From NCBI GenBank assembly GCA_003313425.1, contig NHZP01000079.1, forward strand, positions 1-64,000: DNA of 64,000 bases, in the 5' to 3' direction. How positions within the stretch are numbered: the stretch's first letter is position 1; the number at the start of each line of letters is the position of its first letter. The translations under genes and the position numbers were made by a program. The notes under the pieces were generated by a model. It had not been told where the DNA came from and did not search any database. It worked only from the letters and a program-made list of their open reading frames with translations. Below, in pieces: positions 1 through 64,000 of the stretch. The stretch is from Pseudopyrenochaeta lycopersici (Eukaryota; Ascomycota; Dothideomycetes; Pleosporales; Pseudopyrenochaetaceae).

Positions 1-470
1 AAAGTGAACGCAGCAACTAGCTTGATTGCTTGCCCGTCAGAAGCATGGGCACATAGCAAAGAATGGCAACTCATCGCCATCAAGCTGTTTGACCAAGCAT
101 CCTTTGTGAAGCGAGTGCTTCCCGCAGCCTTTTTGAATCATATCCTGAAACTCCTCAAAGTCTCTCTTGCGTGCGAGATAAATAAAAAGCTGCTGCTGAA
201 GAAAAGGATTCAATCGGCTATAGCACGCAGTGTGGCCAGTGGATGGAACGGATCGTCGATCCAATCCAGCGCCACACAATCCAGGAGTATTCAGTCCAAT
301 CCAAATCTAGTCTCGCTTAGACACGCTGTGCCTGAGGCAGAACTGATTGGACTGAATATCCCTGCGTTGTGTGGCGTTGGATTGGATCGACGATCCATTC
401 CATCCACTGGCCACACAAAATAGCACGTGACGAGAAGGTCCATGAAGTAGAGGAAAGAAAGCTGAAAGAG
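1..470 (+). pseudogene. Decayed coding strip, possibly a transposase tail, host of a MITE insertion
   Basis: Frame 1 is open from the window edge to about nt 220. If the miniature element at 228-419 and one copy of its 8-bp duplication are taken out, the same frame stays open to a TAG near nt 468. The part after the insertion is rich in Glu, Lys and Arg, like the basic, helical C-termini of many fungal pogo/Fot transposases, but no diagnostic catalytic motif is visible. I do not recognise the family. The upstream part is cut off by the window edge. The frame continuity across the empty site is seen directly; the transposase suggestion is inference. Confidence 0.3.
228..419. mobile_element. 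Miniature hAT-type foldback element (MITE) with 8-bp TSD
   Basis: A 192-bp element made almost wholly of two inverted arms of about 70 bp (231-302 and 346-415) separated by some 45 bp. The arms both contain GTGTGGC, the palindrome GGATCG(T/A)CGATCC and ATTCAGTCCAAT. It is flanked by the exact 8-bp direct repeat ATAGCACG at 220-227 and 420-427, and the left end begins CAGTGTGG. An 8-bp target duplication and CAGTG ends are typical of hAT elements. It has no coding capacity, so it would need a transposase in trans. None of the hAT transposons in this window has a matching terminal sequence beyond the first few bases. Confidence 0.85.
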
Positions 471-886
471 TAGCGTGACGAGCAGAGAAGCTCGAAGAAG
501 CTGCGGAATGGAAGGAAGAAACCATCGTAAGAAGGCGGCAGTAAGGAAGCCAAAGGAAGAGCTGCGGTAGGTACGAAAACAGCTGGCAAAATCAAAAGGG
601 TCGGCCATTAATTGCGGGGGAGAAGTGCGGGGGGGAAGGAGTCGGCAAGGTGGCGAATGAGGGACGAAAGAGGGTCATGGAAGGGATGAATCAGAGGCGC
701 GGATTGGGAGGCCAAGCTTAACCCCTGCAAATAGATTGTTCACACGGGCACACCTGACTTTTCCCGGCGAAGTCTATTTTTAGGCACTTCAAATCCTCTT
801 CTATCATCTTCACTCTTCACCTGATATTCTCTTTCTTCTGAGAAACCGTAAGAGAAGTGCACGATCTCCATGATCAATATGTCAAT

Positions 887-2678
887 ATGAGAGACTGGAT
901 ATCATTCCCATGTTTACAGCTCCTCATTACTTCGATATGTCTCGTCTCTCCTGTCACATGCTACTACGACCATGGTTCCAGGTACTGGAATGGCAAGCCG
1001 GATCCAATAGGGATTGACTTTGCTGCTACATATGCGTGAGCATTCATACCAATTTTCATCTCAAACTGTCATGTATCTGATATCGTGTAGAATTGCGGTC
1101 TATGCCGACAGCGAAAACAATTTCACCGTTTTAGGCCTTGCTCACGGCTTGTCTGAAAACGGCAACGATTATGCGCGATATGTGGAAGCCCTGCATGCCC
1201 AAACAACAAACTGGGGATCTCTAAACCCAATAACTGACGATAGTGCTCAATTCGAGTCAGATAGGTGGTACGAGCAGGCTGCAAGTCGAGTCTCTTCGTC
1301 GTACCAGGAGGTCAAATGGAGAGCATGCAGAACTGTGCGGCCACTTCTAAAGACGACCGAGTTCTTCCACCAGATCTGCTGTCCAAACAATGCCTACGAG
1401 CCTCGACTCCCAGAATCCAAATATCGACACCTCGTCTCTCAGTACGAACGCACAATGCAGCTCAAACGCCTCGTGACAAAATTCTTCCGCCCTTCAACGA
1501 TCCCGCAGCCTCTTACCAAGAGCGAGTTTGTGTTCTTGATATACCAGCTTCTCGTCGACCTCAAGTCTCAAGCCCAGAAAGAACAAAACATCAGTATCAC
1601 ATCCGCTGTACTCGGTGTTCCACCCTGGGTGCCGTACGAATTGAGAGACTTATTCGATGAAGCAGCTTTTCTCGCTGGCATTGGAACATTCAATTCACCA
1701 TTCGACAGACCTTATAGCCGAGTTAAATTATCCGTCAAGACAGCTTCGCCTAGCTCACAACAACCCAACAAAACAGTCATGGTTCTAGACCACGGGCAAT
1801 ACCATTTCAGCGCCCACCATTTTGTAATGGACAAGTGGAACGCGTCCGTAGAAAGATTCTCTTCGAGAGCAGCAACCTTCGGCTCACGTTGGATCTGGGC
1901 AAATCTCGGAACTAGGCTCATCGATGACTTGAACTCAAACGTGACGGAAGAAGAAAAGATCCTGCGGGGAAGCGTTTCAAGGAATGAGCTCTTGAAGGTC
2001 ATAGATGCTAGGAAAGTTATCAAACACAGCACACAGTGGCCAGAAAATCTAGAGTTTACCAATCGAAGCAAAAGTGTCAATATTACAGAATTTAGTGGAC
2101 GGACAAGATCCTTTAACATGACGGGAGTCGATGTGCAAGAAACCGATGAGCAATATGCTGCCCATGTAATAGGCCTCGTACAGCACCTTCTTCTCCGCCA
2201 TGATATGATGACAGAACATCTCCAAGCTCGTCCTGATTGGGAAACTATATCGAAGCTACCGAGTGACGAACGCTGGAACCTATCTCTCGACATAGCCGCT
2301 AGCGTTACACCACCTGCAGACACCGGATCCTGGTTCAATAGCGTAGATGAAATTATCATTCTTGATGACGGATGGGAAGCCGAGCTGCTGCACCAAGCTG
2401 CTAGGAAAGCACTTGGGTGGAAAGACGCAGTACGCAAAAATGGGAAGGGGATTTGTATCCCACCTATTGAGAATGCCGCTAGGGGGGCGGCATTGAAGGC
2501 GATGCAATTGGTAAGGTCGTATGAGAATAGGCAGAGAGAGGCGGTAGAGATGAGAGAAAGCTATGACGAACGTCTAAGAAAGCAGGGATGGGATGGCAAG
2601 GAAAATCGAGCATGGTTTCTGTGGAGAGTGCAGGAAGAGTATATGAGGAAACTGAAGGACGAGAGAGATGAGATTTAA
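887..2678 (+). CDS. Secreted or ER-entering Hsp70-like (actin-like ATPase) protein
   Basis: Two exons, 887-1035 and 1091-2678, joined across a 55-nt intron (GTGAGC donor, TGTAG acceptor), give about 578 residues. Residues 1-25 form a hydrophobic signal peptide after MRDW. The splice junction falls inside IGIDFAATYA, a variant of the Hsp70 phosphate-1 motif (GIDLGTTYS), which supports the intron. VLDHGQYHFSAHHF sits where phosphate-2 is expected and IIILDDGWEAELL where the adenosine motif is expected; both lack the usual glycines. The C-terminus is a charged helical tail (about 500-578). Known Hsp70s in the secretory pathway (BiP, Lhs1) bind ATP and clients. Here ATP binding is doubtful and a divergent, possibly non-catalytic, family member is inferred. 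No ER-retention signal is seen (the end is DERDEI). Confidence 0.75.
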
Positions 2679-2999
2679 AATGGAATACTTGGAGCCAGTG
2701 ATTCTACTCATACGCTACTCCAAATGGAATATGCACAGGAACTGATTCCATATTAGTACAAGCAACATGTACTTCAGTCTATCCATCACGAACTGCCACC
2801 CTTCGACCAAGCATAGCTTCAGGACGATCTCAAACCTCAATAATGCTATCGCCTCAAATGCTATCCTCTCCATACCAATATGGCAAATGCCACCCGACGC
2901 GCGGTTAAGACGAAACTGGAGGACAGCCGAGTAAAGGCTGGCTATAAGCGTCTACAGCGCCATTTCAATTGAGCAAATCAGAGTGCTACGAAGAAAGAG
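2679..2999. other. Intergenic, nothing recognised
   Basis: This holds the 3' flank of the Hsp70-like gene. Short open frames exist but show no recognisable protein or structure. Confidence 0.4.
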
Positions 3000-3672
3000 A
3001 GTTACGTTCAGGACATTCGGGCACGGGGCTGCCGAAAGGAACAACTGCATTAAATCAGCCTCAAATAGGTGAAAGTGATGCTAAAAGGCCTATCGTATGC
3101 GTCTGCCTCTTCGTAGCTCAATCTATTCCATTGTCGCCGACCAAACAGAGCAAGACCGTTGTCCACCTTGAAGTTCTCACGGGCCAGCAACTATGCCGAC
3201 AAGATCGCTCAGCGAAGTGTCCAATTTCGGCGTGGGTGTGCCTGGTAGCCTCAAGGGGTCCCATTCTGGCTCCGGCTTTGAAGCCCGTTTTCGCTGAGAT
3301 CTGTTTGAACTATTCGCAGTGGAAAGGTGCTATAATGTGTACGTTTCTGCCAAGGTGACCAATTATAGGACGCTCTTCAGCATGGGGCGGTATCTATCTT
3401 GCTGCTATGATGGCCTTGAGACAGCGTCCGCGCTCTTCCTTTGCGATAACCACTAGGGCGTTGGCAGTACTGTTGAATTGATATACCGCTCTTGTGCAAT
3501 GTGCACGTTCGTCCACCAACTGCCTATCAAATGGTAAGAAGGGCTGGCCAGCCAACATTTTCTCTTTCTCAGATTTCTGGATCAACGGCTGCGGTGCATA
3601 GTACACTCGACGGCGCAGTAGTGGCTCAAATAATGACCCAAACACCACTGTTTCGGACCCAAATGCCACCAT
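3000..3672 (-). pseudogene. Relic of a maltose/galactoside O-acetyltransferase
   Basis: The minus-strand frame at 3394-3672 encodes SEKEKMLAGQPFLPFDRQLVDER followed by a Cys and a basic helix. This matches the Mac domain found at the N-terminus of maltose/galactoside acetyltransferases (SEKEKML.G..Y..FDPEL...R..C). Members of the family transfer an acetyl group from acetyl-CoA to a sugar hydroxyl through a left-handed beta-helix. That second domain is only faintly visible downstream (about 3000-3390), in a short degenerate stretch ending in a frame stop; no intact hexapeptide repeats remain. The gene is therefore called truncated and decayed. Sure about the Mac domain, unsure about the exact extent. 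Confidence 0.55.
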
Positions 3673-3794
3673 TTTATTAGTGGGCTTCGCGCCTTCCCAG
3701 ACGCTCTCGGGCAGTAGACAAAGCAGCAGTAGCCTTGCATAAAGGGAAATGCCAAAGTTGGTATTATAATAGATCTAAATCTCTATCCAATGTC

Positions 3795-5950
3795 TCACGA
3801 TTGGTCCCTTCGCGCTCTTTTCCTTGATCGCGTTGATAGGGCTGGAGGCTCTTCGCTTTGGACATTACTCTCCCATCCATCTCTACTTGCCATAGATCTT
3901 TTGTTTCCACCTGGTGGGTTTGATGTGGCATTAATAGCGATATTTGGAACAGAGCTAGATGTCCCGAATGTAAAGGTATTGTTTGTAACTGTGGATTCAA
4001 TGTAAGTGACTTGTGAAGCGGCTAGATCTGCTTGAGAGCTGCTGCTGCATTGCTGGTTATCCACGTCTGGCCGCAGCTGCTGGTCTACAATTGGCTGGGA
4101 TACTGGCGGTTCAGTTGATGGGGCCGCAAGGTTGAATGCTCTGCTGCCGTTGTAGATGCCTGTGCCCCATGAATTTGACCATTTTCGTTGTTTCCGTCCC
4201 CGTTTACTGCCTGCCTAGCAGCTCTAATTCCCTGAGCCTGGTGACGTTCTCTTATTGCCTCGATTTCCGTGAGGCTCGCTTGTATAGCTCTGATCCGTTG
4301 CCATAAGGCACTGTGCTCCCTTGAGTCTGACGGTTGGGAAATCAAAGATGGGCTGGATACGGTTTGACCAGGAAGTCGAGATGATACCCCTTGATTAGGC
4401 ATGGCCTGTTCGGGATAGTGCTGGATAGGTGTAATCTGACTAGGACGATTTGACGTATCCGGGCGTTGTTGGGAATATGTTGCGCCTGATTGATACTGGT
4501 ATCGAGTCTCATTCTGCTGCTCCTTCCGACCGCTTGATGAGGCTAGATTTCCGAGTCTCCGGGCCTCTGTCTCTCGCGTCCTTCGCTTCATCCTTTTCTG
4601 GACTGGGCGACCTCGCAAGGGAGCGCCAGGAGGTGGCTTTGTAACGCCATCAGGCTCGAGATCGTCCAGTAAAACTGGTAACAGAGAGTACTTGTACTGC
4701 TCACGATACTCAGATATCTCGTAGAACTTGGCAATATAATTCTCAGGTTTAGCATTGAAGAACCGACAGACGGCAATCGCATGTCTACAAGGAATTTTGT
4801 GATCCTGAAAAGCGAGACAAGAGCATTTCTGAGCTTTGAGCTGAACGAGACGAGTATTCCGGTCCCCTGGGTTTGCTCGGTATGCCAGAGCTACCATATT
4901 CTCGCGCTCTTGAGGAGTCACAAGGTACTGGCTACTCTCTTCGAGCTCTTTCCGGAAATATGCCATGGCATAGTTGGTATACTTTTCGTCTTTCTGGGGA
5001 TTATGACGTCTTTCGTAGAACTTCGACATCATATATGTCCATATATGATGGAGTGAATGGAGAATTGGCAAGTCACGAGCCTCCTATAGCTTGATCTTAG
5101 TCCGAATAGAATAGCAGGCTTCTAACTGATCCACCTACCATCCATGCGCTATTTATCGATTCGGAAATATTGGAACATGTTTGACCGAACCGTGGGAAAT
5201 CGACCAGTGGTGCATATGATGTTGCGTAGTGCTTTGTATTGATCTGGTCCAGATAGTGACGTGCAGGAACAGAAAGAGACTCAATCTGGTCCAGAAAAGC
5301 TTTGAATTTAGCCTTGTTCTCCACCAGGCAAGCAGCTCTGAATATACTCTCAACCTTCCTTCCAAATTCGTTTCCGACATTCTCGGCAAGATGTTGCGTG
5401 CAGTGATAATGGAAAGCTTTTGGGAAAACCTCTGCGATGGCTGGAGCCAGACCTTTTGCTCGATCGCTGACGATTGTAAGATGTTCGAAATCGTCACATT
5501 CTTTCTCGTTAGTATCGAGGTTGTCCAGAAAGTATTCCCTAAAACCATGCAGAAAATTGAGCCACGATTCTTTGGACTCGCTTCTGGCGAATCCCCACAT
5601 CAATGGTAGGATCTCCTCGTTGGCGTCAAGTGTTGTAAGAACAAGGAGAACCAAGTTCTTATCTGACTTCATATGGGCACCGTCAACACAGAGAAACTGT
5701 CGGGAGTGCCAAAATGCATAAATACAAGCTCTTGGTGCCACGTGACACCACTCGAAGAATCCATCATCATTCCTCGAGATGGCAGCGTTCGCTCTGGAAG
5801 TGGCATAGTACCGATGGACCTAACTGGAGGCCGACAAAGGGTTGATCCATCTGAACATGTTGATCGTGCCGTCATTCTCGAAAAAATCGTGCATATGCAG
5901 TGTAGCCCTAATCTGCACCCAAAGCAGCCGTCGTACTAACATTTACCTCA
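3795..5950 (-). pseudogene. Decayed Mutator-like (MULE/FAR1-type) transposase
   Basis: Three consecutive minus-strand frames make up one MULE transposase. About 5742-5950 holds the lead-in with an in-frame TAG. Segment 5097-5741 is the MULE DDE domain, with the first acidic site in VDGAHMKS, IVSDRAKGL as the second Asp region, YHCTQHL and SNISESINS. Segment 4085-5071 continues with the C-terminal SWIM zinc finger (CSCLAFQDHKIPCRH, about residues 83-97 of that part) and a basic linker. A last frame, 3795-4064, carries a Ser/Asn-rich tail ending in a KRARR cluster. At least two frame breaks (near 5090 and 4085) and one stop make it inactive. MULE transposases cut and paste DNA. No terminal inverted repeats were found on either side. 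Confidence 0.8.
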
Positions 5951-6628
5951 GCTTTGGTGCTGGCCGCGTGACCGTGTGTAGGGGCTCTGGTCTAGCAGGC
6001 GTCGTGCAAAGGCAGAAGCAGCCCTCAACATCTTGCACTAAACTGCAGAGGAGATGGTCTAGGACCCTTAATGCAACCGTACCACTAAGCCGTGCGGGAG
6101 CTGCGTTGTCGTTGGCGTCCAATTTTTCCGTCGAGGTCCAAGGTCCATGTTTCTTGGGCGGCGCGGGTCCAGGGGTTTCCTAGATCGCGCTGCCAACAAA
6201 CCAGCGACCCGAAAGGGTGGAGATGACGCTGCAGCCGTCTGACCAAGCCTGAAGCCGAGGCATCCACTACTGACACATCGACTGCGGCAACCTCGCAGAC
6301 TTAGAGAGAAACTCTCTCCCTTCATGCATACGGTGGAATCAGTAGATGCGCAGCTGCATTTGCTTTGCTGATCTCCTAGAGTTTAATTACACTTCAGTAG
6401 CATCTCTCAAGATGCTAAAAAAAAAATTGTGTGTACAGTTTGGGGCATATCTTGATCGTGTTCCAGGTCACAATAAGAAGTCACGATACGAGCTCATTTA
6501 ATGAGGGACACAAGGCAACGCGGGGTAATTGCCTTGTTCTTAGGCAACTGCCAACATAATAGAAGGCTGCAGCTGTGGCTTGCAGAAAGCCACAATCCAT
6601 CAGCTTGTTATTCCACAAGCCCAATGTC
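5951..6628. other. Gene-free spacer
   Basis: Only short, unconvincing open frames on both strands. This is flank between the MULE relic and the hAT element. Nothing recognised. Confidence 0.4.
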
Positions 6629-9600
6629 CAGTGTGTCCAACAAGCAAGTAAAGTAAAAATCTACCCCTTTACTTTACTTGCTTGATGAAAACATTTACTT
6701 TACTTGCTTGCTTGACGAGAATCCTTTACTTTACTTGCTTGCTTGACATTACTTGGTGGTATTTCCTGATTTTGAATCTACGATAGACCTATGAAAGCAT
6801 ACCGGTTCGAAGAAGGTGCTTTTGACATTCGATCGCTGCCACAGTGTCTGAATTGAGGCGATTTCGTTCATCTGTGATGACCTTCTTCGTTTGTGAGAAT
6901 ACGCGCTCACACTTAGAGCTCATTGCCGGACAACTGAACAAATCAAACGCCATCTTAGAGAGCACAGGGTAATCAGATGCATGGTGAACCCACCACTCCA
7001 GAGGATCCTCGACATCCTGATCTGCTTTATTAGACCTAGCCATAAACTCATCAAGCTCAGAGGTGAGTTTTGTACGCTTCCTTCCTCGCGCAATAGACGC
7101 TGAAGTAGCGGCGAGCCGTTGACGACGCTTACGAGCTTGCTGGAAAAGATCAAGCGCAGTATCGCTATCAGTAGTAACCTCATTATCCTCCTCTTGTGTT
7201 GATTCAGCTATATCTACTTCCGCAGCTGCTTCCTCGTAGCGTGCGTACACATCCTGCACTACCCGCTTTGCCTCAGCGATCCATTTCTTCTCATGACTCC
7301 ATTCGAGCTCGAAATAGGTAAATTTGTTCGCAGGATGCAGGGCAACGGCGCATCGGTACGCTGGCGTAGCATCCGTAAGGGTGTAGTATTCTTCAAGCTT
7401 GGTGCGGGCAGTATCAATGGCGCATGAATAGTATTCAGAAACCTCCTCGGGGTGATCGTCTGCGAACTTTCCAGCCTCCTGGAGCTTCTTAAAGAGGATA
7501 TCAAGAGACTCCAGTGTCTCATAGAGTGAGCCATGTGCTCCTTCAAGGCCAGCTTTATTAGCCCGGCCTTCCATGCGTTTGGTCAGGTCTTTAAATGGTT
7601 TCAAGACATGGAAGATGTGCTCCAAATCAGCCCAATCACGCGGGGTAATTATATCCTGTGAGATATCGTATCCCTCACCACTATGGTTATAGTGGAGAAA
7701 GAATAGATCAATTGCGTGGCGGAGCTTGAGAGCTCTCTCGATCATGGCATACACAGAGTTCCACCGGACGCCGCCGTCGACCAATAACCTAGTGTAGAGT
7801 TGTTCGATGCTGCCTTGATTGTACGCCTGCAGGATATACCGTTTCAGAAGCTCCCGCCGCTGGTCACTCCGGTTAATCCACACGCAGAAGTTGTGGAGCT
7901 TACCGATAAAGCTCTGCTTCCTCCATATCTCAAATCGCTCATCGTCGGATGCGCCACAGAGCTCTTTCTCCAGCTTGCTGACACCCTGCCCAAAGAGGAG
8001 AGCTTTTACAATGAGATTCAGTATATGGCCGACGCATCGAAGGCGGCTCTGCTTCGTGACTGTGGGATACTGCTTTGCTAGCTCTTCAATACATGTGTCG
8101 TTATTGCTAGCGTTGTCCATCATGAAGAAGCCAACGGTAGCAGGTATATTGTACGACTCGATAACCGTCGACAGCACCTTCGCAATGTTCTCGCCAGTGT
8201 GAGGGCCCTTTAGAGGCCGGAGGTCAAGAAGAGCTGTTTGCAACTTATGCTTCTCGTCCAGGAAGTGAGCAACAACTGCCACATAGTTCGTTCCTTCTTC
8301 AGACGTCCAGGTATCAGTTGAGAGATGGATCTTGCTTTTGGTAAGATGGAGCTTTTCTTTCAGCCAAGTACGCCTCCCAGCATCACCGTCCCACATCTCT
8401 TTAATCCAGGTGCTAAGAGTTGACGGGCTCTTTGGCAGAACCTTATCTATATCCTCTAGGCAGCTGGCAAAGATGTTACGGGTGCGTTGATGCGTCGCTT
8501 GTCGAAAGGTAAGGTCAAGATCAACAGCCCAGTCAATAAACTCGCCCTTGAATTGAAAGTCATTAAACACTAAGCGCCGGCTTCCAAGGTATGGTATGGA
8601 GCTCGTTGTTCCCTTAGCCATATCGAACGGAGTTGACGCCACTGGTTTGTAGCCGAATTCTTCGAGTTTGTGCAGATGCTTTAGGTGATAAATGATACTA
8701 GTAGTAGCCCCACTGTTGAATAGCGCGGAATCATGCTGGCCACCAATATGGCAGTACTTGCAGAGCCAGAACTTGTTATCTCCATCTGTTGTAAGCTGCG
8801 CGCCGTGTTTGTAGATTGCCGAGGATTGGGCTTTAGAGTTGAGGGTACGCTTGTGAGGCTGACGATATCGAATTAATGGCAGTGGCTTCCTTTCATAGCG
8901 AATTTTGTCCCATTCAATATGGAAAGTGCATTGAGTAGATGTCGGCAGCTCTCTTTCACGGGTGGTTGGTGTAGAGGCCTCATGGGTTGGAGTTGAAACC
9001 GAACTTGGGGTTCCTAAGCGGCTCTCTGAGGTAGAGCTAGGGGGCTCGGAGGGGGTTTTAGGCGGAGAAGAACGTGTAGACCTTCCACGAGGCTGAAAGA
9101 ACAGGTGAGAAGACATATTAGCTTAGAATTTGGTAGCCTTGTAAATAAAGACTGGAGGTGTCGGATTTTTTGATGGAAATCATGGTTTGGCAGCTTGAAG
9201 TACTCATAAATATTGTCTTAAGAAGTGAATTAATTGATTGATTTTTGGACAATACTATCGTACATAAATAACGAACGAAATAAGTTCTGGGAGTGGTTTG
9301 CTGTATAAGGATCGACAGGGGGAAAAGAAGATCGACAAGGTAGCAAAGTTGCCTCATGGCAGTTTCGCCAACATTTTTCACGGCACATCTGGCTCTTTGT
9401 GCGACTCCTGCCAATCACGGTTTTGCCGGGTGCCACCCGGTGAAATCATAATTGGTTCGCTTAGCTAGCGTCACCTAACTCATCTTCGACATGCCTAGTA
9501 CAGCAATTCTGTCAAGCAACTTGAAGTTACTTCAAGTAATGTGAAAACCCTTACTTGTGCTTGCTTGAATGAGCCTTTACTTTACTTGCTTGTTACGTAA

Positions 9601-9651
9601 TCAAGTAATGTCAAGCAAGCAAGTCAAGTAACTTGGTTGTTGGACACACTG
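6629..9651. mobile_element. hAT transposon with intact transposase (family B)
   Basis: A 3,023-bp element with terminal inverted repeats starting CAGTGTGTCCAACAA at 6629 and at the reverse complement ending at 9651. Just inside both ends are arrays of the motif CTTTACTTTACTTGCTTG or its complement (6661-6745 and 9545-9630). These family-specific subterminal repeats are presumably transposase-binding sites. The 8-bp flanks (CCAATGTC on the left, CCGGCGGC on the right) do not match, so no target duplication survives. It contains one transposase gene on the minus strand. Confidence 0.85.
6789..9116 (-). CDS. hAT family transposase (intact)
   Basis: A 775-residue uninterrupted frame with the full hAT architecture. 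A Ser/Thr/Pro-rich N-terminus is followed by a BED-type zinc finger (WLCKYC, then HLKHLHK, about residues 116-150). Next comes the catalytic core with the first acidic site in LSTDTWTSEEG and the second in GFFMMDNASNNDTC, then RLRCVGHILNL. The C-terminal dimerisation region has WWVHH...YPVLSKMAFDLFSCPAMSSKCERVFS, where the Glu of CERVFS is the third catalytic residue. hAT transposases bind terminal and subterminal repeats and move their element with 8-bp duplications. There are no frame breaks or RIP-type stops, so the gene looks recent. The ATG at 9116 is used because nothing coding precedes it. Confidence 0.93.
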   Translation of the reverse strand: MSSHLFFQPRGRSTRSSPPKTPSEPPSSTSESRLGTPSSVSTPTHEASTPTTRERELPTSTQCTFHIEWDKIRYERKPLPLIRYRQPHKRTLNSKAQSSAIYKHGAQLTTDGDNKFWLCKYCHIGGQHDSALFNSGATTSIIYHLKHLHKLEEFGYKPVASTPFDMAKGTTSSIPYLGSRRLVFNDFQFKGEFIDWAVDLDLTFRQATHQRTRNIFASCLEDIDKVLPKSPSTLSTWIKEMWDGDAGRRTWLKEKLHLTKSKIHLSTDTWTSEEGTNYVAVVAHFLDEKHKLQTALLDLRPLKGPHTGENIAKVLSTVIESYNIPATVGFFMMDNASNNDTCIEELAKQYPTVTKQSRLRCVGHILNLIVKALLFGQGVSKLEKELCGASDDERFEIWRKQSFIGKLHNFCVWINRSDQRRELLKRYILQAYNQGSIEQLYTRLLVDGGVRWNSVYAMIERALKLRHAIDLFFLHYNHSGEGYDISQDIITPRDWADLEHIFHVLKPFKDLTKRMEGRANKAGLEGAHGSLYETLESLDILFKKLQEAGKFADDHPEEVSEYYSCAIDTARTKLEEYYTLTDATPAYRCAVALHPANKFTYFELEWSHEKKWIAEAKRVVQDVYARYEEAAAEVDIAESTQEEDNEVTTDSDTALDLFQQARKRRQRLAATSASIARGRKRTKLTSELDEFMARSNKADQDVEDPLEWWVHHASDYPVLSKMAFDLFSCPAMSSKCERVFSQTKKVITDERNRLNSDTVAAIECQKHLLRTGMLS

Positions 9652-9936
9652 CCGGCGGCTGAGCCGAAAGGACTACTATCACTGCTCTACTAATACATTT
9701 CCCGCAGTGGGTCCTGTTCTCCTTCAAGCCCATGCAATACGCCATTCATACCTTATATTCCTTCATTTAACATTTCTCTTCGATTTCTCGTGGGTTAGTA
9801 ATGTTGTTAGTAAACTGCTTGAATGCTTTTCTCCAAGTGTTCAGCGTCCTATCTTCGGCAACTGAAGCGGTGTCTGCTTTCTGTGGCACGAGGTGATATG
9901 TTGGCGAGTCGGGTTGGGTGTTAGTTAGGTAGGTAG
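9652..9936. other. Probable LINE 3' tail and flank
   Basis: No gene. The part nearest 9936 contains a repeated TTAGGTAGG/TAGTTAGG run (about 9920-9942). It lies directly downstream of the minus-strand LINE frame, so it may be that element's 3' end. Confidence 0.4.
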
Positions 9937-10740
9937 TTAGGTGTCCTGATTAGTCTGCCGTTGGTTTGCATCGAGTCGACCTGTGGCTATTGCGAACCGT
10001 ATCGTTGCTCGGACAGCGTTCATGTTCGGGGTCCAGTTCTTGTCATCAGCTGTGGTCTTTCCGCCGAGGAAGAAAGATAGATTCCCTCTGCCTGTGTCTG
10101 TGCATTGTAGCATCTCTGTTCGGAGCGTTGTCCATCTTCTGCACCGGAAGAGGAAGTGTTCTACTGTCTCTTGCGCTTGTCCGCATTCACACTGGTCTGT
10201 TGACGCAGCATTGATTCGGTGGAGATATACGTTCAGTCTTGCCATGCCTGTCCTGAGTTGGGCGAGCGTGTTCGCTTCTTTCCATGATAGTCGGTCATAG
10301 AGCTGTCGCGTATGTTTGCCTGGTAATGCTTTGTCTATTCTTTTAGAGTAGCTCCCGACGTTTTCCAGTAAGCCCCTAGCGGTGGCACGATGCTTAGCTC
10401 GCGCAATGTTAAGGGTGGTCGATCGCATTCTGGGGAGTTGTGTCTGTGGGGTGACACCCTGTCTCGTTGCCGCTTTTGCCTTCGCCTTAGCAAGCTTCAA
10501 CAGTGCGTTTTCTTCACTTGACCGCAGCCATAATACAGTTATCGTGTTTCCATTTCTTTTCAGTGCTCTGATGGATTCATAGGTGCGGCATGTCAGTACA
10601 GTTGCTTGCGAAACCGCCTGCACCTTTTTGCGCACACAAAGATTCTTGGCCCCCACTGCACTAGGACACCCATGCTGTTGTGTGGCCAATCATCTGCCTT
10701 CAGTGTCAACAGCGGAACCCCCTCGAACTCCGCAGAATCG
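9937..10740 (-). mobile_element. 5'-truncated non-LTR retrotransposon (LINE, Tad1/I-like), C-terminal piece
   Basis: A 250-residue minus-strand frame (9937-10689) matches the extreme C-terminus of fungal LINE polyproteins. It has the tail of the RNase H domain (ITVLWLRSSEENALLKLAK), then LSWKEANTLAQLRTGMARLNVYLHRI, and the terminal zinc-binding motif CECGQAQETVEHFLFRCRRW (C-x-C, H, C). Reverse transcriptase and endonuclease are missing. The break near 10740 is what incomplete target-primed reverse transcription produces (5' truncation). The piece is inactive alone. Confidence 0.8.
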
Positions 10741-11098
10741 CCTTACAGGAACATGGTTGGTTGAAAGGCAGCAAGGACTTGGGGCCGCAAGGGTCAAAAA
10801 TCTTCGTGTGCCCAAACGGTGAAGGCGGTTTCGCAAGCAACTGTATGAAGGCTACCGCAGCAGCCATCGGTCACCTTTGCTAACCAATCATGCATACGTA
10901 CACGGCGAAGAGCATGAGATTGATGAACTGAGGGTTCGTTGCTGAAACCAAGCGATCACCCAGTAGCATCCAATGATTCAACGGGGAAGACCGAAAATGC
11001 TGACGATCTTCAGACGGGAATCGTGTTAGGCTGTATCGAGCTTAGTGCCACGTGGCCATATGCACTCGTGCGCAATCGACGAGCGATCATCGAATGCT
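10741..11098. other. Spacer between LINE and pogo-like element
   Basis: No credible gene or repeat recognised in this 358-bp stretch. Confidence 0.4.
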
Positions 11099-11100
11099 TA

Positions 11101-13724
11101 CCGTAAAAACTTGCCAGCTTCGCCGAGCGCTAGTAGGGGGGGTCCCGCCAACAGTGGAGAAAAGGTAAGCGGGCAAATAGCAGCCCCGGAATGTGCCCGG
11201 ACCTGTGTCAGACCACCCTGGAACTTTTTATTAGCGCCGAGCACCTAAACTGTTCGAAGGCAGGTCGCAGCACGTCTGTAGCTCCCTTTTACTTACTTAT
11301 CGAATTGCCCACAATGCCTCGTACCCCTCTCAGCCAGCTCACCCCTGAAACTCTCAATTCTCAGCGTTCTGTCAACATCAGATCTGGACGTAAGAAACGA
11401 TCGTTTAAGGATCTGATTAGTATGGGGCCCTCATATAAACCTGATCCTCCTCAAAAACGCTGCTGGCACACTGTATCGCCAAGAAAGAAGATCAGGATTA
11501 TCCTATATCTCCTCCATCACCGGATTGAGGAGCCTGAGGTGCGCCTAGGCATTAAACAGAAGCAGCGTTGCCTGCAGGGGCTTGAGTGGGATGGCTATTT
11601 AAGGCCTCCAACTGCAGAAGAGACTGGTGCTCACTTTAAGGTACCCGCGCGTACTATAAGAGATATATGGTATAAGAGGTACTCTGTTGTGCAGCTGAGT
11701 CGAGGTAGCCGCCGAGAGGTATCAGAGGGGAGAGGTGAGAGGCACCCTGAGCTTGAACTTGAGCTATTTCGACAATTTGTTGAGTGGAGACAGATGGGAC
11801 GGAAGGTATCGAGGTTTTGGTTTCAACGCAGGGCGAGGCTGCTATACCAGACGCTGTACAACAAGGAAGCTGAACAGCCTGTTCAAGTAAGCTTTTACTA
11901 GTAAATTATATATATTTACTTACGTTTAGTGGCAGGATAGCTTCAAGTTCTCAAATGGCTGGTTTCAAGGCTTCTGCCGCCGTTGGGATATAACGTGGAG
12001 GCGTCTCACTCACGCCTCGCAGGAGCTCCCTGCTCACTATCTTGAGCTAGTGAATCGATTTCTTCGGTTTATACGTCGCAATTCACTTATTCAGACTGGT
12101 TTCTATACGTTTTGGCGCTTCCGGTTGTCTGAGATTGTGAATATGGATGAGGTGCCTATACCTTTTGAGTTCTTTGATGGTGCAACGTACCACCTCAAAG
12201 GCGAGCATACGATAACTGGATCAGTAAGCAATACTAGCTGGTCAAAGCGCCAGGCAACCTTGGTGTTGTACATCTTTGCAGATGGAGTACCACGATTGAA
12301 GCCAAAGCTGATATTTCATGGGGCTCCAGGCGGGCAAATTTGGCGGCAGGAGCACCAGCTTTGGGACCCTCGTGTTACCGTAGAGTTATCTGAAACAGCC
12401 TACAACAATGAGCAGCTGTTAGTTACGTGGTTAGAGAAAGAGCTGTTTAAGGAGCTTAGCGGCCGCGAGAGCTTACTAGTCATGGACTCTGCTAGCTTCC
12501 ACAAAACTGAGCAAGTACGGCAGCTACTCAAGGCCAATCGAGTAACGCTTGCAGTAATTCCGCCAGGATGTACAGGACTGCTGCAGCCACTAGATGTTGC
12601 TATCAATAAACCTTTCAAGGCATTGTTGAGGAACCATCTCGAGCAAATCCTTGAGGCTGAGGCTGACGGTGAGGTGAGCGGCCGAGCTGCAATCTCAGCG
12701 AGACGTATAGCAGTTACTAAGGCTGTTGGGGATGCCTGGGATGAGCTTTGTGACCAGAAACGGCAGGTAGTAGTACAATCTTTTGTCCATACTGGCATCG
12801 CAGTTAGCCCAACTGGCTCTGACGACTATATGATCTCTATCAAAGACTTCGCTGGTCAGGTCGATTTTACTGGCTGGGAGCGAGCTGAGGAGGTTGACGA
12901 GGCTGCTGCAAGCCTTAAAATTGAAGAGTCTGACGATGGCTTTGGCTGGGGATTGCCAGATGATGAGGGCGAATTTTTAGGTCGCCAGAAGTACCTATAT
13001 CAGTTAGAGAGCGTTCTTAACTTGCGATATTTATGCCGGCGGCGAGGCTTACCTAGGACAAGCCGCCTTAACAAGGTAGGCCTCATCGAGAAGCTGCTTC
13101 AAGCTGACGCAGCTGGCATGACTGTTGACCGGCCAATCTTTGTCGACGGGCTTGAAAATGAAGTCCCTGCACCAAAAATTACAGGGCAGTATTCCTGGAG
13201 TATCGAGTACGCAAGGGAGGCAAGGGAGGAGGAGATAGAGGAGCGTAAATGCGAGGGCGAGTTTGCTGGGTTGCTTAATAGATGAGGTTGTTGTTACTGG
13301 ATAGATCTTTTGGTGTTGACCTTCTTGAAAGTTCTATCCTCACTTAATTAGGCCTAGCGCCAGCTACCTTTAAAAGGCCTCCAATCGCTCCAGGCAACAG
13401 GTTGTTACTACTATAGGGGTCTATTTTATATAGAGCAATCCACCTAACAATAGACTCGCTAGGTATAGAGAGCTCTTTCATGAGAGCACCAGCTTGCTAC
13501 CTGCCAGCAACCCCAGCGCACGAGCCACCCCACCAAAAAACAACACCAAATATTCGACTCAAAGCCCGCCTCCAGGAGAATTGCTGGAAGAGGTTTTTTG
13601 GTGTTAAACTGAGATCAAGCACGATGGCGTTTCACTAGGGCCGCCCATATTACGTTGCATTTAGCATGATCCCGCTAGCAGGGCCCCCTTACTAGCGCTC
13701 GGCGAAGCTGGCAAGTTTTTACGG
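11101..13724. mobile_element. Complete pogo-like (Tc1/mariner superfamily) DNA transposon
   Basis: A 2,624-bp element with terminal inverted repeats of about 44 bp. The outer 35 bp, starting CCGTAAAAACTTGCCAGC, are identical at both ends (11101-11135 and 13690-13724). They are followed by an imperfect G-run. It is flanked by TA at 11099-11100 and 13725-13726, the target duplication of Tc1/mariner elements. Inside lies a two-exon transposase gene on the plus strand. The near-perfect ends and open gene indicate recent activity. Confidence 0.93.
11314..13285 (+). CDS. pogo-like DDE_1 transposase (intact, two exons)
   Basis: Exons 11314-11886 and 11930-13285 are joined across a 43-nt intron (GTAAGC donor, TTTAG acceptor), giving about 642 residues. 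The N-terminal part is basic and includes a helix-turn-helix-like stretch (PPTAEETGAHFKVPARTI). The catalytic DDD triad is visible as IVNMDEVPI (first), LLVMDSASFHKT (second) and PPGCTGLLQPLDVAINKP (third). The C-terminus has a LRYLCRRRGLP...KVGLIEKLL segment that looks like a SAP-like DNA-binding helix pair, then an acidic/basic tail. The ATG at 11314 is the first Met after the upstream stretch that overlaps the terminal repeat. No disabling change was seen. Confidence 0.9.
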
Positions 13725-13726
13725 TA

Positions 13727-15744
13727 CTCGCCTCAAAGCCAAATGGCGTTGATCTACAGCGCACCGGGCCGAACGATGAATGGCACTGGATGAGCGATGA
13801 CAGTCATCCAATTAGCTACCTGGTCAGCACTTGATTGTAGCGGAACGACCCGCGCCTAGTGCTGATGGTCATCACATGTGGCGCATTCTAGCGTGTTAAT
13901 GCTGGTGTTGTGGTTACCCACTTAGAGGATAATGATTATGATCCCCTCAATACCACGTCAACGACCATCAGCGTTCTACTCACATGGCTAACCTGTCAAT
14001 GCAAGCACTGTTAGGCATGACCGGTCATGACTCGTGGGTTCCATGCTTCATGACGCAAGCAACAAACCATTCATCCCACGCCAGTCCAGTCTCGGCTAAA
14101 ATAAGCCTTTCCTGACTTCACGAGTTATGAGTCAGTCACGAAAATCTCCGGGCTAATCAAACAGCGGCGCCGGAAACTGGGCAATTGACTGCAGAGGGGA
14201 GTGTTGGAGGCTCCTTCTCGAACCCTCACAGCTTGCCCACACATGTGGCAATGTAATGTTGCTGCTCGTTGTTACCATTACATGTTTCGTTTCGAACGTT
14301 GAGACGATGGTGCTAAGCCGCAATGGGCTGCCCTCCGCAAGGATATTGCACGCTGCGGCGTGGCGGCTTGCTGCTGCGTGGAAATGGGGCGTTGGCACAT
14401 CAGCACGCGAAACAAGCAAGTACATCGTGGTGGGTACACAAGGACACCAGGTTACGCGGAGCTCTTCGATACTAACTGCTTACCTCCATCACTACAATCG
14501 GCCAGTATTTTTGTGCTATCTCTGATCTGCTTATGCCTCCATGTCAGCTATGGTAAACGTGTCAGGGTTAGCTTCGAATCATCGCTATGCTAGCAGCTGG
14601 CACTCCTATACTGATACCCTGCTTATCGCCCAAGCCGTTCATCATACTTTTGCTTCACGTGGAATTGATTACTTGAGAAAGCTAGTTTTTCGACACGGCG
14701 GACAGTAAGCACTGTAATGGAAGCCAGAACTGTGGTGCACAATATTGGCACTTGCTTCGCAGATGATATTCTATCAGCATAAGCGTACTGGAGGCCAGTG
14801 GCTATAAAGGTGTGGGCGTAGCATGTTCTAAGCCCTCGAATGTGGTCACACATCGCTACACTCAAGGCTCACTTCCAGCGAGGGATTGCGACGCAACAAG
14901 CGACTCAATCCAGCTTCGTCATTTCATACCACAAATTCTGTCCCAGTTCTCCTATATCGAGCCCGGTGTAACAGCCCGATAGCCGGTGAAACAATGCTCT
15001 TGTTTTGAACGTCTGAGCGACAACGTGTTGGTGATGCCACAGTGGGCCGACTCTGCTAACCACAATGTCTGCTGTTGAGACACTAGAGAAATGCCAGGTG
15101 CTGCGCTAGCTGATATTAGGGAAGGCCTCGCGCTCCAGGCTTGCGCGAAGTTTCGTGTTCAATTCCGCGTTCAATTCCGCGTTTCCGCTAGCTCCGTGCT
15201 TATTTCCGGTCTACATCCTCTGTCCACTTGGTCAGTATCCTATAGCCTACATTATGCATGGTACTAACATGCCAGTACGGTTGGCGCCGCTTAGCACCGC
15301 ATTCGTACTCTTTATACTTAGGCCTATAGTGCTTCTCAGGCTGTTTTACGAGGCGTGAGAGCTTCATTGAGGCCTTTGAGAGCCGAAGGCTGGCTTTGGG
15401 GAAATTCCTCAGCTATCTGGTAAATCTCGTGCGTCTCAGAGCGTGGTGCGCACACGGTCGCGTCAGCCGCAAGCGCGAGTCATCATGGTCAAGTCCGGAG
15501 GTATCATCACATTGGCTTGTACAACCTCTAGTAACGTTAACGGCTGATACCACCTTCCCTTCGAGCAAGCTTTGCTAATCTCTCTCAGGCAATTGAACGC
15601 GTACACGAACAATAAAATCGAGATTCATCTACCTATCCGGGTTTCGTGCCCTGCATCCACAAAATTTCTTGTGCAACAACTGAGTATAATACGCCGAAAT
15701 TGCTTGCCCATTCTACGACTGCTTGTTGAGATCTTTGCTGACTA
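13727..15744. other. Gene-poor stretch
   Basis: Small open frames only, none resembling a known protein. No repeats longer than a few dozen bases were noticed, apart from a doubled CGCGTTCAATTC near 15165-15182. Nothing further can be supported. Confidence 0.4.
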
Positions 15745-17765
15745 GTGGCACGGTTTTGGCGTTGCATTCAAACACAAATCTTGCTCAGAATCACCGACAA
15801 CTTCGAGAGAATTACTCGGATTGCGCGCGTCGTTGGTAGCTTGCCCCAACCTTTGCGATATTCTCTAGGGTCATCTACTCTACGTAAGTCCCGATCCAAA
15901 GAGCAAGCGGCTTGTTCGCCTCTTCAGCTCTATACCTATACCTCCCCATTCTTACTGAACAGAAGATCTGCGCCCTGGAAAATGTGCCTGCAGGTCAGCT
16001 TAAATCAAAATATCTATCGCTACATGCTAGGCGGGGCTACAGTATCAACGTCGTACGGGCTGACTACTGAAATAGGTCAATGTCATGATATTCAGCCTTA
16101 CCCATACGCTGCTCATATTCGTTCTCAATTAGACTACTCACAGGGTACCTCTCCTTTTTCGCCGCAACTGGATAAGTCCTCAAGGCCTTTTCGGGTCGCT
16201 TCTTCTGCTCCTAGCTTATCCACACGGTCACCACCCCACGAGGTAAGAGTAAGTTCAATACCTTTGTCACCCTATTTGTACTATACACTAACTGTCGTGC
16301 CCGGCGCCTTTGCTAGAATATAAATCGCAGCATCGGCTGAGAGCATTTGTGGCTGTCAACTTAGGTGAGCGATTCACAAGGCTGTACAATCCTCGCCAGG
16401 CCGTGCTCAAGCAGGGCGTGGAGGCGTTGACCCCGCTTCTGCAGCTCGATTTCCGCTAATCCGACTCTCGCAGGGATCAGTCCGATTATGCCCAACAGAT
16501 GTTCCGCATCTATTGACAGTCAGTAAGTGATCGCTCCGTTTATTGCGGTTAAGTATGGCGACACTCAAAGGTTGACAGCACCATGGATTCAATCTGGGGC
16601 TTCCCAGATTGGCCGCTTGCTGTGACACTGACATCCTTAAATTCAAGAGTAATCGCCGCCTAAGCGTGTGCCATTCATTCAAACTTCTCGCAGCGTCGAC
16701 CAATGGCTGAAACATGACCAGAAACTGACATTCCAAACACTGAGGCAACCGACGTCTTCGATGCTGTCGAATGGCAACCTTCGCTCTACCATCCTACCTC
16801 TGTCGAGCTGAATCAAGATCCTCGAGGTCCACAAGAGACAGTAAGTCCTATATGGCCCTCGATGATCATCCGAGATGTATCAAGACTGCGGGGACAAGCT
16901 TGAAGTCTGACTGACTAGTCCCTAGATCTCGTCTATCAACTTCGGATGCCGCTGAGGCGCGTATCTACAATCCGTCGTGTCCCATAAAAGTATGTGTCCG
17001 TGGATCTTGCTAACGCCAATCAGCCTCCAAATCTTTGCAGCATGCGATCTATACAAGGGACGCACCGACCAACGTCGAAGAAGACGCTAGCCGGCGGCTA
17101 AGTGGCTTCAAGCGCACTCCGACTCTTAGATGTCTCGCGGATTTGGATGCTCATACGCGACATTGAGTTCCCCTGCTCGCAATCGCAACGTCATCTGCTG
17201 ACATCTGTCTCGTAGCGCCCTGGCACCGAATCAAGCTAGCGGTTGGCCTGGCTCTTGAGATCTACTGCGCGAAGGACCATCAGGTAAGCGGTCTTTCATC
17301 GTGCCTACTGGTTCTGTACAAGCTCTACCTAATCAGTAAGGCTTGGTGTTAATATTTTCTACACTCGCGAAAGAAAGGTTACATGTTTAGTGTGCTTCTA
17401 GCGACGTGCACAGCGATTTCACAACATTTTGAAGGCCCCTGGACCTGCAACCAGCTAACTGTTTGGAGCAGGGCCCGTAACGGCTTGTGTACGCAAGAGC
17501 ATCATGTCGCAATGATATATGTAGCGTCCCATGGCGCGTGGGGCGAGTAAACTGTGTGAGTCTTTCTCCGCCCTGGCATCCTGGTCTGGCTTATTTACAG
17601 GAAACGGCACAATCAGTGATGCGGATCGCGACGATCAAGAGGAAGATTCAATCGCTCGAGACAGGTAGCTGGGGTAAGCACAATCGGCAAAGTCTTCAGC
17701 AAATCGCTGTGCCATTCTCCGGTCCCAACCCAGGATTCTTCATATCACCTCTTGGCGGCCGCTGA
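15745..17765 (+). pseudogene. Possible decayed multi-exon gene, unknown product
   Basis: Several plus-strand stretches look like exons rather than noise. One is a Ser/Pro-rich run at about 16080-16240 (YSQGTSPFSPQLDKSSRPF). Others lie at about 16720-16850 (DVFDAVEWQPSLYHPTSVE) and 17040-17165 (QHAIYTRDAPTNVEEDASRR). The last is about 17215-17283 (APWHRIKLAVGLALEIY), which is preceded by a TCTCGTAG acceptor and followed by GGTAAGC. No continuous gene model could be built and no family is recognised. The exon-like composition and splice-like edges are what is seen; a decayed gene is inference. Confidence 0.25.
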
Positions 17766-17856
17766 CGTTAACACAGAACGCCATACTACAAAACCGATTA
17801 TACGACTAGTGGCCTAAGTGTAAACGTGGAAAAGAGGGGCCAAGCCGCCTTGCTGT

Positions 17857-17869
17857 GGGGGGGGGGGGG
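17857..17869. repeat. Homopolymer G13 tract
   Basis: Thirteen consecutive G residues on the plus strand. This is prone to length change and sequencing error. Confidence 0.9.
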
Positions 17870-18260
17870 AAATCCGCCGAACGGTGATGGCTTGCCAACG
17901 CATGCATATGCATACCATGTCTAGCGCGCGGACCGCGCCTCCCGGCACCACCCTGCATATCTCCGAGTCAGTGTTATGCAGGCAGTCCACATACATCGTG
18001 TCTGCTGCCGAGTCCAACCCTGGCCCGTGTCATGCAATTGCACGGGCGCCGCCATCATCCGCTGCCTGTCAGTCCTCTTCGGGCCAGCGTCCCTTAGGCC
18101 GGTACTTCACAATTGAACTCAGATCCCGAAACTTCAACGAACACAGCGGGATGATTCTGTACCAACAGTCAAGAGCAAGTCGCCTCGCGCAAGTGACTGC
18201 GCTTGTGAAGGCCGCAGGTGGCCTAATCAACTCTGCCGTACTGACTGCATAAAGCGTGCA

Positions 18261-18292
18261 GAGAGAGAGAAGAGAGAAGAGAGAAGAGAGAG
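18261..18292. repeat. Purine microsatellite (AGAGAGA/AGAAGAG units)
   Basis: A 32-bp pure A/G tract with three copies of the 7-mer AGAAGAG after a (GA)5 start. It lies about 200 bp upstream of the methyltransferase pseudogene. Confidence 0.85.
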
Positions 18293-18499
18293 TATCTGCT
18301 TCATTCTCGTTTCTAGCCTCTAAGCATTAGTACAGTTTTGACCCCATGGACCGGTGGCCAAATCAGCTACTGTGCAATACACGAACTAGGCTAGGCACAC
18401 TAACGAGACTCGTCCAGCATATCTGAACATAAGGCGTTAAAAGTCATTGCAAATTTCGGGGGGTTCCACATCGAAGCAGCACTCGCCCAAGGCGGTATC

Positions 18500-20175
18500 A
18501 TGAAAGCTGAACAGCAGTCCGCCCTTCTCGAGCTGGCGACGGAGGTTCAGCCAGCTGACAACTCAGATTGTCAAAGATCTGACTGCGAAGAATCTACGGG
18601 AGCCAACATTTGAAGTAGACTCCGAAACAGTGCTGGAAACTCCGGAGCAGATTGCGCTCCGCGCACGGCTGAATGATGCCGCTCGAGATCTACTACGCCT
18701 CGTGAATGGCCCCAGAAACGATGCGCGGACCTTCGTATGCTACTTGTACGATCTGGCAGCCTGGCAAGTAGCTTGTGAATTCAACTTCTTTGAAGCAATT
18801 CCCGAAGATAGAGTCGCTAATATCAAGAGATTGCGGAGAAAGTTGGAATGGACGAAGATCGTGTTGGTCGCTTCTTGCGCATGCTAGCTACGGACGGAGT
18901 TTTTGAGGAAGTGGAAAAGGATGTGTTCAAACATACGTCCCGAAGTGTTCTTTACCTGAAAGACAAGCAGTGGCGGGATGTATGTACTATCAGCGCGATT
19001 ATTCTGCTCGACGTTGGTAGAATTACGATGCTAATACAGCCTATAGGTTGGATGAATTCTTCAGAGCAGCAACTGAGACTTCCGCAAGTATCCAGGAATC
19101 AACCTTCGTGAGCAATGGGCAGAAGAAAGCTTTTGTAATGAGGCACGGAACGGATTTGTTTCAATTCTACAAGCAAGACCCACAACGAGCAGGTCGCTTT
19201 GCGAGCGCGATGGCTGGAGTCTCCAGACGCACTACTCTCCTTCTCCAACTTGCAGGTTACTGTGCTAACTTCCTTGTAGTTGAGCGCCATTTTGAAACTC
19301 TCAAGGAGAGCCTCTCTTAGGATCAAATCAGCAGAGGCAAAATCATCGCTGTCGGTGGTAGAAGTGGCCACATGAGTGTCTCGCTCGCCCGGAGTAAGTT
19401 TGAAACAAATCCAATGCTCTACAACAAGCTCACTTACAGCTGCTCGAGGCCTTCCCAAATCTTGAACTCATTGTCTAGGATTCTCTGACCATGCTGTCAT
19501 CGGCTATCCAGAACGACTTCTCAGATCTCAATGGTCGAGTTACGTTCATGCCGCATGACTTCTTCGCTACTCAACCCGTCTCAGGCGCACCAACATATCT
19601 TTTGAGATACGTAACCCATAATTGGAACGACGTGGACTGTATCCGTATCTCCAGGGCGCTCCTTCCTGCCTTGGAGAAAAGCACTCCTGGGACACCACTC
19701 TTGATCAACGATGTTGTACCGCCAACACTGGGAGAGGCCTCAATTTTCCACGACAATCACATGTGCCAGGTTGACATCATGATGATGCTGGTCCTCGGGG
19801 CTAAACAGAGAACAGAAGAATAGTTCCGGCATTTGCTCTCGGATGCAGGTTCACGATTCAAGGTTAGCAAAGTTAAACTGATGTTGCTCTGAGACCATTC
19901 GCTAATGTCTCTTCCAGATCAAAGCTATTCACGGAAAGGGCAACATGAGCCAGATCGAGGCACATCTGGATATTGATGCAGCTCGCCATACGGAAGGCTT
20001 AGCTGTTGCCGAAGTCTCCAAAGATGCGTGTCAGCAGATGACCAGGAGCAGGATGCATCCACTGTTGCCAACCAGCAGAAGCGGACTGGAACCCGTCTCT
20101 GGTCTACTGGAGCGCCACATCACTGGGCTGCATGATGACCTGTGGAGTTCACTCTTGCCATCTCATTCAATGTAG
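18500..20175 (+). pseudogene. O-methyltransferase (family 2 type) pseudogene of the PKS locus
   Basis: Pieces in changing frames line up with fungal SAM-dependent O-methyltransferases (PF00891). Near 18560-18830 is the dimerisation/winged-helix N-terminus (LETPEQIALRARLNDAARDLL). Then come MDEDRVGRFLRMLATDGVFEE, a probable intron at 18984-19039, MRHGTDLFQFYKQDPQRAGRF, and the SAM site read as IIAVGGRSGH where VDVGG..GH is usual (Asp to Ala). After VTFMPHDFF come YLLRYVTHNWND and GKGNMSQIEAHLD, past an intron at 19863-19917. In-frame TAGs at 19318, 19476 and 19821 are each one C:G-to-T:A change from Trp or Gln. Frame breaks lie near 18555 and 18833. Such enzymes methylate hydroxyls of polyketides. 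It sits 1.3 kb upstream of the PKS on the same strand. Confidence 0.8.
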
Positions 20176-21497
20176 CATACCCAGCATTGTATGCGAAACA
20201 TGCATTGTATTGAGTAAGTGTAAACCACGTCTCTTTTGGTGTATGTGCGTCCAGCCCGACTGGGCGCCGATCCAATCACGGGTGTGGTAAGTTAGCGCAT
20301 CTGCCAGATACGCGCACCATCGGTATATGTCAGCCTGCAAAGCGACCCCACCTCAACTCCTTCGCTTCTGGTACTGCATGCATCAACCCCCGCGTCCTCC
20401 AGCTTCACATATAGGCAGCAGACGATAGCGAGTCTTTCACAATCGCCCAGGTTTACAAAGCAGGAACAAAGAACGCCGAGCAGCTTCAACCCTGATGACA
20501 GACAATCGCCTTCTTGATCCATGGTCCGTCTCAGGGTCCACTACATATTGGTTTTACCCTGGCGAACCTACAATGTAACGATCATCTGGTCTACCTAGTC
20601 CCTATGCTGGCCATACCTGCACCATCTCCCGGCCGTTATGTTGCAAGAGTCATGCATATACCTACATACTCACCGCCGGTTTGCAGCTCCGGAGCGGGAC
20701 GCGCCTGCCGCGCTGCGTTCATTACTTGGGCGAAGGCGGAGGAAAGTTCCGTAATGACGCCCATAGGCGAACGTCCCGAGCTTATCCTCACAACACTAAA
20801 GTTGATAACTCTACAAAGAATCCGCAACAGCAGCCAACTAAGGCCCACCACGTATCAACAGACCTAGCTGCGGCCTGTCTCCCGGTCTAACCAGAAGCAA
20901 TATTGCATCGGAGGAGCCGTTACGCATGCATATCAGAAGTGAAACTGATGAACTGTTGGTCTCTAACTGGGATAGGCTAACTCTCCACGCATAGCCTTCT
21001 TGCGTCTTTGGCAACAAATCAACATTCATTCGTATCTGCAGAATTAAACAGCGCAACAGTACCAAGCAGCCAATGCCTAGGCTCAGTTGCATGTAAGTCG
21101 ATCGCCCCGCAACGTCCTTGACGCGCGTGGAAAAGATACAGACTGCCATGAATGCTTGAATATAATGCAGAGGTGCGTACCACTGACAATTGTCTCGGCC
21201 TCACCGCACTGCTTGGAGAAACACCGTCGGCAATTGATTCCCACTATCCAGTGACAAACTAATTTCCTAGCTTTGTGTTGCAGACGCATTCCGCGTCTCA
21301 TAGGCGCGCGCACGAGAGCGCTCGATGGCTTCCTGCTAAGTCCATCCGTGACGACGGAGCAATAGCCTGTACTTTTCCGTACCTCCTAGCTATGTAAGTC
21401 ATGTTCGCAGCAATACTAATCTCGCACTGCAGTCCTTCGGGTCTTCAAGAAATCCGCGCAAAAAATAAGGTGCGACTCGTTCTATCATCCAGCGACA
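20176..21497. other. Spacer between OMT and PKS, unexplained coding-like pieces
   Basis: Probably the promoter side of the PKS. A minus-strand stretch at about 20840-21150 is hydrophobic and open but matches nothing I recognise. No bidirectional regulatory motif is evident. Confidence 0.35.
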
Positions 21498-24400
21498 ATG
21501 GCTTGCAAAGACCCCAAGCCAACGTCGATCGCAGTCATTGGCATTGGGTGCCGCTTTCTAGGCGATGTTACAAGCGGTGAGAAGCTGTGGGACATGTTGG
21601 TGGAGAAAAAGTCTGCAAGGAGCAGAGTGCCCTCGGACGGTTATAATGTTGATGCCTTCTATCACCCAGATGGGGACCGTTACGGAACGGTAAGTAACGT
21701 CATGGCGCCATCTCCCGCGCGGTTCCTTATTCATGAGTTGCAGGCTGACTGTTTCAGACCAACAACGATGGTGGCCACTTCCTTACTGAAGACATACCCC
21801 TGTTCGATGCGTCATTCTTTTCGATTTCGCCTGCAGAAGCCATGGCAATGGATCCAATGCAGCCGCTTCTGCTGGAGGTGACATACGAAGCGCTCGAGAA
21901 CTCCGAAACGCCACTATCCAGAGTGTCGGGATCCAAAACATCGTGTTTTGTCGTGTGTTTCACCAAGGATTACGAGGAGATGCAGCGGCGAGACATGGAG
22001 TTAGCGACGAAGTACCAATCTACCGGCGCCTCACAGACCATGCTCTCCAATCGACTAAGTTACTTCTTCGATATGAAGGGCCCGAGCATTACACTGGACA
22101 CGGCCTGCAGCAGTGGACTCGTTGCTGTACACTTGGCCTGCCAGAGTCTGCGAACGGGTGAGAGCTCAATGGCTGTGGTTGGAGGCAGCAATCTCATCTT
22201 GAGTCCGGATATCCAGATTGAGGTGAGCGACATGCATTTCCTGAGCTCAGACTCAATATCGTACGCCTTTGATGAGCGTGCTAATGGCTCCGCGCGAGGA
22301 GAGGGCGTTGGTGCTGTCATATTAAAACCGTTAGATCTCGCATTGCGCCGATAACGATCCGATACGAGCCGTCATCCGCGGAACAGCTGCTAGCTCGGAC
22401 GGACGGACACTGGGCATCACGATGCCTTCGAAAGACGCACAGATCCATCTCATACGTTCTGCATATAAAGCTGCGGGTTGTGATGTAAGCCAGACAGGAT
22501 ACTTCGAGGCACATGGTACAGGCACTGCTACAGGTGATCCGATCGAAACCGGCGCGATTGGCGAGGTGTTCGCGGCACATCGTTCCCTTGCAGCAGACGG
22601 TGCGGCGATCCCTCTTTCAATTAGATCGTTAAAGGCAAACGTGGGTCACTTAGGAGGGGCGAGTAGAATTGCTGGCTTAATCAAAGCTGTTCTCAGAGTA
22701 GAGAAAGGCACAATTGCACCGAACATCTGGTTTCAACGAGGTAACCCCGCCATCGATTTCGAAGGATGGCGGCTACAAGTCCCCACTGAGACGAAGGATT
22801 GGCCTTTGGAAGGCTTGCGACGCGCAAGCGTCAATTCTTTTGGTTACGGAGGGACAAATGCTCACGTCATTGTTGATGATGCGTACCACTACCTCCAGCA
22901 ATACCGTCGTTCTGGTGGGCACATCAGGAATGACTCGGGCTTCGTCAGTCCTGCCAGCGAAATGACATTCAGTGCCACTCCACGATCACGCTTGTTTCTG
23001 CTCTCTGCCAATAACGAGCGTGGTCTGGCTTATATGAGGAAATCGCTTGCCGACCACCTCCAAACACAATCCGACTTCGATGAGGAAGGCTTATTGGACA
23101 GCCTCGCTTATACCCTTTGTGAATGCCGCTCACGGTTTTCTTACAGTGCAACAATCGTCACAAAAGACAAACTAGATCTGGAAGGGCGACTGCAAAGTCC
23201 TGTCCCAGTTTCCAGCAGTCGCGCAACACCGCCACGAATAGGTTTCATATTCACTGGTCAAGGTGCCCAATGGTGGGGTATGGGCAGGGAGCTGCTCCAT
23301 TACCCAATATTCAAGAACAGCCTACTGAGATGCGATACGATTACGAAAAGTCTGGGCGCTGACTGGTCTCTGATGGAAGAGCTTCTCAGGGATAAAACCA
23401 CGTCACGAGTCAGCGAAGCAGAATTCAGCCAGCCGCTCTGTACCGCACTCCAGATTGCTCTCATAGATCTGCTCTCCGCATGGAACGTACACTCCCACTC
23501 CGTTATCGGCCATTCGAGTGGTGAAATCACCGCTGCCTATGCCACAGGCGCGTTGAGTTTTGAGTCAGCAATGACTGTTGCGTTCTTTCGTGGCTTATTA
23601 ACACCAAAAGTGAAGCGCTTTGGGTACGACGGCCGTATGATGGCTGTCGGCCTTTCTGAAGAAGAAGCAAACAACGAACTCGCTGAGCTGGACGACAAGT
23701 TTGGAAAAGCTGTCGTCGCTTGCATTAACAGTCCTCGTGGCGTAACAGTTTCTGGTGATACTAAAGCTATGGTGGAACTCCACAAGGCCATAGTTGCCAA
23801 AGGTGTCTTTGCGAGGATGCTTCAAGTAGATACTGCGTATCACTCGCATCATATGCAGGCAATCGCTAAAGAATATCTTGCGCGGCTCCAAGAGGCACGC
23901 GTTGTACCACAATATGGCGAGCAACAGGCGACAATGTTCTCTTCAGTCACAGAAGACGTTGTCGACCAGCGCCAGCTAGGCGCCGAATACTGGGTATCGA
24001 ACCTTGTTGGCTGCGTACGCTTCTCTGGTGCGTTAGAAAAGCTCTGCTCAATGCCGTCGGTAGATGAGAGTTACGGAGTAGAAGTAATACTGGAAGTTGG
24101 AACCCATGCCCTATTCAAACTCCCCGTCCGAGAGATTCTCGAAAACACATTCAGAGAAAAGTCGCACATCCAATACCTCTCCACACTCATCCGCAACAAA
24201 CCTGCCGATGCCACTGTGCTGGAAGCAGTTGGCCACCTGTGCGCCAACAACTACCCAGTCAACCTTCACGCAGTCAATTTCCCAAGTGAGCCGAAACAGT
24301 CTCTATGCGTCCTGACAGACCTTCCTCGGTATCCTTGGAACCACACTCGCAGCTACTGTTGCGAGTCCCGACTCAGCCGTGATTACCGTCTTCGGCAATT

Positions 24401-26589
24401 CGCTAGAACTGACATTCTTGGTGCACCAGTCTATGACTGGAACCCGATCGAACCTCGCTTCAGGAATTTCCTGCGACCTCGAGAGCAGCCCTGGCTTAGA
24501 GACCATGTCGTTCAGGGCGACGTCTTATTTCCAGCTTGCGGCTACCTCTGTATGGCAATAGAAGCTTGCAGACAGATGTGCATTATTGCACCATCGACAT
24601 TCTTACCCCAAGGATCTAAGAACGTATTGGAGTACAGGCTACGAGAGGTCAGTATCTCTAGAGCACTAGTCGTCCCCGAATCCGACGAAGGTGTCAAAAT
24701 CTCATTCTGCATGCGTTGCCAATCGAGCAGCGGCACTGCCCTATCAGACGTATGGCACGAGTTTCGTGTCTTCTCGTATCCCAACGATGGAGGATGGGTT
24801 GAGAATTGTCGGGGTCTTGTTTCCGTGTCGACCCAAGCGACTGGCGACGATGTTGACGCAGACATGCCTGAGTGAATGGACAGAAGCGCGTGCAGACGGC
24901 ACGCAAAAAATTGAGCCGAATTGCTTCTACAAGAGCGTTGACGCCATTGGTCTCTCGTATGTACCGTTATTCCAAGGCCTCCAAAGCATAACCATCGATC
25001 CTCATGTTCCCGCTCAAGTTGCTGGGGCCATCGAAGTGACCCACACGCGGATCGCCAATCCGAAAGAGTTTGAGCATGATCGATTATTACATCCTGCTAC
25101 TCTAGGTAGCTTTCTTCAGCTCGCACTTGCAGCCCTTGGGGGTCCCAAACTTCGTAAACTGAAGGGTGCAATGGTGCCCACATTCATGGAAGAAATATCG
25201 ATTTCTGCAGATATCGCCGCCCAAATCGGCGACCAACTCAACGTTGTAGTCAGCGCCCAGCGACATGGATCAAGAGAAGCGAAAGCCAACATCTTCGCCC
25301 TGGATCCATCCACTTCGAAGCCAGTGGTGCTCATGGATGGGTTCAAGTTTGTTGCTATCAATGGTGCCAATGAGCCTATCGAGGTGCAGTCATTGGCAAA
25401 GCACTGCTACAAGCCGATCTGGGAGCCTGATGGGACCCATTGACCGCCAAAACCTGGACCGGGAGCTACAAGCGGCACCACGACCAGATGATCGACCGAA
25501 GACTGTCAGGCAACTGGAGTTGCTGTCGTACTACTTCATCGATAAAGCCCTTCGCGAAGTCAACGACGATGACGTATCTACCATGCTTCCTCACAATCAA
25601 AAGTTCTATCGGAACCTGTGCGAGCTGCGAGACGCTGTGTTAGCGAAGACACATCCACAGCAAACAGATGAGTGGCACCAGCTTCACAACCCCGAGACTG
25701 CCACTAAACTTCAGGCCCTTGTGGAGTACTATCGAAATCATCAGACGGCGTATGATGGCAGGCTTCTAGTACGAGTAGGGGAGGCCCTACATTCAGTATT
25801 CAGACAAGAGGTCGAACCTCTCGCGTTGATGATGCAGGAGAATCTGCTGAAAGACTGCTACACCACCGCCTTCGGAATGCCCAATACATATGCGCAGATA
25901 TCCCGATACGTCACCATGCTTTCCCATAAGTATCCCAACCTAGACTATCTCGAGATCGGCGCTGGTACGGGTGGTGCGACGGTTCCGACGCTTCAAGGGC
26001 TGAAGGGCTGTGAAGATGTCCACACGTACCCGCGACTGAAGTCGTACACATACACCGACATTTCATCCTACTTCTTCCAACGCGCCGCAGAGAAGTTTGA
26101 GGACTTCTCGCAGTTCATGAACTTTAAGAAGCTCGATGTTGAGCAAGATCCTGAAACACAGGACTTCAAGCCTGCGTCCTACGATGTTATCGTTGCAGCC
26201 AACGTACTCCACGCCACATCCGACATGCATCGCACGATGGCACATGCACGGCAGCTTTTACGGCCAGGAGGCAAACTCATCCTTCTTGAAATGACCAATC
26301 GCCTTCTTGCAGCCTCAGTCATCTTTGGCACACTACCAGGCTGGTGGAACGCATCGGAAGAGTGGCGGACTGATGGCCCGCTGCTCACTGAGACTCAGTG
26401 GGAAGATGTGCTGCGCTCTACTGGTTTCGGTAGTCTTCAAGCAAGTAGCCCGGATGTACTGGACCCGCTGGAGGAGGGTACAAGGCTCATGATAGCCACG
26501 GCCGTCGAAACCAGGTCAACTCTCTGCAATGGCTTGCCCAGGCCGCCAGAGAACCCTCTCATTACCATCCTGTGCTCCGACTTTCCGAT

Positions 26590-29500
26590 CAGAGATGTCA
26601 ACAATCAAGCCGATCAAGCCCTCGTCGTCGGCTTGGCTTGAGGCTTGATTTGGAGTCGTTAGGCTTGACTTGTTTGACTTGATTGCTTAGATAAGGCTGG
26701 CTTGGCTTGAAGCTTAATCGGTGGCTTGATTGTTTATTGTTGTAGAGATCGCTCGGCTATACTAATTACTCGACCTCCTGGCCCCAATAGCACAACTTGT
26801 ATATAGCGTCTATTTCAGTGTCAGTTATTCTTGCTGTAGCAACGCTGCTGCCTTGATCAAAGCCAGCCTTATACCACCGCCTTATACACTGAATAGCAGC
26901 CAGTAACTGGGGTGAGATCTTCCGCCTTCGGGGCTCAAGCAGGTCGCCAAGCTCGCTGAACATACGCTCACACTCGCAGCTTGACGCTGGGATAGAGATG
27001 ACGTCGATAGCCATCTTAGAGAGATTAGGGTAGCGATCGCGCAAGCTTACCCAGTATTTAATTGGGAAGTTTGCGGCATCACTACCCTTCTCAACCCTTA
27101 GCTCGCACCTCTTCCACCTATTAAACTCGTCTATCTCGCTGTCCTCAGCAGCCGCGCTAGCCTCAGGATCGATGAGGGCTTCAATAGCCTCGTCGATATC
27201 GTTGGTAACAACCTTTGGCCGCCTCACTAGGCGTGGTGAGCGGTTGTATTCAGCCCAAAGCGCGCGGAACGCGCAATTATTAGCGTCCAGCCACTCAGGC
27301 TTGTCAGCCCAGGCAACGTCGCAGTAAGTTTTATAGCGCGGATGGAGTATCGTTGCCGCGTAGTACGCTGGTGAGAGGTCGAGTTTATTGTAGTAATCGC
27401 TAGCCTTCGCCCAGGCAGCGCGAAGGTTGATCGCGAGATGGTCCTCAGGCGCGTCGTCGTGCGCATTATAGTCGACTGCCTCGTACACCTTGACGCGCTG
27501 CTCGTAGTAAGTAAGTATAAACTCAAAGACTGGGATGACCTCAGCAATAGCGCCATAACGGCCACTTTTGCCGCGACCTTCAAGCCGCTTTGTTGCCAAC
27601 TTTAGCGGCTTTAGTACGTCTATGTACTCAGTAACGACCGCCCAATCGGCGGCTGTTAGCCCGTCCGATCGCATCCAGGGCGCTGCCTCCGGCAGCTTGT
27701 TGCCGCGACTTATCGCGTACGTGTCCTCATCTCGCACGCGGCGTATATGGTGGTTAGCGTAGGCGTTAACTGCTGGCTGCAGTTCCACGGCGCGCTCAAA
27801 GGCAGAGTAGTACGAGTTCCAGCGCGTGACAACTGGCTTAATTGGCTCAAGTATCCTGTGTTGATCTGTGGGCAGCTCAGCGTTAGCGAGGCGCTGAAAG
27901 TTTTTAAAAAGCTCATGTTGTTGCGGCGTTTTGATGTAGTTAATAACGCTAAGAAGCACGCCTAAAGGCCCATCCTCGCGCCATTTGCGCATTAACTCGC
28001 TCTCAGCAGCAAGCTCACCGCTATCGTTGTCGTACGCGTCGTCGTTGTTACCCCAGAGTAGCGTCTGACCGATGAGGTTAAGGATGTGAGGGCCACAACG
28101 GAGGCGGCGATGGGGAGCGATGAAGCCCATCTGCTGCGCGAGCTTGAGGACGGCAGCGTCGTTGTTAGTAGCGTTGTCAAGCATAAAGTAGCCAACTGTA
28201 CGCGGATTTATGCCGAACTGCTGCAGCGTTTTGCTAACTACTTCAGCAATCTTCTCGCCAGTGTGAGCGCCCGTCAGCTGCGGCAGCGCGATAGGTACGT
28301 CTACAAGGTCACCAACGCTGTTAACGTAGTGAGCAACAACGCCTAAGAAGCCACGCTTGCCGCCTTTAGTCGTCCAGCTGTCAAAGCTGATGTGGACCTT
28401 GCTTATTGATTGCGACAGCTCAGCGACAACCTGCGGCTGCATAAAGTCGAAACGGCGCATTACAAAGCGTGAAACACTCGCATGGGAGGTCCACAATACC
28501 GCCACTGCCTCAGGATTTGCAGCTTCAAGCAGCCGTCGAAACGCGGGGGACTCAAACTCAGAAATTGGATGGTTGTTCTCGACGAGCCATGCGACAGCAG
28601 CATGTCGAAAATCCTGAATGCTAAAGCCGGCAAGCTCGTTGGCAACGTCTTGGGATACCTTGACTTTGCCGGCCTTGAAGACAGCGCGCAGCCCGCTCTT
28701 ACCTGCCTTCGTCGCAGCGTGCGCTTTGCCTGGAGCTGCGTAACGATGGCCGCGTTTATTCTGCTCTAAATGGCGCGCTGAGGTCGACGTCGATAGCGTT
28801 GTTTCGTATATGCCGCCGCCACCAGCGTCGATAATCTTGTGCTCATGACAATAGCGACAGACAAAGAAGGTGCGGTCTGGGTCCTTAATGAGCGCAACGC
28901 GAAAGCCGTAGAGGTATACCCAGCTCTTTTTCTGCCTCTGCGTAGCCAACGGCTTGCAGTATTGAGGTAAACGTGACCAATTAATCCCCTCGAAGTCGTC
29001 TGCAAAGCGCTCATCAAAGCCCTTACTACTATTATTATTATCTTCTAACGTAGCTACTGTTGCAGCCTTGCTGCCCTCAATAGACGTGACGATCGCAACG
29101 TTAGGCTGAGACTCGCGCAACTGCGACTCAAAGGTGGGTGGCTCGGTAGCCTGAGACGCGGCAGTCGTCAGTGCTTTGCGCGGCGATAGACGCTGAGATA
29201 GTTGCTGGGTCGTATTAACGTCGACAGGCTGGGACTCGATGCTACAAGCAGCGACCCTTAGGCGCTTGTTCGGGACAGCAGCGCTGTTACGGGGACGTTT
29301 AGGGGCTTTGTTAAGCGGCATAGCAACAATAGGGGCGTAAAAAACTACTAAGTAACTGTCTATATAGGCAAAGGCGACAGTATAGGTAGATGACGCGTAA
29401 GATGGACGCGTAAAGTAGCTTTAGGTAGGTAGCTGAGATGCTTACTAAGCTAACTATAACACCAGGAAAGTATCGCGAGATCGCTCGTACAGCAAACTTA

Positions 29501-29708
29501 GTAGCCTCATTGAAATCGAAGCTAAAACATGTTGCTGAACACTCCCGCAACACTAAAACATCAAGCCAATCAAGCTAACCAATCAAGCTTCGTATTAAGG
29601 CTTGATTTGATTGCAAAAATACTAGGACGAGGCTTGGATTGATCGAATTGACGATCGTCAAGCCAATCAATCAAGTGCTTGATTGTAGCTTGATTGTTGA
29701 CATCTCTG
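26590..29708. mobile_element. hAT transposon inserted in the PKS (family C)
   Basis: A 3,119-bp element with terminal inverted repeats CAGAGATGTCAACAATCAAG at 26590 and, inverted, ending at 29708. It is flanked by the perfect 8-bp target duplication TTTCCGAT (26582-26589 and 29709-29716). Both subterminal zones are packed with CAATCAAGC/GCTTGATTG motifs (26600-26740 and 29560-29700). It carries one intact transposase on the minus strand, opposite to the PKS. It is the cleanest recent insertion in the window. Confidence 0.97.
26766..29321 (-). CDS. hAT family transposase (intact, family C)
   Basis: An 851-residue open frame. The N-terminus is basic (KRPRNSAAVPNKRLR, a likely nuclear signal). 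A BED-type finger follows (FFVCRYCHEHK...ARHLEQNKRGH, about residues 150-195). The hAT core has SFDSWTTKGG and GYFMLDNATNNDAAVLK, then RLRCGPHILNL. The C-terminal dimerisation region carries YPNLSKMAIDVISIPASSCECERMFSELGD, whose Glu in CERMFS is the third acidic site. It is longer than the family B enzyme (775) and clearly a different family. No stops or frame breaks, although the PKS around it has several. Confidence 0.94.
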   Translation of the reverse strand: MPLNKAPKRPRNSAAVPNKRLRVAACSIESQPVDVNTTQQLSQRLSPRKALTTAASQATEPPTFESQLRESQPNVAIVTSIEGSKAATVATLEDNNNSSKGFDERFADDFEGINWSRLPQYCKPLATQRQKKSWVYLYGFRVALIKDPDRTFFVCRYCHEHKIIDAGGGGIYETTLSTSTSARHLEQNKRGHRYAAPGKAHAATKAGKSGLRAVFKAGKVKVSQDVANELAGFSIQDFRHAAVAWLVENNHPISEFESPAFRRLLEAANPEAVAVLWTSHASVSRFVMRRFDFMQPQVVAELSQSISKVHISFDSWTTKGGKRGFLGVVAHYVNSVGDLVDVPIALPQLTGAHTGEKIAEVVSKTLQQFGINPRTVGYFMLDNATNNDAAVLKLAQQMGFIAPHRRLRCGPHILNLIGQTLLWGNNDDAYDNDSGELAAESELMRKWREDGPLGVLLSVINYIKTPQQHELFKNFQRLANAELPTDQHRILEPIKPVVTRWNSYYSAFERAVELQPAVNAYANHHIRRVRDEDTYAISRGNKLPEAAPWMRSDGLTAADWAVVTEYIDVLKPLKLATKRLEGRGKSGRYGAIAEVIPVFEFILTYYEQRVKVYEAVDYNAHDDAPEDHLAINLRAAWAKASDYYNKLDLSPAYYAATILHPRYKTYCDVAWADKPEWLDANNCAFRALWAEYNRSPRLVRRPKVVTNDIDEAIEALIDPEASAAAEDSEIDEFNRWKRCELRVEKGSDAANFPIKYWVSLRDRYPNLSKMAIDVISIPASSCECERMFSELGDLLEPRRRKISPQLLAAIQCIRRWYKAGFDQGSSVATARITDTEIDAIYKLCYWGQEVE

Positions 29709-32526
29709 TTTCCGATCAAGGTAAACAGGCTAGACATGCCGTTGGCGCTTAAGGTCAGGATGGAAAGGGCAGGCCTTCAAGTATAGCTTGCGTCGCTATC
29801 TAGGCTGAAACAGCAAGATATAACCGGCACAATCTGCGTCAGCTTTGTTGAGCTTGATGAACCACTCTTCGCCAGCCCTTCGACTGACCAATTTAAGACC
29901 CTCCAACGCTTCGCTGACATATACACGGGCCTAATTTGGGTGACTCGTGGAGCAGCGTCTTCCAACCCCGAGCGCCATGAGCTTGCAATTTTCCAGGGGC
30001 TTGCTCGTACCTTGAGAGCAGGGCATGAAGCATTCTCTTGTATCACTGTCGATCTAGATGCGGAGAAGAAGTTACCTGCCAAGGGGGTCGCTGACCTTTT
30101 GTACCGCATATACGAAAAGCAATTGAGCCCAGGATCTTACTCTGTGTCTGATGACGGCGAATTCATTGAGAGAGGGGGCGTGCTTCATATCAAGCGCGCA
30201 GTTGAGGATGAGACGTCGAATAAGTTCGTTGCCAGACGCACCGATCCGTTATCGCTGCCACCACAGCTGGAGGATATCGTACAAAGAGATCGCCGGCTGA
30301 AGCTCAAAGTCTCCGACTCGGGCCTGAAGGGGCCTTTTGTCTTCGAAGACGATCCGATAGCGAAACGGCCGATGTTGCCTCAAGAAGTTGAGGTCGAAGT
30401 TCAAGCTGCCAATCTCGACTCAAAGGGCATCCAAATACTTAGTGGTGAACTTTCGAATCAAAACTTAGGCCAAGAGTGCGCGGGTGTTGTTACAAAGATT
30501 GGTAATACCATTTCAGGTCTCTCGGTGGGTGATCGTGTCACTGCCTGGTGCACCGGCACTTTCGCCGCGCATGTCCGCACTCCAGCAACTTTTGTGCACA
30601 GAATTCCCGATGATGCGAGCTTTGAGGCCGCCGCGACATTCCAGTAGCTTATTCTACTGCCTTTCATGCCTTGGTACACACAGCGTGCATAGGGGCTGAT
30701 GATACAGTCCTCGTTCACGAAGCTGCAGCTCCTGTCGGTCAAGCTGCCCTTCTGATCGCCTCGATGCTTGGAGCAGTTATCTTCGTGACTGTCAATTCGG
30801 CCGAGGAGAAGACTCACCTCACAGAGTCATACGGCATTGATCCAAGCCGAATCTTCTCCAGTCAAGATCTGAAGTTTGTTGTTCCAGTCCGGCGAGCAAC
30901 AAAGGGCCGTGGTGTGGATGTTGCTTTGAATACGCTTTCAGGCGAAGCACTTCAGGCTACATTCAGCTGCGTCGCACCCTTCGGCAAATTTATTGATCTT
31001 GCAAAGGACAACTCACAGACCAATGCGCGGCTGGAAATGGCTCCATTCGACAAGAGTGTGTCATTCACGTCCGTCAACATGGCACACCTGCGTCAACAGA
31101 ATGTCAAACTTGCCGGCAGAATCTTCCAGGAGGCGATGAAGTTCGTTATGGACGAGAAGTTGCAAGCAGTTTCGCCGATCGACTTGAGGTCATGGTCAAA
31201 GTTGACTGAAGCAATCGAAATGGTGCAGAATGAGAAGTATACGAGCAGAGCGATCATGGTCCCGACCACAGGTGATCAGGTCTTAGTAAGCACCTCATAT
31301 TACCATTTCTTTCGAAATGGAAGGCTGACAGGTTTTTAGGTTGCACAGAAACCGCCCGAGAGCATCCTCTTTAACTCAGACGTATCCTACCTCCTCGCCG
31401 GCGGTCTCGGTGGTCTAGGGCGCAGCATATCTCGCTGGCTAACCACCCACGGTGCCAAAAACCTAACCTCCGTCTCCCGCTCTGGTGCTTCTTCCGCCGA
31501 AGCATCGTCTTTCATCTCCTCCCCCGAAGACTCCGGCATTCGCACCGCAGTTCTCCAGTGCGACATCTCCGATGCATTCGCCCTCTCATCCACTCTCTCA
31601 GACACCTTGAAGACCTTCCCACCTATCCGCGGCGTCATACAGGGCGCCATGACACTCAACGACTCGCTGTTCAGTAGCATGACGCATGAACAGTGGACAT
31701 CAACCATCTTCCCCAAAGTCCACGGTTCAAAGAACCTCCACGAAGCCACACTCTCCCAACCCTTGGATTTCTTCATCCTTGTCTCCTCTCTCCACTCCTT
31801 CATCCGCAATGCAGGACAATCAAACTACGCCGCGGGCTGTGCCTATCAAGTCGCACTGGCCAAGTATCGCAATAACCTAGGCTTGCCGGCCACGGCAATT
31901 GATCTAGGTATTGTCGGCGGCGTGGGATATGTGGTAGAGAAGAAGAGAGCGGAAAAAAGATCAAAGTGCAAGAGTTCAAACACATTAACGAAGCAGAGAT
32001 GCTAGCACTTATCGAATTGGGAATCCGACAGCCAATGACCGGCCATTTAGTTACGGGACTGGACTCTTATCTCGACATCGCAACGATGAAGGAAGGCAAT
32101 ATGCCGTTCTTCGCAAAGGATCCAGTACTAAGTCATCTCGAGTACCTTCGCCCGCATTTCAAGACCGAAACTACAGTGCAGTCTACAAACGACGGGGCAA
32201 CGCCAGCTTCCCTCTCGCTGGCCGCTCAACTCGCCTCCGCGCCGTCCACCGAGCAGGCGAAATATTATATCCAGACTGCCCTCATCAATAAGCTTTCTCG
32301 TAGCTTAATGACGGATTCGTCTGAGCTGGATGCTATTCGCTCGATGAGCGCGTATGGAACCGACTCGCTGGTCGCCGTCGAGATGAAGAACTGGATCCAG
32401 CGCGAGACCAAGGTGACAGTCAGTGTATTTGACATCTTGCAGGCGACGAGTATTGAAAGTTTAGTTGAGAGAATTGCTGAACGGGTTGGTGGCCAGAGCG
32501 AGCGAGAGCGAGGGCGAGGCCAGTAA

Positions 32527-32997
32527 AAGGAAAGTCAAAAATTGCAGAGGATGAAAAGGGATATAAAATTGCAACAACGAAGTGAGTGAAAGACCACATA
32601 ATCTGACAATAAATCTAGGGAAAGAATGAATGACTTTCTACTTTGCTTATTCTGGGAGGATGAAGCGTTCTAGCGTTGGAGCTTCTGGTGTTTATACCCT
32701 GTATTTCCTTTTCGATGTCTGAGGAATAGTATTTTCTATGTAATCAAGTTTACGAAAAAAACGAAGTTAATGTCAATCGCAGGAGGGGTATCATATGCCA
32801 TATTCCCAAAACGCCGTGAATGCAAATATGTCTTCGTCAATCGCTCGTTGTTCATCGTCCTTGTAAAGCCTGAGGATGGAAGTCAGTCAGAGTCGTACTC
32901 AACTAGCGCGGATATCAATGCTGGCTTTTTCGTTGGTATATCCCCTGCCGCTGCCTCTTCTGGCGGAAGCGCTTTGGTTGAGGGTGTTTCAAGCTCT
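32527..32997. other. 3' flank of the PKS
   Basis: A-rich downstream sequence with no recognisable gene. It probably holds the former PKS transcript end. Confidence 0.4.
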
Positions 32998-33294
32998 TTA
33001 TTCGGTTGGTCCTCCCTCTTTCACTTTAAAATTCCAAAACTGGGTTTCGGCATCGGGGGCCCTGGCTTCGCAAAAAAAAGGATCCATTACAACTTTTATG
33101 TTGCCAACCAGTGTTTTTTGTAGATTCTGTCGGCTCTTCTCTGCTGCGATTTCCGACTTCAGCTCCTTCGACTTCGGAGCAGTCTTGACAACCTCCTCGG
33201 TCTTCTTCTCGGCGAAGAGTGGCTTCCAGGATACATCCTCTAGCGCTCGATCGATGGCATTGCTCGTGCCAAGCTCGATCAGACCCGCACGCAT
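32998..33294 (-). CDS. Hypothetical charged protein (fragment)
   Basis: A 98-residue minus-strand frame. It has a Lys/Glu-rich central helix (KTAPKSKELKSEIAAEKSRQ, then NLQKTL) and ends in FWNFKVKEGGPTE. Composition is coding-like, but I do not recognise the family, there is no signal peptide, and the frame may be part of a longer spliced gene. It lies between the PKS end and a hAT remnant. Confidence 0.3.
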   Translation of the reverse strand: MRAGLIELGTSNAIDRALEDVSWKPLFAEKKTEEVVKTAPKSKELKSEIAAEKSRQNLQKTLVGNIKVVMDPFFCEARAPDAETQFWNFKVKEGGPTE

Positions 33295-33339
33295 TCGATC
33301 CGCGTCTGTCTCAACAATAGGGCAGTTCGAGAGGTTAGA

Positions 33340-34014
33340 AAATTATGGAAAGACCACTTCAAGCCACCTATAGAGCAGCGGCTTTACTCAAGATTCGCTA
33401 GAAACGCCATACGAGCGATGGAAGCGTGAGAGGTATTTAAATATAGATGTTGGTAGTACAATAGGTGATGACTTTGAGCGTTTTATCATAGTATGTTTGC
33501 TGAATGTTCTTTACAGTTAAGCTAATTAATTCTACAGGCTACTCCTGTCTCTATTGGTGAACAGTCTCCGCTTGAATATTGGCTTGAGCCAACGCAGCAG
33601 AAGACGTATCCTGAACTCAGTTTATTGGCCATCAACATACCATCTATACCCCCGATGTCCGCAGAGGTGGAGCGTATATTTAGTAGTTCTCGGCGTACGG
33701 TCTCATGGGATCGAACGAGGCTTTCAATCAAGACGCTAGAGATGCCGGAGTGCTTGAAGCATTGGGTCACGACTGGGCTTTCTTATGAGACTTTTCTGAC
33801 AGATGAAGCGGTTCAGAGGGCTATAGAGTCTACGGAACAGGAGTTTGCGTGCCTAGAGGATAAATTAGAGGGCAACAAGCCATAATACTACTGCTACACC
33901 GTACGTCATACATCACCGCTTCGAATTATTGAATCAAACTGAATCTGAGCCCTGATTCAATGAATCACCCTGAAGCAGGCTCTGCTTCAGGATCAGTCCG
34001 GTTCAATGCATCTG
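33340..34014 (+). mobile_element. 5'-truncated hAT remnant (family D)
   Basis: Only the end of a transposase is left. VRKLWKDHFKPPIEQRLYSRF is read around 33335-33410. A 47-nt intron lies at 33491-33537. Then 33538-33885 encodes the hAT dimerisation region with PLEYWLEPTQQKTYPELSLLAINIPSIPP and MSAEVERIFSSSRRTVS. Cys is replaced by Val in the CERVFS motif, but the Glu is kept. Downstream to about 34014 are repeated TGAATCA-like motifs (33930-33975) and a possible end in ...ATGCATCTG, resembling the subterminal repeats of the other hATs. The left end and catalytic core are missing. Confidence 0.7.
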
Positions 34015-34724
34015 TCAGATGTAAGGCCCGATAGGGTGTTAGATGTCACGTGTGGATCTCCAAGTTGCGAGATCCTAGATGGTAGCACAAACTCTCGGGT
34101 GTAACCACTTGGCGGAGGGACACACAAAAAGGCAGAAAATAGAGAACACACAATCAATCACGTTCATCATTAAAATTCATCAAAGATCAAGCCAAATAGT
34201 CCTTGAATCTGACAGCATCACTAACCACTGCCCTCATCGCCCATCTTAACAAAGGCCGTTCTAGAAGATGGCTAATCCGGTTGTTGCAAGGGATTTGCAA
34301 AATAGACAAAGGAGGGCGTAAACTTCCTGAACTGAGGCAGCTGATGTGCAAACGGTGCGCCACACCGCAGAGCTGTTAATGCTTAGTCGACGATGAGAAA
34401 TAAGTTGGCGTTTTCGCAGGCTCCGCATGCACTCTCCCACTCGTATGGTGTGAGCACATAGCCGCTTGCTTGCTAAACTATCTCTACAAGGACAGCAATG
34501 ATCCCTCTCTTCGCGAATTTCTAAAGCTTTTTCGTGAGTTAAGCTCTGTCTTGCATAAGGTCGAGAGACAGTAGCCCTGCTGGAGCCCCACATCGTGAAA
34601 TTTTATTGTTAGAACCTTCCAACGCCTGCGGAGGGTTAGTTGATTTCTAGCTGTGCTCAGGGAAGGCCATAAATACTAGTGGGCCATAGTATCCACCAAA
34701 CTGCCCTTGGAGTGCAGCAATCTG
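34015..34724. other. Gene-free spacer
   Basis: An open minus-strand frame (34261-34593) of unknown meaning is present. No recognisable motif, RNA or repeat. Confidence 0.35.
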
Positions 34725-34848
34725 CGGAGTTTCCTCGAGGATATCCAAATGGATATCCAAACAAGGGAGTTTGATTTGGCTGGATATATATGGATATCCA
34801 TTTTAGCTAACATGATGTCCAATTTGGCTATCCAAATTTAGAACTCTG
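34725..34848. repeat. Short imperfect inverted repeat, possible MITE relic
   Basis: About 124 bp with GGAGTTTCC at the left, the complement of AGAGTTCTAAATTTGG at the right, and several GGATATCC/GGATATATATGGATATCC palindromes between. The end GAACTCTG resembles a hAT terminus, but no 8-bp duplication is found on the flanks. Confidence 0.4.
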
Positions 34849-35072
34849 ATGGACAGTGACTTTCATCTGCTTGAATTAAACTCGTTTTACTATTTTGCCT
34901 GGAACTCTGCATATTCGTTCCCTCACGCGTTCTCAAGTGCAGTTACAGTACATCTATATGCATGGTGTCGTGGCAAATCGGAAGCTGGAGCCTTCCGTAT
35001 AGGAGACCAATTGTCTGTCGATACAGATCCATCCCAACCGTACCGTGCCAACTTGGCCATGTCCTTCATAGG

Positions 35073-35742
35073 TCATGTAGCCGTAGTCCTCTTGTCAGCA
35101 GCGGCCGAAACTCTTTCTGTCTCCTGAAAAGTCCCAAATCCGGCCTTGCGTTTGTGCTGATCGAGTAATTGTGCTATGGCGTCCAAAAACTCCATCTTTT
35201 CGTTCTCCAGGACAATTATCCTTTCCCTGACTTGAGAGAGCTCTTGTTCTGCTTCAGAGAGCCTTCCGCTCATCTCAGACACGAAGTTTGCGGGGAGGAT
35301 TCTGTAATTGGGGTCCTCCAGGCTCTTCAGCGACCTGGCAGGTAGAGCAGGGAGCAGGAGGACTTACTGTACGCCTGGGAACTTTGCTTCCTACCCTCTG
35401 ATGCTCGTCCTCCGAGTCATCCTCGATTGGAGACTTTGCACGTTTCATACCCCTAGGGTGCTTAAACATGCGGCTGTACGACGGGGAGGAGGCATTGCTC
35501 TTTGGTTTGGCCGACTTTGCGATTGCCTATATCCAAAAAATGTGAGGCTGCAGCTAACTGGAGTAATGGTCGCCACGTACCCGCCATGCTGCCATGGTAC
35601 CTTCTGAATCACTTTCCCGGACTGTAGATGTGCCCTGGTAGGGTCAGCGTGCTCTGTATTGTCCATGAACACGTACACTCGCGTTGTCAGTGTCGTCCAC
35701 AACCGTCGGTACGCCGCTCTTTGGAGGTTGCGAAGCGTGCAT
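35073..35742 (-). CDS. Coiled-coil hypothetical protein, multi-exon
   Basis: Minus-strand gene whose ATG at 35742 (MHASQPPKSGVPTVV) lies about 60 bp downstream of a TATA box. Exon-like pieces follow. About 35570-35702 contains HADPTRAHLQSGKVIQKVPW. A basic segment at 35330-35470 (MFKHPRGMKRAKSPIEDDSE) includes PCSTCQ. At 35073-35282 a long amphipathic coiled coil (SEAEQELSQVRERIIVLENE) ends the protein. Frame changes between pieces imply short introns that I could not place exactly. No known domain is recognised. The charged middle and coiled coil suggest a protein-interaction or nuclear role, which is inference. Confidence 0.45.
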
Positions 35743-35801
35743 CCTTGAGTAGTTCAAAAAAGTTGCTGAGAGGAAATGAGGATGCTGAGAGGTACGGGAC
35801 T

Positions 35802-35811
35802 CCTTTTATAG
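35802..35811 (-). promoter_or_regulatory. TATA box of the coiled-coil gene
   Basis: CTATAAAAGG on the minus strand, about 60 bp upstream of the ATG at 35742, a normal spacing in filamentous fungi. Confidence 0.5.
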
Positions 35812-36252
35812 CTTCTCTGCCACCCTGCCACCAAACCCAGTCCATGATAGGCTTCGGCGGCTTGGACGCTACGTAGTCCTGGTTCTTAGCGCCTCAGCGT
35901 TCGGGCATGCCTTCTCATGTCATTGAGACTGGGTCAGGCTAATGATCACGGTGTGACATGCCTGTCTCAGGCCGCGAATAGGCGCGGCAGAAGGCCTGGG
36001 CATGCCTTGCCAGGGTTGTGGGCACAGAGTCAGGGATGGTGGTGTCGGCCTTGCACATAGCAATTCTGGGTTCTCCCTGCTTCTTTGGTTACTCATCAGT
36101 GGCGTCCCCACGGCATCAGTCGTCAGACATCGCCATGTCCGGTGGCGGAGCATCAAGCCACCCGTTGCCGCTGTTGAATGGACCGATACCTCGCGGGATG
36201 TCACTCACACTAGAGTGGTGAGAGCGACCTTGAATACCTATTGCCATTCAAG

Positions 36253-36423
36253 TCAAAATAATATCTTTGAGAAACAGGCCTGTAGAGCGTCCACGTCTTC
36301 CAGATCTTCGTCAAACTCAAAGAGCAGATGCCCGCCAGGCGTATCGAATACAACAAGGATACCACACACATGGCCATACCCACCATAGCTCGGTCTCACA
36401 TATCGATCCACACCGCTAGGGCA
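36253..36423 (-). CDS. Coding-like exon, unknown protein
   Basis: A short minus-strand frame reads YVRPSYGGYGHVCGILVVF then LLFEFDEDLEDVDALQACF and ends at TGA 36253-36255. Its hydrophobic/acidic pattern and clean stop look like a final exon. The upstream part (36430-36500) is open in another frame, so either an intron or a frameshift separates them. The family is not recognised. It is divergent to the membrane-protein gene starting at 36578. Confidence 0.3.
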   Translation of the reverse strand, partial: CPSGVDRYVRPSYGGYGHVCGILVVFDTPGGHLLFEFDEDLEDVDALQACFSKILF

Positions 36424-39045
36424 TCTTGATCATGGCAGTGCATCGATGCCACTGCTTCATGCATGCGGTGTCCCAAAGGCCCATGAAGTGGGATGCTGGC
36501 GCACGGCGGCCTGTGCTGGCAGATATATAGAATGACAGATTTCTCTTCAAGGTGCCTTACTTACCTACTATCTCACCATGGGATACCTGCTTCTTGTCGG
36601 CTTCCTCGCTTGTTCTCTGTGCGGACTGCTCTTGAGTATATTTCTCGGCTGGCTTGATGCTAGAGCGCCCAACTCAGACCATACTCCGCGAACAGAGAGC
36701 TACCTGGAGCGGCCGTTGGTCTTCATCTTTGGAGTTGTACAAATAGTGGCATTTGGTGCTGCTATTGTCTCTGCAGCGATGGCACTCCTGACGGAACAGA
36801 AGGTTCGTTGCTTGGATGCAGTGCATTTCAGTACGCTCCAGCTTTACTCTGGAATCAATGTAAGATCGTTTTCCTCAAAACGTAAGCCTATTTGCCAACA
36901 GTACATCAGTGATGTAAATGGTCTGGACTGGACTGGATTTTGAGGTCGAATCCAGTCCAGTCCAGATAAACCAGCTGGATTTACTGGATTATCCAGACCA
37001 AACCAAGTAAATCCAAATCCAGGTAAAAATAAGTAGGGATGGTGGAGCTTTGGCATAATATTGAACGCTAGTTTACATCCTTAAAGAAAACCTCACCATC
37101 CTCATCCATACTAAGCCAATCCTCATCAGGTTCACTTAGCTCTTAATTATCATTAATTCGAATCTCATCCTCTGCCTCCTCCTGAGCCTCCTCCAGCACC
37201 TCTTTAGGTGGTTCTTAATCGGAATTCATCTCCGCAGATATACCATCATCCTTCTCGCTATATACAACATCTGTTCCCCCTAGACCTCTTATTTCCTTAC
37301 CAAGCTCCTGCTGAATATCTACATCCGTTGTCTCCTCCTTCGGGCGGCTATACTACCCTTTAAGGCACTCGTTAGCCTTAATAATATTAACAGAAAGTCG
37401 GTTACGGGTGTCAGAGATAAGGAGTTTGGCGCTACTAAATACGCGTTCGTATTCAGCCGACATTATTAGTATAGACAGCATATCGAGCGCAAATCAAGTA
37501 AGATTAGGTTGTGTGGTATAGCGGGCATTCCAGTACGCTAAGACGTCTTCTTTATCCTCTAGATCAGTATTAATGAAGGCCGTGTATCGATCTGAAGTGG
37601 CAGAGGCCTTTTACTTAACTTCTTCGTGAGCTTAAAGGCGACCAAAGTCGTTAGATTAACAAGGTTTCTGTAGCTTCTGTGGTTAGTTTTTATCACTTAA
37701 CAACTCCGCGGTGTTCTTCCCTTTATATTCGCTCTCCTAGAGTTCCCGAACGCCCTGAGTAATCTTACGATTAACCAGCCAATTCTTTTTCTCTTCATAA
37801 TCGTCCCATTGCTCATGAAACCAGAGCCACTTCTTTGCAGGCCGAAGGACGTGGGAGGCGTAATAAGCAGGAGATTCATCTACTAGATTGTAGTAGGTCT
37901 CTGCCTTTTCCCAAGCAGTAGCTGCTCCAGCTGCTAAAATATTGAATTCATCCCTCTCGGGGTGCTCTTAGACTTGCTCCTGAAAATATGCCTGAGCCCT
38001 ATACGTCTCTTATAGAACAAAGTCTAACGTTGTAAAATATTAGCAGAGTGTATTCTTTTATCCTTAGGTTAAAAGTGTGGCCTCATAGAACAGTTAGAGG
38101 CATGTATAAAGCTGTTTAAGGAGAAGCCAATGTTAAGCGTTAAGGCGATCTTTTTCGATACTAACGCCGCGTCTAGGTATATAGGTGGCACAGAAGCGTT
38201 TAATCCGTTGCTTGCAATTAAGGGCTCGGCCGATTGATACAAAAAAGGTGTTCTAACGTGTAGAGTTGGTTTGAATAAGCTATTAGTAGTTAGTGTTCCA
38301 CGGCTTCTAATTGGTTAGTTTGCTCTACAAAATCACTCACCTCCAAATTATTGAAGAGCGCCCACGTACCACCTATCCTACATCTTCTAAACTTAGAACA
38401 GCGCTGAGGCGTCATTCGAATATACCGAATAACGTTGTGGAGACGTCCTAGGGCGCCACGCCTTCTCTAAAACGCAGCAATCTTATCATAGTCCTTCCTT
38501 AAATATGCAAGTTCTAGCTCTTCTAAAGCTTTATCCGACTTTGTTCCTAAGAGGAAGGCCTAGGTAATAAGGTTAACAACGTGTCTAAGGCAACGGAGGC
38601 GACAACTCTTGCGCTGTTTCTTAGTTATGTTTAGATATAGCTTGCGTAAAATACAATTAACGCAGGTATCGTTTGAAGATGCGTTATTAAGCATAAAGTA
38701 GCCAATCTTCTTCCAAATTCTATATTCTTTAATCACCTTTAATACAATAGCCGCCTGGTTCTTACCAGAGTGCTCTCCTTTAACGCGACGGAGTGCTATC
38801 AGCTTAGTTTGCAAGGCGCCGTTTTAATCAACGTAGTGAGCGCAGATAGCAATAATTGCGTGGCAATTTGGTGACGTCCAAAGATCAAATAAGAGGTGGA
38901 TACTTGAACGGGCACAACGTAGCTCCTTCCGTAGGCTTTTCTTCTGTTTTAGGAACTCATTAATAACCTATTTTCGAATGGTATGTCGGCCAGGGATGAG
39001 CTTTGCAAGCTTACAATTAAGGTATGTAAGAAGCTCTAAAAAGTA

Positions 39046-40891
39046 ACGTGAGCGGCAAGCGAAACGCCCAGGTAAGCGAAACGCCCACCCCACCAAGCTT
39101 TACAACTTTGCACGTTAACAACTTAATCCTACAAAAAGCTACTACAGCTTATAGTAGCTTAAATTAATCCTCTATTTCTACTATATCTTTCTTACACGTG
39201 CGCTTATTATGTCCTGCCTCTCCACAAGTTTTACAGCGTCGGATACCCCTTGTACTAGCACCTGTTTGAGCCCTCTCCGCACGCCTCTCCACCTTAAGTT
39301 GGGCATCAACGTCCCTCTAAGTAATTAAGTCCTCTCCCTCCTCCTTTAATAGGGTCCCTCCCTGCTAGATCCGCTTTTTCTTACGCTTTTTCTGCTCAGA
39401 AGCAGCTCTATTTGCCTGCTCAAGACTAGCTACTCTAGCTTCCAGCAACGTGTGTGAGTGTACCTTCAATGTTAATCCCTTTTTAACTTGTAACACTATC
39501 TTAATAATAGAATCAGGAGAGGAACTCTTATAGTCACGAATCCTCTTCATAATTAGTGTTGTTTAAGCCTCTATCTCCCAGGCGTTGCTGGGTGTTTTAG
39601 GGTGCCAGGGGGTAGGCCCTGGTAGAGGTAGTGTCGGCGTGCGAGGCTTCACCTCAAGCTTTGATAGCACCACCTCTAGGCTGTGTAGGACTAGGCCAGT
39701 TGCTTAGAAGCTAGATAGAATATTCTGCTGTAAGAATGAGGTCTCGAATACCTCCTTAAAGGAAGCTAGGAATGCTTTTTTATCAATGTAGGTAATGTAA
39801 CTGTCTACCAAGACCCTAATCTCTCGCCGGTATACCTGCTTCAATAGCGCAAAGCAGCCCACATCAAGCAGCTGCAGGATATAGGATAAATAGAAAGGCA
39901 TACAGAGGGTAATTATCTTGTTCTCCTCACATAGATCCTAGAAGGCAAGTGAATTATAGCTCTCGTAGCCATCAATTACTAGTAGCCAGTAACTGCCTAC
40001 TGTCCGGGCTGCTGTATGCTAGATAAAGTGCTGTAGCCAGGCTAGACCAAGTTCGTTGTTAGTCCAGCCGTTCTTACTAAGGCCTATACGCCAGCCCTTA
40101 CATAGATCAGGCAACCAGGACTTGTCGTAGTTCTTAGCTTTAAAGATAATAAAGGGTAGAATTGTCCAGCCCATAGCGTTAATACCAGCAATCAACGTCA
40201 CCCACTCGCAGTTGCCAGGTTATATCCCCAGTGGTCAAGTACGTCTCTCAGACGCAGTTACCACCTTGACGGACCCTCCTACGCCCATAGTAAAGCCAGT
40301 CTCGTCAAAGTTATAGGTATCTTCATCTAGGACGCCGTACTTAGCTTTAATGTTGCGTACAAGATCAAACTAGAGGCTAATAACAGCTAGATCGCTGCAT
40401 AGGACTCTCTAGTAGTCGCGTGGCCTACTTAGCTAGGATTTAATCTTAGGCTTACGAGAGAGGAAGTTTCTAGCCCATTTTTCTCCCACCTGGCCACTAC
40501 CACAAGCAGCCAGCAACTAATTCGCTATCTCACGGAGATAAGACAGTGTAGGGGCAAATCCTCGCGCGTCTAGCTTCCTTATATATTGGATAATCGCGTC
40601 TTCCTCGTGCCTGTTAAGCTTTAACGAGTTGGGTTGGCTATCGCGTCGTAAAAGCTTTCCAGCGCGTCGGTCGCGGAGAGTCCTTCTAGGAACGTTATAG
40701 ACTGCTGCAGCTCGTCAATCACTTAATGTCGCGTCTTTTTTCATTGCTTAGATAGCTAAGATAATTCTATCCTCACAAGGGAGTAATTCAATATTAAGTT
40801 GTTAAGACATTGTAGTTAAAGGTAGAAGGAGGTGTGGTCTTGGCAAGAGTAGGCGTTTCGCTTACCTGGGCGTTTCGCTTGCCGCTCACGT
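39046..40891. mobile_element. Nested pogo/Fot-like transposon with 40-bp identical TIRs
   Basis: A 1,846-bp element between TA duplications (39044-39045 and 40892-40893). Its 40-bp terminal inverted repeats are identical. They start ACGTGAGCGGCAAGCGAAAC and contain a doubled AAGCGAAACGCC. It sits inside the family E hAT transposase, so it came later than that insertion. Confidence 0.93.
39164..40810 (-). pseudogene. pogo/Fot-like DDE_1 transposase with zinc knuckle, RIP-type stops
   Basis: About 548 codons from ATG 40810 to TAA 39164 in essentially one frame, with many stops; the third codon is already TAA (from CAA). Order: N-terminal HTH pair (VPRRTLRDRRAGKL, then ANQLLAACGSGQVGEKWARN), NFDETGFTMGVG (first Asp), VTLIAGINAMGWTILPFIIF, WLLVIDGYESYNS (second Asp), then LQLLDVGCFALLK (third Asp). 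The C-terminus ends in a CCHC knuckle, CKTCGEAGHNKRTC. This is the arrangement of fungal Fot/pogo elements. Inactive. Confidence 0.88.
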
Positions 40892-42578
40892 TAACCATTT
40901 TTAAGCTGAGTAAAGGCGATATGGCAGAACACGATCCACTAAATTAGAAGCATTTTAAACAACATAAAGTCTGGCGCCTAGACAACCTGTAAGAGGTTCT
41001 TCTTTAGTTAATTAACTAACTGCTTGTTGATTGATCCCTTCTTTAGTAGAGGCTTGCCGCTCCTATCAATATTGTGTTCGGTCTCCCAGTAATTCAAAAC
41101 GCTTAAATTGCTATTTAATTTGAGAGGGCGGTATGTACGGTCCTTCTTTCAATCAAGACACTCACAGCAGTAGTAGTGCTCGGTCATTAATTCAATGTTA
41201 ATAATCTTGTAGCCCTTTTCCTCCTCCTAAATATGCGACGTTGTTTTCTTTAGAGGACGCCCTAAGGTAATAATTTCTAACGCCTTATAATATCTACGTC
41301 CGTAAAGTTCGAAGGATTGAGGTGGAAGAGTAGGCTAAGCTGCGGGTTCGAACTTATCTTTAGAGAGAGAAGGTGACGAACTAATAAATGTTGGCTTAGG
41401 ATCTGCAGCTTCTTATTGACATTTCTGACGCTTCTTGGCGTTTGTAGAGGTACGGGCAGCTCGTTTTGGGGGCATATTAGTGCTGGAAACGATGAGCTTA
41501 GAGCTGAGGATGATGAGTATAATGAGCGTGATACGGGTAACGAGGGCGCTGTTCACTCTACGAGCGAAGAAAGGGGGTGCAAGCTGATTAATTTGCATGT
41601 TAATCTAGTGGCTTTTTAAGTAAGAAATAATATACGCGATAAGTAGATGATCGCGGTGCGAGCTTGCACAGTCGCATGAGCTGAAAACTAACCAAAAGTG
41701 AGCTGAAAGACGTTGCCGACGCAATCGTTCCGGATGAGGCTGGCTATCACTATTCTATTAGCTGACACAACCCCAAACACCATGCACCTATATATATCTG
41801 GATTTGGATTTATGTGGACATTCAGGAGATCGAATCCAGTCCAGACTAGACAAAATATCCACATAAAACCGCCAAGAAATCCAGCTGGATATCCAGTCCA
41901 GTCCACATCAAATCCAGACCATTTACATCACTGCAGTACATACAGCTTGCCCGCATCATACGTCGCGTGAACTTTCAACCTCCCTCCTGGGCTACTCCCC
42001 TCATATACTGTATCTCCATGTCATTTGCTCTGTTTGACTTTGCAGCATGGATGAAGTAAGTAGCCATCTCAACTTGTTGCTGCAAGTTCGCTCATGTGGA
42101 TCAGGAATGATGAAATGCTTCCAAACTACACGTTTCATCTGCATCTTGCCATTCCGCCATTACTTTCTGCGGTGGTATCGTGCTCGCGGTTACACCTGCA
42201 TAAGAGCTCAGGAGGTCGCAATCCATCTCTCATACGTTTCCTGATCGGAGTCATCTCTTCAAGCACGCTCGTGGTACTATGTCAGCTGAGTGGAGCGCTT
42301 GTCCTATTGGTTATGGACAGGAGAGCCACAATCACACACCGCTACGGCTTACTCCTTGTAAGTTGCAATCCTGCGATCTTGGTGTATCTAATATGGACAG
42401 GCTTGTACATCTGCTCAACACCTCGGTTCGTTTATCTGTTGTTTTGGGAGCATCAAGCGAGGCTTCCGGAGGATTCGGGAATGGTTGTGTACGTCTCACC
42501 CGTACAGGGAGAATAGGGGCGAGGCATCTGGACGGAGCAGCCTGTCTGGCTTCATGTAAGGGTTGTCCGGGGCTATTC

Positions 42579-43426
42579 CTACTCGTGCAAGCGATTGATA
42601 GCAGTTCGCAAAACCATTTCTCTCTGGACCATCAAGCAAGGGTTTGAAGTAGTAAAAGCGAGGTTCGGCCATGCGGACGAGCCATTGAATAATGGCTGAC
42701 CAATGACGACTCGGTTGGATGAAGCACAGCATATGTAACGTCCGTCTCGAGACTGCAGGGACAGATAAGTTACATCGTCTTGCAATCTTCTCAACTCAAT
42801 GTATTCCACCCATTCGTTGTTCATCATAGTCATATCCTTCACTATTTCAAGGTACTTCGCGTGTGAGTCGACCTTCAGCTTGACAATTAGCGTAGGTCCT
42901 CGCAGCTTCCTCTGTGGAGCGTCGTAATCAACACCTCGGGCTCAGCCCCGCCCCCTTGGATTTTCTGAGTTCTCCTTTTGCAGACAGTCGGAAAATACCG
43001 CTCCTCTTATCGGCATTCTTGGTGCAGATCCCAGAGTATTCGCCAATGGGATGTCGATACCACTCTGAGCTGGATGGGGGCGGTGCAGCGTCGTATGGGC
43101 ATAATGCTCCATCAACGAAGTGGGTACGTCCCTCATGGCCTTACTCACGGTATACAGTTGCGGAAGCTCATGATGTCGCTCCTCAAGGAATTCTGCATAA
43201 CTGGAGCTTGTAAACATTTGTCGTAGATCAGTCAACTTCTGACTCGAAGCTTGCTAATCATAGGTTTAACACTACCCTGCTCACTGAATTCAACTAGTAG
43301 TGACTTGGAGGTAATGAAACATGACCGATGGTCTGCATGGGTCTGCATGAGTTTGCCTGGGTCAGCCATATTGTCTCTGTGATAGCGCCCGCCGCCGGCA
43401 TCCCCGATGCACTTATTGAGTGGCAC
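42579..43426 (-). CDS. Hypothetical protein, probable three-exon gene
   Basis: Three minus-strand pieces in different frames look like exons. They are 43232-43426 (MPLNKCIGDAGGGRYHRDNM), 42942-43235 (LTDLRQMFTSSSYAEFLEER, then LPQLYTVSKAMRDVP) and 42579-42842 (NNEWVEYIELRRLQDDVTYL). Exact splice sites are uncertain. No known domain, signal peptide or membrane span. It converges with the disrupted membrane-protein gene. Confidence 0.35.
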
Positions 43427-44250
43427 AGCCGATCAACCTAGTGCAAAGAATCCGCTTTACTGCAAAGTTTGTTGAAGCATGCCTGGAAACCATGGATCTT
43501 CGCTCCTTATCTGCTTTTGTATATATCTCCGTTCAGAGCCGCCATGCGGATTAAGGTGGCAGGCACCATCCAGAGACGCCGTACTCAGCTAGGCACTGGC
43601 CGACGCAGCGCAGAGTCTGACTGTCTCAAGAGCTCTCCACGTGCCCACACCATAAAACCGTCGGTGTTTTGGTGTTCCTCTACATGGGATTTGCGTAGCC
43701 TGCTGTGCCGCTGCGTCTTCTGTACAAGACTCGTTAGCTGCAGCACATCCCCAACTTAGGCATCCGCATCGTTGCTGTACGAGGCAGACTCGAGGCCCCT
43801 GTGAGACTACTAACCAACTGGAAGTTGACAAATTTGCGGCAAAGGAGGTGCCCACAACAGAGGTTTCGCGAACCTAGCGAGATATCCTTGGCCCCTCCAA
43901 CTGACGAGCACACTGCCACTTCCACTATGCAGGATTACTGTCAGAAACATGGCTATAGAGTATGACTGGCGTGCCATGGATGGTTGGTCACGTCACTTCC
44001 ATTATGTGGGAGGATAGCATGCATTGGTCAACTGGCAGAGACGCCGTTTCAGCGTCCTGAACGGGATATCGGGCGGCATTGCCTTGCAACAAGCTCTACT
44101 AGAAACCCGCCGGGAGGCGCAGCAGACTACCTTGCATCGATGGTACGATGGATTCTATACTTTCATGCTGCCTGCTGCTCAAAGGTGGCTATGGCTGTGG
44201 GCGGTCTCCGTCATGGCGCGGATGGAGACATCCGAAGCTTCAACTCAGTC
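43427..44250. other. Unassigned stretch upstream of the RING gene
   Basis: Open frames on both strands (for example plus 43984-44257) without recognisable motifs. They may include a further small gene, but none can be supported. Confidence 0.3.
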
Positions 44251-44259
44251 TTTATAAAC
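44251..44259 (+). promoter_or_regulatory. TATA-like box of the RING gene
   Basis: TTTATAAAC followed by a CT-rich stretch, about 95 bp upstream of the ATG at 44352. Confidence 0.45.
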
Positions 44260-44351
44260 ACTCCTGCTCTTCTCGTTTTCTCGTTGGCAAATCCGTATCC
44301 TCCCCATCTCTTCCTATATTGTCGCCCTTTGTGGGAACAACTTCTATCCAC

Positions 44352-45133
44352 ATGGCAAGAGTCCTGTATATCCCCTCCTCATCGGACTCGAACTCAGACT
44401 CTGACCCTGAGTTGAGGGTCCCTCCCATCACAGAGTTGGCGCCTCGGACGTTCAAAAGAAGGCGGCTAGGCATGAACTATTCTCCAATATAAGCCTATTG
44501 TAACTTACTGTGATTGCAGAAGCCAGTTCCGTGCACCCATCTCCCTTGTCCTGCTCTGGATGTGACGAGATGCTCGAAGCGGATGGCAGATTATACTTTC
44601 TTCCTTTCTGCAGTTGTGTGGGTGTCCTCTGGCGAATTCAGCTGATATGGAAAAGCTCATGGGCTGACCTCTCAAGCTATATTGCGGTCGATGTGTCGTT
44701 CAGTCAGTGCTAGATGGACTCCTCCATCTCAAGAGTGCACTTGGCCGTGCTGCCTTCGATCTTGTGTACGCTTCAGTGAACGATAGGACGAAACCCCCTA
44801 CGTCCTCGGTGAATCTGTTCAAGTGCAAGAGAGAAGACCACTCTCAATTCCCTGGCGCTGTAGAGTGCTACGGAACAGTGTGCACCATCTGCACCCTGGG
44901 AGACATGTCGGCCCATCGAGGTGTGTACCTGCCTTGTGGTAAGCGACAGCAATATCCGCACGGTAGCTATGCTTACACTATTAGGTCATCCATTTTGCAC
45001 GGCCCACATCACAGAATGGTTTGAGAAGACGAGGAAGAGAGTATGTCCGACGTGCAGATCAGATGTTCCCGAGGAGACCGCACACTTCAAGCGGGATGGC
45101 ACATATGCGCTCGGTTGGCCACGCAGCTTTTAG
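44352..45133 (+). CDS. RING-finger-like zinc protein, multi-exon
   Basis: The start is ATG 44352 (MARVLYIPSSSDSNSDSDPE), an acidic Ser/Asp N-terminus with a KRRRLG cluster. A second piece (about 44515-44630) carries CSGCDEMLEADGRLYFLPFC, a zinc-ribbon-like pair. The third exon ends at 44938. A 46-nt intron (44939-44984) splices inside the RING. Joined, it reads VCTICTLGDMSAHRGVYLPC then GHPFCTAHITEWF and RVCPTCRSDVP. The spacing C-x2-C, C-x-H-x2-C-x2-H, C-x2-C is a variant RING. Such domains usually act as E3 ubiquitin ligases, so that role is inferred. The first intron borders are unclear (an in-frame TAA at 44490), so the gene may be damaged. Confidence 0.6.
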
Positions 45134-45894
45134 TGATAGACTTTGTTTGCACACGCTAGGAGAAGACTGTATAGAAGAACGAAGGGCATAAGTCAGGAAC
45201 TTTTTCTCCCATCTGACCGTCGCAAGTCGTAGAGCCATCTGGGCCAGATTCCGTGCTTGTTTTTCAATCCTGCTCTCTGAAGTCAGGCGAGTGCACAGTG
45301 AACACTCATGCGACAAGATGTGGTTAAGAAATCAACGCTCTTGCGGTGGTGAGTCTGCTAGGCGGAGCTCTTATCCCCGGAGTCAATGCCGAAAAGCGGC
45401 GTGTGGACATTGGTAGGATGCTGTTGCCAGTGGGCATCCCCCTTCTGTGGTGATTCTCCCTATTTCATCCACATTATCATCTAATGTAAGCAGGGTGGCG
45501 CTAGTATTGCGTCTCAAGAGCGGGTGCGCTGATGTGTGTATGTACGATGTAGGCTTGCAAGTAGTCGGGTTTATCACGTGGGTGCGGAGCAGTCATGTGC
45601 AGTGTCGCAGACCACTACACCGTGTTTGCTCCAAGCGGTTGTTCAACAAGAAGTTCAAGGAAATTTACTATATGTACTCAGGTCGAGCAGGGGAACAGCT
45701 ACATATCAGGACTACCTCAGTGATGACAGTCAGCAGGGGGACCATCTTATGGACGGTTAAGTAAGGCTTCATGCCGCGTATTGCAGAGACGCAGAGCGGG
45801 TCGGTGGATATGGAGCGGCAAGACCACGCGTAGGAATGGTCTGTTGCCTTTGTGACAACCTATTCCACTACAGGAGCCGCGTATGATGCTAACA
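45134..45894. other. Intergenic, nothing recognised
   Basis: Between the convergent RING and oxidoreductase genes. Short open frames without family resemblance. Confidence 0.4.
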
Positions 45895-47226
45895 TCAAGA
45901 GCAGGTCAAAGGGTGTGAGGTGACAAGCCTCGCGCCTACATCTGGAAAGCCTTGTGCTTTCCATCGTGACCGCAGTTCACCGTACCACCGATGATCGTGA
46001 AAGACCCATGCCGTATCTTCACTGCAGGGTGCACGACAAAGCAGATACCTAAAACCATGCATATTTTTTAGACATCGCTCCATTATGCCATTGCAAGCAG
46101 CGCTCGAACTATAAAATCGGAGATTCCAAAAGATATGCTCGAAAGCGGCACCGATGCCAAAGCTGCGTCTGCCAAAAGCTTTGGGCGGTCTGACGGGATA
46201 TATCAAGAGTGGCCAGATGCCACGAGTATGATGAAAATTGTGTATGTGTTCTTCTACAGCTTTGGTGGGCAGGCCGATGTCCTGCAATACCAGGGCATGT
46301 GGTTGATCTGTGAGTTCGGTGCTGTTCTTCTGGCCACGTGAGCGTCGTTTGTTGCGGGCAGAATGGTCAGTGGTACAATGGTCATGGCGAAACAGGTAAT
46401 CCATAATGTGAATGATATCGGCCCGCGGCTCACAAGCATATCGCAATTCATGCCAGACAGAGCGTGCATGCTGTACGAAGCTGTTGCCGTCTGATGATCG
46501 AGGATTGGAGGTGCGGTCTGCTGTTAGTGTAAAATTACCGGTAATCGCAATGCCGGAGGACGAGTCAAATATGATACTTTCCACAAAGTCTGTCGATGAG
46601 TCCACAACCGACGTTCCGAGCATTGACGGGTCTTGTTCTTCTTGCTGCATATTGCGCATTGCTCCGGAAACAGAAGATACGGGCCAGTAAGTGATCTTCA
46701 CGTATTCGCTGGCTGGAATTAGTGCTATCTCGAATAATGTCGTCAAAGCAAGGCTGTTCATAGCCCCAGCACTGCCAGCGAGCAAGTCTGAAGTGTCACG
46801 ATCATCGACTGTTGCCATCACGTACTGCCCGTTGCTCAGGATTGTCTCCAGCGATAACACGGTGCAGTCAAAGGTGCCAAACTTGAAAGACGAAGACGCG
46901 GTCGTTGTTGCGGCAAATGCATCTGCTACAGACACTGCCCTCGAAGCAGCGACGACTGCCGGAACAAGTCCGCGCGCAAGTGTCGCTCGAACGAGCGTTT
47001 CCATAGTGACATTAGGCTCGACCCAAGCGGTAGACGTGTCCAAGTCAATCTGTATGATCTTGTTGAGGCCTGGGATGTCACTAGGAGCGTTGTAAGGTGC
47101 TTTCTGGGCGGAACGGTTGCCGGTCTGATGTCGACTAGTATCCTCTATAGTTTTGCGTATAACCGTCACAACTCTTCGATGCTCCTCCCATGGAGTAGGA
47201 TCATATCCGAAAGTTGTTGCCAGCAT
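45895..47226 (-). CDS. FAD-linked oxidoreductase, delta(24)-sterol reductase (DHCR24/DWARF1)-like
   Basis: A 443-residue intact frame with a PCMH-type FAD-binding domain. GLNKIIQIDLDTSTAWVEPN is followed by VTMETLVRATLARGLVPAVV, ASSSFKFGTFDCTVLSLETI, then LLAGSAGAMNSLALTTLFEI. It closes with LIPASEYVKITYWPV. These line up with DHCR24-like proteins (VTMGQ..., SSHKYGLF..., GTLGFLVAAEI...IPAKKYVKL.Y.PV). DHCR24 reduces the C24 double bond of sterols with NADPH; whether this protein acts on sterols is unknown. Unlike DHCR24 it has no N-terminal membrane anchor and is shorter. The C-terminal half is compatible with the family's substrate domain. A cytosolic or secondary-metabolism role is possible. 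Confidence 0.8.
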   Translation of the reverse strand: MLATTFGYDPTPWEEHRRVVTVIRKTIEDTSRHQTGNRSAQKAPYNAPSDIPGLNKIIQIDLDTSTAWVEPNVTMETLVRATLARGLVPAVVAASRAVSVADAFAATTTASSSFKFGTFDCTVLSLETILSNGQYVMATVDDRDTSDLLAGSAGAMNSLALTTLFEIALIPASEYVKITYWPVSSVSGAMRNMQQEEQDPSMLGTSVVDSSTDFVESIIFDSSSGIAITGNFTLTADRTSNPRSSDGNSFVQHARSVWHELRYACEPRADIIHIMDYLFRHDHCTTDHSARNKRRSRGQKNSTELTDQPHALVLQDIGLPTKAVEEHIHNFHHTRGIWPLLIYPVRPPKAFGRRSFGIGAAFEHIFWNLRFYSSSAACNGIMERCLKNMHGFRYLLCRAPCSEDTAWVFHDHRWYGELRSRWKAQGFPDVGARLVTSHPLTCS

Positions 47227-48476
47227 TTTAGAGCGAAATAAGCGACAAAAGTCTGGGAAGGCGAATACAGGGAGCCTATGGCTTAGGCTGAGTGTTTTTG
47301 GCCCTTATAGCAGGTTCACCGGCACCACGATGTGACACGAAAAACCAAAGCTCTGCAGTCGTGAGTAACAACAAGCGATGGCATATCAGAAATAACATCA
47401 GAAGGTGTCAGCAGATTCAAGTGATTGTTAAGGGAGCAAATGATGATTTGCAGCTGATTTTGACCTTCCTGGTCAGCTCGTCTAGCATTCTAAAGGACCT
47501 TGTAAGCACTTGACAGATGACGAAAGTAGTGACTGTGAAAGACGCTCTCCCTAGGCTTGCTGTCAGCATTGCGGGCAAAAAGAAGGGATCTTTGATGAAT
47601 CTTGTCGTAGCCCAGCCATTCAATCAACCAGCTTACTTGTACACGAAGGTATATGACTTTGACTATGCGATAGAAGCACAGAATCATCAGCTCAGAAGGT
47701 CAGAAATTACACTCCCTCGAGTCTTACGGCATTTGCCGGGCAGCGACGCATCTTGGTCAGCAATCCTTATAGAGATGAATAGATATGTTCGAGCAGCTGA
47801 CAGCGCTTCGATGGAAGACACTCATGAAACTGTTGCTGCACGCAATGAAACACCAGCTTTCTACCCCTCAACAACGGCATCATCACTTCAGCGCGCAGGC
47901 GGATGTGCTCTGATACTGTACTTACGATTCGTTGTCACCATCCTAGCATCGAGAAGCAAGGTTGGTAGTTTCGCGATCCAAAAGACTGGCTAGTTTCAGC
48001 CACATTTATGTTGACAGGTCTAGAAGTACGGTGATATCTGATCGGGGAGACCGAGAATATCGGATTGACTGTCGCCCAGTCCGAAGAGCTGAAGTAGAGA
48101 CTAGGCTGCGCTTCGAAGAAAGAGTGAGATTACAGTGCGTAGCGAATGCGGCTTCACCTTTGCAGGCAGCAACACCAACTGGAGCCGATCAGCCAAATAA
48201 GGGTCCGGAGGTATTGTTGATCGCTGACCAATAACATCGTTTGGTTAATGCTGACGGTTAGCGCTTAACCACGTACGGAGGGTGGGGCTAAGCGCACTTG
48301 CTAGCAGATTGGCGTGAAACGGTGTTGCGGCTTTTTGCAAGGGTGAAGCCGCATTCGCTAGCGACTGTACTCAAAATAGAGATAATTCCAGTCTATTAAG
48401 AATTGCATCACATGCGCCACATTATTAGAGTACTCATATCAATAATTTAAACAAGTCTATGAGATCATCTATGAGT
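47227..48476. other. Spacer with unassigned open frames
   Basis: The longest frame (plus 47517-47993) resembles nothing known. Promoter of the oxidoreductase gene is expected next to 47227. No repeat or RNA seen. Confidence 0.35.
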
Positions 48477-49756
48477 TTACAGAAACAACAAAGTGATCCA
48501 CCCGTTCGCTACAATCTCTCCCATATAAACATCCCTGCGCGGTGTGGCCGCGTGTGCGAGGAAGGTCTCTTCACCACTGACTTTAGCATTGGCGGGCTCG
48601 CTTGGCCCTAGGAGAGCGGCAATTCTTTCCCTGTAGACCTTGATTCCATGCACTCTCCACGTCATGACTGCGTCTTCGTCCAGCTCATTGTTGTCGATCC
48701 TCCTGATGCTTATCTGTGACGCCGCAGTGGGGTCTACTCGCAGGGAAAAAATGGTGCCCGAATTTACAAATAGCCTGTTCGCCAGCTTAGCTATGACGCC
48801 TGGGACTGGCTCGACCTCGCGATCGCACCATGACTCTCGCGTGGGATACGAACGAGGCCGACTGTGACTCAGCCATCCGCACTTCTTTGCTACATATTGT
48901 GCATCAGCCTTGGTGATGGGATCACCATCGTTGATCAGAGACAGAAACAACGAGCGCCTAGAGCTGGAGCCTTCACGATCATGCTCTTGAAGCGGAGCAA
49001 TCGATATAGGCGGCGCCCCGAATACGATGCAGTGAACAGACTCGAATCTTGCTACCACTTGGGCTAGCGACGAGACTTTTGTTGTTCTGACGTGTGCATA
49101 CAGAAGGCTTGCGATGGCAGCTCCTGCTGAATGGCCTGTGAACAACAGCGTCACTCCGTTCTCGACAGCACTCAAGGAGAGCGCCAGCGGATCGATCAGC
49201 AATCTGACGGTCTCTAAGAATCCAGAGTGGCATAGGTTCCGCTTCTCGCCCTGCCCCTGATCAGCACTCGAGCGAACTACCGTTGATATGACTACGAACC
49301 AGAATATCCTCAGGCTCAGCTGCACTATTCCTCAGATTCACCATCCAGTCTTTGAGGCCTCGTGTACCAGACACAGCCACAACAGTGACTTGCCCATGCG
49401 GGCCCGCATTCCGCTGGCTGATTTTGATTCTCTCAGGTGCAGCGCACGGCTGCGTGGCAGAGGCTACAACGTCACTGTAAGCTTCTTCCGAGCAGGTCGC
49501 TGCCAGATGTATCAGAGGCCAAGCGGCAGATGATCTGGATGATGTATCAGATGTGCGGAACTAATATGAGCGGAATCGGGTTGACAAACATCTCGTCCTC
49601 AGTGGCAGCAAGTTGGCCTTGCTTTGACCGCTGAAAGAAAACATGAGTCCCAGTGGCTTGACTTTGACGAGACCGTCTTTTGGCTTGTCTCTCATTCATC
49701 CTGATGCGTAGCTTTCGATATGCTCGAGCATGTGGAAAGAAGTTTACCCCTCGCAT
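48477..49756 (-). CDS. Class 3 lipase (alpha/beta hydrolase), probably spliced or frameshifted
   Basis: The C-terminal 49325-48477 frame carries the nucleophile elbow LLFTGHSAGAAIASLLY (Ser in GHSAG), the acid in LINDGDPITKAD and a likely catalytic His in WRVHGIKVYRERIA. That is the Ser-Asp-His triad of PF01764 lipases, which hydrolyse acylglycerols. The upstream oxyanion part, VAVSGTRGLKDWMVNLRN, lies at about 49300-49400 in another frame. A likely N-terminus (MRGVNFFPHARAYRKLRI) is at 49756-49547. Either short introns or a one-base frameshift near 49280 separate the parts; I could not find clean splice sites there, so the gene may be damaged. No signal peptide is evident. Confidence 0.7.
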
Positions 49757-50887
49757 CGTTCAGGTGGGATACTAAAGAATGTTTAAGTGTGACTCTGCAG
49801 CACATTTATAACCAAGCTTTGCGTCTGTTATGCAACGGAATGTCTAAACATTGAAAGGCCATGTTATTGTCCTAAGCGGCCATTGATAAGAACTCTTATG
49901 CAGGATAGCCATCGACTGCCACCAGGACATTCTATCTTGTTTCTCAACCTTTTCAAACCCAAAACGATTGCGTTGCTTGACATGCTGAGCCAGCCAGACT
50001 GGCACGAACAAGCTGGATCAGCACATGCCATCCTTACACTCATACCAAAACACCTGACATAGTGGGTCAGTGCGACAGTCGCGCCTTCGGGCATTTAGAT
50101 TTTACGTATGGACTGCTAGTGCCTAAGATGAAGAGCGTCTCAGCAGGTAGTCAACTGAGCCACAGGCATCACGACAGGTAGCGCCCTGAGTCGTCTATGT
50201 ACCCGTGACGTCTACATCCTGGAGGGAAAAATGGTTCTCCGCTGATTCTCAGAGGTGAATGTGCTGGGTAGGACTTCAGACCGCAACATGATGAGTCGAG
50301 GTTATGTTGCTTCATACCAGGGTCTTATAAGTTACAATGCAACATTCGATCAGTACTTAGTGGTGAGCTTGGCTATCTCATCTTGCGCATTGTAATTCAT
50401 TCTTCATTTTTCTCTAATGATAACGGAAAGCAGCAAGGCACTGGAGGTAGTGCGCGCTTCTGACGACTTTGCTGAGCTTCGAATTCGACTCGATTAGTTC
50501 GCTCCACTCGGCGGTCTACACCATCGTGCGCTGTAAAGTTCACTGAACAACTCAAAAGCCTGATGCACTCCAAAATGCACTTCACAGATGATGTAAATTG
50601 TGTGATTCTGGTTTTTCATATACAACATTTTATATCTTCCACTCTACATTGCCGAGCCAATCCAGGCAAATCCTGGTTACGTATCATTCAGACTGCATCT
50701 ATACCATTTGAGTCTAGCACGTAACGACTTCTTTGAAGTGATCTGGTGGTGATTGAAGACCTTGCCTGACCTGCTCAACGTATAGCCTACTCGCGGTTGG
50801 AAGCACAATGTGCGGAACGTCTTAAGCCAATATCGTCGCCAAGTTGCTGCTCGCTATGATTTGTGTCGCCTTCCGAGTATATGAGAC
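49757..50887. other. Gene-free spacer
   Basis: No credible gene on either strand and no repeat noticed. Likely 5' flank of the lipase and 3' flank of the lysine-rich gene. Confidence 0.4.
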
Positions 50888-51463
50888 TCATCCCTTTGCA
50901 ATGTGACTCATGAATTTTTCAATGGCGGTTGTGGTGTTGCTATGTTGTTTCTGCCAGGTTTCATCAATGACCGCTAATACATTGGTGAGGTTTTCGAGAC
51001 TCGAATAACACTCTTCCAACATCTGTTTCAATGCAGCAGCGTTCGTCGAATCGTGCAAGGGCAAAAGCTTGCTATCCTTCGTCAACGAAGTTTCGCTTTG
51101 GTCTGGAGCGCCCACGACAATCTGGCCGGTGTTATTTTTCGGATTGGCCGAACCACGTCGAGTGTCCTTGGTCACTAGCGCTTGAGATGACCCGCTGTCA
51201 CCATCCCTAGATTTTTTCCCTTCATTTCGACCTTGCTTGCCTTTCTTGTCCTGGGCCTTTTCCCGAGATACGAGCTTTGTAGGTGTATCTAGCTTGACCG
51301 AGGTCGGTGGAGCTGGACACGGACTTTCCAGGACACTTTCCCTTCCTTTCACGTTTTTCGCAGATTTCCCTTTTGTGGTCTTCATTCCAGCAGTGAGTCC
51401 GATAGTCGTACTAAGTTTTGGGGCAGAAAGGAAGTATAATCTTACTATATATACATGCTTCAC
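50888..51463 (-). CDS. Lysine/serine-rich hypothetical protein
   Basis: A frame of up to 191 residues. The ATG at 51385 (MKTTKGKSAKNVKGRESVLE) is a likelier start than 51463, because the extra N-terminal residues are hydrophobic and unlike the rest. Residues of the short form: a low-complexity, strongly basic region with KDKKGKQGRNEGKKSRDGDS-like runs (about 1-95), then a helical C-terminus (NAAALKQMLEECYSSLENLT, then NVLAVIDETW). No known domain. A disordered, possibly nuclear protein is inferred. It is divergent to the LPMO gene, with about 330-410 bp of shared upstream sequence. Confidence 0.5.
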   Translation of the reverse strand: MKHVYIVRLYFLSAPKLSTTIGLTAGMKTTKGKSAKNVKGRESVLESPCPAPPTSVKLDTPTKLVSREKAQDKKGKQGRNEGKKSRDGDSGSSQALVTKDTRRGSANPKNNTGQIVVGAPDQSETSLTKDSKLLPLHDSTNAAALKQMLEECYSSLENLTNVLAVIDETWQKQHSNTTTAIEKFMSHIAKG

Positions 51464-51792
51464 TCGGCATCTTGTTCATCTTGATATGCCTAGCGGTGCA
51501 CGATGCCACTTCACTGCTCTCGCCGCAGTTGAATGATGCATGACTGTTGAGCATAAAAATCCGTATGACGGAGGGACGCAGCAAGACATCATTCCGCCCA
51601 TCATCTTCTCATGTTCTCTCTTGTAAGCGTGCTGTTGCATTGCAAGCAAGGCAACGTAAATCTGTTAGATCATTGCTTAACCGTCATCCATCATGGGCCC
51701 ATTAGCTCGCATGTCGAGTATAAGACACGGCGTATAAATCCTCCATGTATGTAGAGACTCCCAATAATCTGCCAAGGTTCAGCTTCAGTACG

Positions 51793-52938
51793 ATGCTGAC
51801 TCGAATTGCTCCACTCGCGTTGGCGTTCGCCATACTTTCGAACTCTGTGGCGCATTTGATGCTTGAAAATCCCATACCATTCGGCAAACCTACGCTGAAC
51901 AACTCTCCTTTGGACGGTGCTGGGTTGGACTTCCCCTGCAAACTGCGAGAAGGCGTGTACGATCTGACTCAAATGAACAACTGGACAGCTGGTGAGGCGC
52001 AAACCATCCGCTTTCTAGGGTCTGCGGTCCACGGTGGAGGGTCTTGCCAGTTCTCTGTGACAAAGGATCTGCACCCTACAAAAGCCAGCCGGTGGAAGGT
52101 AGTTCATAGTGTGATCGGGGGGTGTCCCGCAAGTGTGGGCGGTAATCTTCCTGGAGGTCCCACCAGCCACGGGGCGGCCACATTCGACGTCGTGATGCCG
52201 AAAGGCATGCCGAGTGGTAGATATACGTTTGCTTGGACCTGGTTCAACAGACAAGGAAACCGTGAGATGTACATGAACTGCGCCCCAATTTCCGTCAGCG
52301 GCGGTGGCAACGACACTGCCGTCTTCGAGTCTTTGCCCAACATGTTTGTCGCCAATTTGCCGAGCACAGCTTGCTCTACCCTAGAAGACTTCGATCTTGC
52401 ATTCCCCGAACCGGGAGACTCAGTAGTCACTGGCAGCCAGGCCAAGATCGCCACGACGCTTGTTGGATCTGGGTGTGCTTCTATGACTACACTAGGTGCC
52501 GGTTCTGGAGCCACCCACTCTGTTAAGGGCTCTGCACATAGCTTGCCCAACCGAAGCGGCGTGAAGACGACTTTGTATCCGCAGACAGCGACGTCTGGAA
52601 TGTCAACAGGGGCCCAGTTCATGATAGATGCCGAGGAAGTCTTCTTGTTCGGAAAGACGTCCACTATCGAGTCTCAGATCCTTGTCGCGCAGGCCACATC
52701 GATTTTGGCACCTGAGATGGCAATGCCGACCTCGACTCTACCAGTAGCTACTTCTGATCCTTGCATTCCTTGCGACCCCAAGGATGACATTGTCTGCATC
52801 GATCAAAGCCATTATGGGCTCTGTAATTTAGGCTGTGCACTCTCTCAACCTCTGGCTTCTGGGACTGTTTGCTTGGACGGACGAATTTTGAGACGTGGTG
52901 CGCGACTGTTACCTCATCATGGCTCGCCAGCCGAGTAG
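51793..52938 (+). CDS. Secreted lytic polysaccharide monooxygenase-like protein (AA11-like) with Cys-rich tail
   Basis: The ATG at 51793 gives 381 residues. Residues 1-20 are a signal peptide (MLTRIAPLALAFAILSNSVA), so the mature chain starts with His21 (HLMLENPIPFG), the copper-brace histidine of LPMOs. A second conserved His follows in AVHGGGSCQ. YTFAWTWFNRQGNREMYMNC matches the core strand of fungal AA11-type enzymes, which oxidise chitin. A Thr/Ser-rich linker (about 240-325) leads to a C-terminal Cys-rich module (CIPCDPKDDIVC...CNLGCALSQPL, about 330-365). That tail may bind polysaccharide. An upstream in-frame ATG at 51745 would spoil the signal peptide. The gene is intact and single-exon. 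Activity on chitin is inferred. Confidence 0.82.
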   Translation: MLTRIAPLALAFAILSNSVAHLMLENPIPFGKPTLNNSPLDGAGLDFPCKLREGVYDLTQMNNWTAGEAQTIRFLGSAVHGGGSCQFSVTKDLHPTKASRWKVVHSVIGGCPASVGGNLPGGPTSHGAATFDVVMPKGMPSGRYTFAWTWFNRQGNREMYMNCAPISVSGGGNDTAVFESLPNMFVANLPSTACSTLEDFDLAFPEPGDSVVTGSQAKIATTLVGSGCASMTTLGAGSGATHSVKGSAHSLPNRSGVKTTLYPQTATSGMSTGAQFMIDAEEVFLFGKTSTIESQILVAQATSILAPEMAMPTSTLPVATSDPCIPCDPKDDIVCIDQSHYGLCNLGCALSQPLASGTVCLDGRILRRGARLLPHHGSPAE

Positions 52939-54541
52939 AAAGTCCAATAGCTCTTCGCACTTTCACGCTCCTTCTCAAGTAGAGCTTCTTCGATCCTGCT
53001 GCTGGAAGCATTGTGAGCTTGAGCCTATGCTAGCTTCTATAGCTATAGCTAAATCTGCTATCCTTGTGTTGACGCAAGCAGGAGCACGAAGAAAGGCTTC
53101 CACATGGCGGAGTCTATCTTAGCTCAGCATAATCTTGTCAGCGATGACGAGGCTCTCCTCCTGAATTCAGACTTTTGATGGGTAACGTACTAGCTTGCTG
53201 AAGTTTGAGAGATAATCACGTCTTGGCTGACTCTAGTACCCATGCCCGCCCACTCTCGTAGCTTAAGCAGGTTGGGCTAACGTTAGTGCAGTTCTTCTGA
53301 TTCTGGTATCACATTGTTCTCTAGTAAGTTAGCAAGTATTTCAAGCTGGCGGCTCGCCCGACCCCGTGTTCATTATCATGTGAGGGAAATGGATAAATTA
53401 TATTGGTATATTTTTCCCCATCAATTTTGCTGCAAGTTGCTATCATCAGCCAAGGCCGTGTCAGGTCAGCAGTATGGCGGACAATAACAAGGTATCGTGT
53501 TATCGAGCAGTAGAAACTACATCGGCCGCGTGGAGATGAATGAGCATTTGGCCCTTGCTCATGTCGGCCGACCAGCTGTAGATCCCATATCGCTGGCTGA
53601 ACGCAAATCTCTCTTGATGATACGTCCGAGCACATATATGCATTTCAGCAGACGGGTGACCCGTCTCAGACGCCTGGCGGACTTGAAACTCGTAGACTCA
53701 GCATCGAGGGATGGGGCAGGCCCAAGGAGAGGTGGCTTCCTATCCTGGTGGTACTGCAAAACCGGAGGTGAGGAGGGAGAACATTCGTCTTCCGCTTCGT
53801 CAATAACAATTTGGGGCACAGTGCCGGGTTCGAGCTCGATTGCCATCTTGGAAAAAGTCGTCGGATCGGCCTCTAGGATTGGGGTCGATTCCGTCAGGGA
53901 TTTTCCTTATGTTTTTGTCTTTCGAGGGTATTGTAGCATACGAGACTGGCTGTGGTAGGATCTCAAGCAACGCGCCGACCAACGCACAACAACAGACTAA
54001 ACTGAAAACTTATACATACAAAGTTGAGGAACGAATCGCTGATTCGCGTGAACACGACTGCTACGAGAATGCATTATGCTTTCACCCAGCATTACTTGGG
54101 GTAGTGCCGAAATTCACTCTAGGGCGCCAGTGAATGTAGCTTCCCCCTGAGCAGGCCCCGCCCTAATGCTTGAAGCGCTCAGAACGCTTACACACGGCTG
54201 ACGCACATGATTATGCTTCCTTTCTGTCTCCCAACAGCGTAATCAAAGGCTCTTTTTAGGGTGACCTGTGTGATAGACCTAGAAAGAATAGAATCGATAC
54301 TATATGAAGGTTGAATGGGTAGATCGACACGATATCGATGTTGAATTGTCAATGTTTTGAGGCAGGAGGCCGGAACATATATTTGCAAGTGGCGCGTCAT
54401 GCTGCTCCTCTTACCACGAAACATTCCATCCTAGGGCAGTATTAGAGTAGGTATTAAGATAAATTCTTAACTTAATGTTAATCCAAGTGCCAGTGATTAG
54501 GCCAGCAAAGCAAAGTTGATATAACAATTAGCGGTGGTGAT
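52939..54541. other. Mostly gene-free, one weak open frame
   Basis: A minus-strand frame at 53559-53846 (MAIELEPGTVPQIVIDEAED, acidic start then a basic RRLRRVTRLLK) has coding-like composition but no recognisable family. The rest shows nothing. The 21-bp sequence at 54485-54505 (AAGTGCCAGTGATTAGGCCA) recurs at 57470-57490. Confidence 0.35.
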
Positions 54542-57380
54542 CAGTGTGTTAAATGGATGGATCGGCCAGCCGATCCAAATCCATTAGGTGGCTTGGATGG
54601 CTTTTGGATAATCGCTGGATCTAAGCCAAATTAGTCTTTAAGGCTGAAGCCACCGAACTATATTTGATCTCTAAAGAGCGTGATTGCGACTAGTTATATT
54701 ACTGGATCGCTCGCCATCATGTCAATAATGCTGGCACGATCCTAGGAGTAGAGACATTGCGCGGCTTGGATTATATCTTGCTTAAGATGATTACGACGTT
54801 TCGTTACCATGAGTCCCATATAGCTAAAGACTCGTTCAGGTTTATCGCTTATTACTAGGATAGATAGCATGTTAAACGCCATCTGCGCAAGATGAGGATA
54901 TTCCTTTAAGCCGATCGTACGCCACTATTGAATTAGGCAGTCGTTAACATCAATAATTGCTTAATCGCAGAACCGCTCGAACTCATCCTAAGGAGTAGCT
55001 TTGCGGGCATCTAAGTGAACCTTATCAAGATATTGCCGACGATAAGCAATGACTTTGTTCGGCTCACGTTGCTTCTGCGGTGAGATAGCTTCTGATACAA
55101 CTTGCTTCTTATATTAAAGCCTATACAACAACTTAACGGACTTCTTACCTAATAAAACCTAAGACTTCTTGCGAGCCCATCTCTGCTTAATAAAGCGCTA
55201 AGTGTAACTTAGATAAAGTACTGTTGCCGCAAGATATGCGGGAGAGTCGTTAAGTTTAGCGTAATATTCTTCTACCTTGTTAAGCGCAAGTTTAATCTAG
55301 GTCCTAAAATACTATTAACCTTCGGTAGCCGCTGCCAGCGCGTCCTTGTAATTATTGTACACTTCGGTAAGGTGCTTGATAATACACTTAAGGTCTGGCA
55401 TAACATTAAAGAGTCTACAAGTCTTCCTATCGCCCGGGCGGCCTTAAAGGTCTATAGTAGCCTCCCAGCATAGCTTAAGGAGCTTCGTATACTGAGTAAG
55501 AATAGCCTAGTCTTCCTCAGACAGTGTATCCTGTATAATTGCATTGCGAGCCGCATCAGGATCGTTGTCATATTTCTTAGTCTTCTTCTTTAAAGCAGCT
55601 TCGCGCTTACTTTGGATAAAGTCGTTAAACAGCGCGCGCAGAGGAAGCAGCGTCTTAATCTCGTCGTAGACACTGTTCCAGCGAGTATTATTACTCCTAT
55701 AAAGTTCGCGAATCTTTATTGTATGCTACTCGTCTTTATTAACTATCTGCTCAAAATATTCTCGTTATTTATTATGCTAGCGATTCCTTCGCGATGGACT
55801 TAAATAAGTCCAGATAATCAAGTTATAAGCTTTACTAACTGGTCCTGTTCTCCTCTAGCGCTTTAATTCATCCCGCATGTTTCCTGGAATCGCATCTTCG
55901 AATTCGAAAAGTTTCTTGTCAAATCTGAATAAAAGGTAGCGCGCAATTAGGTTAATAATATAGCCAGCACAACGAAGACGTCGCTCCTTAGGTTTGAAGC
56001 CGAATCTTGCTCTGATTGCTTCTATCGCCGTGTTATTATTTAAGGTATTATCTAACATAAAGAATCCTAGCTTACTTGCAATGTTAAAGTCCTTAATAAC
56101 CGTGATAACTTGGTCTGCGATGTTAATACCGTAATGGGACTCACTCTGCTCTGGCGACAATAGAAGAATTGACTGCGTCTTGAAGTTGGCATCCAGAAAG
56201 TGAGCCGTGACTCCGTTCAGCGAGAGATAATTACTAGAGGTCTATAAGTTGAAGGCGATGTGGATTTTACTAATAGCATTGTGCAAGGCGTTTTTTACAG
56301 TAGCCTTGTGAATTTAGTAGCCCTGCATAATCCAGTTACGCACAGTTTGACCGCAAGGCAAGGCAACACCCGCGCGCAGTAAGAGATAGGTAATAAAGTC
56401 GCGAAAGACTTCACTATCCACCTGTCGGAAGGAGACATTGTCGTACACAATCTAACGTGCGAGTAGCTTCTGAAAATGCACCTCGTCGAAGGCGATTGCT
56501 AACTCATTCAGGGTAGCCTGCTCCGCCGATCTATATGCATCAAGACTTACTAGTAGTAGTAAGCCTTTGCCTGCATATTGCTCGACCGACTTTGTCTTCT
56601 TGTTCCACCTAAGCCTGTAGACTTGGTGAAGATAATTAGATGCATTACTGCTTCCTTTATCAACTATGTAATGGTAATTATGCTGGGCTCGAAACACCGG
56701 ATCTACCTTGTGACATTTTATGCAAAGCTACCAGCGTGATTCGGTCTCTGTCTCTTCAGTTAGCACGCCAAATTGCCATATCCACGAACGCAGGCCGCCC
56801 GTTAATCGCTAAAGCGGTATAGTGTGGCTAGGCAGTCTATCCTACTTGACTTCACGATAGTCGAACTTTAATTGCTCGAACTGATTCGGCTCGCCAAGTT
56901 GTACTTTCTTACTCAGATCTGTGTCGAAAGTTAGAACAGTAGTAAGAGTTAACACCTCTAATAACGTTGAAGCTATATCTGAGACAATTACGGAGGCGCC
57001 GCTGATATCTGATAGTAACGACGGTTCCGGCGATGATGTTAATAATAGATATTTAGCGCGATATCCGGCACGTGCTGCCTTTATATCTAGATACTAACAG
57101 GATTCTTAAGGCTTAAAGTTTATCTTACTAAAGTCAAAAGAACGTTAAAAGTTAGGTTTAAAAGAAGACATCATAAAGCTTTAGATATAGGTGGGAGAAA
57201 CAGTGCGTTCGAAGCTTCATCGTTATCAGGGGCTAGCTAACTAAGGAAATAGGAGGCGATGGCTGAAGCCACACTACCGCATATGGATAGATCGCCAAAT
57301 CTATTATGCATCTGGATTCAGCCATCCAAAGCTATATTTGGATGGATCATCCAAATCGGCGCCATCCGTTTAATACACTG
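54542..57380. mobile_element. RIP-damaged hAT transposon (family F)
   Basis: A 2,839-bp element. Its terminal repeats are CAGTGTGTTAAATGGATGG on the left and CAGTGTATTAAACGGATGG on the right (inverted), with two differences that are C/T or G/A. It is flanked by the exact 8-bp duplication GTGGTGAT (54534-54541 and 57381-57388). The subterminal motif GGATGG/CCATCC or GATCCAAA is repeated at both ends. The interior is AT-rich with a decayed transposase. Confidence 0.92.
54670..57171 (-). pseudogene. hAT transposase with RIP-type stop codons (family F)
   Basis: Reading from ATG 57171 (MSSFKPNF) the minus strand keeps one frame almost to 54700 but with many stops, mostly TAG. Recognisable blocks: the BED-like C-x2-C (LCIKCHK), HIAFNL*TSSNYLSLNGVTAH (first acidic region; its Asp is changed to Asn), KLGFFMLDNTLNNNTAIEAI (second), RRLRCAGYIINLIARYLL, NTRWNSVYDEI, and YPHLAQMAFNMLSILVIS followed by DKPERVFSYMG (dimerisation block, Cys replaced by Pro). 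Inactive. Confidence 0.85.
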
Positions 57381-59888
57381 GTGGTGATCTCTACGGTATC
57401 GCGGCTGACAGAAGCGCAGCGTGAATACAGCTAATACAGCGCCCCTACACAGTTTACGCGGAAATCTGTAAGTGCCAGTGAATAGGCTAGTGGATAAAAA
57501 CTATGCGAGTAGTGCTGGCCCTGCTGGGACGGTTGAAGATTTGTCTGTAGAGGGGGAAATTTAGTAAAAAAGTGTACGCACGGATGAAAAGTAGCGACTT
57601 TATAGCGCGACAGCAAGGTCTACAGAGATCATAACAGAGATCCAGTGTTACCAATGGGTAATCAGACTGGACTGGAATGATTGAAGGGACTGATTAAGGT
57701 AGCAGTCTAGGGCCTTGAGCAGAGCTAGTCTAGTACGAGTTAGGATAGTTCATATACGGCTTAACCAGTTATTATTATAACGAGTTGCCCAGGAATGGTT
57801 CGCTCGGAGCCTACATTTGTAGTAAAACAGTATCCCTTACTACGGCTCCACTATTAAGCTCTTACATTCCTACAATAGTTATAAAAGGTCTTATCTAAGC
57901 CTAAGAGCTGTTACGATCCTGCCCTGCACCCTGCAGCGAACCATGGGCCAACCTGGTTCGGTCACTCTTAATCGTAAACCCCCATGTTAAAGATCGCATT
58001 CGGTGTTCTTCAAATAGGTACTCTGCGGCCTCACAGAGTGCAATTCCAGGTGGAGAATACTGAAGTGCTTCCTCATATACCTAATTTCTATCGCATTTTC
58101 AAATACCTAATGCGCTCAGAATGCCGCAAATCGCAATGCCGTCATGTCATAGAAGCTGCATTTGTTGACGAAATCTTGGCTTGGTGTATCCTTTCAATTT
58201 CAGCGAGCGATTCCAAAGGCAAGAATAGATCAGGTACGTACGGGCTTCTTTTGTAGACTCTGCACATCTTCACTGGCTGTTAGGACAATAGGATGATCGT
58301 GAAGCGAAGACTCACAGCCTGCGTGCACTTAAGATGGAGTACCTGGAGTGGAGAGGCTTTGATATGCCCTGAGGCTCTCCACGCGAGTGCAGCCCTACAC
58401 AACACCGTCTTTGCGCAAGTACGCGGCAGACGCCCTTGCGGATTGCGTGCTCGTGTATCGCTTGATGAACCGAGTACAGTGTCCTTCGATGCCGATGCTG
58501 TTCTACATTAGTCTTCGTGGAGCGCATCTTGGGGCGATGGGTTCGCAGGCTTTACGCTTGACGCCTTCCTTCGGTCTTCTCAGGTTCGAAAATAGCGGCA
58601 TAACTGTATGCAGTCGCTTCTCCGTTCAGTCCCTTCAAAGAATCGAACGTTTGTGTAGGCTTGCGTGTGTACTAGGGTTAGGGCTCGTGCGCATTTATAA
58701 GTATCTCGAGTAAGACGTACGCGTCAGCGGATATCTTTTCTTTATTCCGCACATACGCCGGACTCAGCGGCAACGACTCCCTTCGCTATGTAAGCGCTGA
58801 GGAGTAGCCACTTTTTTCAGCGTTTGTCGATTGTCTGGTTGACAACTCTGCAAATAGCAGCTTCGTGAGACCAATAATATTAGCATTTCTGGCTGCTTAC
58901 TTATGTGATGCTTTGTGCGGAGAAGTTGCATCTTATCGATGACGTCGTGTTGTTCTCAACGGCGCGATCGGCCGGTCACCGTTGTCAATTCTACAAATCT
59001 GCCCTCCATTGTGGCCCTGCACTACGCATTCATTCAGTATGCATGCTGAGGAAGAGCTACTTAGCTAAGCGTGCGATTGGGCTACGCACAGAGGCGCGAG
59101 GGACTATGGCGGCGGAGCATTCCTCCTATTCCTTACGGCGGTTAACAGCGTACACTGATTTGCACTGGCATACGGCAAAGATACATGTTTCTCGCTTTGA
59201 AAGCCCCCGGTCATGCTGATATGGGCTTTACCTAGTATATATCTAGTGCCAAGCAGCAAAGCCTATCGCCAAACCGATTCGCCAATGGAACCTTGGGCTA
59301 CCATAAAACCAATGAAGCAAAGTCATCTGCGAAGCAAGAAAACCGGAAACTGCAACTGCATCTCAGTGTATATACTTGCTCAAACTGCTCGTCGTGACAA
59401 TGAGTGATGTTTATAGCATAATGCAGGACAGTGCAATCAAACTAGCAAAATACGGAAGTCACGTTCACTGTCAATATATTTTGCCATACAGTATATACCC
59501 ATGTCCCAAAGATTCTTAGAGAGCCAGGTGTTAACGCCTTGCACTAGTGAATAAACACATGCTAATTGTAAGTTAGCTGCTCTCTACTTAGTATTCTTAG
59601 TCGAAGTGCTTACAGTAAAGACTAGGAATTCGGGTCTAAAACCTTGAGCTGTCAGCAATAAAATAAGCTGGGCTCAAAGAAGTGATTTTGATCTAAAAGA
59701 TGGCCTATTCTGCCTGGTTTCTTTCCTGTCTTAGCTTGATTCTTACTTGGTCTGTTTAGCGCCAACAGTCACAGAAGCAAATTTGATTTGGTTGCTGACT
59801 TCTCTGCTTAAACAAGTAAGCTAGTACATACAGCTCCTTGAAAGATCGCGTCGTCCTTCGGCTTTCAGAGCGCTTCGCAACACCCATT
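57381..59888. other. Long gene-free stretch upstream of the small secreted protein gene
   Basis: No gene could be supported in about 2.5 kb. TGTTACGATCCTGCC at about 57904 resembles the start of some fungal LTRs, but no partner end was found. One partial telomere-like TAGGGTTAGGG occurs near 58673. Open frames at 58293-58713 show no family. Confidence 0.4.
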
Positions 59889-60319
59889 ATGCGCCTATAC
59901 AACCTCGCCGTCATCGCCCCAGTGATTACCATAGTCCAAGCCGCATGTTACAAATTGACGACCGGCATGTATGGTCAGAACATGGATGGCGCAGACGCAG
60001 TGGTCGACAAGCTCTGTGACTATGACTTAGCTGGCTACTTCACCGAAGGCCAGACCAAATACCGTTGTTTTCAGCTGCCCAAGAACAAGGTCGAACTCTG
60101 GGTTGGTTGGAAGGGCCGTGGCGGCCTAACACTGAATAGTAAGGACTGCAAGATGCGTCTTAAGAACGAAATGAATGGGTGTGCTCTTGGTGGTGAAAAT
60201 GTTGTAGCTGACTGGTACTTCCGGTAAGCACACTTACCCCTTGTCACACTTAGCAGAACCTTCAGACGGTTTTCTAACCCTAACGTAATAGTGTCGATCC
60301 TAATTGGGGAGAATGCTAG
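59889..60319 (+). CDS. Small secreted cysteine-rich protein (candidate effector)
   Basis: Exon 1 59889-60223 and exon 2 60292-60319 are joined across a 68-nt intron (GTAAGC donor, CTAAC branch sites, AATAG acceptor), giving 120 residues. Residues 1-18 or 1-19 form a signal peptide (MRLYNLAVIAPVITIVQA). The mature part has six cysteines (20, 43, 60, 87, 98, 120), enough for three disulfides. It ends ADWYFRVDPNWGEC, the last Cys being contributed by exon 2. The spacing of cysteines and the W-x-R-x-DPN-x-G-x-C type ending are reminiscent of small secreted proteins of plant-associated fungi. No known enzymatic domain. The ATG at 59889 is chosen because the in-frame upstream start would bury the signal peptide. 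It lies between two decayed hAT elements. Extracellular location is well supported; the function is unknown. Confidence 0.8.
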
Positions 60320-60911
60320 ATAGAGAAGACTTGACATCATGGCTAGAAGCAACGGTAGGGGTTCGTAGGCAATAGGTAGATGAGATCGAAGAATTAGATA
60401 TAGATGAATGTGAACTCCTCGTTCTTCTAGGTTATTTACTCTAATACAGTGAGCCTCATGCTTGGGCGGTAGCTAGACTAGGGCCTAAATATAGTTCCTT
60501 GTTACTTACTGAAATGCTTGTACATCTTCACTATTTCCTAGTGAGAGTTGATTGGAAATCCACCATTGTGGAAAAGCAACGTTGTGGAATACCAGTGCAC
60601 AACCCCACAATAAGCCGTAGAACAAGGATAAGAAAGGGCAACGAAAAATGAGCAGAAGAGTAAGCAATCCTCCGTGGTGGGGGTCATGGCGTTGGGTTCC
60701 CAACTGTAGCGTTCGCTTTTGCTTGTGCTTGTTCTTTACCAGATTAGGACCAATCAATCATTCACTTCCTAAGACAATATTTATGAGCACTTCCATCTGC
60801 CAAACATGATCTCCATCATAATTACGTCCCAACATGCCCGGATGTCATGGATTTGTTCAAGAGCAATCCAAACCAATAACCCATCCAATTGCCAGTCGAC
60901 GGGCAACCTGG
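60320..60911. other. 3' flank of the secreted protein gene
   Basis: No gene or repeat recognised up to the start of the next hAT element. Confidence 0.4.
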
Positions 60912-63575
60912 CAGTGCTGGCAACAGTCAATCAGACTGATTGGATCATCAATCAGTCCGAGCGTCAGTCCTACCAATCAGGTTATCTGCCCTCTGTCAGA
61001 TATCTGATTGGCCTTCGCTTCGTACTCGCTTATCGAAATAAAATTTCAAATTTGCACACCACTCTCATAACAGTCTGTCAATTATGAGAAGAACTCTTTC
61101 AGAGTCATCTTTATCGCCTTCTGAAGGCAATGTGAGCTTGGGCGTCAGCGAAATTGAAATTAATGACCGTACCTCTCAGTTATCTTTAACTGAAGCGGCT
61201 TGTTCAGAAGCATCGCAGGCTGATTCGCAGCTCTCTGACACCTCACATGCTTGCATCTTTAATATTCAGTTTAATACCCTTAAGTATCGCGGCAAGCTCC
61301 TTCAGAATGTGCAATATCGTCCACGGAACAAACGGGTACTAAATATAAACGCCAAGATTTTATGGGTTTATCAGCATGGAGCCGACATACAAGCAAATGG
61401 CTACTAGAAGCTTTGGCTCTGCAAGCTCTGCTATACGGAAAAGGCATCTAGCTTACAGCTCTTTAATGCGACATTAACTTCATTAATTATATCCTATTTG
61501 GATAAGGTCTATGGAATAACAGAACCTAGTAGGAATAGCTCGGCCCTATCCCCAAGCAATTATCCACAGCTGTTTGATGACCTCAAGTATAAGAAGCAAG
61601 TCGTTAACATATTTATTAAAAACGATCTTAGCTTTGCGCTCGTTGAAGATGCAGAATTTCGAGATGCCCTCGTTAACGGCCGGCCTGAGATTGAAGCAAT
61701 CCTTTTATCATCGCATAACACAATTAAAGCCTGGGTGTTGGACTACTTTACGTTGAGGAAGATACAGATTAAGGACAAGGTTTCGCGTGCACGAAGTAAA
61801 ATTAACATATTATTGGATAGCTGGCGTGCTCTAACTATTAAGAATTATATTGCGATATATGGTCACTTTATCGATGAGGACTGCACGCTTGTGCATTGTC
61901 TTCTGGGCTTTAAGGACACCAAAGGAGTTAAGGCTGGTGAAATGATTGCAGGAATTATCGCTAAAGTTATTGACGACCGAGGTTAGCCAGAATCTTAGTG
62001 CATTTATGATGGACAATGCCGGAGACAATGATACTATGCTTAAGGAGCTTGCAACTAGGTTTGATATTGACGTTGACTTTTCACGCCTACAGTGTCTTAG
62101 TCACATTATCAACCTAGTTATTAAGGCCTTACTACTTAGTAAAGGCGTTAGCAAACTTGAGCGGAAGTTAGCTGGTGCCTTATATGAGGAAGCTTTTCGC
62201 ATCTAGAATAGCACGGGTCTAATTAGCAAACTCCACAATATTTGCGTCTATGTTAATAATAATGAGGTAAGATTAGTAATGTTTATTGAGTGCTAAGGAG
62301 AAGAGATTCAGATCTACTAGCTTCTTGTTAATAGAGGAATTCGATGGCATTTAACTGAAGCTATGATTTCCTGTAGTATATATATCCTTATTCCCTAATC
62401 GCGGTATTAGCTTTATGCTAATAAAATTCTAGGGATTAAACTCCGCGCAGCAATTACTCTTTACTAACTTTGCTAGAACCTTCTAAATTAGCAGGATGCC
62501 TACGATCTCTAACAAGACTTTCTTACTAGGGATGACTGGGAGGACTTGATTTGGTGGCAGAAAATATTAATTCCTTTCCAGCAGCTTTGCGAAAGAGAGG
62601 AGGGTTGAGCACAGAACCCTAGTCAAGAGGGACAGTATAGTATACTATGGACAGTTCTCTATAGTATGAATTATATGTATAAAGTTCTTAAGAAGGCGCA
62701 AAAGGAGGTAAATATACCTAGTGCTAATCTTGAACAAACTAAGCACTACAACACTAGTATTAATGCAGCCTGGATAAAGCTTGAAAAGTACTTCAAGCTT
62801 ACGGACTCCTCACCACTCTATATCGCGGCTATCGTCCTTCATCCTGCGTGGCGATTTAAGTACTTTGAGGATAAGTGGGCAAAATATCTAAGTTGGATTA
62901 AGAGCGCGAACAAGGTGTTCAAGAACCTTTACCTGAAGTATCGCGAAAGGATTCATATTGATTCCGCATATGACTGTGAGAGTCGGGTAGCAGAGGTAAA
63001 CGAGCCAAAATCTTCCTTCCCCGAACTCGGATCATTCGACACATTCTTGGCCGATTACCTATCGCGCAGGTATTAAAAGCAGAAGTAAAAGGATACAGAG
63101 AGTCTAGAGCTTGACAACTACTTACGGACATTTAATCCTAGGCTTTAGGGGTTAAAGAGTCCAATCGCCTGGTAGAAGGAGCATCAAACTGACTTCCTAG
63201 TCTTAGCATGTATAGCTTTTGATACCTTCTTAATACCAGCGATGAGTAGTAAGGTAGAGCGGGTTTTCTTAGCAGCCAAAAAGCTTATTACAGATAAGCG
63301 AAATTGCTTAGGACTAGAGGTTGTGGAGGCATGTTAGACACAGAGGCACTGGCTGAAAGTACGTCTTGTAAATTAAGCGAAATTGCACATATTCTCGTAG
63401 TATGATTGGCGAAATATCTCACGCTTTGCACTCTTTACGACCGTACCGCGGCACGTTGCGGGGACAACCAATATCGGCAACGCCACATCAGATAGACTGA
63501 TTGGATCTGGGCCGTATGTCAGATATCTGAATGTCATCTGATTGACGTCGGACTGATTGACTGTTGCCAGCACTG
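60912..63575. mobile_element. Decayed hAT transposon (family G)
   Basis: A 2,664-bp element with 23-bp identical terminal repeats starting CAGTGCTGGCAACAGTCAAT. The left end is at 60912 and the inverted copy ends at 63575. Subterminal motifs CAATCAG/CTGATTG and CAGATATCTGA recur at both ends (60930-61015 and 63485-63560). The 8-bp flanks (CAACCTGG and GTGACCCC) do not match. Confidence 0.88.
61084..63340 (+). pseudogene. hAT transposase, frameshifted and with stops (family G)
   Basis: Plus-strand pieces: 61084-61407 (N-terminus with ILWVYQHGADIQANGY), then LWLCKLCYTEKASSLQLF (BED-like C-x2-C). Next is 61498-61986 with INILLDSWRALTIKNYIAI (first Asp region). A frame break near 61985 leads to AFMMDNAGDNDTMLKEL (second) and SRLQCLSHIINLVIKALLLS. 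Then 62666-63076 has TDSSPLYIAAIVLHPAWRFK, and near 63240-63310 AMSSKVERVFLAAKKLITDK (dimerisation block, Cys to Val). Many stops are TAG in place of Trp. Inactive. Confidence 0.85.
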
Positions 63576-64000
63576 GTGACCCCGCAATTCTCAGAGGCCG
63601 GCTTGTATCAGCTGTGTTTACGCATTTGCTTGGCGTGTACCCAGAGATTGGGTAGGGTAACACGACTGCGTTCAAATTCCCCATGACAAGAATCGGCGTG
63701 TGATACCCCTACAGCAGCATAAGGGAAGCGCTTTGAATGAACGATATTTACCGCTTTAAGTTGAATGAATGGCTCAGAAGTGTGCTGCATCAAGTACGAG
63801 GAAGGACCCCTGAGATACGCAACGAAGCCTTGACGCTTTCATCCACCCTTGGGCTTTTGTGGAGCAAGATCGCCAACGACTTCTCGTAGATCTCATATTT
63901 CGAAGTCTCCACATTTGAGTAACTTAATCGACTGCAAATTCTGGGATGTGACCGAGTATGATATTTAAGGCTTGAAAGATCTCGTCTTGAGCATCGAACA
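63576..64000. other. Window end, nothing recognised
   Basis: Short open frames on both strands. A gene continuing past the window edge cannot be excluded. Confidence 0.35.

What the first reader, a model, noticed from the sequence alone, without database searches (positions are those of the whole stretch)
26582..29716. Intact hAT element caught inside a PKS, with a perfect 8-bp duplication
TTTCCGAT flanks the element exactly, and the PKS frame is in register on both sides once the element and one duplicate are discounted. The transposase is open, while the PKS has five or more frameshifts elsewhere. Two orders of events are possible: the PKS was already dead and free to accept insertions, or the insertion killed it and decay followed. 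The clean state of the element against the worn state of the host argues for insertion into an already dead gene.
Basis: partly seen in the sequence, partly recalled or inferred. Interest (0 to 1): 0.75.

Follow-up and report, generated by a model that had tools for sequence, protein, structure and literature searches.

The report
Young transposon in long-dead duplicated PKS
A fungal genome carries roughly fifteen to twenty near-identical copies of a large DNA block holding a polyketide-making gene, most copies read here are broken, and an intact, recently moved hAT transposon sits in one that other copies show was already broken before it arrived.

Summary
In detail: a 3,119-bp hAT element (26590-29708) with perfect 21-bp inverted repeats, an open transposase and an exact 8-bp duplication interrupts a highly reducing PKS whose frame resumes in register. 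The PKS lies in a repeated block of about 40 kb or more, found on many contigs of the same genome (inferred: Pyrenochaeta lycopersici ER1518). Fifteen other block copies span the site without the element, 14 with exactly one 8-bp target. Five of the window copy's six disabling changes recur in at least one empty copy, so they predate the insertion. Ten of eleven copies compared are broken; one (C28) is open in every piece read. The element has no private substitution and equals two other copies; the window PKS copy has four in 6,617 columns. Two apparent PKS breaks are introns. The hAT family carries RIP scars and a scarred copy moved afterwards; the PKS copies show no RIP bias. The insertion is ordinary; the many-copy decaying PKS block is the interesting part, and what amplified it is unresolved.

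The parts
26582..26589 (.). left copy of the 8-bp target site duplication TTTCCGAT
   Evidence: single in 9 of 10 empty copies read by letters
26590..29708 (-). hAT DNA transposon, 3,119 bp, intact
   Evidence: 22 further copies read at both ends
26590..26610 (+). left terminal inverted repeat, 21 bp
   Evidence: 21/21 complementary to 29688-29708
29688..29708 (-). right terminal inverted repeat, 21 bp
26766..29321 (-). hAT transposase, 851 aa from first Met; D347, D415, E818 (numbered in the 884-aa frame) invariant in 14 of 14 aligned proteins and opposite D, D and E of Hermes
   Evidence: the Hermes stretch with the two D is weak, i-Evalue 0.16; the one with E is 2.5e-07
29709..29716 (.). 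right copy of the target site duplication
21498..32526 (+). highly reducing PKS copy (KS-AT-DH-MT-ER-KR-ACP), disrupted by the hAT, five small frame breaks and one nonsense codon; start taken at the first ATG read by eye
21690..21757 (+). intron of the PKS (GTAAGT...TTTCAG), not a lesion
   Evidence: read by eye; no RNA evidence
31286..31339 (+). intron of the PKS (GTAAGC...CTGAC...TTTTTAG, 54 nt); its last three bases look like a stop
   Evidence: read by eye; also ends the frame in the C28 copy
9652..64000 (.). repeated block carrying the PKS, in many copies at about 95-100% identity; about 37.6 kb of it between 9652 and 60911 once four transposons of this copy are discounted; goes on past the window's right end; cut on the left by another element

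Best explanation
A block of about 40 kb or more carrying a functional-looking highly reducing PKS was duplicated to many places in a RIP-capable pleosporalean fungus. Redundant PKS copies then decayed with little constraint through small indels, nonsense changes and insertions, each lineage keeping its own set; at least one copy (C28) stayed open. Late, in the copy that became contig C79, a hAT transposase made a staggered cut and inserted a 3,119-bp autonomous-looking element, leaving an 8-bp duplication. The insertion disabled nothing that still worked. Shown: element anatomy, empty sites, shared lesions, open C28 pieces, weak constraint between most decayed copies. Inferred: cut-and-paste chemistry, mobility today, the state of the ancestor, and how the block spread.
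For: Fifteen block copies span the site without the element: exactly 8 bp between flank matches in 14, 9 bp in C129; of 10 read by letters 9 have exactly TTTCCGAT, so no excision scar. Five of six lesions recur in empty copies, and none of the six is common to all copies examined. The C28 copy is open through 939-2999 of L049, 1-4332 of L037, and 2-3124 then 3125-4294 of L046, including across the insertion point. Of 11 printed pairs without C28, 9 have dN/dS 0.78-1.25 (C79-C113 0.91, C79-C123 0.98, C113-C147 0.98); the ten with C28 give 0.60-0.83. The tree puts C79 inside a young clade with 4 private substitutions in 6,617 columns. The element has 0 private substitutions and shares all 7 departures from the family majority with L013 and L022, which lie elsewhere with their own duplications. 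Other copies took other insertions in the PKS: C78 (about 5.35 kb), C137 (1,210 bp), C147 and C129 (about 1,210 bp).
Against: The genome is PacBio-only, and near-identical repeats can be mixed in assembly. C159 differs from the window only by 12 indel sites over 4,338 bp (0 substitutions), so small unitigs contain indel errors and partly duplicate one another. C149/C144 and C178/C78 may also be redundant pairs (0.3 and 0.2 differences per kb), which would lower the counts of independent empty copies. The copies are partly mosaic: left of the site C123 and C149 are equally near C79, right of it C149 is nearer. The nonsense codon is shared with C149/C144 but not with the tree sister C123, the 31.94-kb break the other way round, so gene conversion is likely and lesion order is not strictly tree-like. 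Two pairs have low dN/dS (C79-C78 0.20 on 13 changes; C79-C178 0.53 on 27), the ranges with and without C28 touch, pairs are not independent, and no significance was tested.
Confidence: 0.93

Rival explanations
1. The hAT insertion killed a working PKS in this copy and the frame breaks followed.
For: The element lies in coding sequence and would itself inactivate the gene; one lesion (near 22.35 kb) was checked against only one empty copy, which lacks it.
Against: Five of six lesions recur in copies without the element or a scar of it; C79 has only 4 private substitutions in 6,617 columns, leaving little time for six later lesions.
Confidence: 0.04
2. The frame breaks are sequencing or assembly errors, and the window PKS was intact until the insertion.
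For: PacBio-only assembly (PMC6034849 section 12); redundant unitig C159 shows indels without any substitution.
Against: Three breaks recur at the same place in 5 or 6 of 8 or 9 other contigs and are absent from C28 and from one to three other copies each; the four breaks covered lie in homopolymers of 1-3 bases; dN/dS of 0.78-1.25 in 9 of 11 pairs does not depend on indels.
Confidence: 0.03
3. The block spreads as one giant cargo transposon (Starship-like), the PKS being cargo.
For: About 40 kb or more in many copies, one carrying an open PKS.
Against: No captain-type recombinase domain (DUF3435) among 33 window ORFs and 6 ORFs of two flanks scanned with Pfam, though introns could hide one; no common sharp end found: six left flanks continue together for about 1 kb, two right flanks part after about 200 bp, one of them near another transposase.
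Confidence: 0.2
4. The block is a segmental duplication spread by recombination between dispersed transposon copies.
For: hAT copies do recombine here: copy L023 has the right flank of L024 and the left flank of L027, each 100% over 400 bp; two opposed hAT copies at 60912-63575 and 64865-67528 flank an inverted 1.29-kb segment with exchanged target duplications; 6 of 20 fetched copies of the family lack matching duplications.
Against: No element was found at a common end of the block; the full length of the unit is unknown.
Confidence: 0.55

Closest known systems
hAT superfamily DNA transposons of Pleosporales (Dimer-Tnp-hAT proteins of Pyrenophora tritici-repentis, P. teres, Alternaria, Stemphylium)
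   Same: Same dimerisation domain; 45-78% identity to the 13 relatives aligned, with shared D, D, E, C and H residues.
   Different: The nearest protein, P0001, is an unnamed JGI record at 77%; a distinct family by identity, with no mechanistic difference seen. Ends of those relatives were not compared.
Hermes transposase (solved hAT)
   Same: C-terminal region aligns (whole-protein E=3e-12), with a weak stretch around the two D.
   Different: Distant; most of the protein does not align by sequence.
hAT transduplication of histone H3 in Dothideomycetes (PMC6710886, PMC3538342; found passages read)
   Same: hAT elements with 18-20-bp inverted repeats and 8-bp duplications in Dothideomycetes; one active gene among many inactivated copies; RIP-scarred element copies.
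   Different: Here the PKS lies outside the hAT repeats, is not carried by it, and decays without RIP bias.
PKS fragments annotated together with a hAT transposase in P. tritici-repentis (P0083, P0106)
   Same: PKS AT and ACP pieces and a hAT transposase in one gene model.
   Different: Database gene models only; no genomic context was available here.

Membership tests
hAT superfamily | 8-bp target site duplication | tested here: met
   window element, 14 of 20 fetched copies, 2 of 2 composites
hAT superfamily | short terminal inverted repeats (here starting CAG) | tested here: met
   21 bp, 100%
hAT superfamily | transposase with Dimer_Tnp_hAT | tested here: met
   E=3.7e-19
hAT superfamily | DDE catalytic triad with inserted domain | tested here: met
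   D347, D415, E818 invariant in 14 of 14 and opposite D, D, E of Hermes (the D stretch weak, i-Evalue 0.16); that these are the Hermes triad is recalled; the inserted domain was not tested by structure
hAT superfamily | BED-type zinc finger near the N-terminus | tested here: inconclusive
   C188, C191, H217, H225 invariant in 14 of 14 but no BED model hit
hAT transduplication (gene carried by the element) | host gene inside the terminal repeats | tested here: not met
   only the transposase found between the repeats; the PKS is outside
Highly reducing PKS | KS-AT-DH-MT-ER-KR-ACP order | tested here: met
   pieces scanned apart; C28 copy, open piece AT to ER
Starship giant transposon | DUF3435 captain tyrosine recombinase at one end | tested here: inconclusive
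   no hit among the ORFs scanned; block ends not reached and no genome-wide captain search run
RIP-affected repeat (hAT copies) | C-to-T changes biased to CpA | tested here: met
   hAT copies L011, L018, L019, L025, L026, L028: 38-248 changes at CpA each, against 23% CpA among C sites
RIP-affected repeat (PKS copies) | C-to-T changes biased to CpA | tested here: not met
   39 of 177 C/T or G/A sites in CpA context, against 495 of 1,754 C followed by A

The most novel reading that the evidence does not exclude
After RIP ceased to act, in a lineage reported to lack mating-type genes, a whole PKS-bearing block of about 40 kb or more spread to some fifteen to twenty places while hAT elements, some already RIP-scarred, kept moving. 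The genome would then hold a series of dead PKS copies of different age beside a surviving one: a natural record of how a secondary-metabolite block is amplified and worn down once the fungal repeat defence is off.
Probability: 0.3. Interest if true: 0.7.

Novelty: new member of a known kind. Interest (0 to 1): 0.45.

Why it matters
The insertion alone is ordinary. Its setting is useful: one genome offers empty sites, lesion sharing and an open sister copy, so the order 'dead first, hit later' can be read without other isolates. A PKS block in many copies with no RIP bias, beside RIP-scarred hAT copies, makes the timing of lost RIP (and perhaps lost sex) testable in this species.

Tried and rejected
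Rejected: the stop near 31.34 kb as a lesion (it is the 3' splice site of a 54-nt intron by its form, kept in 9 of 9 copies). Rejected: C159 as an independent second insertion (0 substitutions, only indels against the window over 4,338 bp). Set aside: placement next to telomeres. The telomere listing was cut short, but in C28, C54 and C62 the block lies about 170-310 kb from the contig's telomere repeats. Rejected: C52 as a RIP-mutated copy (73-80% identical, no CpA bias, a 1,030-aa open frame); it looks like a diverged paralogue. Tried without result: true ends of the block; Pfam scan of minor block ORFs. Literature (one search returned 0): listings only; no title or abstract start described a dispersed many-copy PKS block. 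The Colletotrichum higginsianum genome paper (PMC5576322, listing only) links transposons, segmental duplication and metabolite clusters and is the nearest seen. 'Polyketide' does not occur in the main text of either P. lycopersici genome paper. Notebook slip: the first checkpoint says 15 of 20 copies have perfect duplications; the count is 14 of 20.
Full report
What was claimed and what is there. The finding describes an intact hAT element inside a PKS with a perfect 8-bp duplication. TTTCCGAT is at 26582-26589 and 29709-29716. The element is 26590-29708, 3,119 bp, with 21 of 21 complementary terminal bases. On the minus strand a frame of 884 codons is open (26766-29420; 851 aa from the first Met) and matches Dimer_Tnp_hAT at E=3.7e-19. 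Hermes, the solved hAT transposase, matches at E=3e-12. D347, D415 and E818 are invariant in 14 of 14 aligned proteins and stand opposite D, D and E of Hermes, the first two in a weak stretch (i-Evalue 0.16); that these are the Hermes triad is recalled. By chance, 18 of 200,000 random draws of intervals of the same length in the window have identical 8-bp flanks.

The host gene. Open pieces on the plus strand from 21.4 to 32.5 kb give KS, AT, DH, MT, ER, KR and ACP in order. A homologous protein, P0127, runs through the insertion point with exactly four residues between the two aligned parts, which is what one 8-bp target plus four other bases encodes. The window copy has five small frame breaks (near 22.35, 24.85, 25.43, 30.64 and 31.94 kb) and a nonsense codon near 29.78 kb. 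Two other apparent interruptions have intron form: 21690-21757 and 31286-31339. The TAG that seems to stop the frame before KR is the end of the second one and is present in 9 of 9 copies covering it. No RNA evidence was available for either intron.

The genome. The window is the first 64 kb of contig C79 of a held genome with 188 contigs and 62,731,430 bases. A published PacBio assembly of the tomato pathogen Pyrenochaeta lycopersici, isolate ER1518, has 188 unitigs and 62,731,747 bp (PMC6034849; abstract, sections 12 and 16 and found passages read). I infer that this is the source. The longest PKS piece finds its nearest named relatives in Pyrenochaeta sp. MPI-SDFR-AT-0127.

The PKS is itself repeated. 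The piece left of the insertion matches, besides C79, eleven contigs in full at 97-100% (C159 not counted) and six more in part, and a diverged relative on C52 at 80%; the piece right of it gives a similar list. Probes along the window show that the repeat is a block reaching from 9652, where another element cuts it in C79, to 60911 and beyond. Of these 51.3 kb about 13.6 kb are four transposons of this copy that are missing from other copies compared, so about 37.6 kb are shared; other copies go on together for about 1 kb on the left and C41 and C79 for about 1.5 kb on the right. On C78 the matches run from 170334 to 215660, on C28 from 169422 to 211624. The probe from 9652 on finds 17 other full or nearly full matches and three split by an insertion, not counting C159 and C160; the probe at 49.0-53.4 kb finds 12 other full-length matches. 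Searches scored only their best candidates, so their counts are lower bounds; on the other hand small unitigs may duplicate one another. C159 is such a duplicate: no substitution and 12 indel sites against the window over 4,338 bp. C160 overlaps the left end of C79.

Empty sites. Fifteen copies other than C79/C159 have both flanks next to each other: C149, C144, C123, C178, C129, C113, C28, C54, C147, C137, C109, C78, C41, C42 and C25. The gap is 8 bp in 14 and 9 bp in C129. In 10 read by letters, 9 have exactly TTTCCGAT and C129 one extra base; C129 has about 30 other one-base indels, so that base is probably error. No excision scar is seen; these copies most likely never had the element.

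Order of events. Lesions of the window copy were looked up in the empty copies that cover them: near 24.85 kb shared by 6 of 8, 25.43 kb by 5 of 9, 30.64 kb by 6 of 9, 31.94 kb by 1 of 9, the nonsense codon by 2 of 10. The break near 22.35 kb was covered in C28 only, which lacks it. So at least five of six lesions are older than the insertion. Eleven copies were compared in part, C79 included. Ten carry at least one break: C79, C149, C144, C123, C178, C129, C78 and C113 by breaks of the list above, C54 by a frame break of its own, C147 by an insertion of 1,210 bp. The C28 copy, in a 753-kb contig, has none of the six and is open in all pieces read: L049 939-2999; L037 1-4332, 1,444 codons across the insertion point; L046 2-3124 to the intron, then 3125-4294. 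Its piece L037 reads from AT to ER. The PKS parts of C137, C109, C171, C41, C84, C42, C25, C37 and C62 were matched but not read.

Other insertions in PKS copies. C78 is interrupted by about 5.35 kb with a 9-bp overlap of the flank matches, C137 by 1,210 bp and C147 and C129 by about 1,210 bp at one shared place, each with an 8-bp overlap. The window copy is thus not alone in taking insertions.

Tempo. Of the 21 pairs printed, 11 are without C28: nine have dN/dS 0.78-1.25 (C79 with C149 0.78, C144 0.83, C123 0.98, C129 1.25, C113 0.91, C54 0.83, C147 0.90; C113 with C54 0.84, C147 0.98), two are low (C79-C178 0.53, C79-C78 0.20). Ten with C28 give 0.60-0.83. These are uncorrected counts on pairs that share history, without a test. 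The tree places C79 with C123 (95), then with C149/C144 and C178/C78; C113/C54 branch earlier and C28 is outermost; the C129/C147 pairing is weak (56). C79 has 4 private substitutions in 6,617 columns. The hAT has none among the 21 copies aligned: its 7 departures from the majority, all C-to-T or G-to-A, are shared with L013 and L022, which have other flanks and their own perfect duplications. L013 lies in the C36 copy of the same block, at the place equivalent to 57.7 kb. Left and right halves give slightly different nearest relatives, so some gene conversion between copies is likely.

RIP. Copies L011, L018, L019, L025, L026 and L028 of the element carry 55-417 changes, nearly all C-to-T or G-to-A and mostly at CpA; L021 carries 79 changes without that bias. 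L018 and L025 share 54 of them but not their flanks; L025 has a perfect duplication, L018 has not. So a scarred copy was moved or otherwise copied after being scarred. The PKS copies show no CpA excess: 39 of 177 C/T or G/A sites are in CpA context. The ER1518 paper reports RIP signs in the species and the earlier genome paper reports apparent lack of mating-type genes (PMC4234444, found passages). A RIP-free period after an older RIP-active one fits both, but dates are not available.

How the block spread. Two cases of recombination between hAT copies were found: L023, whose two flanks are those of two other insertions, and an inversion of 1.29 kb between opposed copies at 60912-63575 and 64865-67528, with the two target duplications exchanged. 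This makes transposon-mediated recombination my preferred route for the block, at 0.55. A giant cargo transposon stays possible; no captain domain was seen in the ORFs scanned but the ends of the block were not reached and a genome-wide search was not made.

Verdict. The hAT is a new member of a known kind and the insertion is ordinary. The repeated, decaying PKS block without RIP bias, with an open sister copy, is the part worth following.

Noticed in passing
window 60912-63575 and L062 (C79:64865-67528): Two opposed copies of a hAT-like element (96% alike) flank a 1.29-kb segment that is inverted relative to contig C41; their target duplications CAACCTGG and GTGACCCC are exchanged, the mark of recombination between them.
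   Followed up: yes
G000 C5:1780601-1792472 and C5:2106627-2118498 (L003-L006, L059): Two 11,872-bp copies of the same hAT swollen by nested inserts, alike at the ends (1 and 7 mismatches per 1,520 bases) but with different perfect 8-bp duplications: an element with an interrupted transposase frame seems to have moved as a unit; the middle was read in one copy only.
   Followed up: partly
L023, L024 (C70) and L027 (C160): hAT copy L023 joins the right flank of L024 to the left flank of L027, each identical over 400 bp: recombination between copies.
   Followed up: yes
window 36907-41933: A second hAT-like element, 5,027 bp, with duplication CAGTACAT and a nested 1.85-kb element; absent from block copies matched across the site, e.g. 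C149, C144, C72.
   Followed up: partly
window 54542-57380: A third hAT-like element, about 2.84 kb, duplication GTGGTGAT, absent from block copies matched across the site.
   Followed up: partly
window 11101-13724: Tc1/pogo-type element (DDE_1) between TA dinucleotides, absent from the C78 copy.
   Followed up: partly
window 6700-9651: Another hAT with a 777-codon open frame lies where the block is cut off on the left in C79; six other copies continue leftward together for about 1 kb.
   Followed up: partly
C137, C147, C129 (PKS copies): Insertions of about 1,210 bp with 8-bp overlaps at two different PKS places, possibly one short non-autonomous element; letters not studied.
   Followed up: no
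window 4085-5819: MULE-type transposase pieces with SWIM finger, outside the block.
   Followed up: no
protein records P0083 and P0106: P. tritici-repentis gene models that fuse PKS AT and ACP pieces to a hAT transposase.
   Followed up: no
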